Of a DNA stretch of 64,000 bases, positions 1 to 64,000 are shown piece after piece. Location: positions 2,604,001 to 2,668,000 of the forward strand of contig NC_007677.1 of NCBI RefSeq assembly GCF_000013045.1, read 5' to 3'. The stretch is from Salinibacter ruber DSM 13855 (GTDB lineage: Bacteria > Bacteroidota > Rhodothermia > Rhodothermales > Salinibacteraceae). Numbering within the stretch: the stretch's first letter is position 1; every line of letters begins with the position of its first letter. The notes under the pieces were generated by a model that saw only the letters and a program-made list of their open reading frames with translations, did no database searches and was not told where the DNA came from. Both the position numbers and the translations under genes were made by a program.

Positions 1-539
1 CGGCAAAACGAGACGAAGTCGCTCCAGGAGGCGGCGCGCCCCTCCTGGCGGACGGATCGGGAGCGATCGGGGTCGTATAGGTTGAGCACCGAGGCCTGCT
101 CGTACGGGCTGGTGCCACTCTGTCCCGACGGATGGTCACTGTTGCCCTTGATCTTGGTCGGGCGCCCTTCGTTGCTCTGGGCCACGACCGGGCGCAGCAC
201 CCCCCGGAACGGCATGCTCGTGGCGTAGTGGTCCTCAATGCCGGGCGTCACCGTCTCCGGCTCGCGGGCATACGGCAGAATTTTCTCCTCCGGCCGCCGG
301 CAGCCGGCCAGCCCCGCCATGGCCATGGCCGCGCCCATCAGCTGCAGGAACTGTCGCCGCGACGCGCCGCTCGGGGGCTCACTGTCTCCCGGCACGAATT
401 CCGTGAGGTCGTCGCCGTCCTCGTCGGCGTCCGACTCGGACCAGTGGCGCCAAAAGGTCGGCTCCGACGACCCATCACGCGCACCCGATTCTTCGTCGCG
501 GGCGGCCGTTTCCGAATCTATGACGTCTAGTTCGATCAT
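1..539 (-). CDS. actB: Alternative complex III iron-sulfur/molybdopterin-like subunit ActB (N-terminal part)
   Basis: The gene starts at 539 on the minus strand and runs off the left edge; about 179 residues are visible. The N-terminus carries the EPTFWRHW motif (residues 26-33) and then a Tat-type SRRQFLQLMGA segment (60-70) ending in AGLAGC. This is the layout of the 'TAT-variant-translocated' ActB proteins, which fuse a MopB-like domain to a 4Fe-4S domain. Just after it come RRPEEKILPY and a GNSDHPSG segment, matching the start of the MopB-like domain. In the family, ActB belongs to the quinol-oxidising alternative complex III in the membrane and passes electrons to cytochrome c or an oxidase. 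It lies 113 bp downstream of actA on the same strand, the usual actA-actB order. The catalytic and cluster-binding parts lie outside the window. Confidence 0.88.
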   Translation of the reverse strand, partial: MIELDVIDSETAARDEESGARDGSSEPTFWRHWSESDADEDGDDLTEFVPGDSEPPSGASRRQFLQLMGAAMAMAGLAGCRRPEEKILPYAREPETVTPGIEDHYATSMPFRGVLRPVVAQSNEGRPTKIKGNSDHPSGQSGTSPYEQASVLNLYDPDRSRSVRQEGRAASWSDFVSFC

Positions 540-652
540 ACTGCGCTGTGACGTTACGGATTGAGGGATGCCCCCAGGCGCTGAGTGCCCGAGGGCCGGT
601 GCCGCGTCCGGTTCGCCTCGCCCGGCGGGCCGTCCGGCGCGTCCCTGAACGA

Positions 653-1306
653 TTAGTAGTGGCAGGCCGAGCAGTTGGAGGGCGGCTGAATGCCCTCCTC
701 TTCGATGCGCTCTAGGTTGCGCTCGACGAAGTTGGCCGGCTGGGTGTACCCCATCGTCGTGATCTGATCGTTGGGCCGGAGGTACTTCTCCGGCTGCCGG
801 TGGCAATCCAGACACCACCCCATCGACAGGGGTTCGGCCTGGTACACGCCGTCCGCGCCCATCTGGTCGATCCGGCCGTGACACGTCTCGCACCCAACCC
901 CCTTGTTCACGTGCGACGCGTGGCTGAAGTGGGCGTAGTCCGGCAGGTGGTGCACCTTTGTCCACTCAATGGGCTCGTTGTTTGCCCAGCTCTCACGCAC
1001 CGGCAGCAGCTTGGGGGAGTTGGTTTTTACCTGGCTGTGGCACGTCATGCAGGTCTGCGTGGAGGGCACATTGGCGTGCTTGGAGTTGGCCACGTTGGTG
1101 TGGCAGTACTGACAGTCCATCCCCAGCTTCTCAACGTGGGTCTCGTGGCTGTAGGGCACGGGCTGTTCCGGTTGGTAGCCCACCACCTTGAACTCGGGCG
1201 AGAAGTAGTACCAAACCAAAAACACCAGGAGAACGCCCCCGAGGACCGAAGCCCCTAGGGAAAGAACGGGCAGCGCATTGGCCTTCTTGGGAAAGAATTG
1301 CGGCAT
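653..1306 (-). CDS. actA: Alternative complex III pentahaem cytochrome c subunit ActA
   Basis: This 217-residue protein has one N-terminal membrane anchor (about residues 16-36) and five CXXCH haem sites: CQYCH 65-69, CMTCH 86-90, CETCH 139-143, CLDCH 165-169 and CSACH 212-216. Several other histidines (H54, H57, H119, H120, H126, H129, H132) could be distal ligands. The length, the anchor and the count of five haems match ActA of alternative complex III, the periplasmic cytochrome subunit of this quinol:electron-acceptor oxidoreductase. It is first in the visible operon, with actB next on the same strand. Cytochrome maturation would need CcmF, which is encoded at 44544 in this window. The family call is firm from haem count, length and neighbour. 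Confidence 0.92.
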   Translation of the reverse strand: MPQFFPKKANALPVLSLGASVLGGVLLVFLVWYYFSPEFKVVGYQPEQPVPYSHETHVEKLGMDCQYCHTNVANSKHANVPSTQTCMTCHSQVKTNSPKLLPVRESWANNEPIEWTKVHHLPDYAHFSHASHVNKGVGCETCHGRIDQMGADGVYQAEPLSMGWCLDCHRQPEKYLRPNDQITTMGYTQPANFVERNLERIEEEGIQPPSNCSACHY

Positions 1307-2442
1307 ACTAGCGCATCATTCGACAGTGAGCAATCGGGAACCGCTGTTCTCCCGTCCAAGCAAGAGAAATATACGATGTAACGATCAACAAGCCAAGCCC
1401 CCCGTTGGCTTTCCACTAGATCCTACTAGATCTATGCTGAACCTTAACGTTCTTGACGGGTGAGCACTCGGTGGGACATACCGTACTTATCTCCAGGGGG
1501 TGCGATCAGAAGATGTGACTAATTTAATACGTATTCACGCCACTCTCTGTCCTGAAGACGGGCGGGTGATTGCAGAAACAACGCGAACTCGTCGAATCAC
1601 GGCTCTCTCCACGTTAGGCCCGTGCGCCGGCGGCAGGAGGCCGGGGCTGCGCCGTCCCTTCGGCAAAAGCCCTCCCGCTCCGCCCTCATGCCCCCCTTTG
1701 CCACTCTCCCGTACGCCCAGTGCCTACCGGCTACTGGCCTCCCCGCGTTCTTTCTATCTGTCTCTTCCCGGTCGTTCTCGGCACGGATTCCCTTTCGTTG
1801 ATGCCCGGGCGCCCCGGTTGATGCGGAATTCGCCTTGCTTCTCGCGGGCCGTTCGCCCGCCGCCGGGACGGCTTGAACGGATTGCGGTGCCATGTGTCGT
1901 ACACATGTCGTACACGCACCGCAACGTTACGTTCGTCGGTCGCGTCCAACGTTCTAAGCAGGCTGACGTCCGTCCTACCGGGACGCGGCCCAGGCCCGAC
2001 GGGCCGCCTCCGCCCGGGATTAACTTCTCCGGCAAATTGCACGCCAGACGCTGGGCACCCGGGCCACTGCGCCCTGCTCCCGGAAGCCGCCGCCGGTCTC
2101 GCCTCGCAGGACGAGCCCTCGGCGGTGGGCGTTCGGTTCCGGCGCCTCTGGCGATGCCAACCTGGAAGGCACGAACGCACCTACGAGTTCGAAGGCGGTA
2201 ACGAGGCCTCCGTCGTGGGACGGGGGACCCAGGCCCGCGATCCGGGACAGTCGTCTGGAGTAGGGGCCCGGCGGACACCAGTGCGCCGTTGCCGGCAGGC
2301 AGGGCGGCTGCGGGCCGGCAGTCGCCCGCAGGCCAGGGGCCGGCCTGCCACTGAGGACGCACTGCCCTCGATTCGCCCCGCCCCCTGGCTGCCACACCGC
2401 CGCTCGAGGTACAGGGCCCCTCCCCAGATCAGTGTTCCGCAG
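1307..2442. other. 1.1-kb gene-free region upstream of actA
   Basis: I find no convincing gene here. The open frames on both strands are Arg/Pro/Gly-rich, have no recognisable domain and overlap each other, as expected of random open frames in G+C-rich DNA. The region must hold the promoter of the Act operon near its left end, where the composition is more A+T-rich (about 1320-1600). A strong inverted repeat with an inner repeated motif sits at 1882-1924 and is listed separately. The right part (about 2000-2440) is very G+C-rich. Confidence 0.6.
1882..1924. promoter_or_regulatory. 9-bp inverted repeat enclosing a repeated TGTCGTACAC motif
   Basis: TTGCGGTGC at 1882-1890 is mirrored exactly by GCACCGCAA at 1916-1924. 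The 25-base loop contains the palindrome ATGTGTcgtACACAT (1892-1906), and the motif TGTCGTACAC occurs twice in tandem, 11 bases apart. Nested dyads with a repeated half-site are typical of a regulator binding site, but no function can be assigned. It lies about 570 bp upstream of the actA start. Confidence 0.45.
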
Positions 2443-4809
2443 TCAGAAGGCATAGTTAACACCCGCAAAGAAGATGCGGCCTGTTTCCGGAATGGGCGTT
2501 CCGGAGTATGGATTCTTTGCGTTCAGGTGATTGACGTAGTCGGCATCGGTGAGATTGGTTACGCCCCCCTCGACGGAAATGCCGCGTCCCACCGCAAGGC
2601 CGCCCCGGAGGTCAAGGGTGACGTATCCCTCGGTGGGGGTCTCGCCAGGTATCGACGCCACACGGTCTTGCTCCGTCACGCCCCCCAGTGTGCCCTCTAT
2701 GTAAAAGCGGCCCTGGGGCGGTTCGTAGCGGACCCCGATGTCTCCGCTCAGGGGCGCAACGCCCAACGCCGGCTGATCGGTCTCTAGGTTTTTCCCCCAG
2801 AGGTAGCTCCCGCTCACGCTCGCGGTGAGCGATCGGAGCACCGCCACCGACGCCGACATCTCGCCGCCGTAGAAGGTCGCCGTGCCGTTGGCGTAGCGGA
2901 ACGGCCCTTCCGCGAAGATGGGCAGTGGCAGCATGGGCTCCACGTCCGGCGCATCCTGGAGGGTGATGTAGTTGGAGATCCGCCGCGCAAAGCCGCCCGC
3001 CGTGAACGAAACGCGGTCGTAGCGGGCCTCCAGTTCGAGATCGGCCTGCCAGGACCGCTCGGGGTCCAGGCGCGGGTTGCCGATAAACTCGGCACTCGTT
3101 TGTGCCTTGTTCGACGGGAAGCGGTCCGCGTAGCGCTCCAGGGCACTGGCGGAGCGTACCGCCGTCCCGCCTCCGGCCGAGAGCGTCCAGGCCTCCGAGA
3201 GCGGCGCCGTGAGCATCAGTGCACCGCTCACGTTGAACTCCCGTCGGTCGAGCGCATCCGCATCCAGCGCCCCGTTGCCCGGCTTGGCAATGTCGAGATA
3301 CACGTCGGTCACCTGCTCCTCGTCGGCCCCGGCCCAGACCATGTCCGCGCGGACGGTGCCGGTGGCCTCGACGGGTCCGAGCAGGCGCGTGGCCTGCGCA
3401 AAGACGCCCGCATCGGCGGTGACAACCCCCGGCCAGATCTGTTTGCTCTCGTAGAAGCCCGGCGTCGTCGGATCGCCGTTCTTGACGACCTGGAAGGGAC
3501 GCTCGGCATCGCGGTGGGCACGGTACCCGTCGGCCCCAACCTTGAGCCGCAGGTCTTGGGAGGGCGCCAGTTGCGTCACCACGCGTCCGCCGAGCGTCGT
3601 GATGTCGGCATTGACGGCAACGCGCAGCGGGGGCCCCGGAAAGTTCTCCGAGGCGTAGGTCACCTTCCCCTCGTTGTTCATCGTGTGCAGGGTCTGGTAG
3701 CCATACGCCTTTGCCTCCACCGAACGCACCAGGCCGGTGCCCGAGGCGTACTCGTACCCGAGGCGCGCGCGGCCAGTTTTGAAAAACTGGGCGTTGAGCA
3801 GGCGGCCGGGGTAGTCGACGTCATCCTGTCGCTGGTATCCGCCCCCGGCAGTCAGGCGCTGATTATCGCCAAGTTTGTAGCCGACCTTCGCACGGAGCTC
3901 GCGGTTCAGAAAGTCTGCGGGCACCGACGTGCCGTCGCCGGTCTCGTAGTCGTTGCCCGTTCTGTAGGCCCCATCAACCCGGTAGGCGAACGCGTCGCTT
4001 CGCCCGCTGACCGTGCCCGTCACGTCGTAGGAGCCGAAGTTGCTGTCGTAGCCGGTCTGTAGCTGTCCGCTCAGACGCTCGCCACGGGCCACGTTGAAGA
4101 GGTCATTGGTCTCGACGCGAATGGCGCTAAGCTGGCCGCCCCCCCAGGTGAGCGCGTACGGGCCCTTGGCAACCTCGATGCTCTGCATGGTCGAGGGGCC
4201 GGTGTGGCTCAGCGGCGAGTCCATGCGCGCCGGGCCGGCCGGGAAGGTGCGCATTCCGTCTACGTAAACGCCCACCTGCCTGGAGCGCAGCCCCCGCACA
4301 ACTGGATCGAGGCCGACCGGACCCCGTCGCACCGCACTCACCCCCGACATCGTGCGCAGAAGCTCACCGCCGTCACGCGGATTGGCCTCCTGAATGTCCG
4401 CCTTCCGGAGTTGCTCGGCGGTCTCGGAAACGGTGGGCGCGGCCGTTACCTCCACGGCGTCGAGGCCGACAGTCCGTGGAGCGAGGGCAAACTGGACCCC
4501 GACGGATTCGGCGGCGGACACCTCCACCTCACGCGAGCGGGGCGCAAAGCCGACGAAGCGCGCCCGCACGACATACTTGCCAGGGGCGAGCCCGTCGACG
4601 GCAAAGCGCCCCTGTGGCCCGGTACTCGTGCCGCGCGGCTGGGCACCGTCACCGGTGCTCTCGACGATTACATTGACGCTGGGCAAGGGGCGACCCGTCT
4701 CCCCATTGGTAACGCGACCGGTCACGGCCCCCGACGGCTGGGCCGCCGCGGCGGGAATGAGAGCAAAAACAATGAACGAGATGCATGCAAAAACGACGTA
4801 GCGATCCAT
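2443..4809 (-). CDS. TonB-dependent outer-membrane receptor, copper-receptor-like plug
   Basis: This 788-residue protein has a signal peptide (about 1-23), a carboxypeptidase-regulatory-like domain (about 25-110), a TonB plug (about 130-240) and a beta-barrel ending in the aromatic-terminal strand ...FFAGVNYAF. The start codon at 4809 follows a strong GGAGG ribosome site. The plug reads DPVVRGLRSRQVGVYVDGMR and then PARMDSPLSH. From memory this resembles the plug of OprC/NosA-type copper receptors, which carry an RMDPPTSY motif at this place. Its upstream neighbour on the same strand encodes an exported His/Cys-rich protein, which fits metal handling. Outer-membrane receptor is secure; copper as substrate is inference. 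The ligand could instead be another metal complex or a siderophore. Confidence 0.85.
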   Translation of the reverse strand: MDRYVVFACISFIVFALIPAAAAQPSGAVTGRVTNGETGRPLPSVNVIVESTGDGAQPRGTSTGPQGRFAVDGLAPGKYVVRARFVGFAPRSREVEVSAAESVGVQFALAPRTVGLDAVEVTAAPTVSETAEQLRKADIQEANPRDGGELLRTMSGVSAVRRGPVGLDPVVRGLRSRQVGVYVDGMRTFPAGPARMDSPLSHTGPSTMQSIEVAKGPYALTWGGGQLSAIRVETNDLFNVARGERLSGQLQTGYDSNFGSYDVTGTVSGRSDAFAYRVDGAYRTGNDYETGDGTSVPADFLNRELRAKVGYKLGDNQRLTAGGGYQRQDDVDYPGRLLNAQFFKTGRARLGYEYASGTGLVRSVEAKAYGYQTLHTMNNEGKVTYASENFPGPPLRVAVNADITTLGGRVVTQLAPSQDLRLKVGADGYRAHRDAERPFQVVKNGDPTTPGFYESKQIWPGVVTADAGVFAQATRLLGPVEATGTVRADMVWAGADEEQVTDVYLDIAKPGNGALDADALDRREFNVSGALMLTAPLSEAWTLSAGGGTAVRSASALERYADRFPSNKAQTSAEFIGNPRLDPERSWQADLELEARYDRVSFTAGGFARRISNYITLQDAPDVEPMLPLPIFAEGPFRYANGTATFYGGEMSASVAVLRSLTASVSGSYLWGKNLETDQPALGVAPLSGDIGVRYEPPQGRFYIEGTLGGVTEQDRVASIPGETPTEGYVTLDLRGGLAVGRGISVEGGVTNLTDADYVNHLNAKNPYSGTPIPETGRIFFAGVNYAF

Positions 4810-4902
4810 AGAAGTCCTCCAAGTTTGTGGGAATGCACGGACGACCTCATCCGTGCGGGCATCCGAACGACAGAAATACGGGGGGCACGCCTGCCGGTCA
4901 AC

Positions 4903-5334
4903 TCAGGCGTACAGGGGCGTCGTTCGGGGAGGACGAAAGATGTCGTCGCCAAGGCGCTCCGGCGGTGGGGGCGGCGACAGGGCCAGACGTGTCGTTTCGG
5001 ATGTGAGCGGGCTTGGAACGGCAGTCGGAGCACTCGGGGACTGCCACCGGGGCACCGGCACGGCCCCGGGGGCCTGGGACCCGTCGTGGCACGCCCGCAT
5101 GGTCGGGCCCTCGGGGCTGGTGTCGGAATCGGTGTGGGCGCAGGTGCACGGCCCGTCGGGATTGCGCGGACACATGTCGTGCTGGGCATGCGCACACTGG
5201 TGGGTGCCCAGTGCTTCGTGGGCCGCCTGCAGGAGGCCCTGAACGGGTCCCTGCATCAGCAACGCCCCGACGACCAGGGCGGACAGAATCCGCCCCCACC
5301 GAGGAGGCCGGAATGTGTGCAATCCCGAACGCAT
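4903..5334 (-). CDS. Exported His/Cys-rich small protein paired with a TonB receptor
   Basis: I start this at 5334, where the reading begins MRSGLHTFRP and a hydrophobic segment GRILSALVVGALLMQG gives a plausible signal peptide; an in-frame ATG at 5382 adds 16 residues. The mature part holds a cluster of possible metal ligands (THQCAHAQHDMC, then PCTCAH and RACHDG). A Pro/Ser-rich low-complexity tail follows. It ends 93 bp before the TonB receptor start on the same strand, so the two are probably co-transcribed. Small exported proteins with conserved His/Cys next to TonB receptors are common in Bacteroidota, but I cannot name this family with certainty. Metal binding is inference from composition. 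Confidence 0.6.
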   Translation of the reverse strand: MRSGLHTFRPPRWGRILSALVVGALLMQGPVQGLLQAAHEALGTHQCAHAQHDMCPRNPDGPCTCAHTDSDTSPEGPTMRACHDGSQAPGAVPVPRWQSPSAPTAVPSPLTSETTRLALSPPPPPERLGDDIFRPPRTTPLYA

Positions 5335-5518
5335 GATGGACGGAAATTCCGGAAATGAGCAATAATCGTTACGTCCTTTCACGCTCGTGGATCAACCTGC
5401 GCCTCCTGTTTCCGTGTCATTCAGCGTATTTTCGTGGAGGCAGGGGCACACTGAAACATTTTGGCCCCCAGTCCCCCATACCCTCCACACCACCGTTGCA
5501 CTCATCCCCCACGCCTCC

Positions 5519-6076
5519 ATGGACCGCAAAACGTTTCTTAAGCATCTGGGATGGGCCGCCGTGGCGCCCCTGGCGCTGACCGCGTGCACCCCGAGCCGGT
5601 CGACCCCTGCCTCCACTTCGGCCCCCGACACGCTCGGCGTACACACCCTCCCCGAGGATTTTCCCCCGCTGGACAAGTCTGAGGAGGAGTGGCGACGCCT
5701 CTTGACGAAAAGCGAGTACCAGATTCTTTTCGAGGCGGGAACCGAGCCGCGCAGGTCGAGCCCGTTGCTCGACGAAACCCGGACCGGGACCTACATCTGC
5801 GCGGCCTGTCGCCTGCCGCTGTTTTCGTCGAAGACCAAGTACGAGAGCGGAACGGGCTGGCCAAGCTTCTGGGCTCCGCTCGACGGCCAGGTGGACACGA
5901 AGAAGGACACAAAGCTGGGCTACACCCGCACCGAATACCACTGCGCCCGCTGCGGCGGCCACCAGGGCCACATCTTTGAGGATGGCCCGGACCCCACTGG
6001 CCTCCGCTACTGCAACAATGGCCTCGCCCTCTCCTTCGTCCCGGCCGATGCCTCGCTGCCCGACCTTCGCACCTGA
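5519..6076 (+). CDS. msrB: Lipoprotein-type methionine-R-sulfoxide reductase MsrB
   Basis: This reduces methionine-R-sulfoxide in proteins. The 185-residue product from the ATG at 5519 begins with a signal peptide and the lipobox LTAC (Cys23), so it should be a lipid-anchored envelope enzyme rather than the cytosolic form. An upstream in-frame start at 5387 would bury the signal peptide and is not used. The MsrB domain (about 55-180) keeps the zinc ligands C94-X2-C97 and C142-X2-C145, the GTGWPSFW motif, and the catalytic cysteine C165 in GLRYCNNGLAL, where the family more often has RxCxNS. No second (resolving) cysteine is obvious near residue 110. It is transcribed divergently from the TonB locus. 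Confidence 0.93.
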   Translation: MDRKTFLKHLGWAAVAPLALTACTPSRSTPASTSAPDTLGVHTLPEDFPPLDKSEEEWRRLLTKSEYQILFEAGTEPRRSSPLLDETRTGTYICAACRLPLFSSKTKYESGTGWPSFWAPLDGQVDTKKDTKLGYTRTEYHCARCGGHQGHIFEDGPDPTGLRYCNNGLALSFVPADASLPDLRT

Positions 6077-6105
6077 CGCACGCCGACCGGCCCGGCGTCA
6101 CGCGC

Positions 6106-6510
6106 TCACGCGTCCGGAGACGCGTCGTCCGACGACGGCGCATCGACGGCGTGGGCCTTCAGCACCTCCAGGTCCACGGCCTTGAGCGCCGCCTCGCTGG
6201 TGGCCGCCAGGACAACGGGCGGGGCCACGCCGGCCTCCATCGCCTCCCGCCACCGCGCCGCACAGAGGCACCACCGGTCGCCCGGCTCCAGCCCCGGAAA
6301 GTCCATCTCTGGGCGCGGCGTCATCAGGTCATTGCCCTGGCGCTTCGTGTACTCCAGGAACGCCTCCGTCATCTCGGCACACACCACGTGGCTGCCCGTG
6401 TCGCGCGGCCCGGTTCGGCAGTGGCCATCCCGGTAAAATCCGGTCTCAGGATCCATCGAACACGCGCGAAGAACCCCGCCGAGGACGTTTTGCGATTGCT
6501 GAACCTTCAT
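6106..6510 (-). CDS. DUF2237 family protein
   Basis: This 134-residue protein matches the DUF2237 pattern along most of its length: NVLGGVLRACSMDPETGF, GHCRTGPRDTGSH, then FPGLEPGDRWCLCAARW and GVAPPVVL. Four of its cysteines (in LRACS, GHC and WCLC) are in the conserved motifs. Members are small cytosolic proteins of unknown function, often near metabolic genes. It converges on msrB, with 29 bp between stops, and is divergent from pfkA. Confidence 0.88.
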   Translation of the reverse strand: MKVQQSQNVLGGVLRACSMDPETGFYRDGHCRTGPRDTGSHVVCAEMTEAFLEYTKRQGNDLMTPRPEMDFPGLEPGDRWCLCAARWREAMEAGVAPPVVLAATSEAALKAVDLEVLKAHAVDAPSSDDASPDA

Positions 6511-6800
6511 GGGACGGGTTGATTTGGGAGCACGTTAGTGAGTCGTTCGGAACCATCCGGGCCATCCCCAACGCGCTGGCGGGGCCGGAGTTTTTCTGCG
6601 AGCCGCAACGGGGGAACCTGCGTCCAGCCCCCTTCCAGACGCCATCGCGGGGACGAAAGCGCTTGCGTTCGTCCGAACGGACCCTTTTTTCGCATTCCCC
6701 CTGCACACTTTCGGGCCCCCACTCATAAGATCACCGACCAAAATCGGGATCGTGGCCCCGCGCCCGCTTCGATTCTGCTCCCCAATCCCCGCGCCGTTCC
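6511..6800. other. Divergent intergenic region between the DUF2237 gene and pfkA
   Basis: About 290 bp between two divergent starts. It must hold promoters for both genes. I see no leader ORF, riboswitch or clear operator; the short open frames here lack coding character. Confidence 0.5.
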
Positions 6801-7940
6801 ATGCCCAGTGACTCTCTCCGCGTCGGCGTCCTGACCGGCGGGGGCGACTGCCCCGGCATCAATGCTGCGCTCCGTGCCGTAACCAAGAGCCTCACCCTCC
6901 AGCACGATGCGGAGGTGCTCGGCTTCCTGGACGGATTTCGCGGCGTCGTGGACCGCAACGTCGAGCCGCTCCACTACCGCGATGTGAGCGGCATCCTCAC
7001 CCGGGGCGGCACCATCCTCGGGGCGAGCAACAAGGCCGACCCCTTCAACTACCTTCCCCGGGGCGGCGCCGACGTGTCGGCCCAGGTGATGAGGACCTAC
7101 CGCACCCTCGACCTGGACGCCCTCGTGGCGATTGGCGGCGACGGCACCATGTCCATCGCCCACCGCCTCACCGACCTCGGCGTCGACATCGTGGGCGTGC
7201 CCAAGACGATCGACAACGACCTGGTGGGCACCGACCGGACGGTCGGCTTCGACACGGCCGTCAGCACCGCGACCGACGCAATCGACCGCATCCATACGAC
7301 GGCACAGAGCCACCACCGGGTGATGATCGTCGAGACGATGGGCCGGTACTCGGGCTGGATTGCGCTCCACGCGGGGGTCGCCAGTGGCACCGACGTGATT
7401 CTTCTGCCCGAAATTGAGTATGAGGTGGAGACGGTTGCCGACGTATGCCGCGACCGGGAGCGGAGTGGGCAGCGCTTCACGATCGTGGCGGTGGCGGAGG
7501 GGGCCCGGCGCAAGGAGGGCGACTACGTGGTCCAGGAGCGGGGCGACGAGTACACCGACTCCATCCGCCTCGGCGGCATCAGCCGCGTCCTCGCCGACCA
7601 ACTGCGGGAGCACCTCGACACCAGCATCCGGACCACCGTCCTCGGCCACATGCAGCGGGGCGGATCCCCCACGGCATACGACCGCACTCTCGCCACGACC
7701 CTCGGCACCCGCGCAGCCACCCTGGTCGCGGAGGGAACAACGGGCGTCATGGTTGCCGTCCAGAACGACGCATTCACGCAGGTCCCGCTCGACGAGATCG
7801 CCGGCAAGACCCGCACCGTGCCCCTGGACGACCCGCTCATTGCTTCGGGGCTGGATGTGGGCACGTCGTTCGGGGTCGCCGTATCGGACCTATCGGAGGC
7901 AGCCTCCCACAGCAAGCCTGCCTCTCCCATCCAGCCCTAG
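6801..7940 (+). CDS. pfkA: 6-phosphofructokinase
   Basis: This phosphorylates fructose 6-phosphate in glycolysis. The 379-residue protein carries GVLTGGGDCPGIN (9-21), IGGDGT (111-116), the PKTIDND catalytic motif (134-140; D138 is the base) and GRYSGW. The phosphoryl-donor signature is mixed. Gly in GGDGT suggests ATP, because PPi-dependent enzymes usually have Asp there. Lys in PKTIDND is typical of the PPi and 'group III' branch, whereas E. coli PFK has Gly. The same combination is known from actinobacterial ATP-dependent group III enzymes, so I favour ATP. It is followed after 46 bp by the Nif3-like gene on the same strand. Confidence 0.93.
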   Translation: MPSDSLRVGVLTGGGDCPGINAALRAVTKSLTLQHDAEVLGFLDGFRGVVDRNVEPLHYRDVSGILTRGGTILGASNKADPFNYLPRGGADVSAQVMRTYRTLDLDALVAIGGDGTMSIAHRLTDLGVDIVGVPKTIDNDLVGTDRTVGFDTAVSTATDAIDRIHTTAQSHHRVMIVETMGRYSGWIALHAGVASGTDVILLPEIEYEVETVADVCRDRERSGQRFTIVAVAEGARRKEGDYVVQERGDEYTDSIRLGGISRVLADQLREHLDTSIRTTVLGHMQRGGSPTAYDRTLATTLGTRAATLVAEGTTGVMVAVQNDAFTQVPLDEIAGKTRTVPLDDPLIASGLDVGTSFGVAVSDLSEAASHSKPASPIQP

Positions 7941-7986
7941 CGGCAACCGCACTGCCCTTCACTCCGAAACACTTTTTCCCTCGCCC

Positions 7987-9144
7987 ATGCCCGACGCACC
8001 CGCCATCGATGACATCACGACCGCCCTCGAAGCGTGGGCCCCGCCCGGGTCGGCGCAGGACTACGACAATGTCGGCCTGCAGGTGGGCGATGCGTCTCGA
8101 TCCGTCACGTCCGCCGTGCTGGCCCTCGACGCCACGCCGGCGGTGCTGGCGGAGGCGAAGGCACACGACGCCGAGCTCGTCGTGACCCACCATCCCCTCC
8201 TCTTCCGGCCGCTCGACGGCGTGACGGCCGACGGGTACGTGTCCAACCTGGCCCTCCAGTTCGCGGAGGCCGGCATTGGACTCTACAGCATTCACACCAA
8301 TCTCGACGCGGCGCCGGAGGGCGTCTCGTTTGCACTGGCCGAGCGCCTGGGCCTCACCGACGTCGGCTTTCTCGACGGCTTCGCGGACACGCTCTACAAG
8401 CTGGCCGTCTTCGTGCCGGAGGACGCGTTCGACGAGGTGCGGCGGGCCCTCGCCGACGCGGGCGCCGGCCGGATCGGCGACTACGAGGCCTGCGCGTTCG
8501 CGTCGGAGGGCACCGGCTTCTTCAAGCCCGGGGCCGGCGCCGATCCGCACATCGGCACGGCCGGGGGCGACGTGGAGTCCGCACACGAGCGCAAGCTGGA
8601 GGTGGAGGTCGCCCGCTGGAACTTGAGCTCCGTGATGGCCGCCTTGCAGGAGGCCCACCCGTACGAGGAGGTGGCCCACGACCTCTACCCGGTCAAGCAA
8701 AAGAACTCGCGGGCCGGGCTTGGCGCCCTGGGGCACCTGGAGGCCCCGATGCCGCTGTCGGCATTTCTCGACCGCGTGGCGACGCGCCTCGACGCCGGAA
8801 GCCTGCGATACGCGGGCGACCCCGACGCGACCGTCGAGCGCGTGGCCGTCTGCGGCGGCGCCGGGAGCGACTTCATTGGCACGGCCCGGGGCGCCGGGGC
8901 CGACGCCTACGTTACCGCGGACGTCAAGTACCACGAGTTCTTCGAGACGCTCGGCCACGACGGCACGCCCCAGATGGCCCTCGTCGACCCCGGCCACTAC
9001 GAGACCGAGGCCCTCACCGAGGCCCTGCTCCGCGACCGGCTGCGGGAGACGTTTCCGCAGGTCGACTGGCACCGGACCGACACCACCACCAGTCCCATGC
9101 GCACGTTTGTGTCCGCAGGGGATGCAGGAACCGTGTCTTCTTGA
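7987..9144 (+). CDS. Nif3-like dinuclear metal centre protein
   Basis: This 385-residue protein has the two-part Nif3/YbgI/YqfO fold. An N-terminal half carries the metal-site motifs QDYDNVGLQVGD, VVTHHPLLF and YSIHTNLDAAPEGV. A CutA-like inserted domain is in the middle (about 130-240, KLAVFVPEDAFDEV ... AHPYEEVAHDLYPV). A C-terminal half has AVCGGAGSDFI, ADVKYHEF and DPGHYETE. The family forms toroidal hexamers binding two metal ions per chain and is annotated as GTP cyclohydrolase I type 2-like, with function still debated. The start at 7987 follows the pfkA stop by 46 bp. In Firmicutes relatives often neighbour sigA or trmK, but here the context is pfkA. Confidence 0.9.
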   Translation: MPDAPAIDDITTALEAWAPPGSAQDYDNVGLQVGDASRSVTSAVLALDATPAVLAEAKAHDAELVVTHHPLLFRPLDGVTADGYVSNLALQFAEAGIGLYSIHTNLDAAPEGVSFALAERLGLTDVGFLDGFADTLYKLAVFVPEDAFDEVRRALADAGAGRIGDYEACAFASEGTGFFKPGAGADPHIGTAGGDVESAHERKLEVEVARWNLSSVMAALQEAHPYEEVAHDLYPVKQKNSRAGLGALGHLEAPMPLSAFLDRVATRLDAGSLRYAGDPDATVERVAVCGGAGSDFIGTARGAGADAYVTADVKYHEFFETLGHDGTPQMALVDPGHYETEALTEALLRDRLRETFPQVDWHRTDTTTSPMRTFVSAGDAGTVSS

Positions 9145-9200
9145 GCATCACCGCCAGCGTTGGCGGCACGTGCCGTCACAGAAACCGTCACAGAAATGGC

Positions 9201-9315
9201 CGTAGTGCGTGATGCGTAGTGCGTGATGCGTATTGCGTGATTGTTGTGCCCCCACCGAGGCTACCGAGCTCCCTGCAATACGAAATACGCAATACGAGAT
9301 ACGCAACACGAAATG
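9201..9315. repeat. Period-7 inverted-repeat element (copy A)
   Basis: The left arm (9201-9243) reads as heptads CGTAGTG, CGTGATG, CGTAGTG, CGTGATG, CGTATTG, CGTGATT. The right arm (9274-9315), read on the other strand, gives CGTGTTG, CGTATCT, CGTATTG, CGTATTT, CGTATTG. Thus both arms are seven-base repeats with CGT fixed, and together they form a long imperfect hairpin with a loop of about 30 bases. It occupies the gap after the Nif3-like gene. The same design recurs at 47117, 55095, 56630, 57808 and 59681. There is no ORF in this copy. Confidence 0.8.
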
Positions 9316-9491
9316 CTCGGGAACGCCAGTACCCCTTCCCGCCGCCCGTTTCGTAGCCGTTTGGCAACCTCCCCTGGTGTTTTTGCACGAAATGGAAGAA
9401 GTCCCATATGGAGGTACGAACCTCCGCCCAGTGTGAATGTACATGTTGGATGGTGTTCATCCGCGCTCAAATGATTAAAAACAGCTAGTCT

Positions 9492-10268
9492 ATGCCGACT
9501 GCTCGAAAGAAAAAGACGGATGTGGAAGATCAGCTCCGTGCCCTGGTCCGGCTCCAACATATTGACAACCGGATTGACCAAATCCAGAAGCTCCGCGGCG
9601 ACCTCCCCGCCGAGATTCGCGACTTGGAGGACGAGAAGGCGGGCCTCGAAACGCGCCTCGACAACTACGAGGAGGAGGTTCAGGAGCAGAAGGTGGCCAA
9701 GCGGCAGGCCGAACTCGACATCAAGGAGGCCGAGGGCCTCATTGACAAGTACGAGGAGCAGCAGCTCGAAGTCCGCAACAACCGCGAGTTCGACGCGCTC
9801 ACGAAGGAGATTGAAAGCCAGGAGGAGCGCATCGCCGAGGCCGAAGAGACCATCGAGGAGGCCGAGGAGACCATCGAGTCGAACGAGGGGGCCATCGAGG
9901 AGACGCAGGAACGCCTCGACGAACTCGAGACGGTGCTCGACGAGAAGCAGGACGAGCTCGAAGAGGTGGTCGACGATACGGAGGACGAGGAGAAAACCCT
10001 CGAGGAGCTCCGAGACGAGGCGTCCGAGAAGGTGGACAGCCGCTACCTCAAGGCCTACTCGAAACTCCGCGATCGCCTCCGCGACGGCCGGGCCGTCGTG
10101 CCGCTCAAGCGAGGCGCCGCCGCCGGCTTTGCGGTCCCGCCGCAGCGACAGGTCGAGATCCGGAAGCGAAAGACCGTCGTCGCCTGCGAGCACACCGGAC
10201 GCATCATCGTCGACCAGGACCTCTACAACGAGACGGTCGACGAGATGAAGGAAACGCTCGACCTCTAG
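9492..10268 (+). CDS. Coiled-coil protein of the zf-RING_7/CT398-like zinc-ribbon family with degraded zinc site
   Basis: This 258-residue, very acidic protein is mostly a long antiparallel coiled coil (about 12-190; repeated Glu-rich heptads such as EERIAEAEETIEEAEETIE). A C-terminal part (about 210-258) matches the C4 zinc-ribbon tail of the family: PPQRQVEIRK then CEHTGRIIV. From memory relatives have two CxxC-type pairs (GxCxxC ... CxxCGR). Here the first pair is replaced (KRGAAAGFAVPPQ) and the second keeps only one Cys, with CEHT in place of CEHC, so zinc binding is unlikely. The gene stands alone, with a period-7 repeat upstream and a terminator directly after its stop. Function is unknown. 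Confidence 0.8.
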   Translation: MPTARKKKTDVEDQLRALVRLQHIDNRIDQIQKLRGDLPAEIRDLEDEKAGLETRLDNYEEEVQEQKVAKRQAELDIKEAEGLIDKYEEQQLEVRNNREFDALTKEIESQEERIAEAEETIEEAEETIESNEGAIEETQERLDELETVLDEKQDELEEVVDDTEDEEKTLEELRDEASEKVDSRYLKAYSKLRDRLRDGRAVVPLKRGAAAGFAVPPQRQVEIRKRKTVVACEHTGRIIVDQDLYNETVDEMKETLDL

Positions 10269-10304
10269 AAGCGCAGCCGCCCGCCGGGGCCGCTGCGCTT
10301 TTTT
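10269..10304 (+). terminator. Rho-independent terminator after the coiled-coil gene
   Basis: The stem AAGCGCAGC / GCTGCGCTT flanks a G+C-rich loop and is followed by a run of T ending at 10304. It starts at the last base of the stop region of the coiled-coil gene and isolates it from the RNase P RNA downstream. Confidence 0.85.
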
Positions 10305-10374
10305 GCATGGGCCGCGTTGTGGGGGTACGCAGGACCTTCTTCCGGCCGGCACGGTACATACGAGGGACGTGCGA

Positions 10375-10803
10375 ATCGGGTCATCGCTCCGTCGCATCCC
10401 GTCCATATGTGGTCGGGACGGCGGTGAGGAAAGTCCGAACACCACAGGGCCCCGTACTTCCTAACGGGAAGGCGTGCCAGTCGCCACTGGCGCGACGGCC
10501 CGTGCAACAGAGAGCAGTCCCGCCCCGGCGGCCGTCGGGGTAAGGGGTGCAAGGGTGCGGTAAGAGCGCACCGGCGTTCTGGACGACCGGAGCGGCCCGG
10601 CAAACCCTACGGGGTGCAAGGCCAAGCGGCACCGGCCCCGGTGACCACCGGGGCAGAAGGCTGCCCGCCTCATCGGTGCAGGTAGGCCGCTTGAGGCGAC
10701 CGGCGACGGTCGTCCCAGATAGATGATGACCTCCTCGTCGTCCGGCGCGGCGCCGGGGCGAGCAGACCAAATTCGGCTTATAGATTTGCACGATCCGCCC
10801 GAA
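10375..10803 (+). ncRNA. rnpB: RNase P RNA, bacterial type A
   Basis: This is the catalytic RNA that matures tRNA 5' ends. The universally conserved P4/J3-4 core GAGGAAAGTCCGAAC is at 10426-10440. The conserved GGTGCAAGGCCAAG stretch is at about 10614-10627, and the 3' P4 half CAGATAGATGATGACC lies at about 10716-10731. The 3' region has the TTCGGCTTATAGATTTGCAC element. The 5' part (CGGGTCATCG) and 3' part (CGATCCGCCCG) can pair imperfectly as P1 and set the ends to within several bases. A terminator follows at 10808. No protein-coding frame explains the region. Confidence 0.93.
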
Positions 10804-10807
10804 CACG

Positions 10808-10841
10808 AGCGGCAGTCCCGAGTCGGGGCTGCCGCTTTTTT
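10808..10841 (+). terminator. Terminator of rnpB
   Basis: AGCGGCAG and CTGCCGCT form a stem containing the inner CCC/GGG pairing, followed by TTTTTT. It ends the RNase P RNA. The matching A-run is absent on the other side, so termination of secG from the opposite direction is less certain. Confidence 0.88.
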
Positions 10842-10938
10842 GTGTGTCCCCGTCCCGAAGAGAAATGGCGAGATGCCCAAAAGGCACCTCGCCGTCCACG
10901 TTGTCCGGCTCTACCGGCCGCCGCCGAATGCCCGAGGG

Positions 10939-11322
10939 CTAGTTCCCACCGCCCCCACTCTGGCCGCTTCCGCCGCCCGGACCGCCGCCCTGACCAGGAA
11001 GCGGTGCGGCGCCGCCTCCCTGGCTCGGGGGCGTCTGTCCCTGCTGAGACGGGGTGTCCTGGGCTCGCTGCTGGATGACACTCTCCTGCTCGCCGGTGTC
11101 GATAAAGAAGTTGGTGATGACGCACAGGGAAATAAAGACCGCCGCGAGGGTCCATGTCGCCTTCTCGAGCATGTCGGGGGCCTGTCGGGTGCCGAGCACC
11201 TGGCGGGTGGCCCCGCCGGAGGCGATGCCCGAGAGGCCCTGCCCCTGGCCGCTCTGCATGAGGATCACCAGGATGAGAACGGCCGCAATGAGGGCGATGA
11301 GGACGACCATGAATGAAAACAT
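10939..11322 (-). CDS. secG: Preprotein translocase subunit SecG
   Basis: This 127-residue protein has two membrane segments (about 3-22 and 58-76) separated by the SecG signature LMQSGQGQGLSGIASGG. It is an accessory subunit of the SecYEG channel that helps the SecA-driven cycle. The C-terminal 35 residues are a Gly/Gln/Pro-rich tail, longer than in E. coli SecG, as is usual in Bacteroidota. It is the only gene on the minus strand between rnpB and the NUDIX gene, which lies 70 bp upstream in the same direction. Confidence 0.92.
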   Translation of the reverse strand: MFSFMVVLIALIAAVLILVILMQSGQGQGLSGIASGGATRQVLGTRQAPDMLEKATWTLAAVFISLCVITNFFIDTGEQESVIQQRAQDTPSQQGQTPPSQGGGAAPLPGQGGGPGGGSGQSGGGGN

Positions 11323-11392
11323 GTTGACCCGTCCGCTTTGTCAGAAAGAAGTTGATGGCGGAAATGCTTGTGTACCTCAACGACGGCGTACG

Positions 11393-11950
11393 CTACGGGG
11401 CCGCGGATGATTCGTTCAGGTGCGCCGCGGCGTAGACGAGCGCAGTAACCGTCTTCATGTCCCGGAGGTCTCCGTGGCGGGCCCGCGCAAGTGCCGTCTC
11501 GAAGTCCACCTCGACGACCTCCACAAACTCCCCGTCCGCGAGGGCCTGCGTCCCACGGTCCAGGTCGTGCGCGGTGAACACGTGGATCTGCTCGTTGCTG
11601 TAGCCGATGCACGGGTAGGCCGTCCCCACGTGCTCGAACCGCCCGGCCTGCCACCCCGTCTCCTCCTCCAGTTCTCGCGCCGCCACGTCCGCGGGGGCCT
11701 CCCCCGGCTCGTCAATCTTGCCGGCCGGCACCTCCAAGAAGGCACGCCGAGGCGGATAGCGAAACTGGCGCACCAGCAGCGTCCGTCCATCCTCGAACAC
11801 CGGGACGATGGCCGACGCACCCGGGTGATCGATCCACTCGCGGACCGACGTCTGGCCGTTGGGCAGGCGCACCTCGTCGCGAAACGCCTTTAGCAGGGCC
11901 CCATCGACGAGTTGCTCGGAAGAGAGTTGAGCTTCGGTGAGATCACTCAT
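11393..11950 (-). CDS. NUDIX hydrolase, ADP-ribose pyrophosphatase type
   Basis: This probably cleaves ADP-ribose or related nucleotide sugars. I take the ATG at 11950 (MSDLTEAQ); an ATG at 12022 adds 24 low-complexity residues. The Nudix box reads GKIDEPGEAPADVAARELEE followed by ETGW; it has one residue more than the strict G-x5-E spacing, a variation seen in this subfamily. Upstream RQFRYPPRRAFLEVPAGK and downstream YPCIGYSNEQIHVF are the ADPRase-type flanking motifs. Substrate is inferred from these flanks. It may be co-transcribed with secG. Confidence 0.85.
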   Translation of the reverse strand: MSDLTEAQLSSEQLVDGALLKAFRDEVRLPNGQTSVREWIDHPGASAIVPVFEDGRTLLVRQFRYPPRRAFLEVPAGKIDEPGEAPADVAARELEEETGWQAGRFEHVGTAYPCIGYSNEQIHVFTAHDLDRGTQALADGEFVEVVEVDFETALARARHGDLRDMKTVTALVYAAAHLNESSAAP

Positions 11951-12261
11951 CGGACGTGCGGCAGAAGAAGGCACGGTACGGGGCGGGCGCATCGCCGCGT
12001 TGGACGACGTCCCGGTGCCCATGGCAGCGGCTCAGTTGGGACCAGGTACGAGGCGACGGACGCCATGCTCCTCCCCGTCGTGGTTTTCATACAACGTGGT
12101 CTTCAGGAGTGCGGGACCGGTCTTCAATGGTAAGTGGCCCGATCGGACTGGGTCCTTGCCGTTTTCCTGCGTGTAGAAGGCACGGGGAACGCATTGAGGG
12201 TTTTCGTCAGGCGTCCGCCGCGGCCATTTCTCGTCTCTCCATTCAATGAGCTGCGTTCTTT

Positions 12262-12717
12262 ATGCCTGTCTCCCGTTTACTGCGCTCCCGCGTGCTTTCG
12301 GACCTCGCGCTCGCTGCCACGTTCGTCTCGGGCCTGCTCTTCTTCGGGGGATGCGACGCGTCGGGCGGGCTTCTGAGCAGTCCGCCACGGGGCCTCGAAT
12401 ACGGACTTGAGCATCCCAGATTGGCCCCGGGCGACTCCACTGCCCTCCGGCTTACAAACAACCGGTCCTCTCCTGTCGGGTACAACCTCGCCTGTTCGCG
12501 GGCGGAACGGAAGACAAGCGATGGCTGGGTCGACGCCAACGTCCGACGTTTTGAAGCCTGCGCCCAGTACCTAGCCGTATTGAAGTCAGGCGGGACGGCG
12601 GCCACCCAAGTTCGCATCGACAGCACCGCCGAGGAAGGCGTGTACCGATTTGAAGCACGTGTCGAGCTGGACAGTGCCCCCCGGTCGGTCTTCACGGATC
12701 CATTCCGCGTCGAATAG
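12262..12717 (+). CDS. Hypothetical lipoprotein
   Basis: This 151-residue protein has an N-terminal signal peptide with the lipobox FFGGC (Cys31), so it should be lipid-anchored. The mature part looks like a single beta-sandwich: short strands such as EYGLEHPRLAPGDSTALRLT, VGYNLAC and GVYRFEARVEL, with two further cysteines (C77 and C99) that may form a disulfide. The pattern recalls intracellular-protease-inhibitor/BsuPI-like or Ig-like domains, but I cannot name the family. It is isolated between a divergent NUDIX gene and the convergent rsmE. Confidence 0.7.
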   Translation: MPVSRLLRSRVLSDLALAATFVSGLLFFGGCDASGGLLSSPPRGLEYGLEHPRLAPGDSTALRLTNNRSSPVGYNLACSRAERKTSDGWVDANVRRFEACAQYLAVLKSGGTAATQVRIDSTAEEGVYRFEARVELDSAPRSVFTDPFRVE

Positions 12718-12771
12718 GGGTGAAGGGACATCCGTCCGAGCCCCGTCTAGAATCCCCACCGACAGGCCGAC

Positions 12772-13491
12772 TCAATTCCCCTGGGCCGTGATGACGGCAT
12801 GTAGCGCCGCAATGCCTGCCGTCTCGGCCCGGAGCCGGCGTGCGCCGAGCGACACCGGCGTGGCCTCGGCCTCAACGGCCGCCTCGACCTCTGGTGGTGC
12901 GAATCCCCCTTCCGGCCCCACGAGCACGAGGGCCGACGCACGCTGTCGTGTGTCGGCCGCCGCCTGTTGAATCGGCACAGACTCTTCTCCCGCGTGACAC
13001 ACGAGCCGCGTCTCCCCCACGTCCCCGGCAAGGAGAGGCTCGATCGACTGCGGGGCCGCAAGGGCCGGAAGGCGGCTGCGGCGACACTGCTTCATCGCAG
13101 CCACCATGACGTTCCGGAGCCGCTCCTCCCGAATGGCGTCCCGTTCCGTCCGCCGTGTCCGCAGTGGCACGACGCGCCGCGCGCCCAGCTCCACCGCCTT
13201 CTCCACGAACGTTTCGAAGCGCGACCGCTTTTTCAGGATGCCCAGGGCCACCGTCACGTCCATGTCGGGCTCGCCCACGTTGTCCCGTTCGTCCGTGATC
13301 GTCCCCACCACTTGGTCCGGCCCCACGTGATCGATCCGTGCGCGGTACCAGCCGCCGTCCCCGTCGACCACGGTCATGTCGTCGCCCGCCTCCCCCCGCA
13401 GCACGGTTCGCAGGTGCCGCGCTTCCTCTTCCGGAAGCACAACGCGGCCGGCCCGAATGGCGGAGGGCGGGGCGTAAAAGTTCGTGGTCAT
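12772..13491 (-). CDS. rsmE: 16S rRNA (uracil1498-N3)-methyltransferase RsmE
   Basis: This methylates N3 of U1498 in 16S rRNA using S-adenosylmethionine. The 239-residue protein has the N-terminal PUA-like domain (HLRTVLRGEAGDD, about 25-75) and a C-terminal SPOUT knot with LVGPEGGFAPPEV (about 187-199) and LGARRLRAETAGIAALHAV (about 214-232). These are the AdoMet-binding loops of RsmE. Length and motifs match the family. It lies about 90 bp downstream of the Omp85 gene on the same strand. Confidence 0.93.
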   Translation of the reverse strand: MTTNFYAPPSAIRAGRVVLPEEEARHLRTVLRGEAGDDMTVVDGDGGWYRARIDHVGPDQVVGTITDERDNVGEPDMDVTVALGILKKRSRFETFVEKAVELGARRVVPLRTRRTERDAIREERLRNVMVAAMKQCRRSRLPALAAPQSIEPLLAGDVGETRLVCHAGEESVPIQQAAADTRQRASALVLVGPEGGFAPPEVEAAVEAEATPVSLGARRLRAETAGIAALHAVITAQGN

Positions 13492-13578
13492 TGCGCGCGA
13501 CGGCTGTGGGGATGGCTCTGTACTGCCCCAACGAATGCGGCACGCCAGGAAACGGTCCGTTGCTCAGACTGGCGACGC

Positions 13579-15390
13579 TCAGAGCCCGACGGAGAGTCCC
13601 AGGTGCACGCGTCCGTTGGCCGGACTCTGCACCTGTGGGTTGAGGGCATAGCTGGCCGAGATGCGCCCGAGGGCCGTCCGCAGCCGCATCCCCAGGCCGT
13701 AGCCGGGGTGCCAGCCCTGCGTGGCCGTCGTGGCCCCCAGTGCCGGGCGCTCGACGTATCCGAGGTCGAAGAAGGCGTGCGCGTACGAGGCCCGATCCAG
13801 CTGCAGGCGATACTCCATGAGCCCGCGCGCCACGACATTCCCCGCGAACCGGTCCTCGTTGTAGCCTCGAAGCGAGGCCGCCCCGCCGAGCCGGAACAGG
13901 TCGCTCCGGTCGTAGTCCCGGCTGAGAAGTACGGAGCCGTCGCCCCCCGCAACAAAGACCTGCCGGTCGAAGAGCGGGAGGTACGTTCGCACGCGCCCCC
14001 GGAGGCGCTCTTGGCGGAACGAGTCGGAGACCCGCGTCGTGTCGCCGGAGGCCGCAACGCGGCGGAGCCGGCGCTCCTTGCGGCCCTGCGAGAGTTGGAC
14101 GTTGAGCGAGACGCCACGCCGCGGATTCCGAGAGCGGTCGAGCTGCCGGTAGCGCACGCCCACGCCATAGAACAGGGTCGTGGCCCGAGGAATGTGCTGG
14201 CGAGCGCCGCGCACCGGCGTGCCCGCCGGGCCGGGCCGCACCGCTTCGCGGCTGAGGGTGGCCGTCAGTTCCAGTCCGTTGCCCAGCCGGTACCCGCCCT
14301 CAAGTTCGTAGACCCGCTCCCCGTACGTCGAGTCCCGCTGCTCGCCCCGAAACCGGCCGGCCAGCCGGACCGGACGCCCAAACAGGTACGGATCCGCGAC
14401 GGAGACGTCGACAATGCTCGTTCGTCCGGGCCGCCGGTCGAGGGCAAATTCGGCCCGTCGCCCCCCGCCAAACAGATGCTGTAGCACCAGGTGCCCGCTG
14501 CCCACGAGCTGTCCCGAATCACGGGTCTGAGACGCGGGCAGGTAGCCGAGCACGGCGTCGAACGCCCCCGGCGGGGCCTCCTCGATTGGAATCTGAAGAA
14601 CAGCCCCGCCGTCGTCCGCAACCCGCAGCTGGGGAGGCCCGACCGTCTCAAAGAGGTCGTGCGCTTGGAGGCGACGCTGGATGGCGTCCGGGTCGTAGCC
14701 GCGCAGGGATTTGTTCTCCTCCAGTCCCGCCAGGTACGCCAGGAGCTCCGGGGTGGCACGGGCGTCGTCCGGGGCCTCAACACGCCGGAGCCACAGCGCG
14801 GGCCCCTCGTCGATCTGGAGCGTAACCCGGAGGGCGGCCCTCTCGGCCGCGGGGGCCATCGTCTCCGCCACGCGTATCTGCGCGAGCGGGTGACCGGCCT
14901 CCTCGTATCGATCGAGCAGCCGGTGGATGTCCGCCTCCAACCGGTTGGGCCGGAGCGGCGCGCCCTCCTCGGTCTCCATGAGCGCGCGCAGTTCGGTCGC
15001 CGGCACGGCGCTGTCCCCTCTGAGACGAAGCGTCCCCACCCGCACCTGCGGCCCGCGGCGGGCATAGAATCGAACGTCGGGCCCGGCGCTGCTCGTATCG
15101 ACGGACGCCGAATCGAGCGTCGCGTGGTAGTAGCCGTCCCGGCGCAGGTGACGGAGCACACGCCGCCCCACGGCCTGCAGGCTGTCAATGGGGGCCGTTG
15201 CGACCGTGTCGGGCCACGCGGCACGGGTTCCATCGAGGACGAGGTGCCACTGCGCCGCTTCGGTCTCCGGCGCGGGGGCGGCGGTCTGGGCCGCTGCGCG
15301 GCGAAGCCCCCCGCTACAGAACAGCCCCACGAGCACGAGCAACACCGCCCCGACCGTCGGGTATACGACATGTCGTCGGTGACCACTCAT
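13579..15390 (-). CDS. BamA/TamA-like Omp85 outer-membrane protein
   Basis: From the start at 15390 the protein is 603 residues with a signal peptide (VYPTVGAVLLVLVGLFCSGG, about 9-28). POTRA-like repeats follow (about 60-290; e.g. VRVGTLRLRGDSAVPATELR and EGAPLRPNRLEADIHRLLDR), then a 16-strand-type barrel to the C-terminus. The barrel contains the family's LRGY loop (GGAASLRGYNEDRFAGN) and ends in LGLSVGL. The upstream extension to 15624 is Arg/Ser-rich, antisense to the neighbouring gene, and not used. Omp85 proteins insert beta-barrels or secrete proteins; this one has fewer POTRA domains than BamA, so a TamA-like or patatin-less FhaC-like role is possible. The barrel family is secure, the exact role is not. 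Confidence 0.82.
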   Translation of the reverse strand: MSGHRRHVVYPTVGAVLLVLVGLFCSGGLRRAAAQTAAPAPETEAAQWHLVLDGTRAAWPDTVATAPIDSLQAVGRRVLRHLRRDGYYHATLDSASVDTSSAGPDVRFYARRGPQVRVGTLRLRGDSAVPATELRALMETEEGAPLRPNRLEADIHRLLDRYEEAGHPLAQIRVAETMAPAAERAALRVTLQIDEGPALWLRRVEAPDDARATPELLAYLAGLEENKSLRGYDPDAIQRRLQAHDLFETVGPPQLRVADDGGAVLQIPIEEAPPGAFDAVLGYLPASQTRDSGQLVGSGHLVLQHLFGGGRRAEFALDRRPGRTSIVDVSVADPYLFGRPVRLAGRFRGEQRDSTYGERVYELEGGYRLGNGLELTATLSREAVRPGPAGTPVRGARQHIPRATTLFYGVGVRYRQLDRSRNPRRGVSLNVQLSQGRKERRLRRVAASGDTTRVSDSFRQERLRGRVRTYLPLFDRQVFVAGGDGSVLLSRDYDRSDLFRLGGAASLRGYNEDRFAGNVVARGLMEYRLQLDRASYAHAFFDLGYVERPALGATTATQGWHPGYGLGMRLRTALGRISASYALNPQVQSPANGRVHLGLSVGL

Positions 15391-15406
15391 GATGCTGCTC
15401 CGCGTG

Positions 15407-15793
15407 ATGACGCTCGTCCAGCGCGCTGCTGTGCCCCTCCTCGCCCTCGGACTCATGAGCCTTGGGGGAAACGCAGACGTTACATCCGTCGGATCGTTCG
15501 AACCCACCAATGAACCACGGGTTGCAGCGGCGTTCGAATCCCCGCCCGATACGCTGCGGGCGTCCGCCGAACCGGGCACCCCGCTCCTCCTCACACTCCC
15601 GGCGGAGCTGGACGGGAATTCCATCGACCGCTATTCGCTCCTGCGGGGCCCGGCACTGAGCGGGGTCGCCGGACGCTCCTTCGCCTGGATTCCCGAGGGC
15701 ACCGAGCCGGGCACGCACGAGGCCCTCCTCCGCCCCCACGCCCCCGACATGCCCGCGGACACGCTCGTCCTCCGCATCGACCTTCACTCTTGA
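15407..15793 (+). CDS. Small exported protein, possible Ig-like domain
   Basis: I place the start at the ATG at 15407; in-frame ATGs at 15389 and 15392 would overlap the divergent Omp85 start codon. The product has a signal peptide (AAVPLLALGLMSLGG) and then one domain with LLLTLPAELDGNS, AGRSFAWIPEGTEPGTH and ADTLVLRIDLHS. This pattern resembles a putative-Ig or cadherin-like fold, in which a hydrophobic 'F-x-W-x-P' strand is followed by a Gly turn. It has no recognised enzymatic motif. It lies between the divergent Omp85 gene and mutY. Coding character and signal peptide support it being real; function is unknown. Confidence 0.6.
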   Translation: MTLVQRAAVPLLALGLMSLGGNADVTSVGSFEPTNEPRVAAAFESPPDTLRASAEPGTPLLLTLPAELDGNSIDRYSLLRGPALSGVAGRSFAWIPEGTEPGTHEALLRPHAPDMPADTLVLRIDLHS

Positions 15794-15862
15794 CCGGAAC
15801 CGGGGGCGCGACGCGTTTCGCATCGTCGTGGTTCGGACGGAGAGACGCCTCGCTGAAGCCCA

Positions 15863-15914
15863 CCCAACCCAAAACCCTCAACCCTTAACGCTCACCCCTC
15901 AACCCTCAACGCCC
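15863..15914. repeat. Single-arm period-7 repeat upstream of mutY
   Basis: The stretch reads CCTCAAC, CCTTAAC, GCTCACC, CCTCAAC, CCTCAAC, a clear seven-base periodicity, preceded by two degenerate units. Unlike the other copies I see no second arm nearby. It lies directly before the mutY coding region and may be a decayed copy of the period-7 family. Confidence 0.6.
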
Positions 15915-15919
15915 TTCCC

Positions 15920-17035
15920 ATTCCTGAGCTTTCCCCCACCGACCGGCAGCGTCAGGCGTTCCGCACCGACTTGCTCGATTGGTACGACACGCACAAGCGG
16001 TCGATGCCCTGGCGCGAGACGGACGATCCGTACCGCATCTGGGTCTCGGAGATCATGCTCCAGCAAACGCGGGTCGACACCGTACGGGACTACTATCACC
16101 GCTTCCTGGAGGCGTTTCCCACGGTCGAGGCCCTCGCAGACGCCGATCGAGACACCGTCCTGAAACACTGGGAGGGCCTCGGGTTCTACGCCCGGGCCCG
16201 CCACCTCCACACGGCCGCCCAGCATGTCGTCGACGAGCACGACGGCACCGTCCCCAGTACGATGGATGCCATTAAGGACCTGAAGGGCGTGGGCCCATAC
16301 ACCGCCGCCGCGGTGCTCTCGATCGCGTACCGGAAGCCCCACGCCGTTCTCGACGGCAACGTGACGCGCGTGCTGAGTCGCGTGTTCGCGGTGGACGAGG
16401 ACGCCACCACGAGCGCCGCCGAGGGCCACCTCCGCGACCTCGCCAACGAACTCCTCGACCCCGATCGCCCCGGCGACTTCAACCAGGCGATGATGGAGCT
16501 CGGCGCACTGGTCTGCACCCCCCGCACGCCCCACTGCGACCGCTGCCCACTCAACGCGGTATGCCGCGCCCACGACGCCGGAACGGAGGAGGACTACCCC
16601 ATCACCCCCGAGTCCGAGCCGGTGCCCCACGAGGACATCGCCGTGGGCCTCGTGTTCGACGACAACGACCGGCTCCTCATTCAGCGCCGCCCCGACGAGG
16701 GGCTGCTCGGCGGGCTCTGGGAATTTCCGGGCGGGAAGCAGGAGGGCGACGAGTCGATGGAGGCGGCGTGTCGGCGGGAGGTCCGGGAGGAACTCGGCGT
16801 CGGGATGACGGACGTGGAGCCCTTCTACACCCTCTCCCACGCCTACTCCCACTTCAAAATTACCCTCCACGCCTTCCGCGGCCGCCTCGCGGACGGCCCG
16901 CCCGAGGCCCGCGAGGACCAGCCGTTCCGGTGGGTCACGGTCGACGAACTGGACGACTATGCCTTTCCCCGGGCCAACCGGCGGTTGATAGAGGAACTGG
17001 TGCGGCGGCAGACCGAGCCCTCGCTCTTCGATTGA
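15920..17035 (+). CDS. mutY: A/G-specific adenine DNA glycosylase MutY
   Basis: This removes adenine mispaired with 8-oxoguanine. Visible motifs are SEIMLQQTRV (catalytic Glu), the helix-hairpin-helix LKGVGPYTAAAVLS, the catalytic Asp in VLDGNVTRVL, the 4Fe-4S motif C-x6-C-x2-C-x5-C (CTPRTPHCDRCPLNAVC) and a C-terminal MutT-like domain with LWEFPGGKQEGDE. The start is unclear. Similarity (PELSPTDRQRQAFRTDLLDWY) extends upstream of the first conventional start, a TTG at 15971, and no ATG or GTG is in frame. I extend to an ATT at 15920, which may be the initiator. The coding region begins right after the period-7 repeat. Confidence 0.9.
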   Translation: MPELSPTDRQRQAFRTDLLDWYDTHKRSMPWRETDDPYRIWVSEIMLQQTRVDTVRDYYHRFLEAFPTVEALADADRDTVLKHWEGLGFYARARHLHTAAQHVVDEHDGTVPSTMDAIKDLKGVGPYTAAAVLSIAYRKPHAVLDGNVTRVLSRVFAVDEDATTSAAEGHLRDLANELLDPDRPGDFNQAMMELGALVCTPRTPHCDRCPLNAVCRAHDAGTEEDYPITPESEPVPHEDIAVGLVFDDNDRLLIQRRPDEGLLGGLWEFPGGKQEGDESMEAACRREVREELGVGMTDVEPFYTLSHAYSHFKITLHAFRGRLADGPPEAREDQPFRWVTVDELDDYAFPRANRRLIEELVRRQTEPSLFD

Positions 17036-17079
17036 GCGGGACGGGCCTACTCGTCGATCCCCTCGGCCTCCACGGCCTG

Positions 17080-17571
17080 TCACATTCCCGATGCCCCCGC
17101 CTCGTCCTCCCCGAAGAGCGTCGTCCCGAGGGCGCCCCCAATTGCGCCGAAGATCGCGAACACGACGACGTTCAGCAGCAGGAGCGCAATCCCGGTCGCG
17201 GACAGAAGGCCGGGCGCGTCCCCCTGCATCTGCTGCATCATTTCCGGGGACATCCCCTGGCCGCCCATGTTCTGCATGAGCTGCTCCTGCACGTTCTGTT
17301 GGATCGCCTGGGAGTCGAGCCCGAGCGGGCGCAGCATCACGTCGAACAGGGCGGAGAAGACGGCCCCGGCCGCTCCGGCCGACGCCCCGAGCACCGCCCC
17401 GTCCCCCGACGCAATGGCCCCCGGGCTCCGGGCCGCGTACTGCTGCGTGGTGACGATCCCGCCTACGATGACGCCGAGGCAACAGATCGTGTTAATGAGC
17501 CCGAGGTAGGACGTGCTGAGAAGGCCGGTGACGACGGCACCGACCAAGATCGATTGCTGTCTGGGGGTCAT
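17080..17571 (-). CDS. Hypothetical membrane protein
   Basis: This 163-residue protein starts at 17571 (MTPRQQSILVGAVV) and has about four hydrophobic segments: residues 7-25, 28-42, 55-75 and 125-150. It includes an ICCLGVIVGG segment, TTQQYAAR and ASAGAAGAVFSALFDV. Between the membrane pairs is a Met/Gln-rich loop (QEQLMQNMGGQGMSPEMMQQ). Similar four-segment proteins with a Gly-rich second helix are common in Bacteroidota and are usually annotated only as membrane proteins; I do not recognise a named family. It converges on mutY and is downstream of the DUF2085 gene on the same strand. Confidence 0.7.
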   Translation of the reverse strand: MTPRQQSILVGAVVTGLLSTSYLGLINTICCLGVIVGGIVTTQQYAARSPGAIASGDGAVLGASAGAAGAVFSALFDVMLRPLGLDSQAIQQNVQEQLMQNMGGQGMSPEMMQQMQGDAPGLLSATGIALLLLNVVVFAIFGAIGGALGTTLFGEDEAGASGM

Positions 17572-17690
17572 GGGGTACGAGAGACGTGTTGTGCGGTTGA
17601 ACGAGTGGGGTCCTGCGAAGACGCGGCGTGCCCCGGAGAAAGGTCGCACGAAATTAAGCATGAGCACCGCCAACTGAAAGGAGGGCGCTC

Positions 17691-18170
17691 CTATTCCGGA
17701 CCACCCGTGCCGGAGGCCCGTGCCTTCCGGTGGAGCAGTCGGGCCGTGACGTAACTGGCCGCCACACTTCCAAAGAGGAGCCCGGTCAGGATGCGGCTCG
17801 TAGGCCCGTTGCCCCAGAGCTGCAACAGGGGCCCGCCCCAATCGAGCCCGAGCGGGACGAGCGCCCCCAAGAGCACGTACCGACCGTACGCCCCAAGCAC
17901 AACCCACAGGTTCGTCCCCCAACCCGTCCCCAGCACCCCCACGACGAGCCCAACATAAATGCCGCTGCACCGGTCACAAAGCGCCACCGGGACGCCCCCG
18001 AAGTGGGGCGAGCGCCCCGGCAGCTGATGACACACCGGCGCGAAGCCCTCCCGCACCACAGCCTGGAGCGGAGCCGGCAGGATGGGAGGCAGCATCGCTA
18101 GAATGAGCACCCCGCTCGTGGCCGCCAGGAGGCCGTACCAGACGAGTCTTGTGCTGCGTGCGTTTGCCAT
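17691..18170 (-). CDS. DUF2085 family membrane protein
   Basis: The DUF2085 signature is clear: CHQLPGRSPHFGG, then ALCDRCSGIYVGL. Its three cysteines and histidines suggest a metal or redox site at the membrane surface. From 18170 (MANARSTRLVW) the protein is 159 residues with about four membrane helices; in-frame starts at 18188 and 18221 are possible. Function of the family is unknown. It is divergent from groES. Confidence 0.82.
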   Translation of the reverse strand: MANARSTRLVWYGLLAATSGVLILAMLPPILPAPLQAVVREGFAPVCHQLPGRSPHFGGVPVALCDRCSGIYVGLVVGVLGTGWGTNLWVVLGAYGRYVLLGALVPLGLDWGGPLLQLWGNGPTSRILTGLLFGSVAASYVTARLLHRKARASGTGGPE

Positions 18171-18379
18171 GCATTTTGGAGAGGTCGGCATCGCTTCTAG
18201 CCAGGCCAGGATCGGGCCCAACTTTGCCTCAACTCACACATCAAGGCCGCCTCGTTGTTCGGAACGCCAGCGCGACACGACGCGAAGGGCCACCCCAGTG
18301 TCGCTAAGGGATCTTCACCCTGAGCCTCACCGCAATCAGGAACACAGAAGGGGACCCGGTGTTGACTAGCGTGGAGTTG

Positions 18380-18406
18380 CTATCACTCGCCACTGGTGAG
18401 TGATAA
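18380..18406. promoter_or_regulatory. CIRCE-like HrcA operator upstream of groES
   Basis: TATCACTC at 18381-18388 and GAGTGATA at 18398-18405 form a perfect 8-bp inverted repeat separated by exactly nine bases. This is the CIRCE layout (consensus TTAGCACTC-N9-GAGTGCTAA) with one changed position in each arm, changed symmetrically. It ends 53 bp before the groES start. HrcA would bind here and release on heat shock. hrcA is not in the window. Confidence 0.9.
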
Positions 18407-18458
18407 CAGTCTCCGGAGCCTCATCCACACATCCCTCACAAGGCATTCCGAACAGATC

Positions 18459-20527
<2,069 letters not shown>

Positions 20528-20580
20528 CGCCCCTCTGCACGCTCGCGCCCATCCGGCGCGCGCCCCTGCAACCGAACACC

Positions 20581-20622
20581 AAAAGGCTGCTCCTTCCCGC
20601 TCGGGAGGGAGTAGCCTTTTTT
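20581..20622 (+). terminator. Terminator of the groES-groEL operon
   Basis: AAAAGGCT-CTCC-TCCC pairs with GGGA-GGAG-AGCCTTTT, with short mismatches, and is followed by TTTTTT. The A-run on the left makes it potentially bidirectional, so it could also end the oppositely directed Pat-like gene (stop at 20687). Confidence 0.9.
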
Positions 20623-20686
20623 ATTTGTCGCCGTCGTCTGCACCTCTCGTTGTGGGCGCGTTCCGCCCCGTCGCGAGGGGCAGCCG

Positions 20687-23437
20687 TCAAAGGGTCTTTA
20701 CGGCCTGTACCATTTCTCGCCCGTCGCCCCGCACGACCTCGAATCCGAGCTTCTCGCAGACCCGCTGCATGGCGTGGTTCTGCTGCAGGATGTCGGCCGT
20801 GATGCGGTCAAGGCCCTCCGTCGTGCCCACCTCCACGAGACGGCGCAGCAGCTCGGTGCCGATGCCCTCGCCCTGGTACTCGTCAATCACAAGCATCGCA
20901 AACTCCGCCTCGTTGCGCCCGGGCTGCTGGGTGAGGCGTCCCACCCCGATGATTCGGTCGTCTCCGTCCTCCGTGGGCCGCTCGGCAACCAGGGCCATCT
21001 CGCGGTCGTAATCGATGAAGCAGATGCGGGCGAGCCGGTCGTGGGCCACCCGCTGCTCCAGCTTCATCAGGTTGGCGTACCGCAGGTACACGCTCCGCTC
21101 GGACAGGCGCTCGTGGAAGGTCACCAGCTTGGGCTCGTCTTCGGGCCGGATGGGACGAATGGTCACCTCCTCACTGTCGGCCATCGCGTGCGTGCCGACG
21201 TACTGCCGCGGGTAGGGCCGGATCGCGGGCGTCGGCAGCTCGTCGTCGTCTTTCGTGTAGGGGTGCAGCACCACCCGGGCATCAAGGGCGAGCAGCCCGT
21301 CGTCGCCCGGCCGGGCCAACAGCGGGTTCACGTCGATTTCCTTCACGCGCGGTTGCTCCACCACCAGCTGGCTGAACCGCACGAGCAAGGTCTCCAGCGC
21401 GTCGAGGTCCACCGGCTCACGGCCCCGCACCCCCTGCAGCGCCTCGTAGATCTGGGTCTGCTCCATCATGCGACGGGCCAGGGTGCGGTTGAGCGGCGGC
21501 AGGCCGAGGGCACGGTCCTGATAGACCTCCACTAGCTGCCCCCCGGAGCCGAAGAGCAGCACCGGCCCGAACTGCTCGTCCATACTGCTGCCAATGATGA
21601 GCTCGTACCCGTCGCTCCGGTCGATCATGGGCTGCACCGTCACCCCGTCGAAGCCCTCCGCCACGTTGTTTTCGACCTGGGCGAAGGCGGCCTCAACGTC
21701 CGCGTCGCTCGTGAGGCCCAGGTGCACGCCGCCCACGTCCGATTTGTGCGTGATGGAGGTGGAGTGGAGCTTCACCACCACCGGATACCCAATCTCCTGC
21801 GCCGCCGCGACCGCCTCCTCGGGGGTCTCCGCCACCGGCGAGTCGACGGTGGGGATGCCGTAGGCCGCGAGTAGCTCCTTGGACGCGTGCTCGGTCATCA
21901 GCACGCGACCGGACTCGTGGGTGTCCTGCACGATGCCGGCGGCCGCCTCGCGGTCGGGGAGGCCCGGCTCGTCCTCCGGCAGGCTCGGCGTCTCGTAGAG
22001 GGCACGCAGGTTGTAGCTGTAGCGCCACATGTGGTTGAACACGCGCGCCGCGGTGTCCGGGTACGCGAAGGTGGGCAGGCCGGACTCGTTGAGGATGTTC
22101 TCGCCAGAGGCCACCGCGTCGCCCCCCATCCAGCTGGCCAGGATGGGCTTGTCGTTGTCGCGGGCGTAGGGCCGCAGGTGCTCGGCCGTCTTCGTGGGCT
22201 CGGTCATGGCCTGGGGCGTCAGGACGACCAGCAGCCCGTCGCTGTTTTCGTCGTTGGCCGCCACCTCCAGGGACTCCGCGTAGCGCTCCGGGTCGGCGTC
22301 CCCCAGAATGTCGACGGGGTTGCCGTGGCTCCACGCCCCCGGCAGAATGTCGTCGAACGCGTCCGTCGCGTCTTCGGAGATCGGCGTCAGCTCACCGCCG
22401 CCCCCAATCAGGGCGTCGGTGGCCAGCACGCCGGGCCCGCCCGCGTTGGTAAGGATGGTGAGGTTGCGCCCCTCCGGGCGGGGCTGCTTGCTGAGCACCT
22501 CGGCCATGTAGAAGAGGTCGTTGATGTCGTCGACCCGCAGCACGCCACTGCGGCGGAAGGCCGCGTTCAGCACGGCGTCGCTGCCGGTGAGGGTGCCGGT
22601 GTGGGAGGCCGCCGCCTCCGCCGCCGCGTCGGTGCGCCCCGCCTTGATGACGATGATGGGCTTGCTCTGGGCCACGTCCCGCGCCGCCGAGAGGAACGAC
22701 CGCGCGTTGCCGATGGACTCCATGTAGAGCACGATGCTCTCGGTCTTCGGGTCGTCGCCCAGGTACTCGATCATGTCGCCCCAGTCGACGTCGAGCATCG
22801 AGCCGATGGAGACGAACGAACTGAAGCCCACGTTCTCGCGGAAGCTCCAGTCGAGAATTGATGTAAGCAGCGCGCCGCTTTGGCTGACGAACGCCACGTC
22901 GCCCTCGTTGGCCATCGACCCGGCGAAGGTGGCGTTGAGGCCGTTGGGCGGCCGCATGATCCCCAGGCAGTTCGGCCCCACGATGCGGATGCCGTGCGTC
23001 CGCGCAATGTCCTTGATGTCCCGTTCGAGCGCCGCCCCCTCCTCCCCCACTTCCCGAAAGCCGGCGGACACGATGACAAGCCCCTCCACGCCCGCCTCGC
23101 CGCACTGCTCCACAATGCCGGGCACCGTCGGCGCGGGGGTGGCGATCACGGCCAGATCCACGTCCGCCTCCACGGCCCCGATGCCCTCGTACGCCTCGAT
23201 GCCGAGCACGCTGTCCCGCTTCGGGTTCACCGGAAAGACGGTGCCCCCGAACGGATTGCTCACGAGATTCCAAAGCAGGGTCCGCCCCACGCTGCCGGGC
23301 GACTCGCTCGCCCCAATCACCGCCACGTTTTTCGGCTCAAAGATGGCGTCGAGCGGCTGACGGCGAGAGCCGACCAGATCGTACGACGGGTCGCTCGTGG
23401 GGGTGGTGTCGGAGGGGACGCTAGACGAGTCGGGCAT
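20687..23437 (-). CDS. Pat-like fusion of NDP-forming acyl-CoA synthetase and GNAT acetyltransferase
   Basis: The 916-residue protein (start at 23437, [10 protein letters not shown]) contains four modules. They are a CoA-binding domain ([18 protein letters not shown], about 33-50), a succinyl-CoA-ligase-like domain, an ATP-grasp domain (about 490-700, [20 protein letters not shown]) and a C-terminal GNAT domain (about 760-916, [20 protein letters not shown]). The order matches the Pat protein lysine acetyltransferases that control acetyl-CoA synthetase. In Salmonella Pat the synthetase part is non-catalytic. Here [11 protein letters not shown] keeps the phospho-His position of active ADP-forming acetyl-CoA synthetases, so ATP production from acetyl-CoA is possible. 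It stands alone. Confidence 0.87.
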
Positions 23438-23719
23438 AGGACGAGGGACATCGTTGGACGAGACGTTCTCCCGCGCTGGGAAGAGTGGCCCTACAGAACG
23501 GACGAGCACGACCCGGTCGTTTCAAACCAAAATGTGCCCCGCCTCGATTTTGCCCAAACTCCGCATCCTGCCACGAGGCTCATCGTCCCTTCCGGGCGTC
23601 TCGTTGGCCCCTCAAATTTCTGGCACGCCGCTTGCTTCGAACTAATTACAGAATGAGTTTTTCGCAAAACGCCACTCCCGGTGCCCTTTCGTTCCGTCTG
23701 ACCTGTCCCTTCTCCTGCC

Positions 23720-23920
23720 ATGAACGACCGTCTGCCGTCCCTGCCCATCGAGGCCCGAGAGCAACACCCGTACCGCAGTCTCTACGCCGCCCTGCTGCTA
23801 CAGAACGTTCAGGATGCGATCAGCGACGCCCTCCCCGACGACGATTCCCACGATTCCGGGGACGGCGGGGCGTCCCCCATCCACACCCCCGTCCCGCCAG
23901 CACATCGTTTTCTTCGGTGA
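23720..23920 (+). CDS. Possible small acidic protein
   Basis: A 66-residue frame starts MNDRLPSLPIEAREQHPYRS, continues LYAALLLQNVQDAISDALPDDDS and ends in a Pro/His-rich tail. The middle could form one amphipathic helix and the acidic bias fits local proteins. There is no known domain and no neighbour in the same direction. It may be a real small gene or chance; nothing else is seen in the 23438-24028 gap. Confidence 0.35.
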   Translation: MNDRLPSLPIEAREQHPYRSLYAALLLQNVQDAISDALPDDDSHDSGDGGASPIHTPVPPAHRFLR

Positions 23921-24028
23921 CGCGGGCATAGGCCGGCCCCGCACCGGTTCGGATCCGAAGACGTCTGCCGCAGGCCCCTCCCGATGCCCTGCACATAGCA
24001 CGGGGCTCGCCGCCCGGCAAGGCGAGAA

Positions 24029-25714
24029 CTAGTAAAACAGGTCTTCCATTTCTGCATCCGGGTCGGCCTCCCCGTCGACACTGCTCGTCGCGGGGTGGCT
24101 GCGGAGCGCGTCGTAGAAGTCCTGGTCGTAGGTTCGCGTCTTGACGACGATCGGCATGGGCACCGCGTGCCCCAGCAGGAGGGCCTGCTGTTTCGCGTCG
24201 AGGGAGGCGAGAATTTCGCGGAGGGACGACGCGTCGCTCGTGCCCACGAGGGCCGCGCCGATGTCTTTGTCGTCGCTGAGTTTGGCGACCATCTTGGTGC
24301 CGATCTGGCTGAGCACCTCCTCGTCGATCGCGCTCGGCCGCTGGTCCACCACCAGCAGGCTCACGAAGAACTTCCGCATCTCGCGCGCAATCTTGCCGAA
24401 CGGCGTCTCGTGCGCAATGTCCGGCGACAGGAATTTGTGCGCCTCCTCGATCGTGATCATGAGGGGCTGCGGCTTGTCCCCCTCGTTCTGGGTCTGGCGG
24501 TAGCGGTTCGTCTTCGCCTCGTAGGCCCGCCGAATGCGGCGCGTGAGGGCGTTGGCCACCAGCAGGTAGACGCGCAGGTCATCGTACTGCCCGAACTCCA
24601 ACACCACCGACTTGCCACTGTCCAAGTTTTCGAGCAGGGCGTCGAGGACGTCGTAGTCGTCCGGCGAGGGCTGGGTGGTAAAGAAGTCGTACTCCTGGAA
24701 CGGGGCCAGCTTGCGCCGCAGCGCCTCGATCGAGTTCTTGTGGGCGCCGGTCTCGTCGGCCAGCCGCTCGAAGTCGTCCCCGCTCTGCGCCTCCAGGAGG
24801 GTCGTGAGCCACCGGTCGCCGTACTGGTTTTTGAGGAGGTAGCTGCTCTCGGCGGCGGTGGCGTTGAGGTTGAGCGTGTCGCGCAGCGGTAGGATGTCGG
24901 CCGGCTGAATCTGGTCGGCGTGCAGGTGCACCTCGTAGTCCGGCGTGTGCCCGCGCTGGCGGGTGGTGGAGGGGTCGAGCGAGAAGAGGCTCACCCTGCT
25001 CGGAAACAGGTCGCGCAGCCCCTTTACGAACTGCGCCTGCCCGTCCGCCCCCTCCGCCTGACTGCCGTAGCCGTACTCCGAGTGCATGTCGAACACGAGG
25101 TTGACGGCCCGCCCCGTCACGATTGTGCCCGCCAGCAGCAGCCGTGTGAGGAAGGTCTTTCCGGTGCCGGTCTTGCCGAAGATGGCGTTCGAGCGCTCGG
25201 CAAACTTGGCGAGGTCGATGCACACCGGGCTCTCCTCCATTCCGATGGGGTGGCCCACGTGAAAGTACGTCCGCCCGTCGTCCCACGTCTCGTCGCCAAA
25301 GACGCGGGCCACGTCGTCGGCCTCCGCGGGCGCCACCGGCGAGAAGTGCGCGGGGATGGTCTTCACCGACGCCGGCTCCTCGTCCGTCAGCTCCGGGTGG
25401 TCGGCGTTCGGCATCATGAGCATCGGCTTCAGCTGGACGGTCACGTAGGTGCCGGACCCCTGCATCACCTCGCGCAGCAGGTCGTCGGACGGGTCGGGCG
25501 GATTGAGCAGAATCTGCTCGTTGGCCGCCTCGATCTCGATGTCCGTGATCATGCAGAAGAAGTCGTGCTTCTCCCCCTGAATCACGACGAACGTGCCGGC
25601 CACCACGTCCTCCACGGACTCCGCCGAATCGAGCTTCATCTCGATGCCCTCATTCAGCGACCCGTGCGTGATGACGCCGAGCTGATCGGATCGAAAGCCC
25701 GTCTCTTCAAACAT
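24029..25714 (-). CDS. HerA-like ATPase (DUF87 / FtsK-HerA family)
   Basis: This 561-residue protein has an N-terminal beta-barrel-like HAS domain (about 1-110), a Walker A motif GKTGTGKT (180-187), a Walker B region LMITIEEAHKF (about 429-439) and downstream SLLVVDQRPSAIDEEVLSQI. HerA ATPases form hexamers that translocate DNA, usually with the NurA nuclease in archaea. Many bacterial relatives act in defence or without a partner. No nurA-like gene is adjacent, and the next gene downstream (minus direction) is the distant Pat-like gene. A DNA-translocase role is inferred from the family. Confidence 0.85.
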   Translation of the reverse strand: MFEETGFRSDQLGVITHGSLNEGIEMKLDSAESVEDVVAGTFVVIQGEKHDFFCMITDIEIEAANEQILLNPPDPSDDLLREVMQGSGTYVTVQLKPMLMMPNADHPELTDEEPASVKTIPAHFSPVAPAEADDVARVFGDETWDDGRTYFHVGHPIGMEESPVCIDLAKFAERSNAIFGKTGTGKTFLTRLLLAGTIVTGRAVNLVFDMHSEYGYGSQAEGADGQAQFVKGLRDLFPSRVSLFSLDPSTTRQRGHTPDYEVHLHADQIQPADILPLRDTLNLNATAAESSYLLKNQYGDRWLTTLLEAQSGDDFERLADETGAHKNSIEALRRKLAPFQEYDFFTTQPSPDDYDVLDALLENLDSGKSVVLEFGQYDDLRVYLLVANALTRRIRRAYEAKTNRYRQTQNEGDKPQPLMITIEEAHKFLSPDIAHETPFGKIAREMRKFFVSLLVVDQRPSAIDEEVLSQIGTKMVAKLSDDKDIGAALVGTSDASSLREILASLDAKQQALLLGHAVPMPIVVKTRTYDQDFYDALRSHPATSSVDGEADPDAEMEDLFY

Positions 25715-25791
25715 GAAAGCGTTGGATCAGGCGGGAGAGGACGAGAATCCGGAGATACTGCTTCTTCCGAACAGCGTCATGAGCGCATGAG

Positions 25792-26085
25792 TCACGAGGT
25801 GGAATCTCCGTTGCGCGGGGCACTTCCTCTTGCTTGTCTTTTCCGATCGCTCTTCGCTGCGGGCGCGGTGTTCTTGGAGCGGGGACGCTCGGTGGCGCGG
25901 CGGGTGAGGAAGAGGCCGAGGGCCACGAGGAGAATCTCCCCGATGAGGCCGAACAGGAAGCGGCGCGTCATGCTCTTCAACACGCGCGGCAGGAGCCGGA
26001 CGGCGGCGTAGAAGCCGAGGAGGCCGAGCAGCCCCTGAGCGAGACGGCTGAGCCAGTCGGGGGCGTCAGAGAACGAATGGGCCAT
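25792..26085 (-). CDS. Small hypothetical membrane protein
   Basis: From the ATG at 26085 (MAHSFSDAPDWLSRL) the protein is 97 residues with two hydrophobic stretches, LAQGLLGLLGFYAAVRLLP and FLFGLIGEILLVALGLFL. A basic, Lys/Arg/Ser-rich C-terminal tail follows. An upstream in-frame ATG at 26178 would add residues with no membrane or domain character. It lies between rlmN and the HerA-like gene on the same strand. I do not recognise a family. Confidence 0.6.
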   Translation of the reverse strand: MAHSFSDAPDWLSRLAQGLLGLLGFYAAVRLLPRVLKSMTRRFLFGLIGEILLVALGLFLTRRATERPRSKNTAPAAKSDRKRQARGSAPRNGDSTS

Positions 26086-26196
26086 AATCAAGGACGAGGA
26101 TGAGCGAAATGGATGCTGGGACGGCGGCCAAGCCACAAAGAGCGCGCGTCTGTCGTCGGGGGGGCAGTGTTCCCCCAACGGCGACTCTCGGTCCCC

Positions 26197-27306
26197 CTAC
26201 GCGTCCTCCCCCTCGTTGGCGAGCTGCCCGCAGGCCGCGTCGATGTCCTGCCCTCGGCTGCGCCGCACCGTCACGGTCACGCCCTCCTGCACGAGCACCT
26301 GCACGAACCGGTCGAGCTGGGCCTCCGACGTCCGTTCGAAGTTGAGGCCCTCGACTGGGTTGTACATGAGCAGATTCACTTTGCTCGGGGCCCAGCGCGT
26401 GACGTCGGCGAGGTTCCGCGCGTCCGTCTCGCTGTCGTTCACGCCCTTGAAGAGGCAGTACTCGTACGTAATCTGGCGGCCGGTCTTGTCGAAGTAGTAC
26501 TGGAGCGCCTCTTTCAGCGCCGGGAGGCTCGTCTTTTCCGCCTCGTTCACCGGCATGATGCGGCTGCGCGTCTCGTTGTCCGGCGCGTGCAGGGAGACGG
26601 CCAGGTTGGTACGCAGCTGGTCGTCGGCCAGGTCCTTGATGCGCCGCGCGAGGCCGACGGTAGAGACGGTGATCTTCTGGGCCGAGAGGTTGAGGCTGTC
26701 CTCGTCGGTCAGAATGGAAATGCTGTCGAGCACCGCGTCGTAGTTGAGGAGCGGCTCCCCCATTCCCATGAACACGATGTTGGTCACGGGCCGCCCGAAG
26801 TGCTCCTGGGCGACCTCGTTCATGTGCCACACCTGGTCGAAGATGGCCCCGGGCGTGAGGTTTTCGCGGAAGCCCATGCGGCCGGTGGCGCAGAACTCAC
26901 ACCCCATCGCGCAGCCGACCTCGCTCGACACACACACCGTCAGGCGCCGCGCCTCCCCCCGCTCGTCGATGGCGGGGATGAGCACCGTCTCGGCCTCCCG
27001 CCCCGAGGGCAGTTCAAAGAGTGCCTTCACGGTCCGGTCGGCGGCCTGCTGCTGCTCCACGATCTCGATGTCCTCGACCGTCGCGTCGCGCTGCAGGCCG
27101 CGGCGCATCCGCTTGGGGAGGTTCGACATCCGATCGAAGTCGGAGACCCCTTTCCCGTAGACCCAATTGAACAGCTGGTCGCCGCGGTAGCGGGGCGCGC
27201 CGTGCTCGGCCACGAAGTCCTTCAGGCCCGCACGGCCCATGGTCTTGAGGTCCACGCGGTCCTCGGCGGTGCCAACGGTGTGAGACGCAGTTTTAACATC
27301 AGGCAT
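26197..27306 (-). CDS. rlmN: Dual-specificity 23S rRNA/tRNA adenine-C2 methyltransferase RlmN
   Basis: This radical-SAM enzyme makes m2A2503 in 23S rRNA and m2A37 in some tRNAs. The 369-residue protein has the radical-SAM motif C132-x3-C136-x2-C139 (GCAMGCEFCATG) and the upstream RLTVCVSSEVGC. It also has NIVFMGMGEPLLNYD and SLHAPDN, and near the C-terminus GQDIDAACGQL, whose Cys (about 359) is the methyl-carrying residue. All key residues are present. The gene is transcribed away from hisD, leaving a 395-bp divergent gap. Confidence 0.95.
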   Translation of the reverse strand: MPDVKTASHTVGTAEDRVDLKTMGRAGLKDFVAEHGAPRYRGDQLFNWVYGKGVSDFDRMSNLPKRMRRGLQRDATVEDIEIVEQQQAADRTVKALFELPSGREAETVLIPAIDERGEARRLTVCVSSEVGCAMGCEFCATGRMGFRENLTPGAIFDQVWHMNEVAQEHFGRPVTNIVFMGMGEPLLNYDAVLDSISILTDEDSLNLSAQKITVSTVGLARRIKDLADDQLRTNLAVSLHAPDNETRSRIMPVNEAEKTSLPALKEALQYYFDKTGRQITYEYCLFKGVNDSETDARNLADVTRWAPSKVNLLMYNPVEGLNFERTSEAQLDRFVQVLVQEGVTVTVRRSRGQDIDAACGQLANEGEDA

Positions 27307-27701
27307 ATCAGGATGGTAAACGCCGCGTGTGCGCTGGACGTTTCGGTGCCGTTGAGGGCAATAACATCAGTGATCTACGCTGTGGGGAATGTCCTCAAAC
27401 GTCCATTTCCGAAAGACCGTGTGTTGGAAAAGCACTCCCCTTCGTCGCTCCAAACTTGATTTGGAGCCCATGATGCAACCAATCGGGCCTCCCTTCGGGA
27501 TTATAGGCTCTGAATCGAGTTCAGAGCGACGGGGGCACCTCGATGCCGATTGCCCCGCGGTGCCGTTGGGACGTTGCCCTCACCCGATGTTCGGGGCCAC
27601 CGCGGGCGTTCCAACCTTTCAACGTCCACCCCAAAACATTCCCCCGGCTCGAAAATAGATCTATTTGTCCTGTCGAACTCATTTCGCGCATTTCCACTTC
27701 T
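27307..27701. other. Divergent rlmN-hisD intergenic region with one hairpin
   Basis: This 395-bp gap holds the promoters of rlmN and hisD. An exact inverted repeat GCTCTGAA / TTCAGAGC with a 5-base loop is at 27507-27527, about 175 bp before hisD. It has no T-run. I see no His-rich leader peptide, so a classical his attenuator is not supported. Confidence 0.55.
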
Positions 27702-29009
27702 ATGATTCCCCTGATCACGCCCGACGACACCGCCCGCCTCGACGCCATTGTGAGCCGGGGCGGCACCTTCAGCGACGAGGTGGACGCCACCGTCGAGGAC
27801 ATTCTGGCGCGGATTCGTGCGGAGGGCGACGAGGCCCTCATCGAGCTGACCGAGACGTACGACGGGGTGCGCCCCTACCCGGTCCAGGTGCCGGCCTCGG
27901 TGCTCGACGGCGCGGTCGACGCGCTCGACGACGATCTGCAGGACGTCCTTGAGGAGGCCGCGGCCAACATCCGCCACTTTCACGACAAGCAGGTGGACGA
28001 GTCCTGGTTCACCGACGATGGGGACGGGGTGATCTTGGGACAGCGCGTGGTGCCGATGGAGCGGGCCGGGCTGTACGTGCCGGGCGGCACGGCCTTCTAC
28101 CCGTCGAGTCTGCTGATGAACGCAATTCCCGCACAGGTCGCGGGCGTCGACGAGATTCACCTCGTCTCCCCCCCGCAGGACGACGGGCGTCCGCACCCGC
28201 TCGTCCTCGCCACCGCCGCCCTCCTGGGCCTGGAGCACATCTACGCCGTCGGGGGCGCGCAGGCCGTCGGGGCGCTCGCCTACGGCACCGCGTCGGTGCC
28301 GGCGGTCGACACGATCGTGGGCCCGGGCAACGCGTACGTGGCCGCCGCGAAGAAGAAGGTGTTTGGGCGCGTGGGGATCGACTCGGTGGCCGGCCCCAGC
28401 GAGATCGGCGTGCTGGCCGACGCCACGGCCGACCCCGAGTTCGTGGCCGCCGACCTGCTCTCACAGGCCGAGCACGACGAGCGGGCCTCCGCGGTCCTCG
28501 TCACGCCCCACCGGCCCCTGGCCGAGGCCGTGCAGGAGCACGTGGAGGCGATGGTTCCGGCCCTCCCCCGTGCCGACGTGATCGAGCAGTCCCTCGCCGA
28601 CTACGGGGCGTGCGTCGTGCCCGACACGATGGACGCGGCCATCGACCTCATGAACGACCTCGCCGTGGAGCACCTGGAGCTGCACGTGGACGACCCCTGG
28701 CAGACCATGACCCACATCCGCCACGCCGGGGCCATTTTTCTGGGCGCGTACTCGTCCGAGCCCGTGGGCGACTACTTTGCGGGCCCCAACCACGTGCTGC
28801 CCACCGGCGGCACGGCCCGCCACGCCTCCGCCCTTGGGGTCGACGACTTCGTGCGCACGCAGTCCGTCCTCTCCTACACGAAGGACCGGCTGGACGAGAC
28901 CGGGCCGAAGATTGCCACCATCGCCGAGGCGGAAGACCTGCAGGCCCACGCCGAGGCGATCCGGACACGGCTGGATCGCGACGGCGGGTCGGGTTCGAAA
29001 AAGCCGTGA
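27702..29009 (+). CDS. hisD: Histidinol dehydrogenase
   Basis: This catalyses the last two NAD-dependent oxidations of histidine synthesis, histidinol to histidine. The ATG at 27702 gives 435 residues, the usual length. Conserved segments include VPGGTAFYPSSLLMNAIPA, AVGGAQAVGALAYGT, the nucleotide segment GPGNAYVAAAKK, and the zinc/active-site region SQAEHDE (conserved His), HAGAIFLG and GPNHVLPTGGTAR. It is followed after 81 bp by hisC on the same strand. The other his genes are not in the window. Confidence 0.95.
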   Translation: MIPLITPDDTARLDAIVSRGGTFSDEVDATVEDILARIRAEGDEALIELTETYDGVRPYPVQVPASVLDGAVDALDDDLQDVLEEAAANIRHFHDKQVDESWFTDDGDGVILGQRVVPMERAGLYVPGGTAFYPSSLLMNAIPAQVAGVDEIHLVSPPQDDGRPHPLVLATAALLGLEHIYAVGGAQAVGALAYGTASVPAVDTIVGPGNAYVAAAKKKVFGRVGIDSVAGPSEIGVLADATADPEFVAADLLSQAEHDERASAVLVTPHRPLAEAVQEHVEAMVPALPRADVIEQSLADYGACVVPDTMDAAIDLMNDLAVEHLELHVDDPWQTMTHIRHAGAIFLGAYSSEPVGDYFAGPNHVLPTGGTARHASALGVDDFVRTQSVLSYTKDRLDETGPKIATIAEAEDLQAHAEAIRTRLDRDGGSGSKKP

Positions 29010-29090
29010 CCCCGGAGACATTGTGCCCGCCTGCTGGTACCTTTTGTATAGTCCATTTGCTCTTCCCTCCCGAGACGCCCCGCCGGGCCC

Positions 29091-30215
29091 ATGGCCGCTG
29101 ACACCGACTCCCCGTCCCTCGACGACGTGCTCCAGCACATCCGGCCCGCCGTGCGGGACCGGAGCGAGTACATCGTGGACATGCCGGAGGGGATTGACGT
29201 AAAGCTCAACCAGAACGAGAGCCCCTTTGACCTGCCGGCGGGCCTCAAACAGGAGCTCCTCGACGCCCACGCGCAGGTGGAGATGAACCGGTATCCCTCC
29301 GAGCAGCCGGAGGCGCTGCGCCATGCGCTCGCCGAGTACGACGGCGTCGATCCCGACCAGATCCTCGTCGGCAACGGCTCCAACGAGATCACCTACACCT
29401 TCGGCCTCGCCTTCCTGGACCCGGGCGACCCGGTGGTCCTGCCCCGCCCGATGTTCTCCCTCTACGAAAAGGTCATGCGCCTGCAGGAGGCCGACCTCAC
29501 CATTGTGCCGCCTCAGGACGACTTTGGGTTCGACGCGGATGCCCTCGCCACGGCCGCGGCGGAGACCGAGGCCGTTCTGACCATCCTCACCACCCCGAAC
29601 AACCCGACGGGGCTGGCCATGACGCTCGACGAGCTCGAGCAGGTCGTCACGGCGAGCTCCGGGTTCGTGGTGATCGACGAGGCGTACGTGGAATTCAACC
29701 CGGAGGGCACCGCCATCGACCTGCTTGAGCAACACCCCAACGTGCTGATTCTCCGCACGCTCTCGAAGGGGTTCGGGCTGGCGGGCGCGCGGCTCGGGTA
29801 CCTGCTCGCCCACCCCGCCGTGGTGACGGAGCTCATGAAGGCGCGTCTGCCCTTCATGGTGGACCGGTTCGCCGAGCAGACGGCCCTGGCGGTGCTGCGG
29901 CGCCCCGACCTGATTGAGGACCGCGTATCGCGCATCGAGGCCTCGATCACAACCCTTACCGAGGCCCTGCAGGCGATGGAGGGGGTCGAGGTGGTGCCCT
30001 CGCAGGCGAACTTCGTCGTCTTCACCACCCCGCTGCCGGCCGATACGCTGCAGGACCGGCTGGCGGACCGCGGCGTTCTGGTCCGCAACATGGGCGGGTA
30101 TCCGGAGCTGGAAGGGTATCTGCGCGTCAGTGCGGGGACCGAGGAGGAGAACAACGCGTTTCTGGACGCGTTGGACGTTTCGCTTGAAGAGGCGGGTGCA
30201 ATCTCTGAAGTATAG
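29091..30215 (+). CDS. hisC: Histidinol-phosphate aminotransferase
   Basis: This PLP enzyme converts imidazole acetol-phosphate and glutamate to histidinol phosphate. The 374-residue protein has VKLNQNESPFDLP near the N-terminus, GNGSNEITYTFGLAF (phosphate cup), the NNPTG motif in TTPNNPTGL, the Asp in VVIDEAYVEF, the PLP lysine in LRTLSKGFGLAGARLGY, and a C-terminal arginine in GYLRVSAGTEEEN. It pairs with hisD. A role in other aminotransfers is possible because the family is promiscuous. Confidence 0.93.
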   Translation: MAADTDSPSLDDVLQHIRPAVRDRSEYIVDMPEGIDVKLNQNESPFDLPAGLKQELLDAHAQVEMNRYPSEQPEALRHALAEYDGVDPDQILVGNGSNEITYTFGLAFLDPGDPVVLPRPMFSLYEKVMRLQEADLTIVPPQDDFGFDADALATAAAETEAVLTILTTPNNPTGLAMTLDELEQVVTASSGFVVIDEAYVEFNPEGTAIDLLEQHPNVLILRTLSKGFGLAGARLGYLLAHPAVVTELMKARLPFMVDRFAEQTALAVLRRPDLIEDRVSRIEASITTLTEALQAMEGVEVVPSQANFVVFTTPLPADTLQDRLADRGVLVRNMGGYPELEGYLRVSAGTEEENNAFLDALDVSLEEAGAISEV

Positions 30216-30296
30216 CTCCGTTCTGCCGCTCGGCGAGACGGGCCGGCGCGTTACTCTCGGGCATTGAGCACTTTCTCTGAATTCACTGAGCTCGCG

Positions 30297-30899
30297 ATGG
30301 ATTTTACTCGGGTAGATATCATTGGTCTCTCCACGAGCCCTTCCAGCGGAGGGGCCTATGCCCTTGTGCTCGGAGAGGTCGAAGGCAACCGCCGTCTGCC
30401 AATCATCATCGGAGCATTTGAGGCCCAGGCGATTGCGCTGGAGCTGGAAAAGATTCAGCCCCCGCGCCCGATGACGCACGACCTGCTGCGCGATACGTTT
30501 GAGGCCGTGGACGTGGACGTGGAGGAGGTTGTGATCGACGAACTTCGGGAGGGCACCTTCTTCGCCAAGATCCGGTACCGCCACGACGGCGAAGAGCACC
30601 GGCTCGACTCCCGCCCCAGCGACGCCGTGGCCCTCGCCGTTCGCGTGGACGCGCCCATCTTCGTCGCCCCCGCAGTGCTGGACGAGGCCGGCATCGTCGC
30701 CGAAGACGAGTCGGACATCTCCTCGCTCGCCGAGCAGGCCGAAGAGACGTCCCCCTCGGAGGAGGAAGAGGGCACCGAACTCGAACAGATGCAGAAACAG
30801 CTCGAGGAGGCCGTGGAGGAGGAAGACTACGAACGGGCCGCCGAGCTCCGCGACGAAATCCAGCGCCTGGAGCAGGAGCAGCAGCAGAACCAGAACTAG
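30297..30899 (+). CDS. Bifunctional nuclease (DUF151) domain protein with UVR motif
   Basis: The ATG at 30297 (MDFTRVDIIGLS) gives 200 residues. An upstream TTG at 30264 would add 11 less conserved residues. The N-terminal domain (about 1-135) matches the bifunctional nuclease/DUF151 family: LPIIIGAFEAQAIALELE, RPMTHDLL and RPSDAVALAVR. After an acidic linker the C-terminus is a UVR/UvrB-C-like hairpin (EEAVEEEDYERAAELRDEIQ). This combination is common in Bacteroidota; nuclease activity has been reported for a plant relative. It follows hisC by about 80 bp and ends at a terminator. Confidence 0.87.
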   Translation: MDFTRVDIIGLSTSPSSGGAYALVLGEVEGNRRLPIIIGAFEAQAIALELEKIQPPRPMTHDLLRDTFEAVDVDVEEVVIDELREGTFFAKIRYRHDGEEHRLDSRPSDAVALAVRVDAPIFVAPAVLDEAGIVAEDESDISSLAEQAEETSPSEEEEGTELEQMQKQLEEAVEEEDYERAAELRDEIQRLEQEQQQNQN

Positions 30900-30924
30900 C
30901 GCCCCCGATCGGACCCTCGATCCT

Positions 30925-30967
30925 GGCGAAGCCCTGCGGGACTCGTGCCCGCGGCTTCGCCTTTTTT
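30925..30967 (+). terminator. Terminator after the DUF151 gene
   Basis: GGCGAAGCC with inner GCGGG pairs with CCCGC and GGCTTCGCC, then TTTTTT. It closes the hisD-hisC-DUF151 transcription unit. Confidence 0.9.
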
Positions 30968-31059
30968 ATTGTCCGTTGCCGTTTGTCCCGAGCCCCGCCC
31001 CTCGCCGCGACGGTCTCGCCCCACCCCCCGTCACTCTTTCCACCATTTCCTCCGCCCGC

Positions 31060-32703
31060 ATGCCGTCCCCCACCGAGCGCGCTGCGCACCGCACCCCGCC
31101 CGCTGCCCTCGGCGCCTTCCCCGACCTGTTCGTCGACTACTGCACCGACTTCGACGCGGTGGCGGACTTCTATCCGGGCGACTGGCAGTCCCGCCCGGCG
31201 CGCCGGGCGGCGGCCACGGCGGCGGCCAAGCGCCCCGCCGACCGCGAGGTGCTCGCCGACACGCTGCTCGACCAGAACGAGCGCTGGGGCCTCGACGAGC
31301 GCACCCGCTCGCACATTGAGACCCTGCGGGACCCGGACAGCATCGCCGTGGTGACGGGCCAGCAGGTGGGGCTGTTTACGGGGCCGCTCTACACCATCTA
31401 CAAGACCATCACCACGCTCCAGCTGATCGAGGAGTGGGCGGACCAGACGGGGCGTCCCGTCGTCCCCGTCTTCTGGGTGGAGGGCGAAGACCACGACTTC
31501 GAAGAGATTGCCGCGGCGCACGTCCTCCAGCACAACGAGGTCGTGCCCCTCTCCTACGAGCCCGGCGTGGACGACAATCCCGGGGCGGTCGGGCGACTCG
31601 CCCTGACCGACGGGATCCAGGACGTGGTCGACCGGCTCGACGAGGCCCTGCCCCCCTCCGACTTCAAGCCGGCAGTGATGGAACAGGTGCGCGCCGCCTA
31701 CCAGCCCGGCACCCGCCTCGAGGATGCCTTCGCCCGTCTGATGCGCTCCCTCTTCGAGGACGACGGGCTCGTGTTCATGAACCCCGACGATGCCCGCCTC
31801 AAGGCACTGACCCGCCCCCTCTTCCGGCGCGACATTGAGGACCCGCGGGCCTCCGTCGCCCCGGTGAACGCGGCCGGTCGGGCGCTCCGCGATCGGGGCT
31901 ACCACGCACAGGTCAACGCCCACCCGACCAACCTCTTCTGGCTCGGCGACGACGGCCGCTGGGCAATCGACCTGGAGGACGAAAACGCCTTTCGGCTCCG
32001 CGGCACGGACCGGACGTTCTCCCGCTCCGATCTGCTCAATCGCCTAGACGAGACGCCCGAACGATTCAGTCCCAATGTCGTCCTGCGTCCGCTGATGCAG
32101 GACCACCTCCTGCCGACCGCCGCGTACGTTGCGGGCCCCGGCGAGGTGTCCTACTTCGCCCAGTACGGGGGGGTCTACGACTGGGCGGGCCTCGACATGC
32201 CCCTCATTCACCCACGGGCGAGTGTATCCCTGGTGGAGGGCAAGGTGCAGAAGGTGCTCGACAAGTACGGCCTGACGGTTGCGGACTTTCGGGACGGCCT
32301 GGAGCCGCTCTTTCAGGACGTGGTCGTCGACACGATGGAGGTCGACGTGGATGCCCTCTTCTCGGAGGCCCTGCCGCAGCTCCACCAGACCCTCAATGCC
32401 TTGAAGCCCGAGGTGGAGGCCGTAGACCGGACGCTCGGCGCCTCCACCGAGGCGACGCGGTCGGCAATCATGGACGAGATGGAGGCCCTAAAGCAGAAGG
32501 TCGTCCGGGCCGAAAAACGGCAGCAGGACGAGGTCCGAGCGCAGCTCAAGAAGGCCCACACGAACCTTCGCCCGGACGGGACGCTCCAGGAACGCACGAT
32601 CAACGTGCTGTACTACCTCAACAAGTACAGCCCGGCCCTGCTCGACGACCTGCGGCACGCGCTCCGTACCGATACCTCTGCCCACCAGGTCGTGGGCGTA
32701 TAG
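31060..32703 (+). CDS. bshC: Bacillithiol biosynthesis cysteine-adding enzyme BshC
   Basis: This adds cysteine to glucosaminyl-malate in the last step of bacillithiol synthesis. I use the ATG at 31060 (547 residues); the longer frame from 30976 overlaps the preceding terminator region. Family motifs are VVTGQQVGLFTGPLYTIYK, PVFWVEGEDHDFEE (nucleotide-binding-like), YVAGPGEVSYFAQYGGVY and a C-terminal coiled coil ending ...NVLYYLNKYSP. BshC is common in Firmicutes and Bacteroidota and implies that this organism uses bacillithiol. bshA and bshB are not in the window. Confidence 0.93.
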   Translation: MPSPTERAAHRTPPAALGAFPDLFVDYCTDFDAVADFYPGDWQSRPARRAAATAAAKRPADREVLADTLLDQNERWGLDERTRSHIETLRDPDSIAVVTGQQVGLFTGPLYTIYKTITTLQLIEEWADQTGRPVVPVFWVEGEDHDFEEIAAAHVLQHNEVVPLSYEPGVDDNPGAVGRLALTDGIQDVVDRLDEALPPSDFKPAVMEQVRAAYQPGTRLEDAFARLMRSLFEDDGLVFMNPDDARLKALTRPLFRRDIEDPRASVAPVNAAGRALRDRGYHAQVNAHPTNLFWLGDDGRWAIDLEDENAFRLRGTDRTFSRSDLLNRLDETPERFSPNVVLRPLMQDHLLPTAAYVAGPGEVSYFAQYGGVYDWAGLDMPLIHPRASVSLVEGKVQKVLDKYGLTVADFRDGLEPLFQDVVVDTMEVDVDALFSEALPQLHQTLNALKPEVEAVDRTLGASTEATRSAIMDEMEALKQKVVRAEKRQQDEVRAQLKKAHTNLRPDGTLQERTINVLYYLNKYSPALLDDLRHALRTDTSAHQVVGV

Positions 32704-32764
32704 CGACCCGAGCGCCCGGCGCAAACACTCGTCGACTGCCCCCCAACACCCGCTGAGCCCTGTC

Positions 32765-33431
32765 ATGGAGGACGGCCCATCCCCGGAGGGTCTCTTTAGC
32801 CCGCTCATTGAACACGCCATTGAGCTATCGGCCCAATGGCACGACGGCACCTACCGGAAGGGCGTCTGGCGCGACCCGGCGTTCGAGGTGCCCGAGGGCG
32901 AGGAGGTCCAAATCCCGGTCATCGCCCACCTTGCCGCCGTGGCCTCCATTGTGCGCCGGGCGGGCTGGGGCGAAGCGACCGTGGCCGCCGCCTACCTGCA
33001 CGACGCGATTGAGGACATGAACCAGCACGGCCAGCGGCTGCGCCGCAAGCAGCTCCGCGACGCCGTGGGGGCGGACGTGGCCCGGCTCGTGGTTCAGGTC
33101 TCCGAGCAGAAGCTGGACGACGACGGGCAGATGCGGCCCTGGCGGGCCCGCAAGGAGGACTACCTCGAGGGCATCCGCACGGGCCCGCCGGACGCCGCCG
33201 CCATCAGCCTGGCCGACAAGATCCACAACCTGTGGTCCATCACCCAGAGCCTGCAGGCGAACGAGGACATCTTTTCGGCCCTCAGCGGCGACGCCGAGGC
33301 GCAGCGGTGGTTTCACGCGGCCGTTCTGGAGGCGTCCCCCCCCCCACGACGACCCGCGCCTCCCCCCGATGCGCGAGCGGCTGCAGACGGAGCTCGACCG
33401 GTACGAGGCGGCCCTCCGCCCCGCAGCTTAA
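32765..33431 (+). CDS. HD-domain protein interrupted by a frameshift at a C10 tract
   Basis: The first 190 residues form an HD hydrolase domain of the RelA/SpoT-HD type: HLAAVASIVRRAGW, YLHDAIEDM (metal-binding His-Asp) and ISLADKIHNLWS. At 33336-33345 a run of ten C puts the continuation out of frame. With nine C the protein would read on as HDDPRLPPMRERLQTELDRY and stop at 33431 (about 222 residues). In the literal frame it runs to 33610, antisense into the PNP gene, with Pro/Arg-rich low-complexity sequence, so I take 33431 as the natural end. The cause may be phase variation, a recent mutation or a sequencing error. The substrate is unknown. Confidence 0.8.
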
Positions 33432-33482
33432 AAAACCCGGGTTCGGCCAAGAGGAACGTCACGTTAGCCACGAGTCTCGCCT

Positions 33483-34352
33483 CTACGCGTCGGCCACCCG
33501 CACGATGCCCCGCACCAGCTTCATCAGATCCCCCCGCACCCGCTCACTCACCTCGAGGACTTCGTCGTGATCGAGACCGCCGGGCGCCAGGCCCGCGGCC
33601 GGGTTCGTGATCGTCGACAGGCCGAGGACCGCCATTCCCAATTGGTGCGCCTGAATCACCTCCGGCACCGTGCTCATCCCCACTGCGTCGGCGCCCAGCT
33701 GCTCCAGCGCCCGCACCTCCGCCTTCGTCTCGTAGCTCGGCCCCAGGGTCCAGGCGTAGGTGCCCCGCCGTGCGTCCAGCCCCAAATCGAGGGCCACCTG
33801 CTCGGCCCGGCTCGTCCACCCCGGCTCGTAGAAGGGAGCCTGCTCCTCGTCCGATCGCTGACGGGCCGGCCCCGCCCCGGCTCCGACCCCTGGACTGGCG
33901 AACGCCATGTTGAGGTGGCTCGTGATGAACATGAGCGTCCCCGGGTCGAAGGTGCGGTTGATGCCGCCGGCCGAGTTGGTGACGAGCATGCGATCGGCCC
34001 CCAGGGCGTGCACCAGCCGCACCGGCATCGCGATCTTCTGCACCGGGTACCCTTCGTAAAGGTGCACCCGCCCCTGCACAAAGACGACCCGGGTGTCCTC
34101 CAGGGCGCCAAACACGAGTTTCCCGCTGTGCCCCTCCACGGTCGACTCCGGATAGCCCGGAATCTCGGCGGCGGGCACGACCGTCGTCTCGTCCGCCGCC
34201 TCCGCCAGGCGCCCCAGCCCCGACCCCAGAATAAGCGCCATCTCGGGGGCCCAGCCGACGCGCTCCCGCACCGCCGCCCTCGCAGCATCGAGGTCTTCGT
34301 CGTCGTACACAGCGGGGTCGGAACGCATAGACGCGGCGGTCGAGCGGGGCAT
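33483..34352 (-). CDS. Purine-nucleoside phosphorylase (trimeric type)
   Basis: This splits purine nucleosides with phosphate in salvage. The 289-residue protein has LILGSGLGRLAE, IPGYPESTVEGHSG (phosphate-binding), GRVHLYEGYP, VTNSAGGIN, GPSYETKAEVRALEQLGADA and VGMSTVPEVIQAHQLGM, then ITNPAAG. These are the class-II/trimeric PNP motifs. An alternative start at 34328 (MRSDPAVYD) would remove eight residues. The gene is on the minus strand, convergent with the HD-domain gene and 93 bp downstream of the AI-2E-family gene. Confidence 0.92.
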   Translation of the reverse strand: MPRSTAASMRSDPAVYDDEDLDAARAAVRERVGWAPEMALILGSGLGRLAEAADETTVVPAAEIPGYPESTVEGHSGKLVFGALEDTRVVFVQGRVHLYEGYPVQKIAMPVRLVHALGADRMLVTNSAGGINRTFDPGTLMFITSHLNMAFASPGVGAGAGPARQRSDEEQAPFYEPGWTSRAEQVALDLGLDARRGTYAWTLGPSYETKAEVRALEQLGADAVGMSTVPEVIQAHQLGMAVLGLSTITNPAAGLAPGGLDHDEVLEVSERVRGDLMKLVRGIVRVADA

Positions 34353-34445
34353 GGCGGAAGCGACACGTGGGAAGGAAGGAAGAAGCGAGAATTCGGAAAA
34401 CGGCTCGGGACGATCGTCGGTCCCCGAGAGACTGGCCCGGGCGGC

Positions 34446-35687
34446 CTACCCCGCCCGCAGGATCCGGTAGTTGCGGAGACTCCAGAGCAGCTGCTCCACG
34501 ATCACGCGCAGCGTCGTGGTGAGGGGAATCGCCATCAGCATCCCCAGGATGCCGCCCAGCTGGGCGCCCGCCAGCACCACGAAGAGGATGACGAGCGGGT
34601 GGGTCTGGGCGGCCCGCGAGAAGATGAGGGGCTGGAGCAGCACGTTGTCCGCCAGCTGCGTGAGGGCCATGGCCAGGGCCACCCCCGGCACCAGCGACAC
34701 GTCCCCCGTCTGGGCGATGCCGACGAGCGTGCCCGCCAGGAAGCCCAGAAACGGACCGAAGTACGGAATCGTGTTGGCCAGGCCGGTAAAGATGCCGATG
34801 GCGATGGCGCCCCGCAGGCCCACGATCCACAGGAGCGTGGACGCGATGACCGCAATGGCCGTCCCCTGCACGAGCAGGGCCCGGAAGTAGCGCCCAATGT
34901 TCAGCTCCACCTTCGCGAGAATCGAGAGCGTGACCTCGAAATACCGGTTGGGCACGAGGTGGAGGAGGCTCCGCCGGATCCGAAGCTCGTCTTTGAGTAG
35001 GAAAAACGTGACGAAGGGCACAATGACGACGGCGTACACGATGTTCGTGAAGACGCTCACGACAGAGCTCACCGTCTCGGCCACCTGTTGGCCCTCCACC
35101 AGATCGCCCCGCATGAGCGACTCGGCCGCCTGGCGGACATTCTCCTCCAATACGCCTTGCTCCAGCGGGACGACGCCCTGAACCTGCGCCTCGATGAGAT
35201 TGGCCACGTACGCGGCCGTGTCGATGGTAATGAGCTGCGACAAGTCCTGGACCTGACGCGTAATGAACGGCACCACCGACGTCACGATCACCACGATCAC
35301 CCCCAGAAAGACCGCAAAGGCGACCAGGATGGCCGGGACCCGTCCAACGCCAAGTCCCTGGATGTAGTCGACCGGGGGACGGAGCAGGTACGCGAGCAGG
35401 CCCCCGACGATGAGGTACAGCACAATGCCGGCGAAGTACCACACCATCCATCCGACGGACCCGACGGCCGCGGCCCCGAGCAGAAAACGAACCACCCGGT
35501 CGAACGTGAATGTGCTGGCGGACTCGTCCGGGGAGACGGGCATTCGCTCTCGGGCGTGGCCCCGGCGGGATGCCGTGGTCGTCCGGGCGTGGCGTGCCGG
35601 CGCCGTCTCCGACGACGACGGTTCTTCTGGGTCGGGGCCTGGCGATTCGTCGGGACCGTAGGAAGACGGATCGGGGCCGTCGGGCAT
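34446..35687 (-). CDS. AI-2E/PerM family membrane permease
   Basis: This 413-residue protein has an unstructured, Pro/Ser/Asp-rich N-terminal 60 residues and then about seven to eight membrane helices in the PerM/AI-2E-transporter arrangement. These include GLLAYLLRPPVDYIQ, VVPFITRQVQDL, a cytoplasmic region, then GLANTIPYFGPFLGFLAG, LGGILGMLMAIPLTTTLRV. Members are described as exporters or, in halophiles, Na+/H+ antiporter-like proteins; the substrate cannot be read from sequence. It lies between recX and PNP on the same strand. Confidence 0.85.
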   Translation of the reverse strand: MPDGPDPSSYGPDESPGPDPEEPSSSETAPARHARTTTASRRGHARERMPVSPDESASTFTFDRVVRFLLGAAAVGSVGWMVWYFAGIVLYLIVGGLLAYLLRPPVDYIQGLGVGRVPAILVAFAVFLGVIVVIVTSVVPFITRQVQDLSQLITIDTAAYVANLIEAQVQGVVPLEQGVLEENVRQAAESLMRGDLVEGQQVAETVSSVVSVFTNIVYAVVIVPFVTFFLLKDELRIRRSLLHLVPNRYFEVTLSILAKVELNIGRYFRALLVQGTAIAVIASTLLWIVGLRGAIAIGIFTGLANTIPYFGPFLGFLAGTLVGIAQTGDVSLVPGVALAMALTQLADNVLLQPLIFSRAAQTHPLVILFVVLAGAQLGGILGMLMAIPLTTTLRVIVEQLLWSLRNYRILRAG

Positions 35688-35759
35688 GCAAGCGGGCGTG
35701 GCGGATGAAAGAGAAACGTCGTCCGTCGGGCGCGGGCGGCCGCTCTCGTTCGCGTCTGT

Positions 35760-36428
35760 CTACACGGGAGAGCGCCCCCCCTCTCGCTCCAGTTCGTCGA
35801 GGATGGGACGGATGGTTTCGGACGTGAAGCCGCGACGGCGGAGATACCGGTACATTTTCTGCCGGCGGCGACGCGGGTCGTCCTCGTCGGCCAGACGCGG
35901 CCACCGGGATTCGGCGTGCTCCCAGGCCGCCGCGGTTGCGTCTTCGTCCTCAAAAAGCGTGTCGACCGCCGCGTCGGCCAGGTGCCGGTCGATGCCCCGC
36001 TCTTTCAACTCTCGTCGGATGCGTACCGGGCCGTACTTCTTGCTGGAAAAGCGGTTGTGGGCGTAGTCGTGCGCGTAGGCCTCGTCGTCCAGGTACTCCA
36101 GTTCGTACAGACGGGCAACCACGTCGTCGATCACGAACGCCGGCGCGTCGTTCCGCTTGAGTTTCCGGCGCACCTCCGTCTCCGTGCGCGGTTTGTGCGC
36201 AAGGTAGTCGAGCGCCGCCTGCTTGGCCTCCACGTACTGCTCGTCGGCCTCAATCTCGCGCACGTCCTCCGCCGTGAGGGCCGTCCCGACCGTCAGGCCG
36301 TGCCTGACCACGAGGTCCTCATGCACCCCGAATGCAAACTCGTCGTCGATGAAGACCGACACCCGGTTCTCGTTGTTGACCTGAGGGTCAAGGCGCGTAA
36401 TCGTTCCTGCCGGCGTCCCCTCGGACAT
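35760..36428 (-). CDS. recX: Regulatory protein RecX
   Basis: The ATG at 36428 (MSEGTPAGTITRLD) gives 222 residues; the longer frame to 36713 is antisense to the DUF4249 gene's end and not used. Three-helix repeats typical of RecX are visible: ALDYLAHKPRTETEVRRKL, VVARLYELEYLDDEAYAHDY, KKYGPVRIRRELKERGI and a last RRRQKMYRYLRRRGFTSETI. RecX binds RecA filaments and dampens strand exchange. recA is not in the window. Confidence 0.9.
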   Translation of the reverse strand: MSEGTPAGTITRLDPQVNNENRVSVFIDDEFAFGVHEDLVVRHGLTVGTALTAEDVREIEADEQYVEAKQAALDYLAHKPRTETEVRRKLKRNDAPAFVIDDVVARLYELEYLDDEAYAHDYAHNRFSSKKYGPVRIRRELKERGIDRHLADAAVDTLFEDEDATAAAWEHAESRWPRLADEDDPRRRRQKMYRYLRRRGFTSETIRPILDELEREGGRSPV

Positions 36429-36543
36429 GTGAATCGGTGGATTTGCGATGGAGTGTGCACGTCGAGTGGCGACTGCCCTCGCCTGTGGTTTCAGGTCGTT
36501 GTACACCTGATCTCCGGGCTGGATTCTCCGGGGACCCGGGCCT

Positions 36544-37491
36544 TCAAGGAACGTAGCACTGTTTCCCCGTCCCCTCCACCGTGCGACGCAACGAGTCGAT
36601 CGCGACCGCCGTGGCGATGCCGAGCCCGCCCTCCACGTTCGACACCGGTTCGCGCCGCTCCGGGTCGTCACGGCTTCGAGCAAACGCCGCGAATGCAGTG
36701 TCGCCGCGAGCAATCGTCACGGTGAGGTCGTGTCCGGGAAGCGCCGAGGTGCGGCCCGCGACGGGCACCGCGTAGACGCCCCGCCACGCTCGTTGCCCGT
36801 TCCGGGTCCGAAACTGGTCTTCACGCCGTACGTCCACCGGCTCCAAGAAGAAGTTGACCACGCGGGACGAGAACTCAGCGGTGTCGGGGCGGAGCTGCGG
36901 CCGCACCCAGTGGGTCGTGTCCGCACCCGGGGGGAGCGTCCCCGCCGGCCACCTTACCGATACATTGATCGGGTAAAGGTATCCTTGCTCCGCGGGAATG
37001 TCGAGCGAGTCGCGACGCAACGAGTCCACACGGATGGCCTGTACCGGAGCGTCCGGCACCTCGACACAGACCTCGCCCAGGTCGATAGGGGGTGGGGTTC
37101 GGCCCTGCGCCCGCGCGACCTCGTCCCGCCACTCCACCGTGAGGGCCCACGGGACGTCCGCCGGCACCGTCCCGAGGGTCGCCTCCGGCACGTACAGCCC
37201 CGGCCGTGCATCGTGCTCCTCGTACGAGACGGACTCCCCATCCAGGACGACCTCGATGGCCGCCCCGGCCGCCGCATTGTCGTCCCGACTGCCGGGCGCG
37301 TCGAGCGGGCGCGTCCGTCGAAGGGTGATCGAGGGGAGCGGGCGGTCGGTCGTAAAAAACGCCTCCACCACGAGCGACTGCGGCTCCGTGGGGTTCGCCA
37401 GGTCGCATCGACCCAGCACCAGAATGAGCCCAGCCATCAGGAGCACCCCCCCAAGGGCCCGTAGCGTGTGTCGTTTCGTCTCTCGGTGCAT
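36544..37491 (-). CDS. DUF4249 family lipoprotein, partner of the STN TonB receptor
   Basis: The ATG at 37491 (MHRETKRHTLRAL) gives 315 residues. A signal peptide ends near VLGRC (Cys29), fitting a lipoprotein. The rest follows the DUF4249 pattern: SLVVEAFFTTDRPLPSITLR, AAIEVVLDGES, PGLYVPE and a C-terminal GGLGIATAVAIDSL. DUF4249 genes almost always follow a TonB receptor in Bacteroidota and are thought to be surface lipoproteins helping in capture of its ligand. It starts 65 bp after the receptor stop. Confidence 0.85.
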   Translation of the reverse strand: MHRETKRHTLRALGGVLLMAGLILVLGRCDLANPTEPQSLVVEAFFTTDRPLPSITLRRTRPLDAPGSRDDNAAAGAAIEVVLDGESVSYEEHDARPGLYVPEATLGTVPADVPWALTVEWRDEVARAQGRTPPPIDLGEVCVEVPDAPVQAIRVDSLRRDSLDIPAEQGYLYPINVSVRWPAGTLPPGADTTHWVRPQLRPDTAEFSSRVVNFFLEPVDVRREDQFRTRNGQRAWRGVYAVPVAGRTSALPGHDLTVTIARGDTAFAAFARSRDDPERREPVSNVEGGLGIATAVAIDSLRRTVEGTGKQCYVP

Positions 37492-37555
37492 TCGGGTCGT
37501 GTCGGCAAGCGAACGGTCGACTCGTTCTGCGCTCGGTCTTCTGGTGCACGGGGGC

Positions 37556-40195
37556 CTACAGTCGCATCTCCAGCTCCACCAGGGGAAGAATCGGCAGCCC
37601 CCGCTGACGGTTGACGTCAACACCCGTCTCGGTGGGCCGGTACGTCCGATCCAGGACGTTGTCGCGGTTGGTGACGTTGGAGACGTCCACCGTGGCCGTC
37701 CAGTCCGCGGAAAGCAGTTGGAACTGATAGCCCACAGTTAGGTCCACCCGGAGGTACGGGGGAAGCCGCCCGTTGTGCACCTGCGGGCGGTACAGGTACG
37801 ACGTCGGTGTGGAGGCCGTGGGGTCGCCCAACTTGTAACGCGCCTCCGGCACCGTGATGGGATATCCGCTGCGCAGCTCCGCAGCCACGGTCGCCTGCCA
37901 GTGTGCCCCCTCCCACCCAAGCGTGCTGCGGACCGATACCGGCACGTCCAGGCCCGACGGCCGCCACCGAAGGCCCGATCGGGCCGGGGCTTGGATAAAC
38001 GTCCGACCCATGCTCAGTCCCAGCCGTGCCCGCCACGGGCCCTGCTCGTAGCGCGTGCTGAATTCGAGGCCAAAGGCCCGCTCGGTGCCGGTCACGTACT
38101 GGCCGAGCAGTGCCCCAATCTCAATTCCCGGGCCCTCGATGCCCTCTTTCTCCTGAAACACGTCGGCCGGCACGAGGATGTCGCGGGTTTCTCGGGCGTA
38201 GGCGTCCAGCTCCAGGCTCCATCCGGGCCGCAGCTGCGTGTACGTCCCGAGTCCCAACTGCCCCCCGGTTGCAGGCCGGACGCGGTCACTCGCCGGGATC
38301 CATCGACTCGATACCAGGTCGTACGCCAGCGAGTACCGATCTCGGAGGCGCTGCAGGTGCTGCACGTGCAGGCCCACGCTGCCCTCCACGACGAGCCACC
38401 GCGGATGCACCACGTGCTGCGCACTGAGCCGGGGCGCGAGGTGCACGTAATCCCCCCCGCTGAAATAACCCGCCCGCACCCCCGACTCCACGGTCCATTG
38501 GGGCGTCGGGGTCCAGGTGTCCTGCAGATACCCCACCACTTTCGCGGCGGCGACGCGGCTGTCCTGGACGCGGCGGCTGGACGTTCCGCTCGACCGCTGC
38601 AGGGTGCTGTTGAGCGTGCTCTCGAATTGCAGTGTAGAGACTTCTAGCCCCCCGGTCCACTCGTGGCTCACCGAGTGGTGATAGTCGGCCCGCACCTTCA
38701 CCCCTGCGTCGGAGAGCCGGACCCGGTAGTCGGACGTGAGCGACGCGGTCGTGGTCGGTTGCACGAACGACGCCTCCTGGGCCCGATACCCGGAGTAATA
38801 CCCTGTCGTGGTAAGAAACAGGTCATCGCCGGCGAGATAGCGGTGCTGTGCGCTGACGACCCGATTGTCCCAATTCTGGGCCACCTCAAACAGGAGATCG
38901 GGCGGGCGCAGCCAGGACGAAAAATCCAGGGACAGATCAAACGGGAGGCGAAGATCCAGGTCATCCCCCCCGTGGTAGTAGCTAAACGAAAGCCGGTGGT
39001 TCGGCCCAAAGCGGTGCGTGAGCTTTGCGCTGGTGTCGAAGAAGTAGTAGCCCGTGCGGAGGGTGTCGCGGCGCCCACTGTCCCCCGTCACCGGATGGCG
39101 CCGCCCGATGAGCTTGTCGAGATACGAGCGCCGCCCCGACACCATGAACGAGGTCGACTCCGTGAGGGGCGATTCGACGCGAAACCGTCCGCTGAACACG
39201 CTGAGCCCCGCCACGGCCTTCGGGGCGCGTCGGCTTCCGTCCTTCATCTGGGCGTCGAGCACGGCCGACAGGCGCCCCCCGTGCTCTACGGGAAAGGTCC
39301 CGCGGTAGAGCTCAGTGGAGCGGAGCGTCTGGGTTTGAAACGTCGAAATCAGGCTGAAGGCGTGCCACGGGTGGTAGACCGGGGCGCCGTCGAGGAGATA
39401 GAGGTTTTGGTCAGGGTTGCCCCCCCGCACACTGAGCCCCCCGCTCGTCACGCCCGATTTTCGGATGCCGGGCGTCCACTGAAGGGCACGGAAGAGGTCC
39501 GGCTCCCCGAACGAGGGCAGTTGATCGAGCCGATTCAAGGCGACGGACCGCATGCCCGGGAGACGCTCATTGTCGTCGACACTCGTGGACCCCGCCTCCA
39601 CGACGACGCCTTCCGACTGGATGGACGTGCCGGCCAACGAGATGCGGGCGGGCCCGGCCCCGGCCGTGAGCGTGGTGTCTATGGACTGGTACCCCAGGTA
39701 CGAAATGCGCACCCTGTAGTCTTTGGGAGGCAGGCCGGACATCACGAAGTAGCCGTCCTGGTTCGTCGTCGCGCCGGCCTTCAGTTGGGTTAGGTAAACG
39801 TGCGCGCCCGGCAGGCGCTCACCCGTCTCTGCGTCCAGCACGTACCCTTTGAGCGAGGCGCGCGGCGTGGCCTCTGCGTTGCGCTCGTCGTCGGGCCGGG
39901 CCACGAGCACGTATTGCCCCCGGCGCACCCGCTCGGCCCGGACGTCCGTGCCGTCGAGCACACATGCGAGTGCGGCCCCCCGATCCGCTCCCGTGTACGA
40001 GCAGCTCGCCGTGCGGTCTTCCACGAGCCGCTCGGCGTAGACGAGATCAAGGTCCGTCTGGGCGCGCACCTCTTCGAGCGCTGCCGTCAGTGGGGCCTCG
40101 TCAACACGAATGACAATGGGCGCCTGCGCGCGGGCCTCCATGCCCCCTCCGACGGCCCCCATCAGGACAACAACGACACAGAGAAGGCGCGGCAC
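37556..40195 (-). CDS. TonB-dependent receptor with STN signalling domain
   Basis: This 879-residue receptor has a signal peptide (1-23), an STN (secretin/TonB N-terminal) domain (about 25-100, IVIRVDEAPLTAALEEVRAQ), a carboxypeptidase-regulatory-like domain (about 113-195, ASLKGYVLDAETGERLPGAH), a plug (about 215-330, FRALQWTPGIRKSGVTSGGL then RGGNPDQNLYLLDGAPVYHP) and a barrel. The STN domain is the part that contacts a FecR-type anti-sigma factor across the periplasm. The upstream neighbours are indeed fecR-like and an ECF sigma gene, so this is a cell-surface signalling receptor. The ligand is unknown. Confidence 0.92.
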   Translation of the reverse strand: MPRLLCVVVVLMGAVGGGMEARAQAPIVIRVDEAPLTAALEEVRAQTDLDLVYAERLVEDRTASCSYTGADRGAALACVLDGTDVRAERVRRGQYVLVARPDDERNAEATPRASLKGYVLDAETGERLPGAHVYLTQLKAGATTNQDGYFVMSGLPPKDYRVRISYLGYQSIDTTLTAGAGPARISLAGTSIQSEGVVVEAGSTSVDDNERLPGMRSVALNRLDQLPSFGEPDLFRALQWTPGIRKSGVTSGGLSVRGGNPDQNLYLLDGAPVYHPWHAFSLISTFQTQTLRSTELYRGTFPVEHGGRLSAVLDAQMKDGSRRAPKAVAGLSVFSGRFRVESPLTESTSFMVSGRRSYLDKLIGRRHPVTGDSGRRDTLRTGYYFFDTSAKLTHRFGPNHRLSFSYYHGGDDLDLRLPFDLSLDFSSWLRPPDLLFEVAQNWDNRVVSAQHRYLAGDDLFLTTTGYYSGYRAQEASFVQPTTTASLTSDYRVRLSDAGVKVRADYHHSVSHEWTGGLEVSTLQFESTLNSTLQRSSGTSSRRVQDSRVAAAKVVGYLQDTWTPTPQWTVESGVRAGYFSGGDYVHLAPRLSAQHVVHPRWLVVEGSVGLHVQHLQRLRDRYSLAYDLVSSRWIPASDRVRPATGGQLGLGTYTQLRPGWSLELDAYARETRDILVPADVFQEKEGIEGPGIEIGALLGQYVTGTERAFGLEFSTRYEQGPWRARLGLSMGRTFIQAPARSGLRWRPSGLDVPVSVRSTLGWEGAHWQATVAAELRSGYPITVPEARYKLGDPTASTPTSYLYRPQVHNGRLPPYLRVDLTVGYQFQLLSADWTATVDVSNVTNRDNVLDRTYRPTETGVDVNRQRGLPILPLVELEMRL

Positions 40196-40330
40196 GGTCC
40201 TCGCTGGTGTGGACCCGGAGAGCGAATGAACATCATTCTACTCTCGGCATGGGCCTTCGTTCAGCGAGCGTCAAACTCCCTGAACGTTCTATAAGGGATG
40301 GACCTACGTGCACTCCTGCCCGAACGCCCC

Positions 40331-41533
40331 TCAAGAGCCGGGTTCGAGTCGGTAGGCCTCCCCTTCCTTCCGCACATCCGCCCCCAGCGCGCGGGCGATC
40401 GTGTTGAGCACTTGCCCCACCGACCGATTCCGCTCAAAGGTTCCCGTCACGGGCTCCTCGGCAAGGGCCGGCGCGACGGAGATGGACACGCCATAGTGGT
40501 TGCGCAACCGCTCCGCAATGACACGCGTGGGCGCGGCCCGGAAGACGAAAAGTCCGGTCCAGTCCAGCGTCGCGGTAAGGTCCACGGGCGCAGGAGAGGT
40601 GGGGGCGTCTCCACTTCGGACCGTGCTGCGCTCGCCCGGGGCCAGCACCACCGGCTCGGCCTCATTGTTTCCGCCCGGCCCCACACGCACCCGCCCGTCC
40701 ACGAGCACAACCTCCGTGGTGTCGTTTCCGGCCGCGACCCCGAATTTCGTTCCGAGCACTTCGGTTCGGGCTGCGGGCGTGGTCACCACGAATGGCACGT
40801 CCTCCCGGGCGGTCACATCGAAATAAGCGCGGCCACGCGCCAGCGTGACGCGTCGCTCTTCGGCCGCGTCCATCCCGGGCGTGTAGGACAGCGTGGACGC
40901 CCCCACGAGCCGAACCGTCGAGCCGTCCTCAAACTCCACCTGCCGCTGCTCCCCCGCCTCCGCGGTCACGGTCGTCCGCTCCGCCCCTTGCGGCCCGTAC
41001 ACCACAGCCAGGACGGCGGCGCCGAGCAGGAGCGCCGCAACGGTGAGGCGCCACGCCCACTGGCGCCCAGCCCCCTCCCTGCGAGCACGTCCGGGGCGCC
41101 GCGGGGCGCGCTCGTTTCGGTCCGTCTGCGAGCGGCGGTCTGTCTTGTCTTCCGCGGCCCAAATCTCTTCGCGGTGCTGTGCCCACACCGTTTCGAAGTC
41201 GGCCCGTTCGTCCTGCACTCGTTTCACCACCTGCTGGAGGGCCGGAACCGCGTCGAGGGCGTCGGCAATGGCGGGGCGTGCCGCGTCGAGGGCCTCGGCC
41301 TCCTCGGGCGTCAGAAGGTCCTCCCGGCCCTCTTCGGACAGCGCATACAGGACGAGAAGGCGCCGGTCGGGGACATGCTCTTGGAGGCGCTCCCGCAGCC
41401 GGGCGCGCACCTGCTGCCAGCGCGCCCAGCCGTCGGCCAGCGCCGGGTCTTCAGCGAGTCGTGCCCGCAGCTTCGCCCGCTGCTCGGAAGAAAGGGCGTC
41501 CTCAAACAGAAGAGGACCGTACGCGTCGTCCAT
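40331..41533 (-). CDS. FecR-type transmembrane anti-sigma factor
   Basis: This 400-residue protein has a long cytoplasmic N-terminus (about 1-158), one membrane helix (WRLTVAALLLGAAVLAVVYG, about 161-180) and a periplasmic FecR domain (TAEAGEQRQVEFEDGSTVRL then VTLARGRAYFDVTAREDVPF and VLGTKFGV). A C-terminal STN-like DUF4974 domain follows (GLFVFRAAPTRVIAERLRNH). It would hold the adjacent sigma factor at the membrane and release it when the TonB receptor signals. The cytoplasmic part is much longer than in FecR of E. coli and contains a charged, Arg-rich linker. Confidence 0.9.
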   Translation of the reverse strand: MDDAYGPLLFEDALSSEQRAKLRARLAEDPALADGWARWQQVRARLRERLQEHVPDRRLLVLYALSEEGREDLLTPEEAEALDAARPAIADALDAVPALQQVVKRVQDERADFETVWAQHREEIWAAEDKTDRRSQTDRNERAPRRPGRARREGAGRQWAWRLTVAALLLGAAVLAVVYGPQGAERTTVTAEAGEQRQVEFEDGSTVRLVGASTLSYTPGMDAAEERRVTLARGRAYFDVTAREDVPFVVTTPAARTEVLGTKFGVAAGNDTTEVVLVDGRVRVGPGGNNEAEPVVLAPGERSTVRSGDAPTSPAPVDLTATLDWTGLFVFRAAPTRVIAERLRNHYGVSISVAPALAEEPVTGTFERNRSVGQVLNTIARALGADVRKEGEAYRLEPGS

Positions 41534-41671
41534 GGTCCGAGTAATCGTATCCGTCAGGAAAAGAACCGACTCCGAGGCCGGGGGCCGAGGGGGCCCTTCC
41601 CGCCCCGAACGGACCCGACCAAAGGGGTAGCCGCTCCCGACGCCGGGAAAGTAACAGTTCCGGAAATATGA

Positions 41672-42226
41672 TTACAGCCCAAAGAACCAGGCGAGAAGGA
41701 GCAGGGCCGTCAGTGCATCCTTCATGGTTTCGAAGGCACGCTTTACCTGCATCTTGACCGCCGCCTCCGTCGTGTCGAGCATCTGGGCAATCTCTCGGTA
41801 GAGGTACCCGTACTCCCGCAGCTCCATGATGCGCTGTGCCTTCGGCGTGAGGGCGTCGAGGGCCTTCTCCACGTCCACCTGGGCACTCCGGTCCTCCGGG
41901 TCCGTCGACTGTCCCAGGGGAAGGTCCGGGTCGCGCAGGTGCTCCTTCATGTCGTAGCGCCCACGGTAGTAGTCCTGCAGTTCGAACAGGGCCGCCTTCA
42001 TGGCGAACGACTTCAGGCTGCCCGGCTTCTCAAGGTCGTCGAGGCTTTCGTGGATGCGCACCAGCGTATTCTGCACCAGATCATCAACGTCGGTCTCGGC
42101 CCCGATGCGCTTGATGAAGTAGCCCCGCAGAATGGGCTCTAGGCGGCGGAGGAGCCCATTCCGGGCCTGTTCGTCCCCGTTCTGGGCGTCTCGAACACGA
42201 TCCGGATCGAACGCGGACTCAGGCAT
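41672..42226 (-). CDS. ECF-type RNA polymerase sigma factor
   Basis: This 184-residue protein has sigma region 2 (about 20-85, GAETDVDDLVQNTLVRIHES) and region 4 (about 115-170, LDALTPKAQRIMELREYGYL then YREIAQMLDTTEAAVKMQVK). It lies upstream of the fecR-like gene on the same strand, with 138 bp between. Its role should be to activate this cassette and perhaps itself. The last 14 residues (ALTALLLLAWFFGL) are strongly hydrophobic, which is unusual for an ECF sigma factor and could add a membrane or anti-sigma contact. Confidence 0.9.
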   Translation of the reverse strand: MPESAFDPDRVRDAQNGDEQARNGLLRRLEPILRGYFIKRIGAETDVDDLVQNTLVRIHESLDDLEKPGSLKSFAMKAALFELQDYYRGRYDMKEHLRDPDLPLGQSTDPEDRSAQVDVEKALDALTPKAQRIMELREYGYLYREIAQMLDTTEAAVKMQVKRAFETMKDALTALLLLAWFFGL

Positions 42227-42525
42227 AACCGACGGACAACACGGCAGACGGGCAGGAATGACGGCCAGGCATGCTCCGTTCTCCGCCCGAGACGGGTCCG
42301 GACACGTCCCGGCGAACCGATGGGCTTTCGCGTCGTATAGGCAATGGTTCTATCGGGGTCACGGGCATCTTCGTTCTGAAGTACATGCCTCGACGTTTGT
42401 GCAATGCTGCTCGCCCGGCCGTGTCCTCCGTTTCGCTCTCACCTGGAGGCCGCTCGCGCCCGGGCAGTACACGCCCACATCGCCCGCCTCGCACACGCTG
42501 TCCCATCTAAATTCTCTGCACGACC

Positions 42526-42810
42526 ATGAGCCTGTACGACCTGCACGACGCAACGCTTAACGACATGGAAGGGGAGGGGTTCGCCTACTCGGAAAAGACC
42601 GTTTACGGCAAGGCCTACAAGGGCGTCTTCTTCGGGGAGGACGAAGAGCAAATCGAGGACCTCGCCGACGAGGAGGACGATGCCAACTTCGAAGGCATCC
42701 TCTACGACCGAAGCCGCGAGCGCGAGAAGAGCTTTTCGGTTGAGATTACGGATGTGGTGAGCACCCCGTCCGGCGAGCGGGCCGACTTCGTGGCCACGGA
42801 GAAGCCGTAG
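42526..42810 (+). CDS. Small acidic hypothetical protein
   Basis: This 94-residue protein starts MSLYDLHDATLNDMEGEGFA and is strongly acidic in its middle (EDEEQIEDLADEEDD). It probably forms a small beta-rich domain with conserved-looking aromatic residues (YSEKTVYGKAYKGVFF, FEGILYDRS). It has no signal peptide. The nearby sigma gene is divergent and the gene ends at a terminator, so it is likely monocistronic. I do not recognise a family. Confidence 0.7.
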   Translation: MSLYDLHDATLNDMEGEGFAYSEKTVYGKAYKGVFFGEDEEQIEDLADEEDDANFEGILYDRSREREKSFSVEITDVVSTPSGERADFVATEKP

Positions 42811-42848
42811 TCCCCCGCCGCCTTCAACCGCCGTGCTCTGTGTTCAGC

Positions 42849-42888
42849 GAGGAGGTCGCGCCCGTTCGCCGGGTCGACCTCCTTTTTT
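42849..42888 (+). terminator. Terminator after the small acidic protein gene
   Basis: GGAGGTCG and CGACCTCC form a stem with a 16-base loop, followed by TTTTTT. It separates this gene from the convergent rlpA. Confidence 0.88.
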
Positions 42889-42942
42889 ATCGGTGTCGGG
42901 GCGTCATTTTGCCCGTTGGGCGCCGTTCCCGCCGGCCCAGCG

Positions 42943-43443
42943 CTACCACCCGGCGCTTGACGATTCCGGCCCCGACGGCTCCTCCCCTGACGGCCCGGCG
43001 GTCGTGGAGGCGGGACCTGACGGGTACGAGACGATCTCCAGCCGCACCTCCGCGAGCCCGTCGCGAAGCATGTTGAGGCGCCCGGCGGCCGCCTTCGAAA
43101 GGTCGATGATGCGCCCGTCTTTGAACGGCCCCCGGTCGTTGATGCGCACGACCACGGACGGCTGCGCAGGCGCGTCAATGCGGGTGGTGCGGACCCGCGT
43201 CCCGAACGGCAGGCTGCGGTGGGCGGCCGTAAGCCCTTGGTGGTCGTAAATCTCTCCGTTGGCCGTCGTTCGGCCCACGAACTTATCTGCGTAGTAGCTG
43301 GCAATTCCCTGCGCGTCGGGAAGCCCCTGCTCCCCCACGTGCTGCGTTGAGCCACACCCTGCCAGCACCCCGCACAGCAGAAGCAAGGCCCAGCGGGGCC
43401 CAGCCCATGCGTCCCTCACGGCCGGATGCGATCGAATCCCCAT
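42943..43443 (-). CDS. rlpA: RlpA-like septal ring lipoprotein
   Basis: From the ATG at 43443 the protein is 166 residues with a lipobox LAGC (Cys30) and one double-psi beta-barrel domain (about 45-130): [39 protein letters not shown] and [18 protein letters not shown]. RlpA lytic transglycosylases cut denuded glycan strands at division sites; the RASGEx and ND-RGP motifs of the active domain are recognisable here as RTTANGE and NDRGP. No SPOR domain is present. An IS1-family element is inserted 31 bp upstream of the start and may have displaced its promoter. Confidence 0.87.
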
Positions 43444-43466
43444 AGGCTGTGCGCAGGGCGGAATTT

Positions 43467-43474
43467 TGAAGGGC
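43467..43474. repeat. Target-site duplication, left copy (TGAAGGGC)
   Basis: This 8-bp sequence is repeated exactly at 44283-44290, immediately outside the right inverted repeat of the IS1-family element. Confidence 0.92.
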
Positions 43475-43548
43475 GGTAGCGGCTCAACACGTAGTGGAGC
43501 TCTCTGTTTTAATGATGTCGCTCTTGGCTCACCAGTCCATCCAGTCCG

Positions 43549-43827
43549 ATGATCAAAGAGACCCATGAGTGTAGGGAGTGCGGCTCCTCGAACATTATCA
43601 AAAACGGCCACAGCGCGAGCGGCTCTCAGCAATACCACTGCAAGGATTGTGGGGCCCATAAGGTGCTCGATCCGGAGCCGCGGGGCTATTCCGAGGAGGA
43701 GAAAGAGAAGATTCTCCGGGCTTACCGTGAACGCGGGTCAAAACGAGCAATCAGTCGCATTTTTGGGATCAGTCGCAATACTCTGAACCGGTGGCTTGAA
43801 AAAAGGGACACGAAGCCGACTCAGTAG
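43549..43827 (+). CDS. IS1-family transposase, OrfA (InsA-like)
   Basis: This 92-residue protein has an N-terminal zinc-ribbon ([13 protein letters not shown] ... [10 protein letters not shown], four Cys as two CxxC pairs) and a helix-turn-helix ([20 protein letters not shown]), as in InsA of IS1. Near its end an A6 run followed by GGG (43799-43807) lies where IS1 uses a -1 frameshift to make the InsAB' transposase. Alone it should bind the ends and act as a repressor. Confidence 0.9.
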
Positions 43828-44267
43828 CTGAGGGCCTCCGGCCAGCCAGGGACAACGACACCCTTGAACTCGACGAATGCTGGACATACGTCCGAAAACG
43901 GTCGAACAAACGGTGGCTCTGGGTCGCTCTATGCCGTCGAACTCGACAGGTCGTAGCATTTGTGATCGGAGACCGCTCGGCAAAAACCTGCGCACGGCTC
44001 TGGAGCCGGATTCCGGAGGGCTACCGGAAAGGCCGAAGTTTCAGCGACTTCTGGAAGTCCTATCGCCCAGTTTTTGAAGACGATTCCAGCCATCGGCAGG
44101 TCGGAAAGTCCAGTGGCGAGTTGGCACATGTGGAACGGTTTTTTGGGCGACTGCGGCAAAAGCTGGCACGGTACGTCCGTCGGACGCGAGCGGCCTCCCA
44201 GTCAGAACGAATGCTCCATCTGACGACAAAACTGTTCGTGGAGTGGTACAACGAAGCCATCACTTAA
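43800..44267 (+). CDS. IS1-family transposase, OrfB part (InsB-like, made by -1 frameshift)
   Basis: The -1 frame opens directly after a TGA at 43797-43799, so a slip must occur between there and the orfA stop at 43825-43827; the A6-GGG run is the only obvious site. The 155-codon frame has the IS1 DDE pattern: LDECWTYV, then FSDFWKSY, then HVERFFGRLRQKLARYVRR. These correspond to DEQWGYVG, TDGWPLYE and IERHNLNLRQHLAR of IS1 InsB. All three acidic residues are present, so the fused product (about 240 residues) should be active. Confidence 0.85.
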   Translation, partial: KKGHEADSVAEGLRPARDNDTLELDECWTYVRKRSNKRWLWVALCRRTRQVVAFVIGDRSAKTCARLWSRIPEGYRKGRSFSDFWKSYRPVFEDDSSHRQVGKSSGELAHVERFFGRLRQKLARYVRRTRAASQSERMLHLTTKLFVEWYNEAIT

Positions 44268-44282
44268 CATCGACCCGCTACC

Positions 44283-44290
44283 TGAAGGGC
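44283..44290. repeat. Target-site duplication, right copy (TGAAGGGC)
   Basis: Exact copy of the sequence at 43467-43474, flanking the right end of the IS1-family element. Confidence 0.92.
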
Positions 44291-44543
44291 GATTGCTGTT
44301 CGTCGAAAAGCAGTGCCGGATCCAAGGTTCCCCACCCCGCCCGGTCTCTCCCCGGCCCAGGACGCCCTGAGCTCGACACAGCGGATGCCCGGCGCCCGCA
44401 CCGTCGGTGCCGCGCCCTCGTTCGTTGAAACGTTCGCGTACTAATCCGAAATGCCTTCCCATACCCCGTGTGAGACGGAACCGAGTCCGGCGCCGTATTT
44501 TCAAAAATTTCCGCTTGTTGGCCTGGTTTAATCGCTCTCCCAC

Positions 44544-47048
44544 ATGCTCGGTACGATCGGTGAGCTTCTTCTTCTAAGCGCCTTTGTGGCGTGTGGCGTG
44601 TCGGCCGTCGCCTTCTTCTGGGCCGCCCGGACCGACGAGGACATGCGCACGGCAAGCACCTGGAAGCAGGCGGGCCGCTGGGCCTGGGGCACCATGAGCA
44701 CGGCCGTGGGCGCCGCGTCCGGGGTGCTCTGGTACATGATTCTGAGCCACCAGTACCAGTACGCCTACGTCTACCAGCAATCGTCGAACGACCTGCCGGG
44801 GCACTACCTCTTTTCCACGTTTTGGGCCGGGCAGGAAGGCTCGTTCCTCTTCTGGGCCCTCATGATGTGCGTCGTGGGGGGGCTCCTCATTGCCTACGTC
44901 CAGCGGGAGTACGAGACGCCGGTGATGGCCGTCGTGGGCCTCTGCCAGCTCTTCCTGCTGTCGATGATTGTGGGGCTGCAGTTCGGCCCCGTTGAGATCG
45001 GCTCCTCCCCGTTCATGACGCTGCCGGAGAAGTTTGCCGACGCGCCCATCTTTCAGCAAAACCCCGGCTTCGTGCCGGCGGACGGGCAGGGGCTCAACGA
45101 CCTGCTCCAGAACCCCTGGATGACGATCCACCCGCCGATCCTCTTCCTCGGCTTCTCGGCGATGGTCGTGCCGTTTGCCTTTGCCCTGGCGGCGCTGTGG
45201 AAGAAGCGCTACACGCAGTGGGTGCGCCCGGCCCTGCCGTGGACGCTCTTCGCCGTCATGGCGCTGGGCGTGGCCATCGCGATGGGCGGATACTGGGCGT
45301 ACGTCACGCTCTCCTTCGGCGGGTACTGGGCGTGGGACCCGGTGGAAAATTCGTCCCTCGTCCCCTGGCTGCTGGGCGTGGCCGCCTTCCACACGATGCT
45401 GGTGCAGAAGAAGAGTGGGTCGAGCCAAAAGGCCTCGCTCCTTCTCTCCATCGCGGCGTACCTGTTCGTCATTTACTCCACGTTCCTCACGCGAAGCGGG
45501 ATTTTGGGGGACGTGTCGGTGCACTCGTTCGTGAGCCTCGGCCTCTACAACCAGCTGCTGCTCTGGATCGCCACCCTCGGCGTCCTGGGCATCGGGCTGT
45601 TCACGTACCGGTACGGCGAGCTGCCCGTGCCCGACGAGGAGCCGCGCACCCTCTCCCGCGAGTTCATGATCCTGTGCGGCTCGGTCCTGCTCACGGCCAC
45701 GGCCGCCGTCATCATTCTCGGCACCAGCGCGCCCATCTTCGGCCAGATCTTCCGGGACAACCCGTCGGCCGTGCCGCAGTCGTTTTACAACCAGTGGACC
45801 CTCCCCCTGGCGCTCGGCTTCGTGTTTCTCGCCGGGCTCGGCCAGCTCTTCTGGTGGAAGAAGATGGACGTGGCGACGGTGAACCGGGTTCTGCTGAAGC
45901 CGCTCGCCCTGGCCACCGCGAGCACCATCGCCGTGCTCATTCTGACGCCGTTTGCGGAGCAGGCGCTCGTCATCCCGGCGGGAACCGGAGCCGCCCCCCA
46001 GACGGCCTCGGCCAGCCTCACGGGAAGCCTCGCCGACTTCTGGGCAGCGTACGGACAGGCCCTGCAGATGCTGCTCCTGCTCTTCGTGGGCTTCTTTTCG
46101 CTCTTCGGCAACGGGGCCGTGCTCTGGCGCATTCTTCGGGGCAACCCCCGGATGGCCGGCGGGGCGCTCTCGCACGTTGGCTTCGCCCTCATCATCCTCG
46201 GCATCATCGCGTCCAACGGCTTTGACCAGGCCCTCCCCCGCATCGGCGAGCCCACGGCGGCGGACGAGGACAAGATGCCGCGCGAGAACTTTGTGGTGGC
46301 CAAGGGCCAGACGCGCGTCGTGAACGGGTACCGGGTCACCTACGAAGGCAAGACGACGACCGACCGGGGCCGCGGCCAGTACATCTTGGACGTGCGCGAC
46401 CCGCAGGGCCGCACCCATACGTTCACCCCTGTGGCCTATCAGGGCAGCAACGACCAGTGGTTCAAGCACCCGGACGTGAAGGCCTTCCTGGAGAAGGACC
46501 TCTTCGTCGCCGCCACGCCGAAGGAGGCAACGGGCGTCGCACAGGACGACGGGCCGCCCGGGGGCGAGTTTCAGCTCGCAGACGGCGACTCGACCACCCT
46601 TGGGGACCGCGAGTACGCGGTCGCCTTCCACGGATTCGAGGTCCTAAAGGGCCCGGAGGGGGCGATGGAGACGACGGCGACCGACGCCCGCGTGCCGGAC
46701 GACGCGCAGATGGCCGTGGGGGCTCGCCTTCGGGTCACCAACCTCGATACCCGAGAGACCCGGTCGCTCATGCCCATCTACCTTGTGATGAACGACAACT
46801 CGCAGCAGTACATCGAGAACCGAATCGCGGACTGGGACCTCCGAATGAGCTTTACCGAGATGGACGCGAACAACGGCGAGGCGACCTTCGCCGTGGAGGG
46901 CGTCGACGTGATGCCCGAGAACTGGGTGGTGGTGCAGGCCTACACGAAGCCCCTCATCAGCGTCCTCTGGGGCGGCATTATCATTCTCACGATTGGCTTC
47001 GTCGTCTCCATCGGGCGCCGTGTGCAGGACATCCGGTTCCGGCGATGA
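44544..47048 (+). CDS. ccmF: Cytochrome c biogenesis protein CcmF
   Basis: CcmF attaches haem to apocytochrome c in system I maturation. The 834-residue protein has about 14-15 membrane helices and the WWD haem-handling motif in the form FGGYWAWDPVENSSLVPWLL. Flanking histidines are in HPPILFLGF and FHTMLVQKK, and a large periplasmic domain sits near the C-terminus (about 580-800). It is longer than E. coli CcmF (about 650) because of this domain. The start at 44544 gives MLGTIGELLLLSAFV. The window also encodes a client, pentahaem ActA. The IS1-family element sits 261 bp upstream. Confidence 0.94.
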   Translation: MLGTIGELLLLSAFVACGVSAVAFFWAARTDEDMRTASTWKQAGRWAWGTMSTAVGAASGVLWYMILSHQYQYAYVYQQSSNDLPGHYLFSTFWAGQEGSFLFWALMMCVVGGLLIAYVQREYETPVMAVVGLCQLFLLSMIVGLQFGPVEIGSSPFMTLPEKFADAPIFQQNPGFVPADGQGLNDLLQNPWMTIHPPILFLGFSAMVVPFAFALAALWKKRYTQWVRPALPWTLFAVMALGVAIAMGGYWAYVTLSFGGYWAWDPVENSSLVPWLLGVAAFHTMLVQKKSGSSQKASLLLSIAAYLFVIYSTFLTRSGILGDVSVHSFVSLGLYNQLLLWIATLGVLGIGLFTYRYGELPVPDEEPRTLSREFMILCGSVLLTATAAVIILGTSAPIFGQIFRDNPSAVPQSFYNQWTLPLALGFVFLAGLGQLFWWKKMDVATVNRVLLKPLALATASTIAVLILTPFAEQALVIPAGTGAAPQTASASLTGSLADFWAAYGQALQMLLLLFVGFFSLFGNGAVLWRILRGNPRMAGGALSHVGFALIILGIIASNGFDQALPRIGEPTAADEDKMPRENFVVAKGQTRVVNGYRVTYEGKTTTDRGRGQYILDVRDPQGRTHTFTPVAYQGSNDQWFKHPDVKAFLEKDLFVAATPKEATGVAQDDGPPGGEFQLADGDSTTLGDREYAVAFHGFEVLKGPEGAMETTATDARVPDDAQMAVGARLRVTNLDTRETRSLMPIYLVMNDNSQQYIENRIADWDLRMSFTEMDANNGEATFAVEGVDVMPENWVVVQAYTKPLISVLWGGIIILTIGFVVSIGRRVQDIRFRR

Positions 47049-47116
47049 CCGGCTCCTGTCTGAGACCCGTAGGCATGACGCACCGCTGGAGGCCGTCTAT
47101 ATCGATTTCGCAGTGT

Positions 47117-47243
47117 CGTGAGTCATGCGTCATGAGTCACGTATCACGAGTACGCCTCCGTCGCATGGTCGGCAGTTCGGAAAATATATAGCGGACCAAC
47201 TCATGACTCATCAACTCATGACTCGTCACCCATGACTCAATGG
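47117..47243. repeat. Period-7 inverted-repeat element (copy B)
   Basis: The left arm (47117-47154) reads CGTGAGT, CATGCGT, CATGAGT, CACGTAT, CACGAGT. The right arm (47198-47243) on the other strand gives repeated GAGTCAT/GAGTTGA-type heptads. Each arm has seven-base periodicity and the two are complementary over GAGTCATG-type units, with a loop of about 43 bases containing an A+T-rich AAAATATATAG. The right arm ends over the start codon of the SRPBCC gene. Confidence 0.72.
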
Positions 47244-47674
47244 TAACCGTTCGCGAGCACATCGACCTCTCCCCGCCGGTGGACCGGGTGTTTGACTTCA
47301 TGGATGCCCCCGCCCACCAGGCCTGGATCACCCCAAGTCTGTCGGACTCCACGCTCCTCGAGCGACTGCCAAACGGCGGCTCTCGGGCCCACTACGTCTA
47401 CCGGATCCTCGGATTGTCGTTTTCCGGCGAGGTCCGCGCGACCGACTACGTGCCGAACGAGCGCATCGTCTGGAGCATGACGGGCGACCTTCAAGGCACC
47501 CTTCGATGGTACTTTGAGCCCATCGACGGCGGGTGCCACTTCACCTACGCAGCGACGTATCAGGTTCCGGGGCCGACCCTGCTGCACCCACTGGCCCGGC
47601 CGCTCATCCGGCGCTACAACGAACGCGAAGTTCAGTCCCTTCTGCACAATCTGGAGGCGCAGGTCACGTCGTAA
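47240..47674 (+). CDS. SRPBCC / polyketide-cyclase-like protein
   Basis: This 144-residue protein shows the START-like helix-grip pattern: VREHIDLSPPVDRVFDFMDA at the N-terminus, SGEVRATDYVPNERIVWSMT, GTLRWYFEPIDGGCHFTYAA and a long C-terminal helix (LIRRYNEREVQSLLHNLEAQ). Such proteins bind small hydrophobic ligands. The substrate is unknown. Its start codon lies within the right arm of a period-7 repeat, so its translation signal may derive from that element. Confidence 0.82.
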   Translation: MVTVREHIDLSPPVDRVFDFMDAPAHQAWITPSLSDSTLLERLPNGGSRAHYVYRILGLSFSGEVRATDYVPNERIVWSMTGDLQGTLRWYFEPIDGGCHFTYAATYQVPGPTLLHPLARPLIRRYNEREVQSLLHNLEAQVTS

Positions 47675-48074
47675 CCCCCAGGTACTGCCTCTTCTCCTGG
47701 GCACCTGTGCTCAAGCCCCCTCCGGTACTCCCCCAGTGTGAATACGCAATGAACTTAAATTTTTCTTGCACCTCGGGCAAACAAATTTCTGAGTCCCATT
47801 GGAGAAAAGAATAAATACGTTTGCCCTACAGTCCGTTTTGTTCGATTTTCTTCGTATCGGAAGCGCTTCGTATCAGAGGATCTTCCGTCTCGAACATACC
47901 GCCCCGCTTCTCTTCTATCCTTGACACCGCATTCCATGTCCCCCTAATTGGGGTTCACCCTCAACGGACGACCCATCCGCAATGATGACGTCTTCCCCAT
48001 ACTCCGTCCTCTTGGGATCCGGTCTGGGCCCTTCCTCTGTTCAGGGAGACCGGGCCCCCGTGGGTCGTTCGATC
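47675..48074. promoter_or_regulatory. A+T-rich upstream region of the ilv cluster with dyad and repeated motif
   Basis: No gene is seen here. GGGCAAAC (47775-47782) and GTTTGCCC (47819-47826) form an exact inverted repeat 36 bases apart, and CTTCGTATC occurs twice (47850-47858 and 47866-47874) with a 16-base step. The region is clearly richer in A+T than its surroundings and precedes the leader peptide. It likely contains the ilv promoter and operator; the binding factor is unknown. Confidence 0.5.
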
Positions 48075-48167
48075 ATGCACGAAGGGATTGCCGTGACGGG
48101 ACGCGTGCCGACCGTGCTTCGGCGTTCGGTGCGTGTCCTTCTTCTTATTGCGATTCTTGCGGACTAA
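48075..48167 (+). CDS. Putative ilv leader peptide, 30 residues
   Basis: The short frame from the ATG at 48075 ends VRVLLLIAILAD; 13 of its 30 residues are Val, Leu or Ile, and 8 of the last 12. It lies 270 bp upstream of ilvB on the same strand and its stop is 10 bases before the first of two competing RNA stems. This is the design of branched-chain amino acid leader peptides such as those of the E. coli ilv operons, where ribosome stalling senses amino acid supply. It is not a recognisable protein otherwise. Confidence 0.72.
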   Translation: MHEGIAVTGRVPTVLRRSVRVLLLIAILAD

Positions 48168-48177
48168 CAACCGACCG

Positions 48178-48237
48178 CCAATCCCTTCCCAGCGATGACA
48201 TCAGGTATCGTGCGGCGCCGAGGGGATTGGCCCCTCG
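48178..48237 (+). promoter_or_regulatory. Candidate ilv attenuator: mutually exclusive stems
   Basis: CCAATCCC (48178-48185) is exactly complementary to GGGATTGG (48223-48230). The latter overlaps a second exact stem, CGAGGGG (48219-48225) with CCCCTCG (48231-48237). Only one can form. A ribosome at the leader stop (48165) would cover the first segment and favour the second hairpin; a ribosome stalled on the Leu/Ile codons would leave it free to pair. The weak point is the absence of a T-run after the second hairpin, so the mechanism of termination is open. Confidence 0.6.
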
Positions 48238-48437
48238 CCCCCCACTCCCCGATGCCTGTGCCCTTGTCCAGCGTCATCGCATTCAGCTTGTGCGCCTCCG
48301 TCGGGCCCGCCGTGTACCCGTCTAGCGTCTCGGCGGCCTACACGGCATCGGGGCGTTTGGCAGGGGGGACAAGGGATTCGCGCGCGCCGTCCCTCCCCGC
48401 GACGTGTCCTCAAGACTAGGCCGACCCAGACCGACCG

Positions 48438-50228
48438 ATGCCGACCGACACCATGCCGTCTTCCGATGCAGCCGCTCCCCCCTCAAACGGCGCGTCGGAC
48501 GCGCCCATTCTGAAAGGCTCCGAAATTTTCGTCCGTGCCCTTGAGGAAGAAGGCGTGGACCGCGTCTTCGGCCATCCGGGCGGGGCCGTCATCAAGATCT
48601 ACGACGCGATGGAGCGCATCCAGCCGTCGTACGACCACGTCCTCGTCCGGCACGAGCAGGGCGGCACCCACGCCGCCGAGGGCTACGCCAAGGCCACCGG
48701 GCGGGTGGGCACCATGCTCGCCACGAGCGGACCCGGGGCCACCAACACCGTAACGGGCATCGCGGACGCGTACCTCGACTCGGTCCCCATCGTCGTGTTC
48801 ACCGGCCAGGTGCCCACCCACCTGATCGGCAACGACAGCTTTCAGGAGACCGACACGACCGGCGTCACCCGCAGCATCACGAAGCACAACTTCCTGGTGC
48901 GGGACGTGAACGAGCTGGCCTCGACCATCAGGCAGGCCTACCACATCGCCCGCACGGGCCGTCCGGGCCCCGTCGTCGTGGACCTTCCGAAGGACGTGCA
49001 GATGGACGAGGCGCCGTTCGCCTACCCGGAGGAGCCGGGGCTGGACGGGTACTCCGTCCCCGGCGCCGCGGCACCGACGCAGGTGGACCGGGCGGCGGCG
49101 ATGATTGAGGAGGCCGAAAAGCCGCTCCTGTACGTGGGGGGCGGGACGATCAACGCCGACGCCCCCGAGGTCCTGACCGCGTTCGCCCGCGCGGCCAACC
49201 TCCCAGTCACCACCACCCTGCATGGCCTGGGCGCCTTCCCCGAGACGGACGACCTCGCGCTCGGCTGGCTCGGCATGCACGGCTTCTACCACACGAACAT
49301 GGCCGTGCAGAACGCCGACCTCATCATGGCCGTCGGCGCCCGATTCGACGACCGCGTCACCGGCGACGTGGAAGAATGGGCCCCCAACGCGAAGATCATC
49401 CACGTCGACATCGACCCGTCGTGCATCTCGAAGAACGTGTACGCCGACTGCGCGCTCATCGGCGACGCGCAGACGGTCTTGCAGCAGCTCCGGCCCAAGG
49501 TGGAGCCGAAAGACACGTCGGACTGGCTCGCGCAGATCGACGAATGGCGGGGCGAGTGCCCACCCTACGAGTACGAGTCCCCCGAGGAGGACGGGATCGC
49601 GCCGGAGTCCGTCGTGGGGGCCCTGTACGAGAAGACGCAGGGCGACGCGGTGATGGTGACGGACGTGGGACAGCATCAGATGTGGGTCTGCCAGTACTAC
49701 AAGTTCGGCCGAACCCGCTCCCACATCAGCTCCGGCGGCCTCGGCACCATGGGCTTCGGCCTGCCCGCCGCGATGGGCGCGGCCTTCGGCATGCGCGAGG
49801 GGCGCAACCTGGACATCGTCTGCGTGAGCGGCGACGGCGGCTTCGTGATGAACGCGCAGGAGCTGAGCGTGGCGGCCCGGCACGGCCTGCCCCTCAAGAT
49901 CGCTGTGATCAACAACAACTACCTCGGCATGGTGCGGCAGTGGCAGTCCCTCTTCCACGAGGACCGCTTCAGCCACACGGACCTCAAACCCACGAACCCC
50001 GACTTCGTGAGGCTCGCGGAGGCGCACCACTGCGTTGGCCTGCGCGCACGTTCGCCCGACGAGGTGAGCGACGTAATCGACGAGGCCTGGACGGTCGACG
50101 ATCGGCCCGTCGTGATGGAATTCCAGGTGCCAAAAGAGGAGATGGTTTTCCCCATGGTGCCCGCCGGCGCCGCCAGCGACGACATGCTCACGGAGATGTT
50201 CGACAAGGAGGCGATGGCGGAGAGCTAA
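48438..50228 (+). CDS. ilvB: Acetolactate synthase large (catalytic) subunit
   Basis: This ThDP/FAD enzyme condenses two pyruvates, or pyruvate and 2-oxobutyrate, at the start of valine, leucine and isoleucine synthesis. The 596-residue protein has LEEEGVDRVFGHPGGAVIK, the catalytic Glu in LVRHEQGGTHAAEGYAKATG, FQETDTTGVTRSITKHN, the FAD-binding middle domain, and the ThDP motif GDGGFVMNAQELSVAARHGL ending in NNNYLGMVRQWQ. It begins the ilvBN-ilvC cluster, and the ilvN start is 95 bp downstream. Confidence 0.96.
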   Translation: MPTDTMPSSDAAAPPSNGASDAPILKGSEIFVRALEEEGVDRVFGHPGGAVIKIYDAMERIQPSYDHVLVRHEQGGTHAAEGYAKATGRVGTMLATSGPGATNTVTGIADAYLDSVPIVVFTGQVPTHLIGNDSFQETDTTGVTRSITKHNFLVRDVNELASTIRQAYHIARTGRPGPVVVDLPKDVQMDEAPFAYPEEPGLDGYSVPGAAAPTQVDRAAAMIEEAEKPLLYVGGGTINADAPEVLTAFARAANLPVTTTLHGLGAFPETDDLALGWLGMHGFYHTNMAVQNADLIMAVGARFDDRVTGDVEEWAPNAKIIHVDIDPSCISKNVYADCALIGDAQTVLQQLRPKVEPKDTSDWLAQIDEWRGECPPYEYESPEEDGIAPESVVGALYEKTQGDAVMVTDVGQHQMWVCQYYKFGRTRSHISSGGLGTMGFGLPAAMGAAFGMREGRNLDIVCVSGDGGFVMNAQELSVAARHGLPLKIAVINNNYLGMVRQWQSLFHEDRFSHTDLKPTNPDFVRLAEAHHCVGLRARSPDEVSDVIDEAWTVDDRPVVMEFQVPKEEMVFPMVPAGAASDDMLTEMFDKEAMAES

Positions 50229-50272
50229 CGCGTATTTCGTAGGACAGCCGATTGCGACACGCAACACGCACT
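50229..50272. repeat. Degenerate period-7 repeat between ilvB and ilvN (copy F)
   Basis: CGCGTATTTCGTAGG follows the ilvB stop directly and CACGCAACACGCAC lies 20 bases on. These are heptads of the same CGTnnnn type in opposite orientation, but only about two units per arm are left. I list it as a probable decayed copy. Confidence 0.4.
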
Positions 50273-50323
50273 CCGGAATACTCCGCACGCAGAACAGCTT
50301 CTACTCCACACCCCAGCAGCCTC

Positions 50324-50974
50324 ATGTCCAACGAAGAACCCCTGACCCGACAACAAATCCGCCGAAAGCAAAAGTTTGGCGAGCCCCTCCTGCCGGAAGA
50401 GGAGGACGAGACCGAACAGGAGCACCGGCACATCATCGCCGTCACGCTCGAAAATACGATCGGGGCGCTCAACCGCGTGACAAATCTCTTTTCGGCCCGG
50501 GGCTTCAACCTGGAGAGCGTCGCCGTGGGCGAGACCGACGAGCCCTCCGTCGCCCGCCTCACGCTCGTTACGGTGGGCAACGACCGCATCGTGGCCCAGA
50601 TTACGCGCCAGCTCGATAACCTCGTCAACACCTACGACGTCACCGATCTGACCGACGCGGAGCACGTGGAGCGCGAGCTTTGCCTGCTCAAGGTCCAGTA
50701 CACGACCGAGACCCGGTCGGAAGTGCTCGACATCAAGGACATCTTCCGGGGGCGGGTCGTCAACGTCACGCCGGAAACCATGATTTTGGAGGTCACCGGC
50801 CCCACGAAGAAGATCAACGCCTTAGTCGGCATGATGGAGGAGCACGGGATTGAAGAGGTCGCGCGCAGCGGACAGGTGGCGATGCACCGCGCCCTGGAGT
50901 ACGAGGCGCCCAATCCCCTTGCCTCCGCCGACGCCGAGCCGTCCGCCAACGGTGCCTCTTCGGACAACGACTAG
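50324..50974 (+). CDS. ilvN: Acetolactate synthase small (regulatory) subunit
   Basis: The ATG at 50324 ([14 protein letters not shown]) gives 216 residues. The ACT domain is clear ([20 protein letters not shown] ... [20 protein letters not shown]), followed by the second domain (REVLD-type [20 protein letters not shown] ... [18 protein letters not shown]). The small subunit raises activity and confers valine feedback inhibition. It has an extended charged N-terminus (about 40 residues) and an acidic Ser/Ala-rich tail compared with typical IlvH. The ilvC gene follows after 83 bp. Confidence 0.94.
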
Positions 50975-51057
50975 CTCCCCTCGCGGCGCCCCCCGTCGGT
51001 GAGCGCCGCCCCACACATCCATTTTCTTCCTTTTCTCCCAATCCATCCCCTTCCGAC

Positions 51058-52104
51058 ATGGACGTCCACTACGACGCGGATCCCGCTCTCATCCACGACA
51101 AGCAGGTCGCCGTCATCGGCTACGGCAGCCAGGGCCACGCCCACGCCTTGAATCTACACGACAGCGGGGTGGACGTGGCCGTTGGCCTGCGCCCCGGCTC
51201 CTCCTCTCGTCCGAAGGCCGAACAGCAGGGCCTCACGGTGATGGATATCGGCGAGGCGGCCGCGTGGGGCGACGTGGTGATGCTCCTCATCCCCGATCAG
51301 CACCAGAAGGACGTCTACGAGGCGAAGATTGCGGAGCACATGACGCCCGGCACGGCCCTCGGCTTCGGCCACGGCTTCAACATTCACTACGACCGCATCG
51401 AGCCGCCCGAGGCGGTCGATGTTTTCATGGTCGCGCCCAAATCGCCCGGCCACCTTGTCCGCCGTACCTACACGGACGGCAGCGGCGTGCCGTGCCTCGC
51501 GGCGGTCGACCAGGATCCCTCCGGCGGCGCAATGGCCCTTGCCATCAGCTACGCCGACGCGATTGGTGGCACCCACGCGGGCGTCATCGAGACAACCTTC
51601 AAGGACGAGACCGAGACCGACCTGTTCGGCGAGCAGGCCGTGCTCTGCGGCGGCTCGCAGGCGCTCATTCAGGCGGGCTTCGAAACGCTCGTCGACGCGG
51701 GCTACCCCGAAGAACTGGCCTACTTTGAGTGCCTCCACGAGCTGAAGCTGATCGTGGACCTCTACTACGAAGGTGGCCTCGAGTACATGAACCATTCGGT
51801 AAGTGATACCGCCGAGTATGGCGGCTACACGCGCGGCCCTCGGGTCATTGACGACGCTGTGCGGGAGCAAATGCAGGAGATCCTCGAGGAGGTGCAGTCC
51901 GGCGAATTTGCCGACGAGTGGATTGAGGAATACGAACAGGGGGCCCCGCAGCTCCAGGAGGAACGCGCGGCACTGACAGAGCACCCGATCGAGCAGGTTG
52001 GCCAGACACTCCGCGGCATGATGCCCTGGCTGAACGGCGATGAGACGTCGGCGGACGAAGATGCCCCCGACGCGGCGGACACGGCCCCTGCCTCGTCGAG
52101 TTGA
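51058..52104 (+). CDS. ilvC: Ketol-acid reductoisomerase
   Basis: This converts acetolactate or acetohydroxybutyrate to the dihydroxy acid with NADPH and Mg2+. The 348-residue class-I enzyme has the Rossmann motif [20 protein letters not shown], an Arg/Ser-bearing cofactor loop ([12 protein letters not shown]) typical of NADPH use, [25 protein letters not shown], and the metal-site Glu/Asp of [19 protein letters not shown] and [17 protein letters not shown]. It follows ilvN in the same direction and precedes leuB. Confidence 0.96.
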
Positions 52105-52180
52105 GGGGTTGAGCGGGCGCGAAAAGGCCCCGTCGACCGCGCGTCTTCAACGCAATTCACCCGGACGCACACAGTTTAGC

Positions 52181-53278
52181 ATGGACGATACACGATCGTA
52201 CGACATTGCCTGGCTTCCCGGCGACGGCATCGGCCCGGAGGTAACGCGGGAGGCGCTCCGCGTGCTGGAGGCGGTGGGCTCGGCCCACGGATTTTCCGTG
52301 ACGGCCACGGAGCACCGGATGGGAGGCGTCGCACTCGACGAGACGGGAATGCCGCTCCCTGACTCCACCCGCGACGCATGCCTGGAGAGTGACGCCGTCC
52401 TGCTCGGCGCGGTCGGCGGGCCGAAGTGGGCCGACAACACCGGCGACCAGCGTCCCGAAAGCGGTCTTCTTGCCCTCCGGAAGGCGCTCGGCGTCTACGC
52501 CAATCTGCGCCCGGTCCGCGTGCCGGCGGCACTGGCCGACGCTTCTCCCCTCCGTCCCGATCGCGTCGGCGGTACGGACATTCTGTTCGTCCGCGAGCTG
52601 ACCGGCGGCATCTACTTCGGCACACCCGAGGGCCGCACCGACGACGGCGCCCGGAGCACGATGGCGTACTCGGACGATGAGATCGAGCGCATCGCCCACG
52701 TCGCCTTCCAGCGTGCCCGGCGGCGCGACGGAAACGTGACGTCCGTCGACAAGGCGAACGTGCTGGAGGTGTCGGAGCTGTGGCGCGAGGTCGTGACCGA
52801 GGTCCACGACGACTGCCCCGACGTGACGCTTCGTCACCTGTACGTCGACAACGCCGCGATGCAGGTGGTCCGCGACCCGCGGCAGTTCGACGTGGTGCTC
52901 ACCGGCAACCTCTTCGGCGACATTCTCTCGGACCTCGCGGCGGCCCTCCCCGGCTCGCTGGGGCTTCTGCCCTCCGCCAGCGTCGGGGGCACGGTGGGCC
53001 TCTTCGAACCGGTGCACGGCAGTGCGCCCGACATTGCCGGGCAGGACGTTGCGAACCCCACCGCGGCCATTCTGAGCGCCGCCCTTCTGCTCGACGAAGT
53101 CGGCGAAACAGCGGCCGCCGACGCGGTCCGGCACGGCGTCGACGCGGCCCTGGACGCCGGCTTCCGCACCGCTGACCTCGCGGCGGACAACGAGGAGGAC
53201 GCATCGACCTCTGCGTTTGGCCGCGAGGTCGCCACCCGCGCCGCCGACTCCGTTCCCCAAAACGCCCCAACACCGTGA
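52181..53278 (+). CDS. leuB: 3-Isopropylmalate dehydrogenase
   Basis: This oxidises and decarboxylates 3-isopropylmalate in leucine synthesis, and erythro-3-methylmalate in the citramalate route. The ATG at 52181 gives 365 residues. Motifs are [70 protein letters not shown] and the NAD site [20 protein letters not shown]. The longer upstream frame overlaps the ilvC end and is not used. leuA follows after 175 bp. Confidence 0.95.
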
Positions 53279-53453
53279 CCTTCGCGTTGCCACTTGCTGA
53301 TCCGCCGCCGGCTCCGAATACCCTTAGGATTCGCGGGCGGATCACCCTGCGCCTTATCGAGCGTCCGGACGCGACGACCGATGCGGCGTCCGGGCGCCCT
53401 TCTGACTCCCAAACTGCCTTCCGACGCCCCACATTCAACACACGACCCAACCG

Positions 53454-55094
<1,641 letters not shown>

Positions 55095-55168
55095 GTATTG
55101 CGTAGTGCGTATTGGACTCTCCGTTCGTGCTAGTCCCTACGAAATATGCAATACGAAATACGCACTAC
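55095..55168. repeat. Period-7 inverted-repeat element (copy C), between leuA and leuC
   Basis: The left arm (55095-55115) contains GTATTG, CGTAGTG, CGTATTG. The right arm (55137-55168), read on the other strand, is GTAGTG, CGTATTT, CGTATTG, CATATTT, CGTAG. A small inner hairpin GGACT/AGTCC closes the loop. It begins at the base after the leuA stop. The heptads match those of copy A near 9201. Confidence 0.8.
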
Positions 55169-55226
55169 CGGTCCTGAGCACGCCGTCTCTTGAGACTTTC
55201 CTCCTTGAAATACGCCGACTTCGTCA

Positions 55227-56645
55227 ATGTCCACCGGCACCCTCTACGACAAGGTCTGGAACCGCCATGCCGTCCGCGAGCTGCCCACCGGCGAGACCCA
55301 GCTGTTCGTGGGCCTGCACCTGATCCACGAGGTGACGAGCCCGCAGGCGTTCGGCATGCTCGAGGAGCGCGACCTGTCGGTGGCATTCCCCGCCCGCACC
55401 TTCGCCACCACCGACCACATCATCCCCACCGCCGACCTGGAGCGCCCCTTCGGCGACGACCAGGCCGAGACGATGCTGCAGGTGCTGGAGAGAAACACCG
55501 AGGCGTACGACATCACGTTCTTCGACCCCAGCTCCGGCGCGCAGGGCATTGTGCACGTCGTGGGGCCGGAGCAGGGGCTCACCCAGCCCGGAATGACCAT
55601 CGTCTGCGGCGACTCGCACACGAGCACGCACGGGGCCTTCGGCACCCTTGGGTTTGGCATCGGCACGAGCCAGATCCGCGACGTGCTGGCGACCCAGTGC
55701 ATCGCGATGGAGAAGCAGGACGTGCGGCGGATTCAGGTGGACGGCGCGCTCGGCGAGGGGGTCTACGCGAAGGACATTATTCTCAAAATTATTGGCGAGC
55801 TGGGCGTGGAGGGCGGCATCGGGTACGTCTACGAGTACGGCGGCCCCGCCATCAAAGGGCTCAGCATGGAGGGCCGGATGTCCATCTGCAACATGAGCGT
55901 GGAGGGCGGGGCCCGGGCCGGCTACGTCAACCCCGACCTCACGACCTTCGAGTACATGAAGGGCCGGCCGCACGCCCCGAGCGGGGCGGCCTGGGAGCGG
56001 GCCGTCGACTGCTGGCAGCAGATTCAGTCCGACCCGGACGCCACCTACGACGACACCGTGACGTTCGACGGCTCGGCCATCGAGCCGATGGTGACGTGGG
56101 GCATCACGCCGGGCCAGGCCCTCGGCATCTCGGAGCCGATTCCGGACCCGGCCCGGATGGACTCCGGCGACCGGGCCACGGCCGAAAAGGCCCTCGACCA
56201 CATGGACCTGCGGCCCGGCCGGACGATGGAGGGGGTCAACGTGGACGTCGCGTTCCTCGGCTCCTGCACCAACGCCCGCATCACCGACCTCCGCGAGGCC
56301 GCCTCGCTGCTGGAGCGACTGGGCCGCCCCGTGGCCGACGACGTGCGGGCGATGGTCGTCCCCGGCTCGCAGGGCGTGAAGCAGCAGGCGGAGGACGAGG
56401 GCCTGGCCGACACCTTCCGCGAGGCCGGATTCGACTGGCGCGGCGCCGGGTGCTCGATGTGCCTCGGCATGAACCAGGACCAGCTGGAGGGCCGCGAGCT
56501 GTGCGCCTCCTCCTCCAACCGCAACTTCATCGGCCGCCAGGGGAGCAAGGACGGGCGGACGGTGCTGATGAGCCCGGCGATGGTGGTGGCGGCGGCGGTG
56601 GAGGGGGAGGTGACGGACGTTCGCCGATTGATGCGTGAAACGTGA
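55227..56645 (+). CDS. leuC: 3-Isopropylmalate dehydratase large subunit
   Basis: This aconitase-family subunit carries the 4Fe-4S cluster for isomerising 2- to 3-isopropylmalate. The 472-residue protein has [37 protein letters not shown] and the cluster cysteines in [13 protein letters not shown] and [11 protein letters not shown], followed by [14 protein letters not shown]. The C-terminus reads [10 protein letters not shown] and then MRET; relatives usually end near VRRL. The last codons lie inside the left arm of a period-7 element (56630-56652), which appears to have supplied a new stop. Confidence 0.95.
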
Positions 56646-57184
56646 TGCGTGACTATTTCGAGGCGAAGGGAATTTCTTCGAAAAGATCTGTCTCACTGTA
56701 CTCAGAAGCACGATACTTCGAGTCAGGCTCGCGGATTTCGCCTCCGCGCTGGTCGGACACCATTACGAGCAAAAGCCGAATGATCTGCGTCATAAAATCG
56801 AGACGATGCGCAACCACGTCTTCACCGATGACGAACCGACTTTTGTAGTACCAGTCTCGGCTTTCCCGTGCGGAGCCGAGGGCATACTCGTAGAACCGGG
56901 CGCGGTCTTTCCCCGTCCCGCGCGAGTACCCTTCCGCAATGTTCGAACTGATTGAGCCAACCGCACGATAGAGTTGATCTGCGAGCGACCGTGTGTGCGC
57001 GTTCTCATGGAGTTTGCGGATGTCCTGCCAGCACACGTCGGACGCAAACAGGCTCAGTCGATACGCCTCAACGTCCCACAGGGTATCTTCTCGAATTGAC
57101 GACGGAACCTGATCCTGCCAGCCGGAAAAGTTCATCGGTCAGAACAAAACAGCCTCACGAATCACGCCTCACGCATCACGCCCC
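56630..57184. mobile_element. Period-7 inverted-repeat element containing a four-helix-bundle gene (copy D)
   Basis: The left arm (56630-56652) is GATGCGT, GAAACGT, GATGCGT, GA. The right arm (57153-57184), on the other strand, is GGGGCGT, GATGCGT, GAGGCGT, GATTCGT, GAGG. The two arms match at 20 of 23 positions. Between them is only the four-helix-bundle gene, on the minus strand, whose stop abuts the left arm. The left arm overlaps the last codons of leuC. Inverted repeats around a four-helix-bundle ORF are also the plan of intervening sequences in some 23S rRNA genes, but this copy lies between protein genes. Mobility is inference. Confidence 0.65.
56653..57135 (-). CDS. Four-helix-bundle protein (23S rRNA intervening-sequence / S23-like family)
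   Basis: This 160-residue protein contains the family motif SLADQLYRAVGSISSNIAEG, then GTGKDRARFYEYALGSARES and a last helix LDFMTQIIRLLLVMV. It is antisense to the leuC-leuD genes that flank it and lies exactly between the arms of a period-7 inverted repeat. Relatives occur as ORFs in intervening sequences of 23S rRNA genes and resemble Avd, the accessory protein of diversity-generating retroelements. They form pentameric helical bundles that bind nucleic acid. Here there is no reverse transcriptase nearby. The function of free-standing members is unknown. Confidence 0.88.
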   Translation of the reverse strand: MNFSGWQDQVPSSIREDTLWDVEAYRLSLFASDVCWQDIRKLHENAHTRSLADQLYRAVGSISSNIAEGYSRGTGKDRARFYEYALGSARESRDWYYKSRFVIGEDVVAHRLDFMTQIIRLLLVMVSDQRGGEIREPDSKYRASEYSETDLFEEIPFASK

Positions 57185-57189
57185 TCAAT

Positions 57190-57807
57190 ATGCCCACCGC
57201 AACGGACAACACCGTAACCACCGTCACCGGCCCCGCCGTCTCCGTCCGCGGCAACGACATCGACACCGACCAGATTGTCCCCGCCCGCTTCCTCAAGGAG
57301 GTCACGTTCGACAACATGGGCGAGTACGCCTTCTACGACGTGCGACGGGACGACGACGGCAGCCTGAACGACCATCCCTTCAACCGCTACCCGAACGCCA
57401 CCATCCTGGTGGTGAACGAGAACTTTGGCTGTGGCTCCTCGCGGGAGCACGCCCCCCAGGCCCTCATGCGCTGGGGCATCGACGGCCTCATCGGCGAGTC
57501 CTTCGCCGAGATCTTTGCCGGCAACTGCCAGGCCCTCGGCCTGCCCACCGCCACCGCGGACCACGAGACTGTGGAGTGGATCATGGCGCAGGTGACGGCC
57601 GACCCGGCGCTCGAACTCACCATCGACGTGGAGGCGGAGACGGTCACCGTCAGCGACGAGCCCGTCGACGTGACCATCAGCGATGCGCAGCGCGAGGCGC
57701 TCCTGCAGGGCGTCTGGGACACCACCGCCCTCATGAAGAGCTACATGGACGAGGTGGAGCAGACCGCGGATCGGCTGCCCTACCTGAACGAGTTTGCCGA
57801 TTGCTGA
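57190..57807 (+). CDS. leuD: 3-Isopropylmalate dehydratase small subunit
   Basis: This 205-residue subunit completes the LeuCD isomerase. It has GNDIDTDQIVPARFLK near the N-terminus, ILVVNENFGCGSSREHAPQA (substrate-specificity loop region) and GESFAEIFAGNCQALGLP. It lies 544 bp after leuC, separated by the four-helix-bundle element, which is unusual because leuC and leuD normally adjoin. Its start is 5 bp after the right arm of that element. The stop is followed by another period-7 repeat. Confidence 0.95.
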   Translation: MPTATDNTVTTVTGPAVSVRGNDIDTDQIVPARFLKEVTFDNMGEYAFYDVRRDDDGSLNDHPFNRYPNATILVVNENFGCGSSREHAPQALMRWGIDGLIGESFAEIFAGNCQALGLPTATADHETVEWIMAQVTADPALELTIDVEAETVTVSDEPVDVTISDAQREALLQGVWDTTALMKSYMDEVEQTADRLPYLNEFADC

Positions 57808-57873
57808 GTGATCAGTGAAGCGTGATGCGTGAGGCTGCCGTCTTTCACGCTTCACGTTTCACGCATCACGAAA
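57808..57873. repeat. Period-7 inverted-repeat element (copy E), between leuD and ilvD
   Basis: The left arm (57808-57835) reads GTGATCA, GTGAAG, CGTGATG, CGTGAGG. The right arm (57843-57873) on the other strand reads CGTGATG, CGTGAAA, CGTGAAG, CGTGAAA. The loop is only about 7 bases. The right arm matches the left arm of copy D (56630-56652) at 22 of 23 positions, linking this non-coding copy to the one with the four-helix-bundle gene. Confidence 0.82.
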
Positions 57874-57912
57874 ACAGCACCTTCTTTCCCTTCCACTTTT
57901 CCCTTTTGCCCA

Positions 57913-59667
57913 ATGCCCCCCTCCTCCGCCAACGGCCACTCCTCCAAAATCCAGAGCCAAGACGTCACCGAGGGCCTTGACCAGGCGCCGGCCCGCGCGA
58001 TGTTTCGGGCGATGGGCTACGACGACGCCGACCTCGACCAGCCCCTCATCGGCATCGCCAACCCGGCGGCGGACGTGACGCCCTGCAATGTGCACCTCGA
58101 CGGCCTTGCCGACGCCGCACGCGAAGGCGTCACTGAGGCCGGCGGGACGCCCATCGAGTTTGGCACCATCACGGTTAGCGACGGGATCTCGATGGGCACG
58201 GAGGGCATGAAGGGGTCCCTCATCTCCCGCGAGGTGATCGCCGACTCGGTGGAACTGGTGGCCTTTGCCGAGCGGCTCGACGGGCTCGTCATCATGGGCG
58301 GCTGCGACAAAAACATGCCGGGCATGATGATGGCGGCGATCCGGGCCGACCTCCCGAGCGTCTTCCTCTACGGCGGGTCCATCATGCCGGGCCACCACCG
58401 GGGGCAGGAGATCACGATCCAGAACGTGTTCGAGGCGTGCGGGGCGGTCGCCACCGGCCAGATGAGCGAAGAGGAGCTCGACGAGATGGAGCGCCACGCC
58501 TGTCCCGGCGCCGGCGCCTGCGGCGGCATGTTCACCGCTAACACAATGGCGTCCATCAGCGAGGCGATCGGCTTTGCGCCGCTGGGGAGCGCGAGCCCCC
58601 CGGCGGTGACAGAAGAACGAGAGGTGGTGGCCCGCGCGGCCGGGCGGCGGACCGTCGAGGCGATCGAGGAACGGCGGCGGCCCTCCGACTTCCTCAGCAA
58701 GAAGTCGTTCGAGAACGCCATTGCCCTCCAGGTGGCCGTGGGCGGCTCCACGAACGGCGTACTCCACCTGCTCGCGATGGCGGCGGAGGCGGGCATCGAC
58801 CTCTCGATTGAGGCGTTCGACGCAATCAGCCGGCGGACGCCCAAGATCGGCGACTTCCAGCCCGGCGGCTCCCGCGTGATGAACGACCTGCACGAGGTCG
58901 GCGGCGTGCCGGTGGTGCTGAAGGCGCTTCTCGATGCGGGCCTGCTGCACGGCGACGCCCAGACCGTGACGGGGGAGCCCCTCGCCGAGGCCCTCGACCG
59001 CGTCGACCCGCCCGCCATCGCGGACCTCGACGTGGACTACCTCTACACGGTGGACGAACCGAAGAATGAGGAGGGCGCCATCCGCATCCTCACCGGCAAC
59101 CTCGCCCCCGACGGCGCTGTGCTCAAAGTTACAGCCGCTGATGCCCCCCGCTTTGAGGGCACGGCCCGCGTCTTCGAGAGCGAGGAGGACGCAATGGACT
59201 ACGTGCAGGCCGGCCAGCTCGACTCGGGCGACGTCATTATCATTCGGAATCTCGGGCCCAAGGGCGCCCCCGGCATGCCCGAAATGCTTGGCGTGACCGC
59301 CGCCCGGGACGGACAGGGGCACGCCGACGACGTGGCCCTCATCACCGACGGGCGCTTCTCCGGGGCCACCCGCGGCCTCTCCATCGGCCACGTCGCCCCC
59401 GAGGCCGCGGCCGGCGGGCCCATCGCCGCCATCCAGGACGGAGACCCGATCATCATCGACGTGGCGGAGCGTCACCTGGCGGTCGACCTGTCCGACGCCG
59501 AGCTGGAGCGCCGACTCGACGACCGGTCGCCCCCGGAGCCCCAGTACACGACCGGCGTTCTCGCCAAGTACGCCGCCCTCTTCGGCTCCGCCGCGGAGGG
59601 GGCAGTGACGAGTGTCTTTTCGGATCTTCGCGAGTCGACATCCCCCTCCACGGCTTCAAATGAATGA
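57913..59667 (+). CDS. ilvD: Dihydroxy-acid dehydratase
   Basis: This Fe-S enzyme dehydrates the dihydroxy acids to 2-oxoisovalerate and 2-oxo-3-methylvalerate. The ATG at 57913 gives 584 residues. Motifs include AMGYDDADLDQPLIGIANPA, the Cys in DVTPCNVHLD, SDGISMGTEGMKGSLISREV, MGGCDKNMPGMMMA, CPGAGACGGMFTANTMAS and, near the C-terminus, GRFSGATRGLSIGHVAPEAA. The cluster ligands Cys64-type, Cys132-type and Cys205-type are all visible. It follows leuD after the period-7 repeat and precedes cimA. Confidence 0.95.
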   Translation: MPPSSANGHSSKIQSQDVTEGLDQAPARAMFRAMGYDDADLDQPLIGIANPAADVTPCNVHLDGLADAAREGVTEAGGTPIEFGTITVSDGISMGTEGMKGSLISREVIADSVELVAFAERLDGLVIMGGCDKNMPGMMMAAIRADLPSVFLYGGSIMPGHHRGQEITIQNVFEACGAVATGQMSEEELDEMERHACPGAGACGGMFTANTMASISEAIGFAPLGSASPPAVTEEREVVARAAGRRTVEAIEERRRPSDFLSKKSFENAIALQVAVGGSTNGVLHLLAMAAEAGIDLSIEAFDAISRRTPKIGDFQPGGSRVMNDLHEVGGVPVVLKALLDAGLLHGDAQTVTGEPLAEALDRVDPPAIADLDVDYLYTVDEPKNEEGAIRILTGNLAPDGAVLKVTAADAPRFEGTARVFESEEDAMDYVQAGQLDSGDVIIIRNLGPKGAPGMPEMLGVTAARDGQGHADDVALITDGRFSGATRGLSIGHVAPEAAAGGPIAAIQDGDPIIIDVAERHLAVDLSDAELERRLDDRSPPEPQYTTGVLAKYAALFGSAAEGAVTSVFSDLRESTSPSTASNE

Positions 59668-59680
59668 GACGGATCTGCGC

Positions 59681-59755
59681 GAATGGGTGAAAGGGTGAGT
59701 GGGCGCAACTGTGAAGTGGCCCCATTCCCCCACTCCCCCATTCCCAATCGCCCAC
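59681..59755. repeat. Period-7-like inverted repeat (copy G), between ilvD and cimA
   Basis: The left arm (59681-59705) contains GAATGGG, TGAAAGG, GTGAGTG, GGCG. The right arm (59720-59755) on the other strand contains GGGCGATT, GGGAATG, GGGGAGT, GGGGGAATGGGG. Spacing is mainly seven with some eights. The unit differs from the CGTnnnn type, as in copy H upstream of mutY, but the architecture is the same. Confidence 0.65.
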
Positions 59756-59772
59756 ACGCACACACCCAGACG

Positions 59773-61374
59773 ATGCCGGACACGATCGAGGTATTCGACA
59801 CCACGCTCCGCGACGGCACGCAGGGCGAGCACGTCACCCTCTCGGCCCGCGACAAAATGCGGATTGCCCGTCGCCTGGAAGCGTTCGGCATTGACGTGAT
59901 CGAAGGGGGCTGGCCCGGCTCCAACCCCACGGATCAGGCCTTCTTTGAGGCGGCCAGCGGGGAGACCTGGGCGCACACGTCGATCTGCGCGTTCGGCTCC
60001 ACCCGGCACGCGTCCAATGCCCCGTCGGAGGACGCCAACCTGCAGGCCCTGATCGAGGCCGACACCGACGTGGTGTCCATCTTCGGCAAGTCGTGGACCC
60101 TGCACGTGGAGCAGGCGCTCGGGGTGTCGCGAGAGACGAATCTGGACCTCATTCGCTCGTCGGTAGCGTTTCTCCGCGAGCACGGGAAGCGGGTCATCTA
60201 CGACGCCGAGCACTTCTTCGACGGCTTCGCCGACCATCCCGCGTACGCCCTCCGGACGCTCCGGGCCGCCGCCGAGGCCGGGGCCGACACGCTGGTCCTC
60301 TGTGACACGAACGGCGGCTCCCTGCCGCACGACATCTACGACGTCACCGCTGCCGTCTACGAAGACTTCGACACCACCCTCGGCATCCACGCCCACAACA
60401 ACGGCGGGTGCGCGGTGGCCAACAGCCTCGCGGCCGTGCGGGCCGGGGCGCGGCACATGCAGGGCACCATCAATGGCCTCGGCGAGCGCTGCGGCAACGC
60501 CGACCTCTGCGCCGTCATTCCCGACCTGCAACTCAAGATGGACTTTGAGTGCGTCGATCCGGACCGGCTCGACGACCTGGTCGACCTCGCCCGCTTTACC
60601 AACGAGGTGGCCAATCTCGACCCGGACGACGGCGCGCCGTACGTCGGCCGCAGCGCCTTCACCCACAAGGGCGGCGTGCACGTTTCGGCCGTGATGGAGG
60701 CCCCGAGCACCTACGAGCACGTGGAGCCGAACGTCGTAGGGAACCGCCGACGGGCCCTCGTCTCCGACCTCTCGGGGCGCAGCAACATCCAGTACAAGGC
60801 CAAAGAGATGGGCATCGACCTCGGCTCGGACGCCGCCGCGCAGGCCGTCGAGCGCATCAAGGAGCTGGAGCATCTCGGCTACGAATTTCAGGGGGCCGAG
60901 GCCTCGTTTGAACTTCTTCTGCGCACGCTTCAGGACGAGGTGCCGGACTTTTTTGGCCTCGACCGGATGCGCGTGTGGAGCGGGCAGGACGACGAGGCGC
61001 AGACCGTTGAGGCCTCCCTCGCCCTCACCGTACAAGACGAGCGCACCCTGGCCGTGGCGGAGGGAAACGGGCCTGTCGATGCCCTCTCAAACGCCATGCG
61101 GGAGGGCCTTCTCTCGTTCTACCCCTCGCTCGATGGCGTGCGCCTCTCCGACTACAAGGTCCGGGTGCTTACGCCGCAGGACGGCACGGCCGCCACGGTC
61201 CGCGTGCTCATCGAGCACGGCGACGGCGCGCGCACCTGGAATACCGTGGGGGTCTCCGAGAACATCCTCGACGCGAGCTGGCAGGCCCTGGCCGACGGCA
61301 TGCGGTACGCCCTCTTCCACGCGGCCCCCACTCCGACTGCCGGGCCGGCCCCGGATCCCGCGGCCTCGGGGTGA
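59773..61374 (+). CDS. cimA: Citramalate synthase
   Basis: This condenses acetyl-CoA with pyruvate to (R)-citramalate, opening the threonine-independent route to isoleucine. The ATG at 59773 gives 533 residues. The N-terminal DRE-TIM signature is FDTTLRDGTQGEHVTLSARD, followed by IEGGWPGSNPTD (typical of CimA), YDAEHFFDGF, HAHNNGGCAVANSLAAVRAG and GVHVSAVM, then a C-terminal LeuA-type regulatory domain (about 390-520). LeuCD and LeuB, encoded here, would process citramalate to 2-oxobutyrate. It ends the cluster. Confidence 0.94.
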   Translation: MPDTIEVFDTTLRDGTQGEHVTLSARDKMRIARRLEAFGIDVIEGGWPGSNPTDQAFFEAASGETWAHTSICAFGSTRHASNAPSEDANLQALIEADTDVVSIFGKSWTLHVEQALGVSRETNLDLIRSSVAFLREHGKRVIYDAEHFFDGFADHPAYALRTLRAAAEAGADTLVLCDTNGGSLPHDIYDVTAAVYEDFDTTLGIHAHNNGGCAVANSLAAVRAGARHMQGTINGLGERCGNADLCAVIPDLQLKMDFECVDPDRLDDLVDLARFTNEVANLDPDDGAPYVGRSAFTHKGGVHVSAVMEAPSTYEHVEPNVVGNRRRALVSDLSGRSNIQYKAKEMGIDLGSDAAAQAVERIKELEHLGYEFQGAEASFELLLRTLQDEVPDFFGLDRMRVWSGQDDEAQTVEASLALTVQDERTLAVAEGNGPVDALSNAMREGLLSFYPSLDGVRLSDYKVRVLTPQDGTAATVRVLIEHGDGARTWNTVGVSENILDASWQALADGMRYALFHAAPTPTAGPAPDPAASG

Positions 61375-61376
61375 TG

Positions 61377-61850
61377 CTACGCCGACACGGGGTCGGCGGC
61401 CTCATCCGCCCCCCCGACGGCCAATTCGGGAACGGACGCGCTCATGTGGCCGTCGCCGCGGTGGTCCGCGACGGTCCGCGTCCGGACGGCCTCGCGCCAG
61501 GCCGCCGTTAGCAGCTCATAATCCCGTGCCTGCCACGCCTCGGACACTCCTTCCACACACTTGAATCCGTAGGCCACCGGCGAGAGGCTCGCTCGCGGAG
61601 CGCTTGACAGGCTCAGTACCTGCGAGCGGCCGAGGCCGAGCCGGAACCCGCCGTGCAACTGGCCGAGCACGCACTGCTCCCCGTCCTCCAGTTCCAGCGC
61701 TTCGGCGTTGACCCGGCGATGCCACCCTGGATCCACCTCGTCGAGATACGCCGCCCCTCGCTCTACCCGCTCCTGCACCCGTTCCTCCGTGATGCGTCGG
61801 GTGCGACGGGCCTGCCACCAATTTCGGAGTCGCTCGAGGAGTGCGTACAT
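61377..61850 (-). CDS. Hypothetical protein
   Basis: From the ATG at 61850 (MYALLERLRNWWQARR) the protein is 157 residues. An Arg-rich amphipathic helix is followed by ERGAAYLDEVDPGWHRRVNA and EDGEQCVLGQLHGGFRLGLG, then YGFKCVEGVSEAW and a final helix with LLTAAWREAVRTR. It has no signal peptide or membrane segment. An in-frame start at 61913 is possible. I do not recognise the family; the compact YLDEVDPGW / CVLGQL pattern suggests a conserved small domain. It converges on cimA with 2 bp between stops. Confidence 0.65.
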   Translation of the reverse strand: MYALLERLRNWWQARRTRRITEERVQERVERGAAYLDEVDPGWHRRVNAEALELEDGEQCVLGQLHGGFRLGLGRSQVLSLSSAPRASLSPVAYGFKCVEGVSEAWQARDYELLTAAWREAVRTRTVADHRGDGHMSASVPELAVGGADEAADPVSA

Positions 61851-61952
61851 GGCAGTCGGGATGTGTTGGGACTGCAGAACAACGGTCGCAAAAGCGTACC
61901 AGTCCCCGACCACGGGGATCCCCTCTGGCGTGACACCGGTGGGGAGATCACG

Positions 61953-62231
61953 TTATCGTTCCGCGGCGTCCCGGGCCGCCATCGCCATCTCCACGAGCAC
62001 AGCCCGGGCCTCGTCTACCGTGTCGAGGGGCGCGTCGAAATCAATGCGTACCGGCACCGTGGCCTTCTCCTGCTCCACCTCGAGGTCGAAGCCCTCCGCA
62101 TCGATGCCCGTCATGCGCGCCCCTTTCGCCTCTATCACGTCCCCATACGCCTCTGCGTACCGGATCAGGTCCTCGGAGTGGGCGTCGTTCATGTGTTCTA
62201 CGATGCGGTCCACGTCGTCGGGGGAAAACAC
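61953..62231 (-). CDS. DUF2470 domain protein
   Basis: This 92-residue protein is a single DUF2470 domain: VDRIVEHMNDAHSEDLIRYA, ARMTGIDAEGFDLEVEQ and VPVRIDFDAPLDTVDEARAV. In other bacteria the domain forms the C-terminus of haem-utilisation (HugZ-like) or pyridoxamine-oxidase-like proteins, where the HMNxDH motif takes part in haem binding; here it stands alone. Haem relation is inference. It lies upstream of the 157-residue hypothetical gene on the same strand. Confidence 0.82.
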   Translation of the reverse strand: MFSPDDVDRIVEHMNDAHSEDLIRYAEAYGDVIEAKGARMTGIDAEGFDLEVEQEKATVPVRIDFDAPLDTVDEARAVLVEMAMAARDAAER

Positions 62232-62422
62232 GGGATCTGCTATGGTCGGGCCTGCTTGGGAAAACGGAGCTTCGGGATTTTGGGAGAAGGCCTTACGGAT
62301 GTCCGTCCGGGGTGTTATGGGCGCTCGGTGTTCGAAACTCTCGTGGAGGCAGGAAGCATTTCCCGGCGTTGCTCGTGAAAAGCACTGGTTTATGTATTCT
62401 CCTACACAGTCGCCTTCCTCCC

Positions 62423-63235
62423 ATGTCCTACGAGGTCAACGACTTCGAGACCGACGTACTCGACGCGAGTGCGGACACGCCCGTCCTCGTCGACTTCTGG
62501 GCCCCGTGGTGCGGCCCGTGTCAGCAGCTCAGCCCGGTGCTTGAGTCGCTCGCGGAAGCAACCGACGACTGGACGCTGGTCAAGGTGAACGTGGACGACC
62601 ATCCGTCCGCGGCCCAAGAGTACGGCGTGCGCGGCATTCCGGCGGTGAAGCTGTTCGTGGAGGGGGACATTGAAGCCGAGTTTGCCGGCGTCAAGCCCAA
62701 GCCCCAGCTCGAGAGCTGGCTCGACGAGCATCTTCCGAGCGAAGAAAAAAGCCGGATTGAGGAGGCAAAAGAGGCCCTTGAGGCAGGCAGCCATCAGGAG
62801 GCCGAACACCTTCTCTGGCCCGTGTTGGAGGACAACCCCGACCACGACGAGGCCCAGGTGCTCATGGCGCGCGCCCTGGCGTTTAAAGACCCAAACCGGG
62901 CACAGGTGCTGGCCCAGGAGGCCGAGGTGGCCGATCCCACCCTTCGTCAGATGCGCGACGGCGTGGAGACCATTGCCCGTCTCCTGGAGCTCGCCGAGGA
63001 CCCGTCCGCCCTCCCCGAAAATGGCGTGAAGGACACGTACGTCGCGGCCCTCGACGCGCTCGCCGATCAGGACTTCGACGCGGCGCTGGACCAGTTCATC
63101 GACGTCGTGCGCACCGATCGCAACTACGACGACGATGGCGCGCGCAAGGCGTGCGTCGCCCTCTTTACCCTGCTCGGGGAACAGCACCCCGTCACCCAGG
63201 AGCACCGCCGCACGTTCGACATGGCGCTGTACTAG
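62423..63235 (+). CDS. CnoX/YbbN-like thioredoxin with TPR-like C-terminus
   Basis: The ATG at 62423 (MSYEVNDFETDVLD) gives 270 residues. The thioredoxin domain (about 1-108) has the active site WAPWCGPCQQ (CGPC 30-33) and the cis-Pro loop VRGIPAVKLF. The C-terminal half has helical repeats (EEAKEALEAGSHQEAEHLLW, then ALDALADQDFDAALDQFIDV) typical of YbbN/CnoX. These proteins bind unfolded or oxidised clients and hand them to GroEL. Unlike E. coli YbbN, this one keeps both active-site cysteines. Confidence 0.9.
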   Translation: MSYEVNDFETDVLDASADTPVLVDFWAPWCGPCQQLSPVLESLAEATDDWTLVKVNVDDHPSAAQEYGVRGIPAVKLFVEGDIEAEFAGVKPKPQLESWLDEHLPSEEKSRIEEAKEALEAGSHQEAEHLLWPVLEDNPDHDEAQVLMARALAFKDPNRAQVLAQEAEVADPTLRQMRDGVETIARLLELAEDPSALPENGVKDTYVAALDALADQDFDAALDQFIDVVRTDRNYDDDGARKACVALFTLLGEQHPVTQEHRRTFDMALY

Positions 63236-63267
63236 CCGTGGCCGTTTCCCAATTGCCCTCCCCTTCA

Positions 63268-63687
63268 ATGCCCGACGACGTTCCGGATGCGCTTCCCGAC
63301 GGCGCCCAGCACGTACACACGACCGACCTTGCGGTCCGGTGGGGCGACATGGACGCCGTCGGCCACGTCAACAACAGCCGCTTCTTCTCCTACTTCGAGG
63401 AGGCGCGGGTGGAGTGGCTCAAGGCCACGCTCGACGCGGCGACGTTCGCGGAGAGCGGCCCGGTGCTGGCCCATGCGTCGTGCGACTTCGAGCGCCCGGT
63501 GCACCACCCTGCGACCCTTCACCTCGACGTGTACGCCGAGCCCCCGGGGCGGTCGAGCCTTACGACCCACTACGCCGCCCGCCTCGATGGGTCCGGCGAC
63601 GCGGCGGCCTTCGGGACCGCCGTTCTCGTGTGGGTGAGTGCAGAGAGCGGCGACCCGGTGCCAATGCCCGACCTGGGCCTGGAGTGA
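63268..63687 (+). CDS. Acyl-CoA thioesterase, 4HBT/YbgC-like hotdog fold
   Basis: The ATG at 63268 (MPDDVPDALPDGAQ) gives 139 residues. The hotdog motif is VRWGDMDAVGHVNNSRFFSY followed by FEEARVEWL; the Asp in DMDAVGHVNN is the usual catalytic residue of YbgC/4-hydroxybenzoyl-CoA thioesterase relatives. CDFERPVHHPATLHLDVYAE and a C-terminal strand complete the domain. The acyl-CoA substrate is unknown. It follows the thioredoxin gene by 32 bp. Confidence 0.88.
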   Translation: MPDDVPDALPDGAQHVHTTDLAVRWGDMDAVGHVNNSRFFSYFEEARVEWLKATLDAATFAESGPVLAHASCDFERPVHHPATLHLDVYAEPPGRSSLTTHYAARLDGSGDAAAFGTAVLVWVSAESGDPVPMPDLGLE

Positions 63688-63688
63688 G

Positions 63689-63991
63689 CTATCGCCCGAG
63701 CACGTCGGCGGCGGCCGGGGCACGGAGGTGCTCCACCGCCGTCGCCACCGCGGTCCGCACCGCCGAGTGCTCCACGTCGAGGCCGGCGTAGACGTAGCCG
63801 GCCTGAAACGGCCCGACCGCCCGGACGAGGAGTTCGGCCCCGACGTGAATCGCGGCGTCGCGCCGCTCCGCCGGGTCCCAAAGCGAATCCTTCGTGTCGC
63901 CCAGGGCCTCCTCGTAGGCCTCCAGAAACGCGTTCCGGTGCGCCGCAACGGCCCGGGCGACGGCCTCGGACGGGGCACGTTGCCTCTGCAT
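63689..63991 (-). CDS. Hypothetical helical protein, possibly cut by the window edge
   Basis: A 100-residue frame from 63991 has an all-helical look: AVARAVAAHRNAFLEAYEEA, ERRDAAIHVGAELLVRAVGP, FQAGYVYAGLDVEHSAVRTA. The frame stays open to the right edge of the window without an upstream stop, so the true start may lie beyond 64000. It converges on the thioesterase gene, with its stop next to that gene's stop. I do not recognise the family. Confidence 0.55.
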   Translation of the reverse strand: MQRQRAPSEAVARAVAAHRNAFLEAYEEALGDTKDSLWDPAERRDAAIHVGAELLVRAVGPFQAGYVYAGLDVEHSAVRTAVATAVEHLRAPAAADVLGR

Positions 63992-64000
63992 CCACAGGTG

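Follow-up and report, generated by a model that had tools for sequence, protein, structure and literature searches.

A probable leader-peptide attenuator of translation initiation ahead of the ilv operon in Salinibacter ruber

The ilv operon and its leader frame

The window analyzed here is a 64,000-nt stretch of the Salinibacter ruber DSM 13855 genome (NC_007677.1; positions are those of the window, on the + strand unless noted), a species placed by NCBI in the phylum Rhodothermota. It carries a branched-chain amino acid operon in the order ilvB-ilvN-ilvC-leuB-leuA-leuC-leuD-ilvD. The first gene, ilvB (48438–50228), encodes the acetolactate synthase large subunit (TIGR00118, E=4.8e-226), and the downstream genes were named via NCBIfam. 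A small ORF on the opposite strand (56653–57135, −) separates leuC from leuD; its sequence resembles four-helix-bundle S23-type proteins. The spacers flanking it have similar translated strings (HASRFTHH-like), which suggests an inserted repeat element. The putative attenuator described below lies upstream of ilvB, and a model search of the whole S. ruber genome found it once.

We compared the DNA 5′ of ilvB in relatives within the order and then the DNA 5′ of ilvD in ilvD-first operons, yielding an aligned set of 56 loci from 21 genera in which the element precedes ilvB or ilvD. A first-pass annotation of the window had proposed a 30-codon leader that starts at 48075 and ends in VRVLLLIAILAD, with its stop at 48165–48167. 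The end of the frame and its stop are indeed found there, and the start was revised: relatives do not share the ATG at 48075, and the frame extends back to one at 47982 whose position is kept across Salinibacter. Because this ATG is conserved, the frame is open from there and a promoter-like sequence lies upstream, the leader probably starts near 47982 and spans about 60 codons rather than 30 (47982–48167, 61 codons, MMTSSPYSVLLGSGLGPSSVQGDRAPVGRSIMHEGIAVTGRVPTVLRRSVRVLLLIAILAD up to the stop).

The probable promoter (47921–47950), identified solely by its match to the consensus, consists of TTGACA (47921–47926), an 18-nt spacer and TAATTG (47945–47950). Similar TTGACA-N18-TAATTR-like sequences are found 254–276 nt 5′ of strand C (see below) in most Salinibacter and in six out of seven loci of the Rhodothermus-like family (f11). 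The transcript is predicted to start at ∼47957, upstream of the entire element and not beyond 48237, which places the ATG at 47982 ∼25 nt 3′ of the expected start.

The leader ends in a run of branched-chain codons (48135–48158; GTC CTT CTT CTT ATT GCG ATT CTT, encoding V L L L I A I L). The frame is open with an end rich in isoleucine, leucine and valine (I/L/V) in 55 out of 56 loci, where the last 16 codons include six to 14 I/L/V codons (mean of 10.6 across all 56 loci in the 21 genera). CTT and ATT dominate the leaders. Within the group formed by Salinibacter and one related genus (f1), ATT accounts for 19/20 isoleucine codons and CTT for 42/53 leucine codons; in the genes of the window, ATT makes up about a quarter of the codons for isoleucine, and CTT roughly one in ten of those for leucine. 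CTT and ATT are thus in the minority in the window's genes and are favored in the leaders against that usage. The distance from the leader stop to strand C, a CAAUCCC-like sequence, is also nearly constant, at 5–10 nt in 55 out of 56 loci. At one locus upstream of ilvB (L018, genome G007), an apparent insertion of ∼100 nt separates the I/L/V codons from the leader stop. The insert is bordered by TACCGAT/ATCGGTA and retains the frame to the same TAA; it may be a mobile insertion that shifted or broke the attenuator.

Competing pairings around the leader stop

Four segments within and downstream of the leader can pair in alternative ways. Strand C (GCCAATCCCTTC, 48177–48188), 9 nt past the leader stop, has two potential partners. 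One is segment A (GAAGGGATTG, 48081–48090), located in the leader 5′ of the control codons, which forms a perfect 10-bp match with 48179–48188. The other is strand B (GAGGGGATTGGC, 48220–48231), which could pair either with C (denoted the open state) or with D (the closed state). Strand D (CCCCTCG, 48231–48237) closes the hairpin CGAGGGG-ATTGG-CCCCTCG, which is not followed by a U-tract. Two of these alternatives had been pointed out in the first-pass annotation, namely the pairing of CCAATCCC, which begins 10 nt after the leader stop (48178), with GGGATTGG (48223–48230), and the hairpin CGAGGGG/CCCCTCG (48219–48225/48231–48237). Both are present as described; the A:C pairing and the E:E′ pairing discussed below were absent from it.

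The C:B pairing is supported by covariation. Among 35 divergent sequences, 96% of the cells in this helix were paired and six out of 10 pairs had changed on both sides. Two-sided changes occurred in 23 cells, versus 3.5 ± 2.1 in shuffled controls (0/500 shuffles), and no slid register came close. In family f2, C and B have been largely altered together (CCGUCCACC/GGUGGACGG). The B:D complementarity was supported across the 21 genera (Fisher p=5.8e-4) through variants such as CGAGGGG/CCCCTCG, CCGGGG/CCCCGG, GTGAAGG/CCTTCAC and CTGG/CCAG, among others. The A:C complementarity was present in most of the 21 genera (Fisher p=2.7e-8; swap test p=5e-5), with segment A mostly 20–37 codons ahead of the leader stop, 5′ of the control codons.

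Since A:C, C:B and B:D have strands in common, they are mutually exclusive, and they are positioned for a choice made by the leader ribosome. The alignment of relatives, which had been proposed as a check for conservation and covariation, shows the leader frame and the stems to be conserved; together with the leaders kept in 55 out of 56 loci, the C:B covariation and the support for B:D, this places the original observation beyond chance. Sequence comparison thus shows an I/L/V-rich leader frame, the placement of its stop and the A:C, C:B and B:D complementarity. Minimum free energy folding of the whole leader was uninformative (z=-1.4), as expected of a switch. We dropped an inverted repeat at 48261–48269/48367–48375 from consideration, its second arm being lost in one relative (L010).

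Start-site pairing and the predicted output

The loop between C and B holds a further segment, E (48192–48210), composed of GCGATGAC (48192–48199) and CAGGTATCG (48202–48210), which are complementary to 48250–48258 and 48273–48280. The partner, E′ (48250–48280), comprises CGATGCCTG (48250–48258), which includes the AUG (48252–48254) of a short frame denoted ORF2, and GTCATCGC (48273–48280). Salinibacter E′ reads CGAUGCCUG plus GUCAUCGC, and the E:E′ helix lies on the ORF2 AUG in every Salinibacter locus examined. Most Rhodothermales genera have E:E′ complementarity over a start codon or Shine–Dalgarno (SD) sequence; the AUG covered in Salinibacter is that of ORF2, not that of ilvB. In the Rhodothermus-like family, E pairs with the SD of ilvB (ACUUCACAGG/CCUGUGAGGU), and in family f8 with the ilvB AUG (GCAUAGU/ACUAUGC, with GCAUAGC/GCUAUGU in a relative). 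In families f4, f2 and f13, E pairs with the start of ilvD; examples among them are GGAAUC+CAUCG/GAUUCC+CGAUG and, adjoining the AUG, GAAG-GC-UAUC/GAUA-GC-CUUC, replaced by AAACG/CGUUU in L145. Relative to the start codon, the helix spans −2 to +6 typically in f1, −3 to +3 in f8, −2 to +4 in f4 and −1 to +10 in f15. The pairs differ in sequence between genera through compensatory changes, making compensatory-mutation tests direct.

A comparison of the best E helix with those of shuffled loops under loose scoring did not discriminate, because the downstream stretch is short and shuffled loops cover the start codon too. We therefore used stricter scoring and loop swapping. Cognate loops scored higher on their own start site than loops from other genera (mean of 17.4 vs. 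14.1; p=5e-5 in three resamplings over 20 genera). RNAduplex energies gave mixed per-locus p-values, and the pairing is weak in several loci (L136, L138, L140 and L141).

Two side observations concern these segments. A GCACYUC sequence, or one close to it, lies immediately 3′ of strand C in f8, f11, f15, L021 and L120; it resembles an anti-Shine–Dalgarno, with the ilvB SD as its partner in f11 and no obvious SD partner in f8 and f15. In S. ruber, 48244–48256 can also pair with 48344–48356 (ACTCCCCGATGCC/GGCATCGGGGCGT), a second possible partner of the ORF2 start region ∼90 nt downstream, and GGCATYGG-like sequences are also found in L010, L011, L013 and L086. This pairing might compete with E or serve as an extra lock.

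We modeled the folding of the start site with C available or masked. In 20/20 genera, the start site was predicted to be costlier to open once C was masked, by a mean of 3.6 kcal/mol (Wilcoxon p=1.9e-6). The predicted open/closed difference of 3.4 kcal/mol dropped to 0.7 with shuffled E and to 0.8 with shuffled C, and the closed-state opening cost dropped from 10.2 to 5.3 kcal/mol once E was shuffled. For S. ruber itself the modeled equilibrium shift is small (0.6 kcal/mol) because E:E′ is very stable there; the switch would therefore have to be kinetic, with C:B formed before E′ is made.

ORF2 (48252–48419, 55 codons) is a candidate relay frame that ends 18 nt ahead of ilvB. Its end lies at most 20 nt from the ilvB start in nine out of 11 Salinibacter. 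The frame has only seven codons in L018, and in L012 its stop comes 57 nt early. In family f15, the corresponding frame ends at or near ilvB in 6/6 loci (in L054 via its second ATG), with the stop mostly overlapping the ilvB start by 8 nt. The chance of a frame of this type ending at ilvB is ∼0.03–0.26 per locus. The ORF2 alignments had no excess of synonymous changes and the protein sequence is not conserved, which, like the frames in L018 and L012, weighs against the reading proposed below. If ORF2 functions at all, it would be as a relay, through coupling or by shielding the RNA from Rho.

Taken together, the comparisons and the folding model make it likely that the branched-chain operon is under a ribosome-mediated, leader-peptide attenuator that acts on translation; stalling, coupling via ORF2 and the direction in which control acts are the parts that we infer. 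When isoleucine, leucine and valine are plentiful, the ribosome would pass the V/L/I codons, reach the stop and cover C, and after its release C would pair with A. Strand B, left free, would form the short B:D hairpin, and E would pair with E′, masking the start codon or ribosome-binding site. When branched-chain aminoacyl-tRNA is short, a ribosome stalled on the control codons would leave C exposed, trailing ribosomes may cover A, and C would capture B, such that E:E′ does not form and translation begins. Most relatives would mask the start of the gene itself, ilvD or ilvB. In Salinibacter the masked start would be the AUG of ORF2, which ends beside ilvB, so that ilvB would be switched through translational coupling.

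The first-pass annotation had favored ribosome-mediated attenuation of the classical type, with the second hairpin as a transcription terminator. The I/L/V leader, the exclusive hairpins with their covariation and the promoter 5′ of the leader all support ribosome-mediated control; the terminator is not supported. None of the 56 aligned loci has a U-tract 3′ of D, the hairpin abuts the next start codon in many relatives, and a scan of 47600–48600 found no terminator-like site. Classical transcription attenuation, with B:D as an intrinsic terminator and C:B as the antiterminator, is consequently an unlikely reading, although its leader and C:B/B:D logic match known ilv attenuators. It could be sustained by a terminator lacking U's: in S. 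ruber, a hairpin with a U-tract was found at only three of the 80 convergent gene ends examined (within L207–L226 plus the window, 464 kb of the genome, judged by our own criteria), hinting at Rho-dependent or U-less termination. Because U-tract terminators are so rare in that genome, their absence from Salinibacter alone is weak evidence, and the case for a translational output is built on the relatives and on the pairing over start codons. Just 13–28 nt lie between strand B and the gene's start in ilvD-first operons, and transcription attenuation leaves the complementarity of E to start sites unexplained. It is this pairing of E with E′ over the start codon that argues for control of translation initiation and not of termination. 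Both this complementarity, in most Rhodothermales genera, and the absence of a U-tract are seen by sequence comparison.

We give about as little weight to a readout by Rho, in which E:E′ masks the ORF2 or ilvB start and the untranslated leader is then terminated. E. coli tna is an established example of a leader peptide read out in this way. In Salinibacter, ilvB lies ∼190 nt downstream of E′, a distance that would be unprotected were ORF2 silent, and the extent of ORF2 is conserved without its protein; in the ilvD-first relatives, however, E′ is followed by the gene with scarcely any untranslated RNA in between. A ligand- or protein-binding fold (a riboswitch or repressor site), to which the I/L/V leader would be secondary, is very improbable: the fold is conserved and has loop motifs such as GCACYUC in several families, but it matches no Rfam model, the leader with its control codons is kept in 55 out of 56 loci, and the C–B loops, ∼12 to 45 nt long, diverge while the pairing is retained, and no unpaired core is conserved across families.

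Relation to known systems and range

Leader-peptide attenuation of ilv operons is a well-known class. The transcription attenuators of E. coli ilvGMEDA, Corynebacterium ilvB-II (PMC10272879) and M. tuberculosis ilvB1 (PMC13236596) likewise have a short I/L/V-rich ORF 5′ of ilv genes and exclusive hairpins selected by ribosome position. Those attenuators stop transcription at an intrinsic terminator bearing a U-tract, whereas here no U-tract is present and the alternative structure lies over the start codon; segment A, moreover, here sits 5′ of the control codons. Translational attenuation, known from erm leaders and reported for M. smegmatis cysteine genes (as cited in PMC13236596), involves a stalled leader ribosome that frees a sequestered initiation site, as proposed here. 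Those systems concern other genes and other amino acids, the likeness lying in the proposed mechanism, and they differ from the present element in its three linked pairings (A:C, C:B, and B:D with E:E′) and in its candidate relay ORF in Salinibacter and f15. The LEU element of actinobacterial leuA (PMC1262725) also combines a leucine-rich leader ORF, a pseudoknot-capable RNA and a base stem on the SD box. In that element it is the leucine codons that pair with the SD, whereas here the loop segment E pairs with the start; the authors of that work considered classical attenuation by a leader peptide unlikely (PMC1262725). Within the same broad bacterial group, amino-acid operons of Flavobacterium psychrophilum have been proposed to be under leader-peptide attenuation of transcription (PMC9723704); the literature searched gave no RNA family of this kind, no pairing with a start codon and no case from Rhodothermota.

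A search of 40000–60000 against Rfam release 15 gave no covariance-model match up to E=1, and we found no paper on a Salinibacter leader in the literature. Vitreschak and colleagues are said to have mentioned, in 2004, cases of leader-peptide attenuation in Bacteroidetes/Chlorobi. Bacteroid-trp RNA (RF01692) is a candidate cis-regulatory RNA of Bacteroidetes linked to trp by name, and was not matched in this region. Judged from sequence, what would be new here is an RNA family undescribed within the literature searched, its unusual output and an apparent relay ORF in Salinibacter. As the transcriptional version fails at the terminator and the translational version agrees with the sequence tests, we regard the element as a new variation on ilv leader-peptide attenuation. 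It provides a well-supported leader-peptide attenuator in Rhodothermota, with a core shared 5′ of ilvD in other classes of a wider phylum for which such control is little described, and suggests that branched-chain attenuator logic has been joined to translation initiation instead of transcription termination. A translational output would suit genomes poor in U-tract terminators, and the Rhodothermus-like elements (hidden SD) and those of Salinibacter (hidden relay AUG) offer contrasting cases.

We hold it to be an even call whether the element represents an undescribed, deeply conserved RNA family of Rhodothermales and other classes in which a branched-chain leader peptide hides the start codon of ilvD or ilvB, with a relay ORF in Salinibacter and one other family where the gene starts 140–200 nt downstream. 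A search with a model trained on the diverse set gave further Rhodothermales matches, 5′ of ilvB in family f3, where three loci (L045, L051 and L028) have fewer I/L/V codons, and 5′ of ilvD in L186. Other matches were rejected as apparently inside genes or lacking an I/L/V leader: G515, G528, G532, G092 (C106/C115), G036 (C97), G048 (C3), G350 and G291. In family f12 (L128, L129 and L130), an apparent leuA lies directly 5′ of ilvD and the leader element is absent there, so any control element would lie farther upstream.

Outside the class, three more families of the GTDB phylum have the element, with an I/L/V leader, 5′ of ilvD (L193, L194, L195, L201, L202, L204 and L205). Among AT-rich relatives outside the order, the usual position of E′ is 20–60 nt 5′ of the start and some loci have T-runs, so that the output there may be either translational or transcriptional. 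In the relatives outside the class, segment A lies inside or adjoining the run of control codons.
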